Shown: piece by piece, positions 1 through 20,300 of the stretch
Numbering within the stretch: position 1 is the stretch's first letter
How the letters are laid out: every line of letters starts with the position of its first letter
Source of the DNA: Bacteroidia bacterium
GTDB taxonomy: Bacteria; Bacteroidota; Bacteroidia; Bacteroidales; UBA12481
Direction of reading: 5' to 3'
DNA: 20,300 nt
NCBI GenBank assembly: GCA_026391235.1
Contig: JAPLDV010000610.1
Span: 1 to 20,300 of the forward strand
The notes under the pieces: model-generated
What the model was told of the DNA's origin: nothing
The model's database searches: none
The model's input: only the letters and a program-made list of their open reading frames with translations
Program-made: the position numbers and the translations under genes

Positions 1-47
1 CCCTCTGATTAACAGTCAGATGCTCTAACCAACTGAGCTAATGAAGC
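1..47 (-). tRNA. tRNA-Asn (anticodon GTT), 5' part only, cut by the window edge
   Basis: Read on the minus strand, the sequence starts with the acceptor strand GCTTCAT, then TA. A D-stem GCTC/GAGC follows around the loop AGTTGGTTA, and then an anticodon stem TCTGA/TCAGA around the 7-nt loop CTGTTAA. The anticodon GTT (complement of 11-13) reads Asn codons. The variable loop, T arm, 3' acceptor strand and any CCA lie outside the window. The stems that are visible pair perfectly, so the gene looks functional. A good promoter lies just upstream, at 61-90. Confidence 0.93.
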
Positions 48-60
48 ATTTAAGAGGATG

Positions 61-90
61 CAAAAATAATGTTTTTACTGAATACTGCAA
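61..90 (-). promoter_or_regulatory. Bacteroidota-type promoter of the tRNA-Asn gene
   Basis: On the minus strand there is a TTG (complement of 88-90), a spacer of exactly 19 nt, and TATTTTTG (complement of 61-68). This matches the primary-sigma promoter of Bacteroidota (TTG, about 19 nt, TAnnTTTG). Transcription would start near 54-55, giving a leader of about 7 nt before the mature tRNA 5' end at 47. The match is direct; activity is inferred. Confidence 0.75.
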
Positions 91-96
91 TACGGC

Positions 97-127
97 CAGG
101 TAAAATCGTTTTCAGGCACTTTACCTG
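97..127. repeat. Short inverted repeat between tRNA-Asn and the C10 protease gene
   Basis: CAGGTAAA (97-104) and TTTACCTG (120-127) form a perfect 8-bp inverted repeat with a 15-nt loop. It sits between the divergent tRNA and protease genes. There is no T-run after the right arm, so it does not look like an intrinsic terminator. It could be a regulator site upstream of the protease genes; nothing further can be said. Confidence 0.35.
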
Positions 128-170
128 ATCCGGCAGAAAAACGGGTTCGCACTATTTAAGAAGTAAGCAG

Positions 171-178
171 TATATTTG
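171..178 (+). promoter_or_regulatory. Candidate -7 box of the C10 protease gene
   Basis: TATATTTG matches the Bacteroidota -7 consensus TAnnTTTG. It ends only 5 nt before the ATG at 184, so a transcript from it would begin at or within a few bases of the start codon and be nearly leaderless. No TTG is found at the usual distance upstream; only a weak TTC lies near 146. The box match is seen; its use as a promoter is inferred. Confidence 0.4.
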
Positions 179-183
179 GCCCG

Positions 184-2760
184 ATGATTAGATCGTTAGC
201 ATTAATTCTTTGGCTGTTTCCCTGGGCACTTTTTGCTCAGACAATTCCAGCAACTAATGCGATAGAAATCGCAAGGAGCGTTATGGGTGAACCTCAGCTT
301 TCGCTGAAAACCCGTTATGTGCAGGATTCTGTTATACCGGTTGGTAATCCGGATCTGCCGGCTGCATTTGTTGTAACCTATAAACCAACTGGATTTGTCA
401 TTGTTTCAGCCCATGAAACCAGTTCCCTGGTTCTTGGCTACTCACTTACTTCAGCGTTCCCTGCCAATCCCGATCATCCCCTTCGAAGCTGGTTCTTGCC
501 TGCTTACGAGGCATCTGCTTCCCGGGGAATGCCGAAAAAGCAGGGGCAAAATTCTCAATTCTTCACTGATCACCTTGTTCTTCCCCTTACCTCGGCCTTA
601 TGGGGACAAGGAGCCCCCTGGAACCGTTACTGCCCTTCTGATTCAACCGGCAAAAGAGCACTCGTCGGTTGCGTGGCTGTGGCAATGGCTCAAATCATGG
701 ACAAATGGCAGTGGCCGCCAAAAGGCACCGGCGAGGTTACCTACACTCCGTTGCAACACTCTGAATATGGTGAGATTACAGTAAATTTCGATACAACCCA
801 TTATCGCTGGGATCTTACCCATGATATCCTCCCAACCGAGGCCTCCGCATTGATACTCTATCATGCCGGCGTTGCCTCCTACATGAACTATGACCCTGTT
901 TTATCCAGCACGAGCGTTGATCGGTTTGCTGTACCGGCCCTGATTAACCATTTCTCCTTTAATCCGGGAATGATCTTTCGCGACCTTGAGGAGAGTACTA
1001 TTACCGATTGGATTAGGATGCTCCGCCAGGAGCTCGACAATTCGAGACCTGTGCTATACGCGGGTACAAGCCCGGATGGCAAATTGAGCCATGCTTTCAA
1101 TATCGACGGTTACCGTAATGAATCGTATTTCCATTTCAACTGGGGTTGGAATGGGGCCGGCGATGGGTGGTACACCCTCTCCGGAATGGCAGGCGGCGGA
1201 GCTGATTATTCCTCCCAACAGGGAGCTATTTTCGGCTTGCAGCCTGCCACCATGCCTCTTCACGATCGGCCATCCGCTCTGAATGTACTGTCAGGTGACG
1301 GGTTCGTACAACTCTTCTGGGCTCAGCCGGTCATTACCGATTTTTCCCATTTCATCATCTACCGTAACGGAACCCTGATCGGCCAGACCGCTGATTCCAA
1401 ATTCCGCGACGAAGGGAAGGAAAACGGTCACAGCTATTCTTATCAAATTACCGCTTCTTACCAGGGCCAGAGTCCGGGTGAATCGTCAGCAACACCGGTT
1501 CTAACAGCTCTTCCATGGACTCGGCTGCAACCGGGGTATTCACAGAACTTCGAGTCGGGCCCGGAAGGCTGGCAAATACTTGATTCCATATCCGGGTTCC
1601 AGGTGGGCCCGGCTGCCAGCTTACAGTTCGGTGGCAATCCGGGTAAAATTGCCGCCATCCGATCCGAGGGCCATCCCGCCGGCGAACAGGTTGCCGACTA
1701 TCTCATCAGCCCGGTCATTTATCCAGGAGATCTTTCGCACCCTGCCATATCCTTTGATTATGTTTTCAGGCAAAATCCGGGTATCGACAAGCTATCCCTG
1801 ATTTGGCGGGATTTTAATACCGGTCAATGGCAAACGATCGCCAATCTCGATTCTACCGGAGGATATTCCAGCTGGAAAAACTTGCATTTTTACCTGCCGC
1901 TGTCTTCCGGGAATACACCCATCCAGATTGCCTTCTATTACAATGATTCATTTGGTCAGGGATATGGTGCCGCAATCGATAATTTTATGGTGTATGAGGT
2001 CGCGGAACCCGCCGTTCCCAATTTTTATATCGATATCAAGGACCTTTGCCTGGCTCAAACTGTCACTTTTATTGATCAGTCAATTGGCATGGTCCAAACC
2101 TGGGAATGGGATTTCGGAGATGGTGCCGAACCCCGTTTAGCAACTACCCGTGGGCCCCATTTGGTCAGTTACACCAAAGCAGGGAATAAAACCGTAAAAC
2201 TATCCCTGAACCACCTGGATCACCTGATTTCTCCAGATGCATTATCGATCCGTGAAAAACCCGTAGCCGGCTTTGAGTTTACCCGGAAATACATGGATAT
2301 CTCTTTCACCGATAAATCTAATCATGCTGAACACCTGCTTTGGGTATTTGGCGACGGAACCACGTCAACCGCTCTAAACCCCATCCACACCTATTACACC
2401 AAGAGCCTGTTCGAAGTTCAGCAGATCGCTGCCAATGGAACCTGCACCCCCGATACCCTGAATGTTCTAATCGACATGCGCAACGGCACCGGCATCGATG
2501 ATGAAGAACTCCTGAGCAACTTCAAAATTTATCCGAATCCTACGGAAGGCAAGGTGATCCTGCTGTGGAACACTTTTCCGACTGAGCCAATGAAAATCAG
2601 GCTTTTATCCATAACCGGACAAGTTTTTCTTCAACGGGAATACCCTTCTCAAAAAGAGTTAACACTCGACCTTTCAGATTTTCCTGATGGATTGTATATC
2701 TTGCAAATCGATACGGGAAAGTTGATCCTTAAAAAACAGATAATTAAAATAGCCAAATAA
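184..2760 (+). CDS. Secreted C10 (streptopain-like) cysteine protease with PKD domains and T9SS sorting domain
   Basis: This is a multidomain exported peptidase of 858 residues. Residues 1-19 are a signal peptide ending in ALFAQ. Residues ~25-115 resemble the Spi/prodomain inhibitor of C10 peptidases. The catalytic domain spans ~135-355: the nucleophile is C163 in VGCVAVAMAQ, the catalytic His is H303 in SHAFNIDGY, and N319/W320 lie in HFNWGWNG, all as in streptopain. A FnIII-like module (~362-440) and a jelly-roll, cleaved-adhesin-like module (~452-605, ending GYGAAIDN) follow. Two PKD domains come next (WDFGDG at ~642 and VFGDGT at ~721). Residues ~778-858 form a type A sorting domain (KIYPNPTEG...), which directs export through the T9SS and surface anchoring or release. 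All catalytic residues are intact. The start is fixed by the signal peptide. The M6 protease gene follows after 14 bp, so the two are probably co-transcribed. The natural substrate is unknown. Confidence 0.93.
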   Translation: MIRSLALILWLFPWALFAQTIPATNAIEIARSVMGEPQLSLKTRYVQDSVIPVGNPDLPAAFVVTYKPTGFVIVSAHETSSLVLGYSLTSAFPANPDHPLRSWFLPAYEASASRGMPKKQGQNSQFFTDHLVLPLTSALWGQGAPWNRYCPSDSTGKRALVGCVAVAMAQIMDKWQWPPKGTGEVTYTPLQHSEYGEITVNFDTTHYRWDLTHDILPTEASALILYHAGVASYMNYDPVLSSTSVDRFAVPALINHFSFNPGMIFRDLEESTITDWIRMLRQELDNSRPVLYAGTSPDGKLSHAFNIDGYRNESYFHFNWGWNGAGDGWYTLSGMAGGGADYSSQQGAIFGLQPATMPLHDRPSALNVLSGDGFVQLFWAQPVITDFSHFIIYRNGTLIGQTADSKFRDEGKENGHSYSYQITASYQGQSPGESSATPVLTALPWTRLQPGYSQNFESGPEGWQILDSISGFQVGPAASLQFGGNPGKIAAIRSEGHPAGEQVADYLISPVIYPGDLSHPAISFDYVFRQNPGIDKLSLIWRDFNTGQWQTIANLDSTGGYSSWKNLHFYLPLSSGNTPIQIAFYYNDSFGQGYGAAIDNFMVYEVAEPAVPNFYIDIKDLCLAQTVTFIDQSIGMVQTWEWDFGDGAEPRLATTRGPHLVSYTKAGNKTVKLSLNHLDHLISPDALSIREKPVAGFEFTRKYMDISFTDKSNHAEHLLWVFGDGTTSTALNPIHTYYTKSLFEVQQIAANGTCTPDTLNVLIDMRNGTGIDDEELLSNFKIYPNPTEGKVILLWNTFPTEPMKIRLLSITGQVFLQREYPSQKELTLDLSDFPDGLYILQIDTGKLILKKQIIKIAK

Positions 2761-2774
2761 AGACCAATTTCAAG

Positions 2775-5318
2775 ATGAAACGAATTACCTTTTTGGCCTT
2801 CGGGCTTTTGCTCTGCCGCCTGATTTTTGCAGATAATGTAGTAAATGTCCCGCAGACCATTACCCAGCCGAATGGAAAAATTATAAACTGCCTTGGATCA
2901 GGTGATGAATATTACCACAGGCTTCACGATGCTAATGGATATACAATCGTTTTGAATCCGAAGGACGGATATTTCTATTACGGGATCCGTTCCGGAGAAA
3001 CGGTTGTCCCATCAAAATATGTGGCCGGGACCGTGAATCCGGCCAATGTCGGACTCGAAAAAAATGCAATGATTTCCGAACAATTGTATGCCGAGCGCCG
3101 GGCAAAATTTCAGGCACCGCTTAAAGCCGTCATGGGAACTCCGACCAAGGGATTGGTTAACAGCCTGTGTATTTATATTTCTTTTGCCGATGACAGTGTC
3201 TTTACCCGCAATCGTGCCTATTTCAAAGAAATGTGGGAGGCAACCGATAAATCCTCGGTTCAGGATTATTTTAAGGAGATTTCCTATAATTTGCTTGATC
3301 TTGAAATTTATCACTTCCCGGTTAGTCCTGATACTATTACTGTTTCATACAAAGATATCTATCCCAGAAATTACTATTTACCGAAATCTGCCGCCAATCC
3401 TGAGGGATATGATGGAGATAATGCCGCCCGTGAACATTCCATGCTCAAAAGAGCTGTTGAATTTATCCAGAACCAGATACCTGCTGATGTTGATGTTGAC
3501 AGGAATAATGACGGAATAGTGGATAATATTTGTTTTGTCATTAAGGGAAACTCTTCAGCCTGGGCCGATCTGTTGTGGCCTCATGCCTGGGGGTTGTACT
3601 CATATGATGTAAGAGTGAAAGGCGCCAGGATCAATGGTTACTTCCTGACCATGGAGAATGGATTCGGCGCGGGTACCATGTGCCATGAACTGGGGCATGT
3701 TTTTGGAGCTCCTGATCTTTATCATTATTATGACAGCGGCAAAACAGGCCCAAGCGCTGTTGGCGGTTGGTGCCTGATGGACGCATCTGCCGATCCTCCG
3801 CAAAGCATCTGCGGATTTTTAAAATACAAATACAACCACTGGATATCAGATCTCCCAGAGATTACCGAATCCGGGGTGTATTCACTAAAGCCTTTAAGTC
3901 AACCCACTAATAATCTTTTTAAAATCAAATCCCCTTTCAGCCGCACGGAGTATTTTGTATTGGAATACCGCAAAAGAGCAGGCCGTTATGAATCGTCAGC
4001 TCCCGGAACCGGACTGGTTGTTTACCGTATCAATCCCGGTGCCGGAAGCGGCAATGCCGGCGGGCCTCCCGATGAGGTCTACGTTTATCGGCCGGGAGGA
4101 TCAATCACCGAAGTTGGCAGCCTCAGCAGTGCCGGAATGATTGCACCGAGCAGAACAGCCATCAATGACAAAACCGATCCTAACTCCTTTTTATGGAACA
4201 ATGGCGATAGCGGACCCGGAGGATTGGATCTGTTCAACGTTTCCGCAGCAAGGGATTCCATCACTTTTGAAGTAAGAATCGTCCACCTTTACCCGCCAAC
4301 CGAGCTGGAATATACTCCGGGTGCTGGTCAGGTCGACCTTACCTGGGTAGGCAGCATGGCCCAGGATCTCACTACTTATTACGTCTATCGTAATGGCATT
4401 CGTTACGCCGATACCCAATTCTCTGATTTCACTGATTATGATATAGTTGAAGGACAAGTATATACCTATTGGATCACCGCCTTTTATCAAGGTGGATATA
4501 ATGGTGAGTCGGTTAAAAGCAACGAGGTAACTTATGCTCCCAAAGGCATCCAGATCCTTCCATACAGAGAGGATTTTGAACAACCCGCGCATGGATGGAA
4601 AATCAAAGGTAACGTTGAGGGATTTCAATGGGGAGATGCGACCAGTCTCACCATGCAAACAATTAATACAACCAAATTCCTTGGGGCTAATTCCGTAGCT
4701 GCCGGTGTAAATACCTTGTGTTCAGATTATGCAATTACCCCGAGGATGAACTTTTATGGTAAAAACAAAGTTTACATGCATTTCGATTATTCATTAAAAA
4801 GATGGCAGCAACTCGATCACCTGAAAATATTTTTCCGCCGGTATCAAAATGAAAGCTGGGTTCCGGTTATCGATTTGCCCACCAGCGGAATCGGTGCCGG
4901 ATACAAATGGAAAAAATACAACCTTGAACTGCCGGCTGATTGTTATACAGGAGAGGCCCAGATCGGGTTCCGGTATGACGACGGTAATGATCTGGGTTAC
5001 GGTGCCGCCATCGACAACGTGGTGATCGACGAAATCGCCACATCAGGGGTCGAAACCAACCTCGATAACCTTGCCATAAATATTTACCCAAACCCTGCCG
5101 GTGACGAAACAACCCTTGATATTTCCGGCAATCCCGGCGGAGAATTATCATTGAAACTGATTAGTATCGATGGTAAGGTATTATGGTCGAAGATCCGCCA
5201 GAATCAGTCAGATGGCTTGGAAACCATAAATCTTAAGGGCCTTGCCAAAGGAATGTATTATGTTGTTGTTGAATCAGCAAACGAAGTTATTATCAAATCC
5301 CTCGTCAAGCAGAATTGA
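2775..5318 (+). CDS. Secreted M6-family (immune inhibitor A-like) metalloprotease with T9SS sorting domain
   Basis: This zinc metalloprotease has 847 residues. Residues 1-19 form a signal peptide. A propeptide-like segment with the M6-typical GSGDEYYHRLHDANGY stretch (41-56) follows. The catalytic domain spans roughly 125-500 and carries HELGHVFGAPD (304-314), an HExxHxxGxxD zinc motif, with a Met-turn-like GWCLMD (331-336). A FnIII-like module (~507-590) and a MAM/cleaved-adhesin-like jelly roll (~595-753, ending GYGAAIDN) come next. Residues ~766-847 are a type A C-terminal sorting domain (INIYPNPAG...), so export by the T9SS is expected. The gene lies 14 bp after the C10 protease gene and shares its accessory modules although the catalytic domains are unrelated. 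Its stop codon abuts a truncated uracil-DNA glycosylase in the same frame. Its own C-terminus looks complete. Confidence 0.93.
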   Translation: MKRITFLAFGLLLCRLIFADNVVNVPQTITQPNGKIINCLGSGDEYYHRLHDANGYTIVLNPKDGYFYYGIRSGETVVPSKYVAGTVNPANVGLEKNAMISEQLYAERRAKFQAPLKAVMGTPTKGLVNSLCIYISFADDSVFTRNRAYFKEMWEATDKSSVQDYFKEISYNLLDLEIYHFPVSPDTITVSYKDIYPRNYYLPKSAANPEGYDGDNAAREHSMLKRAVEFIQNQIPADVDVDRNNDGIVDNICFVIKGNSSAWADLLWPHAWGLYSYDVRVKGARINGYFLTMENGFGAGTMCHELGHVFGAPDLYHYYDSGKTGPSAVGGWCLMDASADPPQSICGFLKYKYNHWISDLPEITESGVYSLKPLSQPTNNLFKIKSPFSRTEYFVLEYRKRAGRYESSAPGTGLVVYRINPGAGSGNAGGPPDEVYVYRPGGSITEVGSLSSAGMIAPSRTAINDKTDPNSFLWNNGDSGPGGLDLFNVSAARDSITFEVRIVHLYPPTELEYTPGAGQVDLTWVGSMAQDLTTYYVYRNGIRYADTQFSDFTDYDIVEGQVYTYWITAFYQGGYNGESVKSNEVTYAPKGIQILPYREDFEQPAHGWKIKGNVEGFQWGDATSLTMQTINTTKFLGANSVAAGVNTLCSDYAITPRMNFYGKNKVYMHFDYSLKRWQQLDHLKIFFRRYQNESWVPVIDLPTSGIGAGYKWKKYNLELPADCYTGEAQIGFRYDDGNDLGYGAAIDNVVIDEIATSGVETNLDNLAINIYPNPAGDETTLDISGNPGGELSLKLISIDGKVLWSKIRQNQSDGLETINLKGLAKGMYYVVVESANEVIIKSLVKQN

Positions 5319-5750
5319 TTGAGAAGCAACGTTGGCAAGTCGGGCCAGCTGCTTGATAAAATACTTGGTGCAGCCGGCTTTTCCAGGCAGGAGAATGTGT
5401 ATATCGCCAATATAGTCAAGTGCCGCCCGCCGACCAACCGTGAACCATCTCCCGAAGAACGGTCCACCTGTTTGCCCTTTTTGCTTCTTCAGATTGAGCT
5501 CATTCAGCCCTCGATCATCATACTTTTGGGTTCCACGGCACTTAAAGGCTTGATCGATCCCGATGGAAAAATCACTCAGGTACGTGGTAAATGGATGGAA
5601 TGGAACAATATCCAGGTAATGCCAACCTACCACCCTTCCGCATTATTGCGCAATCCCGAACTTAAAAAAGAGGTATGGGAAGATATGAAGCTCGTTGTGC
5701 ATAAATACCGGGAGATTGTTGACCCGAAGCACCACTGTCAGTATTTGTAA
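5319..5750 (+). pseudogene. 5'-truncated family 4 uracil-DNA glycosylase
   Basis: The 143 codons match the C-terminal part of family 4 (Fe-S) uracil-DNA glycosylases, which remove uracil from DNA. Visible blocks are VGKSGQLLDKIL (5-16), YIANIVKCRPP with C35, C51 further on, GSTALKGL (71-78) and the active-site motif HPSALLR (115-121). The N-terminal ~60-100 residues of the family are absent: the first Fe-S cysteine pair and the GEAPG..ED uracil-binding motif. Homology begins within about five codons of the M6 stop codon, in the same frame. The only start is a TTG overlapping nothing recognisable, with no ribosome binding site. The protein would lack half of its Fe-S ligands and a catalytic motif, so it is read as a decapitated remnant. 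The alternative is an assembly join or a local deletion artefact. Confidence 0.8.
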
Positions 5751-5787
5751 TTATGCTTCGCTAAATATTACCTCAAACCTAATTCTT

Positions 5788-5838
5788 AATTAGTTCGCGT
5801 CAGCGAACACAATTAGCGCGCAGCGCATAGTTAGCGAC
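5788..5838. repeat. GC-rich palindrome cluster between convergent genes
   Basis: The 102-bp spacer between the glycosylase remnant (+) and queA (-) carries a perfect hairpin GTTCGC-GTCA-GCGAAC (5793-5808). A second hairpin, GCGC-GCA-GCGC, lies at 5816-5826. Both are preceded by AATTAG (5788-5793 and 5811-5816), and a further TTAGCGACC copy follows. It may act as a two-way transcription stop or be a small dispersed intergenic repeat. No T-run follows the stems, so a classical intrinsic terminator is not shown. Confidence 0.45.
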
Positions 5839-5852
5839 CGCAGGGAGTACAA

Positions 5853-6902
5853 TTATATAATCAGCATCGCATCCCCATACGTCCCGAACCGGTATTTCTC
5901 CTTGATCGCCACCTGGTAGGCATTCATCAGGGGATCAAATCCGCCGAAAGCTGCAACCATCATCAGGAGAGTAGTCAGCGGAAGATGAAAATTGGAAATC
6001 ATGCTGTCGGCAACTGAAAATTCATAGGGAGGGAACAGAAATTTATTGGTCCAGCCATCATAAGGTTTCAGGAATCCATCGGTGGAAACCGCACTTTCGA
6101 GCGTACGCATGGTGGTAGTGCCCACAGCACAAACACGCTGACGGAGCTCTTTTGCGGAATTCACGAGATTGGCAGCTTCATCGGTGATGATAATCTGCTC
6201 GGAGTCCATCTTGTGTTTGGTAAGATCCTCCACATCAACCGATCTGAAATTTCCAAGTCCCACATGAAGGGTAACAAAAGCGAAATTCACTCCCTTAATT
6301 TCCAGGCGCTTCATTAATTCCCGGCTGAAATGCATCCCGGCCGTCGGTGCAGCAACCGCTCCTTCATGTTTTGCAAAGATGGTTTGATACCTTTCGCGAT
6401 CCTCCGGAACAACATCGCGCCTGATGAATTTCGGCAAAGGAGTTTCCCCCAGTTCAAATAGTGTTTTCTTGAATTCCTCATAAGGCCCATCAAACAAAAA
6501 CCTGAGCGTCCGCCCTCTTGATGTGGTATTGTCAATCACTTCCGCAACCAGTACATCTTCCTCACCAAAATAAAGTTTATTTCCAATGCGGATCTTACGG
6601 GCAGGATCAACCAAAACGTCCCAAAGCCTTTGCTCCTTGTTCAATTCTCTAAGCAGGAATACTTCAATTTCAGCACCGGTTTTCTCTTTATTGCCTCTCA
6701 GCCTTGCCGGAAATACACGAGTGTCATTGAAAACCATTACATCCTTGTTCACAAAGTAATCCAACACATCCCTGAACACCTTGTGCTCTATCTCACCAGT
6801 CTTGCGATTCAGAACGAGTAATCTGGATTCATCACGATTTTCGGATGGATGCAATGCGATAAGCTTATCCGGGAGAGTATACCTAAACTTGGATAATTTC
6901 AT
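5853..6902 (-). CDS. queA: S-adenosylmethionine:tRNA ribosyltransferase-isomerase QueA
   Basis: QueA transfers and isomerises the ribosyl group of S-adenosylmethionine onto preQ1-modified tRNA to make epoxyqueuosine, the penultimate step of queuosine synthesis at wobble position 34 of GUN anticodons. The 349-residue length is normal for the family. Family blocks seen are [13 protein letters not shown] (58-70), [22 protein letters not shown] (172-193), LHVGLGNFR (212-220), [10 protein letters not shown] (261-270), [14 protein letters not shown] (303-316) and the C-terminal YGDAM. The ATG at 6902 is the only sensible start. It is the last gene of the minus-strand cluster ftsX-DUF3098-uppP-truB-queA, 57 bp after truB. 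Notably, tRNA-Asn(GTT), a queuosine substrate, lies at the left edge of the window. Confidence 0.97.
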
Positions 6903-6959
6903 AAAAAAAATTGTTCTATTAAGTTGCCTTTATACGGAGTAAAACCGCATTTGTTGCAT

Positions 6960-7667
6960 TCAAAATAATTTCTTTAGAAAGTCTTCGAAGATCAGTGCGT
7001 TATCTAATGTGAATTCGCCGCTCCGCGACCGTCTGAATTCAGTAAGATGTGCTCCTGAACCCAACGCCAGACCCAAATCCCTGGCTATCGACCGGATGTA
7101 GGTACCCCTTGAACAAACGATTCGCAATCGTACATCCGGTGGTGAGTATTCAAGAAATTCGATCTCCCTGATCTGCACACGCTTTGATTCAAGTTCTTGA
7201 AATTCACCTCTTCTGGCCTTATCATACGCCCTCACCCCATCAGTTTTCTTTGCACTGTAAACCGGTGGAACCTGATCAATCTCTCCGGTCAGGTTTTTAA
7301 GAGCCGTAAAAATCATTTCACTCGTAATATGTTCGAATGGAAAAACTTCATCGATCTCCTTTTCCAGGTCGAAACCCGGGGTGGTGGCACCCAGACGAAT
7401 AGTAGCAAAATATTCTTTCTCCCCGGCCTGGAGTTCATCAATCCGTTTGGTAGCCTTACCGGTGGCAATGATCATCAGCCCGGTCGCCAGGGGATCCAGC
7501 GTACCGGCATGCCCGACTTTCAGTTTCTTCAGTCCATATCTCATCTGCAAGGCACCTCTGACCTTCTTAACCAGATAAAATGAGGTCCACTGATAAGGTT
7601 TATCGAAAATCAGAATCTGACCGTCAAGCCATTCCTGTCCGGGTATGATTTTATATTGGGTTTGCAT
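6960..7667 (-). CDS. truB: tRNA pseudouridine(55) synthase TruB
   Basis: TruB isomerises U55 in the T loop of tRNAs. The catalytic aspartate is D58 in GHAGTLDPLATG (52-63). Other family blocks are the N-terminal ILIFDKPYQWTSF (18-30), VPPVYSAKKTDGVRAYDKAR (133-152) and CSRGTYIRSIARDLG (183-197). At 235 residues it is shorter than the E. coli enzyme (about 314) because the C-terminal PUA domain is missing, which is usual in Bacteroidota. It lies 50 bp after uppP, a spacer mostly filled by a heptad-repeat hairpin, and 57 bp before queA. Confidence 0.97.
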   Translation of the reverse strand: MQTQYKIIPGQEWLDGQILIFDKPYQWTSFYLVKKVRGALQMRYGLKKLKVGHAGTLDPLATGLMIIATGKATKRIDELQAGEKEYFATIRLGATTPGFDLEKEIDEVFPFEHITSEMIFTALKNLTGEIDQVPPVYSAKKTDGVRAYDKARRGEFQELESKRVQIREIEFLEYSPPDVRLRIVCSRGTYIRSIARDLGLALGSGAHLTEFRRSRSGEFTLDNALIFEDFLKKLF

Positions 7668-7678
7668 ATGATTCTATA

Positions 7679-7719
7679 AGTGACAGGTGACAAGTGACGG
7701 TCACTTGTCACTTGTCACT
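7679..7719. repeat. Heptanucleotide inverted repeat (strong hairpin) between uppP and truB
   Basis: Left arm 7679-7697 and right arm 7701-7719 are 19 nt each, complementary at 18 of 19 positions, with a 3-nt loop CGG. Each arm is itself a 7-nt tandem repeat (AGTGACA, GGTGACA, AGTGA on the left; units of TCACTTG on the right). The right arm covers the uppP stop codon (7718-7720). No T-run follows on the minus strand. The structure could attenuate read-through into truB, stabilise the upstream mRNA, or be a passive repeat. It resembles the other heptad repeats near 19034, 19825 and 20206. Confidence 0.85.
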
Positions 7720-8524
7720 ATCTGAACAATCCGATACCGATTGCGATAAGTCCGATAACCAGGCAGTAAACCGCAAACCAGATCAATTTTCCCTTTTTAA
7801 CCAGGTTGATCATCCAGGTACAGGCAATCAATCCTGCGAAGAAAGCGGCTATAAAACCAATAGCCAGTGGTAGCATGGGAGTTGCGGAAGCAGTGGCAGA
7901 AGAAGTTGCTTGAGATTTCATAATTTCCATCAAATTGGCACCGATAACAGGTACCAAAACCATCAGGAAAGAAAATTGCGCAATCAGTTTTTTATCAATC
8001 CCGAGCAGCATGCCTGCAGCAATGGTGGAACCCGAGCGGCTGATGCCCGGCAGGGTTGCTATGGCCTGAACCACACCGATAATAAAGGCAGATCTGTAGG
8101 TAATGGGTTTATCAGAATTCCTGATTTTCACAAAATGGGTGAGAGCTAACAATGATGCCGTAATCAGAAGCATAAACCCAACAAACAATATGTTGCCCGT
8201 AAAAAAGCTCTCCACCCAGCTTTCAAGAAAAATGCCGACGAGCAAAACCGGAATCATGGAAACTATCAGCTTTAGGATATATTGCGTTTCATCGTTGAGC
8301 CGAAATTCAAAAGTGCCCATTAATAACCTCCGGATTTCCTTCCAGAATACCACCAGGGTTGCCAGTACCGTGGCTCCGTGAACGACTACCGTAAAAGTAA
8401 TATTACTCTCACCTTCAATACCCAGCAAGGCTTTCCCGAGCTCAAGATGTCCGGAACTACTCACGGGAAGGAATTCGGTAAAGCCCTGGACCAAACCGAG
8501 TAACAATGCCTGCAACCAGTTCAT
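7718..8524 (-). CDS. uppP: Undecaprenyl-diphosphatase UppP (BacA)
   Basis: This integral membrane phosphatase converts undecaprenyl diphosphate to the monophosphate carrier used for peptidoglycan and surface polysaccharides. The family signature LVQGFTEFLPVSSSGH (11-26) carries the catalytic glutamate (E17) and H26. The second signature, GISRSGSTIAAGMLLG (160-175), carries R163. The 268-residue length is normal, and the sequence is almost entirely hydrophobic, consistent with a polytopic protein. An odd Ser/Thr/Ala-rich stretch (~204-216) sits in a predicted loop. The gene starts 5 bp after the DUF3098 gene and belongs to the ftsX cluster. It could also serve the glycan pathway encoded to the right. 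Confidence 0.97.
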   Translation of the reverse strand: MNWLQALLLGLVQGFTEFLPVSSSGHLELGKALLGIEGESNITFTVVVHGATVLATLVVFWKEIRRLLMGTFEFRLNDETQYILKLIVSMIPVLLVGIFLESWVESFFTGNILFVGFMLLITASLLALTHFVKIRNSDKPITYRSAFIIGVVQAIATLPGISRSGSTIAAGMLLGIDKKLIAQFSFLMVLVPVIGANLMEIMKSQATSSATASATPMLPLAIGFIAAFFAGLIACTWMINLVKKGKLIWFAVYCLVIGLIAIGIGLFR

Positions 8525-8529
8525 GAAAA

Positions 8530-8820
8530 TTATTCCTCTTTCTTTGGTTTGGGCCTGTACATAATGGCCACTCCCTCAATGATAAAACCGATCAGGACGA
8601 CGACCGGTCCGAAGGTTATCCGTCTGAAGCTGAAAATCCCCGGATCAAATTTGGTGGGATCATCTGACCCGCCACCGGCCATCAGTAAAAATCCGATGAA
8701 TAACACTACCAGACCTGCAATCAGAAGCTGGTAGTTAAGCTTACTGAATACAAAGCTTTCCTGTTTCTTTGGAGACTCCTCCCTAGGTTTAATAACCACT
8801 TTTTTATCTGCCATTGTCAT
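8530..8820 (-). CDS. DUF3098 family small membrane protein
   Basis: This 96-residue protein has a charged, Lys-rich N-terminus (1-20) and two hydrophobic segments (~30-48 and ~69-88). Between them is a short loop containing GGGSDDPTKFDPGIFSFRR, and the C-terminus is KPKPKKEE-like. It matches DUF3098, a Bacteroidota family of unknown function usually placed between ftsX and uppP, as here. The start may be M1 or M3 (MADKK), which differ by two codons. A role next to FtsX in the cell envelope is plausible from position only. Confidence 0.9.
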   Translation of the reverse strand: MTMADKKVVIKPREESPKKQESFVFSKLNYQLLIAGLVVLFIGFLLMAGGGSDDPTKFDPGIFSFRRITFGPVVVLIGFIIEGVAIMYRPKPKKEE

Positions 8821-8835
8821 AAATATAAATTCTTA

Positions 8836-9714
8836 TTAAAAATAGAGTTTGTCCCTATCTATCCCCAGATATTTGTTAACTGCCAGAATGGTTGTGATTC
8901 CGGAAAGGATCATCCCAACGACAAATATCAACATAATCAGCATCACAATTGTCATTGAATCAGTAAACTGCAAAATTTCAGGCATCTGGCGCCTGGCTAT
9001 GTAAATAACTCCCAGCAGCAACAGTGAGGCCAGGGCTGATCCGAATAATCCATTCAACATTCCACGCACTATGAAAGGCCTCCGGATATATTTCCGTGTG
9101 GCACCGACCAATTGCATCGTTTTAATAATAAACCGTTTACTGTAAACCAACAACCGGATGGTATTATTAAAAAGAGCAATAGAGATCAGTAACAGTAAAC
9201 TGCTGAAGGCCAGTATAACAATACTGATCTTGCGAAGATTCTCATTCACCAGATTCACCATGGATTCCTGGTAATAAATTTCATACACCTGCGGATAAGT
9301 ATTGAATTCCCTCTCAAACCTGGCAATGCTGTCGGGATTAGCATAGGCAGCATGGAACTTGATATCGATCGATGGCTTCAGGGGATTGGTGCCAAGGAAT
9401 TCAAGAAAATTCTCACCGAGTTCCTTTTCCAGCTCCTCGGCTGCCTCCTGCGCAGAAACGAATGCTGTTCCTTTAACGGCCGGATTGGCATCGAAAGATT
9501 TTTGCAGCTGAACGATATCAGCTTCGCGAACATCATCTTTCAGAATAACCGAAAATCCGATATTTTCCTTCACATAATCCCCTATGCGCCGGGCATTGAG
9601 TATGAGTAATCCCAGAAGGCTTAACAGGAAGAGAACCATAGCAATACTGACAACCGTGGTAACATAGGAATTCCGTAGTCTGACCGTTGGACCCGTCTGC
9701 TGTTTGTTCTTCAT
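8836..9714 (-). CDS. ftsX: Cell division protein FtsX (ABC transporter permease-like)
   Basis: FtsX is the membrane partner of the ATPase FtsE and couples division to cell-wall hydrolase activation. The 292 residues show TM1 (~19-41), a periplasmic domain (~45-160), TM2 (~163-184), TM3 (~219-240) and TM4 (~254-277). The family block KTMQLVGATRKYIRRPFIVRG (198-218) precedes TM3. It is the first gene of the minus-strand cluster. ftsE is not next to it in this window, which is common in Bacteroidota. Its promoter must lie in the 93-bp divergent spacer, 9715-9807. Confidence 0.95.
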   Translation of the reverse strand: MKNKQQTGPTVRLRNSYVTTVVSIAMVLFLLSLLGLLILNARRIGDYVKENIGFSVILKDDVREADIVQLQKSFDANPAVKGTAFVSAQEAAEELEKELGENFLEFLGTNPLKPSIDIKFHAAYANPDSIARFEREFNTYPQVYEIYYQESMVNLVNENLRKISIVILAFSSLLLLISIALFNNTIRLLVYSKRFIIKTMQLVGATRKYIRRPFIVRGMLNGLFGSALASLLLLGVIYIARRQMPEILQFTDSMTIVMLIMLIFVVGMILSGITTILAVNKYLGIDRDKLYF

Positions 9715-9752
9715 GCCTGCTTAAAATACAGCGCCTAATTTACAAAGATTTG

Positions 9753-9773
9753 GGTAACCAATGGAAGGTAACC
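9753..9773. promoter_or_regulatory. Paired GGTAACC sites in the divergent ftsX / flippase spacer
   Basis: GGTAACC occurs at 9753-9759 and again at 9767-9773, with the two sites 14 bp apart from start to start. Each is a near-palindrome of the form GGTNACC. They sit upstream of the flippase -7 box and in the ftsX leader or promoter zone. A shared operator is possible; a chance duplication cannot be excluded. Confidence 0.3.
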
Positions 9774-9782
9774 GCAAATTGC

Positions 9783-9790
9783 TATTTTTG
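9783..9790 (+). promoter_or_regulatory. Candidate -7 box of the flippase gene
   Basis: TATTTTTG matches the Bacteroidota -7 consensus TAnnTTTG and ends 17 nt before the GTG start at 9808. A TTTG lies upstream at 9749-9752, but the 30-nt spacing is too long for a standard -33 element. The box itself is a direct match; promoter use is inferred. Confidence 0.45.
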
Positions 9791-9807
9791 ATCAAAATCC
9801 GTTTTAC

Positions 9808-11310
9808 GTGGGCATAATTGAAAAACAGAGCATTAAGGGATCAATCTATTCGTACATAGGCGTTCTGATAGGCTTTGTGACAGCCGGAGTACTTCTCCCC
9901 CAGATTTTCTCGACAAAGGAAAACGGTGTGATCGACCTGCTCATCAGCTGGTCCCTTGTTTTTGCAACACTGGCTACACTTGGACTGAACAACGTCACCA
10001 TCAGGCTTTTCCCGTGGTTCCGGAACAAGGATAACCATCACAATGGATTCTTCGGCATCCTGTTTTGGGTAAACATGGCCGGATTCCTTCTGGCACTCCT
10101 GCTCTATTATGCACTGAGACCCTGGATCATCGCAGATAGTCAGGACACTTCTTCCCTGTTTATCAGGTACATGGATTACATCATCCCGCTAACCGCATTT
10201 ACTACCATCTATCTGGTGATCGACATCTACTACTCCGTACTGATGAATGCGGTGAGAGGTATTTTCCTCAAAGAATTTGTGCAAAGGGTACTGATCCTGA
10301 TCGTGATACTTGGTTTTTTAGCCGGTTGTTTCCGTTTCACGGGATTTATCCTGTTTTACACGATTGCCCTATCTTTACCTGGCATCATAATAGCGGTTTT
10401 GCTGATGAAGGACGGTGAATTCCAAATCCGGCCTCAGCCTGATTTCCTCACCCGGGAATTATCGAAATCCCTGGTGAGTGTTGCCTTCTTCGGGGTAACC
10501 ATTGGCTTCAGCAATATTCTGATTCTATATATGGACCGGCTCATGATCAACTCTATGATTGGATTGGAAGCTACAGGTATCTATGGCCGGGCAGCCTTTT
10601 ATGGCACCCTCGTTTCGATACCCATCCGCTCCGTTTCCAAGATTTCAGCAGTAGTGGTCGGCCAGTATTGGAAAGATCAGAAACACGATGCCATCAACCA
10701 ATTATACCGGGACACCAGCCTGCACCAATTACTTTTCGGACTTTTGATCTTTATCGGTATCTGGGGCAATATTAAAAATGTTTTTCACATTCTCCCCAAT
10801 GATTATTCATCCGGCAGGTACGTGATTTTTTTCATGGGGATCGCCAATCTGTTTATGATGGCATCGGGAATCAGCGGTTCCATAATGGCTACCAGCAGAC
10901 ATTACCGGTTACTGGCCCTTTTTGTTTTTCTTTTCGGAATACTCGTTTTTGTTACTAACCTCATCTTCATACCAATCATTGGAATTGCAGGAGCAGCTCT
11001 GGCATCAGCTGTTTCGACACTTTTATACGGGCTGATGCGCTATGTTTTCCTGTGGTTCAAATACGGCATGCAGCCGTATACCTGGAAACATGCAGTTGCA
11101 GTGGCTGTAGCAATTGCAGCCTATATGCCGGCCGTTCTTATCCCGGATCTTTATAGCGTCAACCATCACTATTTGAGTCTGATTATTGATATCGGCGTGA
11201 GGAGTATGGCTGTAACGATTGTTTTTATCGGAGCTACACTCATCCTGAATATTTCACCTGATCTGAACCGGCGGTGGAAGGATATGCTGGTTTGGCTAAG
11301 GATCAAATGA
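9808..11310 (+). CDS. Polysaccharide flippase (Wzx / oligosaccharide transporter family)
   Basis: This 500-residue polytopic membrane protein has about 12-14 hydrophobic segments and the typical N-terminus EKQSIKGSIYSYIGVLIGF of Bacteroidota polysaccharide transporters. Proteins of this family flip undecaprenyl-diphosphate-linked oligosaccharides across the inner membrane. It starts with GTG; the KQSIKG block is normally only 5-8 residues from the start, which supports this choice over later ATGs. It stands alone on the plus strand, divergent from ftsX and convergent with pseI (25 bp between stops). Position next to the pseudaminic acid operon suggests it exports that glycan; the exact substrate is inferred. 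Confidence 0.88.
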   Translation: MGIIEKQSIKGSIYSYIGVLIGFVTAGVLLPQIFSTKENGVIDLLISWSLVFATLATLGLNNVTIRLFPWFRNKDNHHNGFFGILFWVNMAGFLLALLLYYALRPWIIADSQDTSSLFIRYMDYIIPLTAFTTIYLVIDIYYSVLMNAVRGIFLKEFVQRVLILIVILGFLAGCFRFTGFILFYTIALSLPGIIIAVLLMKDGEFQIRPQPDFLTRELSKSLVSVAFFGVTIGFSNILILYMDRLMINSMIGLEATGIYGRAAFYGTLVSIPIRSVSKISAVVVGQYWKDQKHDAINQLYRDTSLHQLLFGLLIFIGIWGNIKNVFHILPNDYSSGRYVIFFMGIANLFMMASGISGSIMATSRHYRLLALFVFLFGILVFVTNLIFIPIIGIAGAALASAVSTLLYGLMRYVFLWFKYGMQPYTWKHAVAVAVAIAAYMPAVLIPDLYSVNHHYLSLIIDIGVRSMAVTIVFIGATLILNISPDLNRRWKDMLVWLRIK

Positions 11311-11335
11311 TTTCACAAAACACGCATTTAATTTA

Positions 11336-12388
11336 TCAAGATATATTGCTCATGATCAAAGGCATGCCTCTTATCAAATCCATCTTTGCCTTTTTCCCCA
11401 GCACTTCTTTGTAGAATTTCGGATGTAATCCATATCCGGGCCGGATTGAGCGAACATTCCGTTCTGTTATCAATTCACCGGCTTGTATATCTTCAACAAC
11501 ATACAGGGATCGTGAAAACTCGCGACTTTTCTGCATTTTGTCGGTAAGAGAATAATCTATTGTCCCAACGGCAACTTCGGCTTCGCGCACGGCTTTTACC
11601 ATTGCCGTGAATTCGGCTTCGTTCAGCGAGAAGGAAGCATCGGGCCCGCCTATCGCATGGTCGAGAATAAAATGTTTCTCAATAACCCGGGCACCCAATA
11701 CAGTGGCTACTACCGGAACGGTGATGCCCATGGTATGGTCGGACAAGCCTGCAATTACACCAAACCGTTCAGCCAGATCGGGAATCATCGCCATATTAGC
11801 CTCTTCAACAGGAGCAGGGTAGCTCGAGGTACATTTCAGCAGGATAATTTGATCGTTACCCATACGCTTGCAGGCATCAATGGCTAATTCAATATCCTCC
11901 ATACCGGCAATGCCCGTAGAGATAATCACCGGCTTACCTTTTGAAGCCACATATTCAACCAACGGAATATCCGTTATCTCGAAAGAAGCTATTTTATAAG
12001 CCGGGGCGTTCAGTTTTTCCAGCAAGTCAACCGCGGTATTGTCGAATGGACTGCTGAAGCAAATCAACCCTTCGTTTTTTGCTGCAAGGAACAGGTCATT
12101 GTGCCATTCCCAGGGGGTATACGCCTCTTTGTACAGATCATACAGATACTTGCCGTCCCAGATAGTCCCCTGTTTCAATTTAAAGTCATCAGTTTTGCAA
12201 TCAATAGTGATGGTATCGGCTGTGTAGGTTTGGAGTTTAATGGCATCAGCCCCGGCGCGTTTAGCGGCCTTTATGGTATCAATCGCAGTCTTTAAACTTC
12301 CGTTATGGTTGGCCGAGAGTTCAGCAACGATAAAAACCGGACTTTGATTATCTATTTTGAATGTATCGATACACAAAGAAAGAGTCAT
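11336..12388 (-). CDS. pseI: Pseudaminic acid synthase PseI (NeuB family)
   Basis: PseI condenses 2,4-diacetamido-2,4,6-trideoxy-L-altrose (or an acyl variant) with phosphoenolpyruvate to give pseudaminic acid. The 350 residues contain a TIM-barrel NeuB domain (~15-280) with VAELSANHNGS (21-31), DAIKLQTYTADT (48-59) and the metal-binding histidines H218 in LSDHT and H239 in IEKHF. A C-terminal SAF (antifreeze-like) domain follows at ~292-350. The SANHNG and TPWEWH (91-96) blocks point to PseI rather than to sialic or legionaminic acid synthases. It is the last gene of the operon, 24 bp after the KAS III gene. Sampled GC (about 53% in 11641-11700) is higher than in the genes just upstream. Confidence 0.92.
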   Translation of the reverse strand: MTLSLCIDTFKIDNQSPVFIVAELSANHNGSLKTAIDTIKAAKRAGADAIKLQTYTADTITIDCKTDDFKLKQGTIWDGKYLYDLYKEAYTPWEWHNDLFLAAKNEGLICFSSPFDNTAVDLLEKLNAPAYKIASFEITDIPLVEYVASKGKPVIISTGIAGMEDIELAIDACKRMGNDQIILLKCTSSYPAPVEEANMAMIPDLAERFGVIAGLSDHTMGITVPVVATVLGARVIEKHFILDHAIGGPDASFSLNEAEFTAMVKAVREAEVAVGTIDYSLTDKMQKSREFSRSLYVVEDIQAGELITERNVRSIRPGYGLHPKFYKEVLGKKAKMDLIRGMPLIMSNIS

Positions 12389-12412
12389 GGCCTTGTACTT
12401 AAGAATAAATAA

Positions 12413-13435
12413 TTATTCAACCTCAACAACAACAGCCCCCATAGACAATCCTACCCCAAAGCCCGCCAAAAGCACCTTATCTCCTTTTTGCAATCTGTTG
12501 TCATCTATGGCGCGCCGCATTGCTATAGGAATAGTTGAAGATACTGTATTGCCCCCATCTGATAAAGAAATAAAAAATTTCTCCTGTGGGATTTTACATC
12601 TTTTTCTGACGAAATCAAGCATATACTCATTGGCCTGATGAAAAATGAACATATCAACATCCTCTAATGATAAAGAATTTTCCTTAAGCACTCTATTGAT
12701 TAATGGCGGTATCTCGAAAGCGGTGAAATTAAAAATCTCTTTGCCATTCATATACAGATAATCATCATTGCTGACAAAATTCCCTTCTTCATCAATTAAA
12801 TCCTCATGCTTAACACAATTATGTCTTATGCCGCTGTTCCTGACAATTAAACTTTCATATCCGCTGCCGTCGGTTCCGTAACTCAAGTTGCTGATAGATG
12901 CATGAAAACAGCTACTCTCAGGTTCCGAAGTAATTAAAGTTGCAGCAGCTCCATCTCCAAACAGAGTTTTATTTGATTTGTCTTTGGGATGAATTAATTT
13001 GGTGTACGTTTCAGCAGTTACAAGTAATACGTTTTTTACCTGCCCAGTCTCTACTAAACCTTTAGCTAGGCCTAATCCATAAATAAATCCGGAACAGCCC
13101 AAATTAAAATCCAACGCACCACAGGTTTTAGGCAAACCAGCCTTGTTTTGCAAAATACATGCAGTAGTAGGTAAAAGATAATCCGGACTTTGCGTACAAA
13201 ACAAAAGAAAATCTATTTTACTTTTAGGAACCTGGTATTCATCAAAGAGTTTCTCAATCACAGTCAGGGCCATATCACTGGAAAATTCATTTCCTGCTGA
13301 CACATGACGTTGATATATACCTGTTTTTTGGGAAATTTTTTCAACAGACCACTCAGGATGTATTTGAGAGAGTTTCTCATTATCCAAAATTTCAATCGGC
13401 AAATAATAGGAAATCCCGTTAATATATGCTCTCAT
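12413..13435 (-). CDS. 3-oxoacyl-ACP synthase III-type condensing enzyme (KAS III / FabH-like)
   Basis: This 340-residue thiolase-fold protein has the full KAS III triad: C114 in NLGCSGFIYG, H266 in FIFHQANEYM and N296 in SDGGNTVSST. Typical FabH blocks such as KTGIYQRH (37-44) and GDGAAATLI (160-168) are present. Housekeeping FabH joins acetyl-CoA to malonyl-ACP. This copy has a longer stretch between Cys and His than E. coli FabH (152 against 132 residues), like pathway-specific homologues. It overlaps the upstream ACP gene by 4 bp (ATGA), which implies coupled translation. Lying between pseH and pseI, it probably makes or transfers an acyl group for the sugar rather than serving bulk fatty acid synthesis; that role is inferred. 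Confidence 0.88.
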   Translation of the reverse strand: MRAYINGISYYLPIEILDNEKLSQIHPEWSVEKISQKTGIYQRHVSAGNEFSSDMALTVIEKLFDEYQVPKSKIDFLLFCTQSPDYLLPTTACILQNKAGLPKTCGALDFNLGCSGFIYGLGLAKGLVETGQVKNVLLVTAETYTKLIHPKDKSNKTLFGDGAAATLITSEPESSCFHASISNLSYGTDGSGYESLIVRNSGIRHNCVKHEDLIDEEGNFVSNDDYLYMNGKEIFNFTAFEIPPLINRVLKENSLSLEDVDMFIFHQANEYMLDFVRKRCKIPQEKFFISLSDGGNTVSSTIPIAMRRAIDDNRLQKGDKVLLAGFGVGLSMGAVVVEVE

Positions 13436-13668
13436 GGCTTTGTCATTAAAATTACATAATCATACAATTCCCGTACTGTTTTCTTTGACTTGTAATCTGT
13501 TTCGGAAATATCAACCCCGTATTCATCCTTTAACATCACGATAATTGTCATACCGGTGAGAGAATCATACGACTCTATCTTTCTAAAATCAGAGTCAATT
13601 GTCAATTCTATCTCATTTGAATCAATAAATTGATTTTTGACATTTTCAATAAATGCCGATTCTTCCAT
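13432..13668 (-). CDS. Acyl carrier protein
   Basis: This 78-residue acidic protein has the length and helical pattern of an ACP. The phosphopantetheine attachment serine is S36 in YDSLTGM, in the DSL motif. The stretch MLKDEYGVDISETD (45-58) matches helix III of ACPs. It is not the housekeeping AcpP, whose sequence is far more conserved around DSLD. Its stop codon overlaps the start of the KAS III gene, so the two were clearly kept as a pair. It lies 12 bp after the pseH-like gene. The likely job is to carry the acyl group handled by KAS III; the acyl group itself is unknown. Confidence 0.88.
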   Translation of the reverse strand: MEESAFIENVKNQFIDSNEIELTIDSDFRKIESYDSLTGMTIIVMLKDEYGVDISETDYKSKKTVRELYDYVILMTKP

Positions 13669-13680
13669 TTCTATTTAATT

Positions 13681-14265
13681 TTAAATATTTGTTAGTGTTA
13701 GCTTCAGCAATCTTTCAATTTTTTGATCATTTACAATTTTATTATTAAATGTATCAACCGACAATTCTCTGTAGAAAAACTCAGTACTTTTTTTGTCTAT
13801 TATTTTAGTAACTGGTTTTTTTGAAAACCCAAATAAATCGTTAAAAGAATTCGCTCCTTTGTTTTTTACCGCTGCATACCCTTTTAAGAATTCCATACCA
13901 ACAATATTAAACAGGAAGTTCAGAGTGAATAAATAAAATTCGACACCAAGATTTGTTCCGTGTAAATCAGGTGCAAGGTAATATCCCCACTCGCCGGATT
14001 TATCATCGATATCAACTATGGATGAAACTCCGATGTCCTTATTTTCTCTTTTGACCAGCCAATATTTCTTTGTCGGATCATTTTTCAGCCCGTTAAGGAA
14101 TTTCAAATGATCCTCCCATTCAATGATATTTGTATTATACATCCATTGACGAATGCTCATGTGATTGCGCCATTGCAATACCGTTCGCTTTTCTTCATCC
14201 TTCATTTCAATAAAGTAGACGAACCTGTATAATTCACTACTAATTAACATGCTTAAAGATATCAT
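13681..14265 (-). CDS. pseH: PseH-like GNAT N-acyltransferase
   Basis: This 194-residue GNAT protein resembles PseH, which N-acetylates the 4-amino group of UDP-4-amino-4,6-dideoxy-L-AltNAc with acetyl-CoA. Blocks seen are LQWRNHMSIRQWMYN (30-44), EDHLKFLNGLKNDPTKKYWLV (51-71), IGVSSIVDID (77-86) and GEWGYYLAPDLHGTNLG (91-107), followed by NKGANSFNDLFGFSKK. The first ATG (14265) follows the pseG stop after 1 bp; M6 (14250) or M22 are other possible starts. The neighbouring ACP and KAS III genes raise the possibility that this enzyme takes an acyl group from ACP instead of acetyl-CoA. The gene is very AT-rich: 22% and 27% GC in the two 60-base lines from 13681. Confidence 0.85.
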   Translation of the reverse strand: MISLSMLISSELYRFVYFIEMKDEEKRTVLQWRNHMSIRQWMYNTNIIEWEDHLKFLNGLKNDPTKKYWLVKRENKDIGVSSIVDIDDKSGEWGYYLAPDLHGTNLGVEFYLFTLNFLFNIVGMEFLKGYAAVKNKGANSFNDLFGFSKKPVTKIIDKKSTEFFYRELSVDTFNNKIVNDQKIERLLKLTLTNI

Positions 14266-14266
14266 T

Positions 14267-15256
14267 TTAAATTGATTTAAAGAGTTCTAAGTAAAACTGA
14301 GGGCCTTTCCAAATAATTGCTTTTTGCTTTTGCACCATTTGGTTTCCATTAAGGCAAGATATTCTATGGAGGTGAAAGTTAAGCTTCTCGGAGTAATTAA
14401 TTAACATATTCTCACAGTTGAAGGCTAATCCCATCTCACAAATCGATTGAGCTGCTTCCTTCTGATTATCAACGTAAAACCCGGTAATTGCTGGTATACC
14501 AACTGCGATAAGCTCAAAAAGAATAGAACTGGAGGGTACAATTGCCAAGCTTGATTCATTAATTAATGAAACCATTTGTTTCGAATTCACATCCTGGTAG
14601 CTCACTACTATTTCATTGTCATTTATCAGCTCCTTCAAGCTTCTAAAATGACTGTAGGCAGAGCCTGTTACAATAATTACTTTTTTAAAGCGGTCAAAAG
14701 CCAGCACCACTCTCAAAGTGCTCTCAGTCAGGTTATAATAATCTGATCCGCCAAAGCAGATAAACACGCTCTCCATATTCTCAATAACACGCATTTTTGC
14801 AGTTTGCTCAAGAAAAGAGGGTCGTAACAATGCAAATTCAATACCCAAAGCAAATTGGGTGTAGGGTTGGGCTTTGTAATCCAGTGGTGTAATGCCAGGC
14901 GCATGGTTGATTATCAGGTCAGCTACAAATTCCATATTATGCTGGTCGTCAATGCAAACTAACTTGCAACCTTTGGCTTTGACTTGTTTTTGGAAGGCCA
15001 GGTTAAAATGATAGCCATCTAAGATCACGATTTGCTGGCTGTTTATTTGTTCTATAAACTGTGTTTCGTTTTCTATCTTAATAAGTTCAAAATTGTTTTC
15101 AACCAACTCCTTTCCGATTGATTCCGGAATTTCAATGCAAAAGAAGAGAATATCAAAATCGGTTTTAAGCATGTGCGCCAGTGCAGTGCATCTGACCAGG
15201 TGCCCCAGGCCTAATCGAAGGCTGCCATCAGCTCGAATGAATATTTTAGATTTCAT
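14267..15256 (-). CDS. pseG: UDP-2,4-diacetamido-2,4,6-trideoxy-beta-L-altropyranose hydrolase PseG
   Basis: PseG removes UDP from the nucleotide-linked diamino sugar to free the substrate for PseI. The 329-residue protein has the GT-B-like fold of the family. The N-terminal block IFIRADGSLRLGLGHLVRC (5-23) holds the catalytic-base histidine H19. A second nucleotide-binding block is VFICFGGSDYYNLT (164-177), and PSSSILFELIAVGIP (241-255) is the UDP-binding C-terminal motif. It overlaps the end of pseF by 11 bp and is 1 bp from pseH, indicating translational coupling. Confidence 0.92.
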   Translation of the reverse strand: MKSKIFIRADGSLRLGLGHLVRCTALAHMLKTDFDILFFCIEIPESIGKELVENNFELIKIENETQFIEQINSQQIVILDGYHFNLAFQKQVKAKGCKLVCIDDQHNMEFVADLIINHAPGITPLDYKAQPYTQFALGIEFALLRPSFLEQTAKMRVIENMESVFICFGGSDYYNLTESTLRVVLAFDRFKKVIIVTGSAYSHFRSLKELINDNEIVVSYQDVNSKQMVSLINESSLAIVPSSSILFELIAVGIPAITGFYVDNQKEAAQSICEMGLAFNCENMLINYSEKLNFHLHRISCLNGNQMVQKQKAIIWKGPQFYLELFKSI

Positions 15257-15935
15257 TTAAGAGTTTAAATTTCATTTCAGCCAGCTTCCAGTCCGTCGGG
15301 TTATCGATATCCTGCACTTCTTCTTCAGAAAGAATAATTGAGGCCGTGTTTCCTATCAAAGTGGTTTGTCCCAATTGTTTCATATTCATCCAGTACCATT
15401 GTCCTGCATCGTGGTAAACCTTTTTCAGATCCTGTGATCTGGAATTCTTGTATTCAGGCCAAATCATTTGCGTTTTTCCTTCATCATTAATCTCAACACC
15501 TCGCCAAACGGGGTAGCCAAAAGAAACTACAGGAAAAACACTATCATAGTTTTTTGCCAGTAAAAGATTCAGGCCTTTCTTTATAGATTCTATCCTGATA
15601 AGCGGAGCCGTTGGATAGATGCAGCATATTAAATCAAATTCCCGGTTCAGCTGATTTTTGTATACCGTAACAACTTCCTGTATTACTGCCATAGTGGAGG
15701 CAAAATCGTTTGAGGTATCAGTGCTGCGATAAAAAGGAACCATTGCGCCAAAATTAACGGCTACTTCAGCTATTTCAGTATCATCCGTTGAAACCATTAC
15801 TTCTTCAAACAAACCACTTTGCAAAGCAGTTTCAATAGAATAGGCCATTATTGGCTTACCAAGGAAATCCTTAACATTTTTACGCGGGATGCGTTTACTG
15901 CCGCCGCGCGCGGGGATAATTGCCAGGTTACGCAT
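15246..15935 (-). CDS. pseF: Pseudaminic acid cytidylyltransferase PseF
   Basis: PseF activates pseudaminic acid with CTP to CMP-Pse, the donor used by transferases. The family opening is MRNLAIIPARGGSKRIPRKN, with the nucleotide-binding ARGGSKRIPRKN loop. FLGKPIMAYSIETA, VSTDDTEIA, CIYPTAPLI and DAGQWYW follow, the last typical of PseF. The open frame continues upstream to a TTG at 15977, but the extra residues are unlike the family. ATG codons at 15944 and 15935 are better, and 15935 gives the canonical N-terminus. No Shine-Dalgarno sequence helps the choice. It overlaps pseG by 11 bp and is separated from the GT42-like gene by about 57 bp. Confidence 0.9.
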   Translation of the reverse strand: MRNLAIIPARGGSKRIPRKNVKDFLGKPIMAYSIETALQSGLFEEVMVSTDDTEIAEVAVNFGAMVPFYRSTDTSNDFASTMAVIQEVVTVYKNQLNREFDLICCIYPTAPLIRIESIKKGLNLLLAKNYDSVFPVVSFGYPVWRGVEINDEGKTQMIWPEYKNSRSQDLKKVYHDAGQWYWMNMKQLGQTTLIGNTASIILSEEEVQDIDNPTDWKLAEMKFKLLNEI

Positions 15936-15992
15936 AAAACTCATGAATTGTTTCGGTTCATACCAACTGATTTTCAAAAAATAAATCTACGG

Positions 15993-16856
15993 TCAGATTT
16001 TTTGAAATGCATCAATAAAAGAAGCTTCTGTCAAGTTAAATATTTTAACATCTTTACGAACAGCCAGGTCATTAATTAATTCATAACCCTTAAACAGGTT
16101 CGACCATCCCAGAAATAACTGATGCATTGTTGCAGGATCCCTACCACCGGATTTTGTATACATTGGCTTATGAATAGCAAGGTTATCGGAAAAATGTTTT
16201 TGCGCAACATAAACCTTAGAGTCACTTTTAACGACAATTTCCTGGTGCCAGGAATGATCAACGCCGGTTAAATAGATTTTCTTATAACCCAAGTTAATGG
16301 CAAAAACCAGTGATGGTATTATGACATTTGGAGCTCTGGGCATCCCAAGCCGATGTGAAAGACAATAACGTATGAAACCCGGGAATCCGTCTATTGAAAT
16401 TGCATTAAAGAAAACAAGTTTAATGCAATTATTATTTAACAAAGGCGAGTAGAATTTACTCTTTCTAAAATTAAATGGAGCAAATAAGAAAATTTCCCAG
16501 GTTGTTTCTTTAATTACCTTTTTAAATAATTCATCAATTTTATTAAAAATATCTCCGGTTTCAGATTCCCAAAAGTTGGGATCATAAATAACATATATCT
16601 TTGGCTTTATTTTCGAATACAAATCTGATTCGGCAAAAAAATTCACACATATTTTATCAAAATCCGATGAAGAAATATCAATTTTTTCCAGGTCCTTTAA
16701 TAATGATGGCCCATTCCCCATAATAATACAATCACTTAAAATTCTTTCTTTGGGATATTTTGTTTTTCTCGAAAACAATACTACCACCGGGATAAATATC
16801 ATTGTTGAAATTATATTGTTGAAAGCCTCCTTCAACTTTTTGGTAATTTTATGCAT
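15993..16856 (-). CDS. GT42/DUF115-like protein, putative pseudaminyl (nonulosonate) transferase
   Basis: This protein of 287 residues (from the ATG) is not a standard pse enzyme. An N-terminal hydrophobic stretch (~15-28) is followed by CIIMGNGPSLLKDLEKID (43-60) and later by FAINLGYKKIYLTGVDHSWH (185-204). The pattern GNGPSL ... LGYKxIYLxGxD is shared by GT42 sialyltransferases of the Cst type and by DUF115/Maf-like proteins, which use CMP-nonulosonates. A transferase for CMP-Pse is therefore the best guess; the assignment rests on motifs remembered from those families. A TTG at 16868 extends the frame by four codons, but the ATG at 16856 overlaps the pseC stop by 8 bp and is preferred. The gene is very AT-rich: 20% GC in 16501-16560 and 32% in 16681-16740. 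Confidence 0.65.
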   Translation of the reverse strand: MHKITKKLKEAFNNIISTMIFIPVVVLFSRKTKYPKERILSDCIIMGNGPSLLKDLEKIDISSSDFDKICVNFFAESDLYSKIKPKIYVIYDPNFWESETGDIFNKIDELFKKVIKETTWEIFLFAPFNFRKSKFYSPLLNNNCIKLVFFNAISIDGFPGFIRYCLSHRLGMPRAPNVIIPSLVFAINLGYKKIYLTGVDHSWHQEIVVKSDSKVYVAQKHFSDNLAIHKPMYTKSGGRDPATMHQLFLGWSNLFKGYELINDLAVRKDVKIFNLTEASFIDAFQKI

Positions 16857-18000
16857 AGAAATTTTCAATTGTTTTTATCACGAATTCCTGCTCGATGTTT
16901 GAAAGAGACGGGTAAATCGGTAAACTCAGGCAATGATTGTAGTATTTCTCTGCGATGGGCAAATCTCCCTCTTTCCAACCAAATTGCCGGTAATAGGGCA
17001 TCAGGTGGACAGGTATATAATGAACCTGGGCGTAGATGTTTTGTTCGCGTAAATACTCATACAGTGCTTTACGCTCAATAAACTCAACAACATATAAATG
17101 ATAGGCGTGACCTTTTATGACTCCTGCCTGCCTGATGATGTAACTTTTCCCTGAAAAAGCCTTTTCATATACTGCAGCAATCTCCCATCTTCGTTTCAGA
17201 CCGGCATCTGAGCGCTTTAACTGACTTTTGCCAAGTGCTGCCTGGAAATCGGTTAATCTGTAGTTAAAGCCAAGTTCTTGCATTTCGTAGTACCACAAAC
17301 CATGATTAAATTGTAACAATTCGGGAATCTGCTGAATTCCATGAGTTCGCAGGTTGCGCAATCTATGATATAGTTTCTCATTATTTGTAGTTACCATCCC
17401 ACCTTCACCTGCTGCAATATGCTTTACCGGATGAAAGGAGAAAATGGCCAGATCGGCATAATTTCCATTTCCACAATTCTGTTTCTGGCCGCATTTATCG
17501 GTAAAATAACCTCCGGGTGCATGACAGGCATCTTCGATGATCCAAAGGCCAAATTCATCAGCAAGCTTCCTGACTTCTTCCAGATTAACCGGATAACCGG
17601 TAAAATCAACCGGAATAATTCCCTGGTAGGTTCCTTTTTTAGATGAATAGAGCAAATCCCTTACTTTATTAAGATCCAACAGGTAGGTGTCGGGATCTAT
17701 GTCTGCAAAAACCACCTCCCCGCCACAGTAACGAACACAATTGGCGGTTGCTGCAAAGGTTATCGGGGTGGTAATGATTTTATCCCCTGGCCTGACGTTC
17801 AATGCAAGTGCACTTAAATGTAACGCGGCTGTTCCATTGGATACTGCCACTGCATATCTGCAACCAATATATTGAGCAAATGCAACCTCGAATTCAGCAA
17901 TTTCAGGGCCCTGTGTCAGGTAGTCGGACTTCAGAACCTCTATCACAGCCTGAATATCTTCATCAGTAATATGTTGGCGTCCGTAGGGTATTTTTTTCAT
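16849..18000 (-). CDS. pseC: UDP-4-amino-4,6-dideoxy-N-acetyl-beta-L-altrosamine transaminase PseC
   Basis: PseC is a PLP-dependent DegT/DnrJ/EryC1-type aminotransferase that converts the 4-keto sugar made by PseB to the 4-amino sugar. The 383 residues open with MKKIPYGRQHITDEDI, typical of PseC. Further blocks are AVSNGTAALHLSALAL (52-67), ITTPITFAATANCVRYCGG (76-94) and IIEDACHAPGG (154-164). The PLP lysine is K193 in SFHPVKHIAAGEGG. The start overlaps the pseB stop by 4 bp (ATGA), indicating coupled translation. Confidence 0.94.
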   Translation of the reverse strand: MKKIPYGRQHITDEDIQAVIEVLKSDYLTQGPEIAEFEVAFAQYIGCRYAVAVSNGTAALHLSALALNVRPGDKIITTPITFAATANCVRYCGGEVVFADIDPDTYLLDLNKVRDLLYSSKKGTYQGIIPVDFTGYPVNLEEVRKLADEFGLWIIEDACHAPGGYFTDKCGQKQNCGNGNYADLAIFSFHPVKHIAAGEGGMVTTNNEKLYHRLRNLRTHGIQQIPELLQFNHGLWYYEMQELGFNYRLTDFQAALGKSQLKRSDAGLKRRWEIAAVYEKAFSGKSYIIRQAGVIKGHAYHLYVVEFIERKALYEYLREQNIYAQVHYIPVHLMPYYRQFGWKEGDLPIAEKYYNHCLSLPIYPSLSNIEQEFVIKTIENFYA

Positions 18001-19007
18001 TCGATTGGTTTAAAATCAGGATCGACAAATCGCTTGATTTTTTCACGCAGGGTATCTACTGTTTCCCATTCAGTATTAGTACCTGAGTTGTATTTAAATC
18101 CTATGGGAACTTCCCAGCCATTGAAATGATTTATGTATTTCTGTTTATTGGCATTGGAAGGAAGGATAGCGAAATATTTATCAAATTCGATGGTATTATA
18201 TGAATCACTTTCCGTGATCATTTCTTCATGTAATTTTTCGCCCGGACGAATTCCAATCTCTTCGAGAATAGCATTGGGTGCAATTGCTTTGGCTACGGTT
18301 TCGATATTATAGGAAGGAATCTTGGGGACAAAGATTTCACCACCAATAGCATTTTCAATAGCCCAAAGTACCATCTCCACTCCGTCTTCCAATGATATGT
18401 TGAAACGGGTCATTTCCCTGTTTGTAATGGGCAAAACACCTGTCTTTGCCTTTTCGCGGAAAAATGGAATCACCGAACCTCTTGATCCCATTACATTTCC
18501 ATATCTAACCGCCGAAAACCTAAGATCTCTTTTTCCCTTGATATTATTGGCAGCAATAAATAATTTATCGGAAACAAGTTTTGTGGCGCCGTATAAATTG
18601 ATTGGAGCAGCTGCCTTATCGGTAGAAAGCGCTATAACAACTTTTATACCAGTTGAAAGTGCAGCATCAATCACATTCTGTGCACCACCGATATTGGTTT
18701 TGACGAATTCATCGGGATTATATTCTGCTGCGGGTACCTGTTTCAAGGCTGCAGCATGGATAATAACGTCAATACCATCACAGGCTCTTTTAAAACGTGC
18801 ACCATCACGTACATCTCCAATAAAAAAACGCACTTGCCGATATTTGTTTTCCGGGTAAAGCTGAGCCATCTCGAATTGTTTCAATTCATCACGGGAAAAT
18901 ATGACAAGGCGTTTAACGTCGGGGTAACGCTCCAGAATTACTTTAGTGAACATTTTCCCGAAAGATCCGGTACCGCCGGTTATGAGGATTGATTTGTCGT
19001 TTAGCAT
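17997..19007 (-). CDS. pseB: UDP-N-acetylglucosamine 4,6-dehydratase (inverting) PseB
   Basis: PseB performs the first step of pseudaminic acid synthesis: 4,6-dehydration and C5 inversion of UDP-GlcNAc. The 336-residue SDR protein shows the NADP-binding GGTGSFG (11-17) and IGDVRD (63-68). The catalytic STDKAA (128-133, with D130/K131) and YGATK (139-143, with Y139/K143) are present. RYGNVMGSRGSVIPFF and GIRPGEKLHEEMI are further family blocks. It is the first gene of the operon. The promoter must lie in 19008-19184, but no TAnnTTTG box is seen there on the minus strand. Confidence 0.95.
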   Translation of the reverse strand: MLNDKSILITGGTGSFGKMFTKVILERYPDVKRLVIFSRDELKQFEMAQLYPENKYRQVRFFIGDVRDGARFKRACDGIDVIIHAAALKQVPAAEYNPDEFVKTNIGGAQNVIDAALSTGIKVVIALSTDKAAAPINLYGATKLVSDKLFIAANNIKGKRDLRFSAVRYGNVMGSRGSVIPFFREKAKTGVLPITNREMTRFNISLEDGVEMVLWAIENAIGGEIFVPKIPSYNIETVAKAIAPNAILEEIGIRPGEKLHEEMITESDSYNTIEFDKYFAILPSNANKQKYINHFNGWEVPIGFKYNSGTNTEWETVDTLREKIKRFVDPDFKPIE

Positions 19008-19033
19008 TGATTATTTTTGATATGGTGATTGAT

Positions 19034-19097
19034 GTCAGTTGTCAGTTATCGGTATTATTAACCTGTAAAGATAACAGCTAACGGATAACAGATAGCT
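19034..19097. repeat. Heptad tandem repeats forming an imperfect inverted repeat upstream of pseB
   Basis: GTCAGTT occurs twice in tandem at 19034-19047, followed by ATC. At 19070-19097 lie four heptads: GATAACA, GCTAACG, GATAACA, GATAGCT. The second block, reverse-complemented, matches the first at about 12 of 17 positions, so the two could form an imperfect hairpin around ATTATTAACCT. The element occupies much of the 177-bp spacer between pseB and the divergent glycosyltransferase, and may affect either leader. The rest of this spacer shows nothing recognisable. Confidence 0.65.
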
Positions 19098-19184
19098 AAA
19101 GCTTCCCACATTTTAAACAGCAAACCGTAAAACATTTCAGACATTTGTGAGAAATTAACTAATTTCCCATCCAAACCGATCATA

Positions 19185-20207
19185 ATGGAAGAGACCTTGC
19201 AAGGCGGATACCGGATCAATGGCCAATCGCCGGTTAAAGAAGCAGGATTACCTGTAGTTTCAGTGATTACGGTTGTATACAACAGCCTGAGCCTGATTGA
19301 AAAAACCATCACAAGTATTGTTAGTCAAAGCTATCCCAACATCGAGTTCATAGTTATCGACGGCGGCTCATCCGATGGAACAGTGGAGATCATCCGGCTG
19401 TATGACAAGCATATCAGTTACTGGATCAGTGAACCCGACCACGGCATTTATGATGCCATGAACAAAGGGCTGGAGGCTGCGTCCGGTGATTATGTCTGGT
19501 TCATGAATGCTGGCGACCGGATTTATGCGGCTGATATTTTAGAGAAAATCTTTCCATTCGACCGCGGTTCCGCGATGGGGAAAGGGTGTCTGGTATATTT
19601 CGGTGATACCATGATTGTCGATTCAGAATACAGAGAGGTTGGATTGAGGAGGCTCAGGCCACCGGAAGTGCTTACCTGGAAGAGTTTTAAAAAGGGGATG
19701 CTCGTTTGCCATCAGGCGATCATCGTAAACAGGGAAATTGCAGAGCCATTTGATCCACAGTACAAGCACTCGGCAGATTTCGATTGGGTGGTCAGGATGC
19801 TCAAGAAGGCAGAAGGCGATAAACCAAGGGCTCAAGGCTCAAGGCTCAAGGCACAAGTAGGGAGTAGGGAGTATGGAGTAGGGAGTAAGGGAGAGCAGGA
19901 GCTAATCATTGACTCCGAACTTCAGACCGGAGGTTCAAGGCGACGTGAGGGTGCCGAACCAACTCATGATTCAGGAATCATTGCCCCTCAACCTCTCAAC
20001 CCATCAACCCATCAACCCATCACAAACACCCACCTGGTACTCTGTGCCTTCCTCGATGGCGGCCATTCAAAAAAGAATATCGGTATCAGCCTGCGGGAGC
20101 GTTTTCACTCCATGGTCCGTTACTACGGCCTGATCCCAACCGTACTCAGGCATATACCCATTGTGGTGAGGTTCGGGTGGTACTATTTGATAAACAGAAG
20201 GTTTTAA
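19185..20207 (+). CDS. GT2-family glycosyltransferase with a repeat-encoded insertion
   Basis: This 340-residue inverting GT-A glycosyltransferase has VSVITVVYNSLS (25-36) and the nucleotide-binding VIDGGSSDGT (57-66). SEPDHGIYDAMNKGLEAASGD (82-102) and the metal-binding FMNAGD (106-111) follow, with HSADFDWVVRML (195-206) near the acceptor site. The family's usual C-terminal end (LCAFLDGGHSKKN..., 286-298, then ERFHSMVRYYGLIPTVLRH) is present. Between them, residues ~210-281 (19812-20027) are a low-complexity segment rich in S, G, R, P and Q. It is encoded by tandem 7- and 8-nt repeats and has no counterpart in family members as I know them. The insert keeps the frame, so the gene may still be active with an added loop. 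It is divergent from pseB and probably adds a sugar to the same glycan. Confidence 0.88.
   Translation: MEETLQGGYRINGQSPVKEAGLPVVSVITVVYNSLSLIEKTITSIVSQSYPNIEFIVIDGGSSDGTVEIIRLYDKHISYWISEPDHGIYDAMNKGLEAASGDYVWFMNAGDRIYAADILEKIFPFDRGSAMGKGCLVYFGDTMIVDSEYREVGLRRLRPPEVLTWKSFKKGMLVCHQAIIVNREIAEPFDPQYKHSADFDWVVRMLKKAEGDKPRAQGSRLKAQVGSREYGVGSKGEQELIIDSELQTGGSRRREGAEPTHDSGIIAPQPLNPSTHQPITNTHLVLCAFLDGGHSKKNIGISLRERFHSMVRYYGLIPTVLRHIPIVVRFGWYYLINRRF
19825..20023. repeat. Tandem heptad/octad repeats inside the glycosyltransferase gene
   Basis: Three blocks are visible. 19825-19856 consists of CAAGGGCT-type units of period 7 (GGCTCAA three times, then GGCACAA). 19858-19894 consists of GGAGTAG / GGAGTAT / GGAGTAG / GGAGTAA, also period 7. 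19987-20023 consists of CTCAACCC / ATCAACCC units of period 8. Between the last two is non-repetitive sequence. Together they account for the low-complexity protein insert. Confidence 0.85.
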
Positions 20208-20229
20208 GGCTCAAGGCTCAAGGCTCAAG
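20206..20229. repeat. (AAGGCTC)x3 heptad repeat at the glycosyltransferase stop codon
   Basis: AAGGCTC occurs three times in tandem followed by AAG, beginning within the TAA stop codon at 20205-20207. Positions 20208-20229 are identical, base for base, to 19829-19850 inside the gene (22 nt). The rest of the window to 20300 shows a GGAGG (20239-20245 region) followed by a TTG at 20256 with an open frame to the edge, too short to identify. Confidence 0.8.
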
Positions 20230-20300
20230 TTTAAGAGAAGGAGGAAGTAAAAATTTTGAGTCCCGAAGTATATCGCCATACGGTCCCAATCCTAATAACC

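What the first reader, a model, noticed from the sequence alone, without database searches (positions are those of the whole stretch)
12413..14265. ACP and KAS III genes inserted between pseH and pseI in a pseudaminic acid operon
The six canonical pse genes are all present, yet a dedicated acyl carrier protein (S36 in DSL) and a KAS III-like enzyme with an intact Cys-His-Asn triad sit between pseH and pseI, translationally coupled to each other. PseH normally uses acetyl-CoA. Pseudaminic acids with non-acetyl N-acyl groups, such as 3-hydroxybutyryl, are known from other bacteria. The inference is that the ACP carries a condensed acyl chain (for example acetoacetyl, reducible to 3-hydroxybutyryl) which the PseH-like protein, or KAS III acting as an acyltransferase, places on the sugar. 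This would be an ACP-dependent branch of nonulosonic acid synthesis.
Basis: partly seen in the sequence, partly recalled or inferred. Interest (0 to 1): 0.75.

Follow-up and report, generated by a model that had tools for sequence, protein, structure and literature searches.

The report
Acyl-carrier module in pseudaminic acid operon
A pseudaminic acid (bacterial sialic-acid-like sugar) operon carries its own acyl carrier protein and chain-making enzyme next to an unusual PseH, which suggests that the sugar is capped with a longer, carrier-delivered acyl group instead of plain acetate.

Summary
pseB, C, F, G, H and I lie on one strand, with a divergent ACP (Ser36) and a KASIII (Cys114/His266/Asn296) between pseH and pseI. 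It recurs: pse operons with ACP and KASIII next to a GNAT occur in L002, L013 and L024, and a legionaminic-type operon has ACP-SDR-KASIII next to its NeuD-type transferase (L037). Related cassettes sit beside other acyltransferase folds (44 of 79 loci have one), so the pair looks like a portable acyl-donor module, and KASIII is probably not the transferase. In the window's PseH subfamily (12 sequences) pantetheine contacts of H. pylori PseH are kept, the pyrophosphate-binding Lys and the P-loop glycine are gone, and the acyl pocket is changed, as acyl-ACP use would predict. Against: ACP-linked PseHs of L013 and L168 keep glycine and Lys; 12 ACP-KASIII pairs on equal-length contigs have no such PseH; no ketoreductase is local, so the acyl group is inferred. 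Rare: 0 of 55 sampled pse loci have KASIII, 1 an ACP with FkbH. Nearest precedent: predicted wfp genes of Flavobacterium psychrophilum.

The parts
17997..19007 (-). pseB, UDP-GlcNAc 4,6-dehydratase (inverting)
   Evidence: TIGR03589 505.5 bits
16849..18000 (-). pseC aminotransferase
   Evidence: TIGR03588 474 bits
15993..16868 (-). MptE-like protein, possible nonulosonate transferase
   Evidence: PF01973 exactly at the gathering score; function inferred
15246..15977 (-). pseF CMP-Pse cytidylyltransferase
   Evidence: TIGR03584 290.8 bits
14267..15256 (-). pseG UDP-sugar hydrolase
   Evidence: TIGR03590 189.6 bits
13681..14265 (-). pseH variant, GNAT N-acyltransferase; proposed to take acyl-ACP
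   Evidence: TIGR03585 114.7 bits; AF2 model pLDDT 90.8, best PDB match 4ri1 PseH, TMq 0.77, 29% identity
13939..13962 (-). altered P-loop region of PseH, residues 102-109 HGTNLGVE
   Evidence: alignments
13432..13668 (-). dedicated acyl carrier protein; Ser36 at 13561-13563
   Evidence: PF00550 36.2 bits; below the cut-offs of the 7 NCBIfam ACP models listed
12413..13435 (-). KASIII; Cys114, His266, Asn296
   Evidence: PF08545/PF08541; NF006829 275.4 bits over cut-off, TIGR00747 fabH 253.4 under cut-off 292.1
11336..12388 (-). pseI pseudaminic acid synthase
   Evidence: TIGR03586 518.5 bits
9808..11310 (+). polysaccharide biosynthesis (Wzx-like) protein, facing the operon
   Evidence: PF01943 33.3 bits

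Best explanation
The ACP and KASIII form a dedicated acyl-donor module for this operon's PseH. Shown: gene content, order, overlap, recurrence, intact sequence motifs, and a PseH subfamily that keeps the pantetheine-arm contacts but lacks the CoA-pyrophosphate lysine and P-loop glycine and has a changed acyl pocket. Inferred: the ACP is pantetheinylated at Ser36 and charged with malonate; KASIII condenses a short starter with malonyl-ACP to give acetoacetyl-ACP (or a homologue); a ketoreductase from outside this window (for example housekeeping FabG) may reduce it to 3-hydroxybutyryl-ACP; PseH moves the acyl group from ACP to the 4-amino group of UDP-4-amino-4,6-dideoxy-AltNAc; PseG, PseI and PseF then give a CMP-Pse with a non-acetyl N-acyl at C7.
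For: Recurrence: L002 pseH-KASIII-ACP-KASIII-pseI (KASIII 65% and PseH 44% identity; ACP 63%), L013 pseG-pseH-ACP-KASIII-KASIII-pseI, L024 pseI-GNAT-ACP-KASIII, its GNAT under the PseH cut-off. Of 10 other PseH homologues, 2 share the longest-contig length with a KASIII homologue (87579; 5316) and 1 with an ACP homologue (1991) (equal length is indirect). Related modules beside other amino-sugar N-acyltransferases: GNAT-ACP-KASIII with FdtA-cluster and DegT-cluster genes (L003, L041, L048), NeuD-type in a legionaminic-type operon (L037). FkbH-ACP between pseH and pseI in L168. PseH: in 12 of 12 the pantetheine contacts Trp38, Met39, Tyr94, Asn131, Ala134 are kept, Lys133 is absent, the P-loop position is Asn (10) or Ser (2); acyl-pocket Leu91 is Trp in 11 and Leu125 is Gly in 11. 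PseH is the only acyltransferase that the scans found among the ten window proteins scanned. Housekeeping FabH and ACP lie elsewhere in the three pse genomes G001-G003. A 3-hydroxybutyramido nonulosonic acid is reported from Flexibacter maritimus.
Against: No ketoreductase of the cassette type beside the pair in the window or in L013; L002 has an SDR (7252-8037) upstream, but a similar-looking gene is in L174, which has no KASIII; 63 of 79 related loci have an SDR-cluster gene. L013 and L168 PseHs keep the loop glycine and Lys133 despite an adjacent ACP; ACP-less L129 also lacks Lys133 and also has Trp and Gly at the Leu91 and Leu125 positions. Tyr138 is His, Ile or Thr in the other GNATs tabulated, so its change to Asn/Ser is not specific. 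H. pylori PseH itself has an atypical P-loop. Four of the ten UDP-sugar side chains named for H. pylori PseH are changed. 12 of 32 ACP homologues share contig length with a KASIII homologue, none of these 12 with a PseH homologue, and KASIII L001, 69% identical, sits with AMP-ligase and MBOAT genes and no pse. In the tree the pse label is no more clustered than in 78 of 500 shuffles. 0 of 55 sampled pse loci have KASIII. The window's own genome is not held, so remote genes could not be searched.
Confidence: 0.68

Rival explanations
1. PseH uses acetyl-CoA as usual, and the ACP/KASIII product acylates another position or another sugar of the same glycan through an acyltransferase outside the window.
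For: Relatives of the pair occur beside MBOAT-cluster genes (5 of 79 loci), and L001 has AMP-ligase-ACP-KASIII-ACP-MBOAT. L013's PseH keeps the loop glycine and Lys133. 12 linked ACP-KASIII pairs have no PseH of this subfamily.
Against: Placement beside pseH or a PseH-like GNAT in several pse operons; pyrophosphate and acyl sites changed in the window's PseH subfamily; no other acyltransferase found among the ten window proteins scanned.
Confidence: 0.17
2. KASIII itself transfers the acyl group to the sugar (as KASIII-like acyltransferases of antibiotic pathways do, recalled), and PseH is dispensable or acetylates.
For: The KASIII fold can do acyl transfer (recalled); the local pair lacks a reductase.
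Against: Cys-His-Asn condensation triad intact; related pairs co-occur with at least four different acyltransferase types, so a separate transferase seems to be the rule; pseH is kept.
Confidence: 0.05
3. The pair makes another carrier-bound acyl group (branched or longer), so the N-acyl is neither acetoacetyl nor 3-hydroxybutyryl.
For: Donor modules vary: tandem KASIII (L002, L013), Rieske-cluster cassettes (8 of 79 loci), FkbH-ACP (L168).
Against: The window has one KASIII and no modifying enzyme seen, which fits a single condensation.
Confidence: 0.08
4. The pair is a passenger brought by transfer and has no role in Pse synthesis.
For: Related cassettes occur in many kinds of loci.
Against: Four-nucleotide overlap, short gaps, intact motifs and recurrence beside pseH and pseI in other genomes.
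Confidence: 0.02

Closest known systems
Flavobacterium psychrophilum wfpC-wfpG (O-polysaccharide, 3,5-dihydroxyhexanoyl on Qui2NAc4N; PMC6519341, passages read)
   Same: Dedicated ACP plus KAS enzymes in a surface-sugar locus, predicted to feed an N-acyltransferase acting on the 4-amino group of a UDP-2,4-diamino sugar.
   Different: Acyltransferase there is a PglD homologue (hexapeptide fold), with two KAS and a reductase; here a PseH-type GNAT in the Pse pathway with one KASIII and no reductase. The gene roles there are predicted, too. Its sequences were not compared here.
Aeromonas group II flagellin glycosylation islands (PMC7874193, passages read)
   Same: ACP and fatty-acid-type genes lie with pse genes.
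   Different: ACP, 3-oxoacyl-ACP reductase, AMP-dependent synthetase, luxE and luxC; the passages name no KASIII; authors suggest a liposugar component.
PseH of H. pylori and C. jejuni (4ri1, 4xpl; PMC4363471, passages read)
   Same: Fold, pantetheine contacts, and six of ten UDP-sugar side chains (one of them in 10 of 12).
   Different: Those bind acetyl-CoA; the window subfamily lacks Lys133 and Tyr138, has a loop 2-3 residues longer, and mostly Trp, Gly and Tyr in place of Leu91, Leu125 and Glu126.
FkbH + ACP module in L168, and Pse5Am7Gra of Tannerella forsythia (PMC6388019, passages read)
   Same: Carrier protein between pseH and pseI; a non-acetyl C7 acyl group on Pse is known in Bacteroidota.
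   Different: Donor enzyme is FkbH-domain, not KASIII; that FkbH makes glyceroyl-ACP is recalled, and no link between L168 and T. forsythia was tested.
Flexibacter maritimus O-polysaccharide nonulosonic acid (review PMC3210612, passages read)
   Same: Nonulosonic acid with a 3-hydroxybutyramido group in Bacteroidota.
   Different: The review places it at N7 in one sentence and N5 in another; has an 8-amino group; genes not examined here.

Membership tests
Pseudaminic acid pathway | pseB, C, H, G, I, F all present | tested here: met
   six NCBIfam equivalogs over cut-off
PseH (TIGR03585) | score over curated cut-off | tested here: met
   114.7 vs 93.1 bits
PseH (TIGR03585) | UDP-sugar side-chain contacts of H. 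pylori PseH (ten named in PMC4363471) | tested here: inconclusive
   Arg30, His49, Tyr94, Met39, Phe52 kept in 12 of 12, Tyr40 in 10 of 12; Thr80, Lys81, Tyr90, Glu126 changed; the first three of these four also differ in C. jejuni PseH
PseH (TIGR03585) | pantetheine-arm contacts | tested here: met
   Trp38, Met39, Tyr94, Asn131, Ala134 in 12 of 12; Asn34 varies
GNAT acetyl-CoA enzymes | P-loop Gln/Arg-x-x-Gly-x-Gly/Ala (PMC4964394) | tested here: not met
   HGTNLG in the window; Asn/Ser at the glycine in 12 of 12; the review calls H. pylori PseH atypical too
PseH (TIGR03585) | acetyl-CoA as donor | not testable with these tools
   needs an assay
KASIII (FabH) | Cys-His-Asn triad | tested here: met
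   C114, H266, N296 invariant in 22 sequences
Housekeeping FabH (TIGR00747) | score over cut-off | tested here: not met
   253.4 vs 292.1 bits
Housekeeping AcpP | score over NCBIfam cut-offs | tested here: not met
   best equivalog score 25.1 vs 84; DSL serine present
wfp-type acyl module (F. psychrophilum) | ACP + KAS beside an amino-sugar N-acyltransferase | tested here: met
wfp-type acyl module (F. psychrophilum) | 3-ketoacyl-ACP reductase in the cassette | tested here: not met
   none among the operon genes scanned
wfp-type acyl module (F. psychrophilum) | PglD-like acyltransferase | tested here: not met
   GNAT PseH instead

The most novel reading that the evidence does not exclude
A PseH lineage has switched donor from acetyl-CoA to a dedicated acyl-ACP, making an ACP-dependent GNAT N-acyltransferase of nonulosonic acid synthesis; the same portable ACP/KASIII module plugs into Pse, Leg, 3-amino and bacillosamine-type pathways with whatever N-acyltransferase fold is present.
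Probability: 0.5. Interest if true: 0.65.

Novelty: new variant of a known kind. Interest (0 to 1): 0.52.

Why it matters
In the passages read here, no paper shows the enzymes that put 3-hydroxybutyryl or glyceroyl groups on nonulosonic acids. If the reading is true, a two-gene signature (ACP + KASIII beside pseH or a NeuD-type gene) would predict longer N-acyl Pse/Leg from sequence, give an enzymatic route to such sugars, and provide a case of a GNAT changing its donor from CoA to a carrier protein.

Tried and rejected
Literature: 10 searches. Among the papers listed I saw none on KASIII+ACP in a Pse pathway, but six listings were capped (20 of 90, 20 of 49, 20 of 119, 10 of 16, 20 of 2,873 and 15 of 47 papers) and only open-licence PMC papers are held, so this is not proof of absence.

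PseH subfamily in whole genomes: alignment A3 at E up to 1e-20 gave 2 of 395 genomes of the order of G001: G001 itself and G402 (L174: PseH over the TIGR03585 cut-off, 119 bits, glycine and Lys133 kept, no ACP or KASIII found). None in 393 genomes of the order of G004 (no positive control there), and only G001 in 397 genomes of its family at E up to 1e-30. Only the best candidates of a first look were scored. The subfamily is rare, so strict co-occurrence statistics were not possible. TIGR03585 over cut-off: 3 of 395 genomes: G001, the centre, with KASIII/ACP; G367 with FkbH/ACP; G211 with neither.

Considered and weakened: 'loss of the P-loop proves ACP use' (L013 and L168 keep it); 'loss of catalytic Tyr138 is specific' (His, Ile or Thr in the other GNATs tabulated); 'all UDP-sugar contacts are kept' (four of ten are not). 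The KASIII model was made but not searched against the PDB, as sequence already gives 3gwa.

Dropped rows: L033 had no KASIII in the pruned ORF set, so 79 of 80 loci are counted; 19 Flavobacterium/Chryseobacterium loci were left out of the tree; rows identical in the tabulated columns are shown once. Clusters were named from few scanned members (hexapeptide, SDR, MBOAT, FdtA, Rieske: one scanned, plus NeuD/SDR members). Cluster C15 (6 of 79 loci; one member scanned, no Pfam match) is not counted as an acyltransferase.

Full report
Observation. On the minus strand the window holds pseB, pseC, an MptE-like gene, pseF, pseG, pseH, ACP, KASIII and pseI. All six pse products pass their NCBIfam equivalog cut-offs. 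ACP and KASIII overlap by 4 nt (13432-13435), and gaps to pseH and pseI are 12 and 24 nt. The ACP has Asp35-Ser36-Leu37 (sequence) and falls far below the cut-offs of the NCBIfam ACP models it matches; the KASIII is under the fabH cut-off but over the broader NF006829 one. Its Cys114, His266 and Asn296 are invariant in an alignment of 22 sequences.

Is it a one-off? A scan of genome contigs with a KASIII alignment kept the best 80 of at least 577 loci. Three of the 80 have a PseI-type pse operon with the pair: L002 (Flavobacterium MAG: pseH-KASIII-ACP-KASIII-pseI; the first KASIII and the ACP read as one open frame, whose KASIII end departs from its relatives, so a frameshift or assembly error is possible), L013 (Chitinophagaceae: pseG-pseH-ACP-KASIII-KASIII-pseI) and L024 (Sediminibacterium MAG: pseI-GNAT-ACP-KASIII-Rieske cluster-SDR-KASIII; this GNAT scores 51 bits, under the PseH cut-off of 93.1). 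L002's ACP is 63% identical to the window's. In the protein collection, PseH homologues P0122, P0126 and P0123 share the length of their longest contig with KASIII P0002, KASIII P0066 and ACP P0136 respectively: 3 of 10, the window's own left out; this is indirect evidence of linkage. On the other side, 12 of 32 ACP homologues share a contig length with a KASIII homologue and none of these 12 with a PseH homologue, so the pair often lives without this PseH. In a tree of 98 KASIII sequences the pse label needs 4 changes, at least 3 by well-supported branches, which may be one gain and two losses; 78 of 500 shuffles need as few, and the bootstrap had not settled. So the label changed several times on the tree, and the pse-linked sequences are not one clade.

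How common? PseI over its cut-off is found in 56 of 395 sampled genomes of the phylum of G001. Apart from G001 itself I took neighbourhoods of all 55 others (up to about 9 kb each side, some cut by contig ends, and a few without recognisable pseB or pseC). With my own HMMs on ORFs of 60 aa or more, KASIII is in 0 of 55 and an ACP in 1 of 55. That one, L168, has pseH-(methylmalonyl-CoA-epimerase-like, below cut-off)-FkbH-ACP-pseI. So the KASIII version is rare, but another carrier-protein module sits between pseH and pseI elsewhere. Classical PseH (TIGR03585 over cut-off) is itself rare: 3 of 395 genomes, of which two have an ACP beside it, one of them the centre G001. Counting only PseHs over the cut-off in genomes not chosen for KASIII (L168, L129, L174), 1 of 3 has an ACP.

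What else lives beside this pair? In 79 KASIII loci (one of 80 dropped), the same operon-like run has an ACP in 62, an SDR-cluster gene in 63, a hexapeptide-cluster gene in 31, a GNAT of cluster C21 in 4, an MBOAT-cluster gene in 5, a PseH or PseH-like GNAT in 3 and an AAC(3)-like transferase in 1; 44 of 79 have at least one of these acyltransferases. Of the other 35, 14 are Chryseobacterium loci with a hexapeptide-cluster gene next to KASIII on the opposite strand. Clusters were named from few scanned members. GNAT-ACP-KASIII with FdtA-cluster and DegT-cluster genes occurs in L003, L041 and L048; these GNATs show no GxG after the GSW strand (sequences; L041 also). In L037 (Chitinophaga) legB-legC-ACP-SDR-KASIII-neuD-type-neuB-neuC follow one another, with the LegB, LegC, NeuD, NeuB and NeuC models over cut-off: the same kind of donor module in an operon of legionaminic type.

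The PseH. Its AF2 model (mean pLDDT 90.8) matches H. pylori PseH best in the PDB, C. jejuni PseH next. Contacts are taken from the H. pylori structure paper (PMC4363471, passages) and tabulated for 12 members of the window's subfamily. Pantetheine arm: Trp38, Met39, Tyr94, Asn131 and Ala134 are kept in 12 of 12 (Asn34 varies). CoA pyrophosphate: Lys133 is absent in 12 of 12 (Arg once); the position of the central P-loop glycine of many other Bacteroidota GNATs is Asn in 10 and Ser in 2; against H. pylori and C. jejuni PseH the loop is 2-3 residues longer. Acyl pocket: Leu91 is Trp in 11, Leu125 is Gly in 11, Glu126 is Tyr or Phe in 11. General acid: Tyr138 is Asn in 10 and Ser in 2. UDP-sugar side chains: of ten named, five are kept in 12 of 12, Tyr40 in 10, and Thr80, Lys81, Tyr90 and Glu126 are changed, the first three of which differ in C. 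jejuni PseH as well. Keeping the pantetheine contacts while losing the pyrophosphate ones is what a change from CoA to acyl-ACP would predict. Against over-reading: L013 and L168 PseHs, also next to an ACP, keep the glycine and Lys133; ACP-less L129 lacks Lys133 and has Trp and Gly in the acyl pocket; Tyr138 is His, Ile or Thr in the other GNATs tabulated; a review calls the H. pylori P-loop atypical (PMC4964394, passages). So the change fits a CoA-to-ACP switch for this subfamily but does not prove it. ACP-less L174, a PseH over the cut-off, keeps the glycine and Lys133.

Dedicated, not housekeeping. In G001, G002 and G003 (the genomes of L002, L013, L024) FabH and ACP over their curated cut-offs lie elsewhere, and the pse-linked KASIIIs score below cut-off. 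The window's own genome is not held, so this could not be checked there.

Mechanism. [quoted passage not shown] Shown: genes, motifs, recurrence, family contexts. Inferred: every catalytic step, and the identity of the acyl group. Chemical precedents: a 3-hydroxybutyramido nonulosonic acid in Flexibacter maritimus (PMC3210612, passages; N7 in one sentence, N5 in another) and Pse5Am7Gra in Tannerella forsythia (PMC6388019, passages). Genetic precedent: the predicted wfpC-G pathway of F. psychrophilum (PMC6519341, passages). Aeromonas group II islands carry ACP and other fatty-acid-type genes with pse genes (PMC7874193, passages).

Verdict. A real, functional-looking, rare but recurrent variant: a known kind of acyl-donor module plugged into Pse synthesis, with a PseH that appears rebuilt on its donor side.

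Noticed in passing
window 15993-16868: MptE-like (PF01973) gene between pseC and pseF, related to proteins near pse genes in L119, L124 and L168 (30-37% identity); PF01973 is also in Maf flagellin glycosylation proteins (recalled), so it may transfer the nonulosonic acid.
   Followed up: partly
window 5319-5750: Uracil-DNA-glycosylase-like reading frame (named from memory) that starts right after the stop codon of the preceding ORF and seems to lack its N-terminal part.
   Followed up: partly
window 184-5318: Two large secreted-protease-like ORFs in tandem with C-terminal sorting-type domains, by reading alone; suggests a Bacteroidota host.
   Followed up: no
L149, L150, L151, L156, L160, L166: Pse loci with PseC or PseB and PseI in which no PseG was found by BLASTP with the window's PseG; where examined they carry a GNAT of about 185 aa or a 337-338-aa protein with GNAT-like parts.
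   Followed up: no
L004-L010, L024: A gene of cluster C10 (one member, L007, scanned: Rieske-type oxygenase) inside KASIII-SDR-KASIII cassettes, 8 of 79 loci: possible oxidation of a carrier-bound acyl group.
   Followed up: partly
L001 8276-13458: AMP-ligase, ACP, KASIII (69% identical to the window's), an unknown 249-aa protein, a second ACP and an MBOAT in a row.
   Followed up: partly
L002 9998-11284: KASIII and ACP in one continuous open frame; either a fusion or a frameshift in the assembly.
   Followed up: partly
L020 7954-18228: Four KASIII and two ACP genes in 10 kb.
   Followed up: no
L101, L105, L109, L121, L125, L126, L130, L131, L132, L137, L138: Pse loci in which the PseH-family HMM matches ORFs of about 470-530 aa that also match PseG or begin like it: apparent PseG-GNAT fusions instead of a separate PseH.
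   Followed up: no
L117 10246-11928, L127 7487-9166: About 560-aa carbamoyltransferase-like protein (by reading alone) directly beside pseI, a possible further Pse modification.
   Followed up: no
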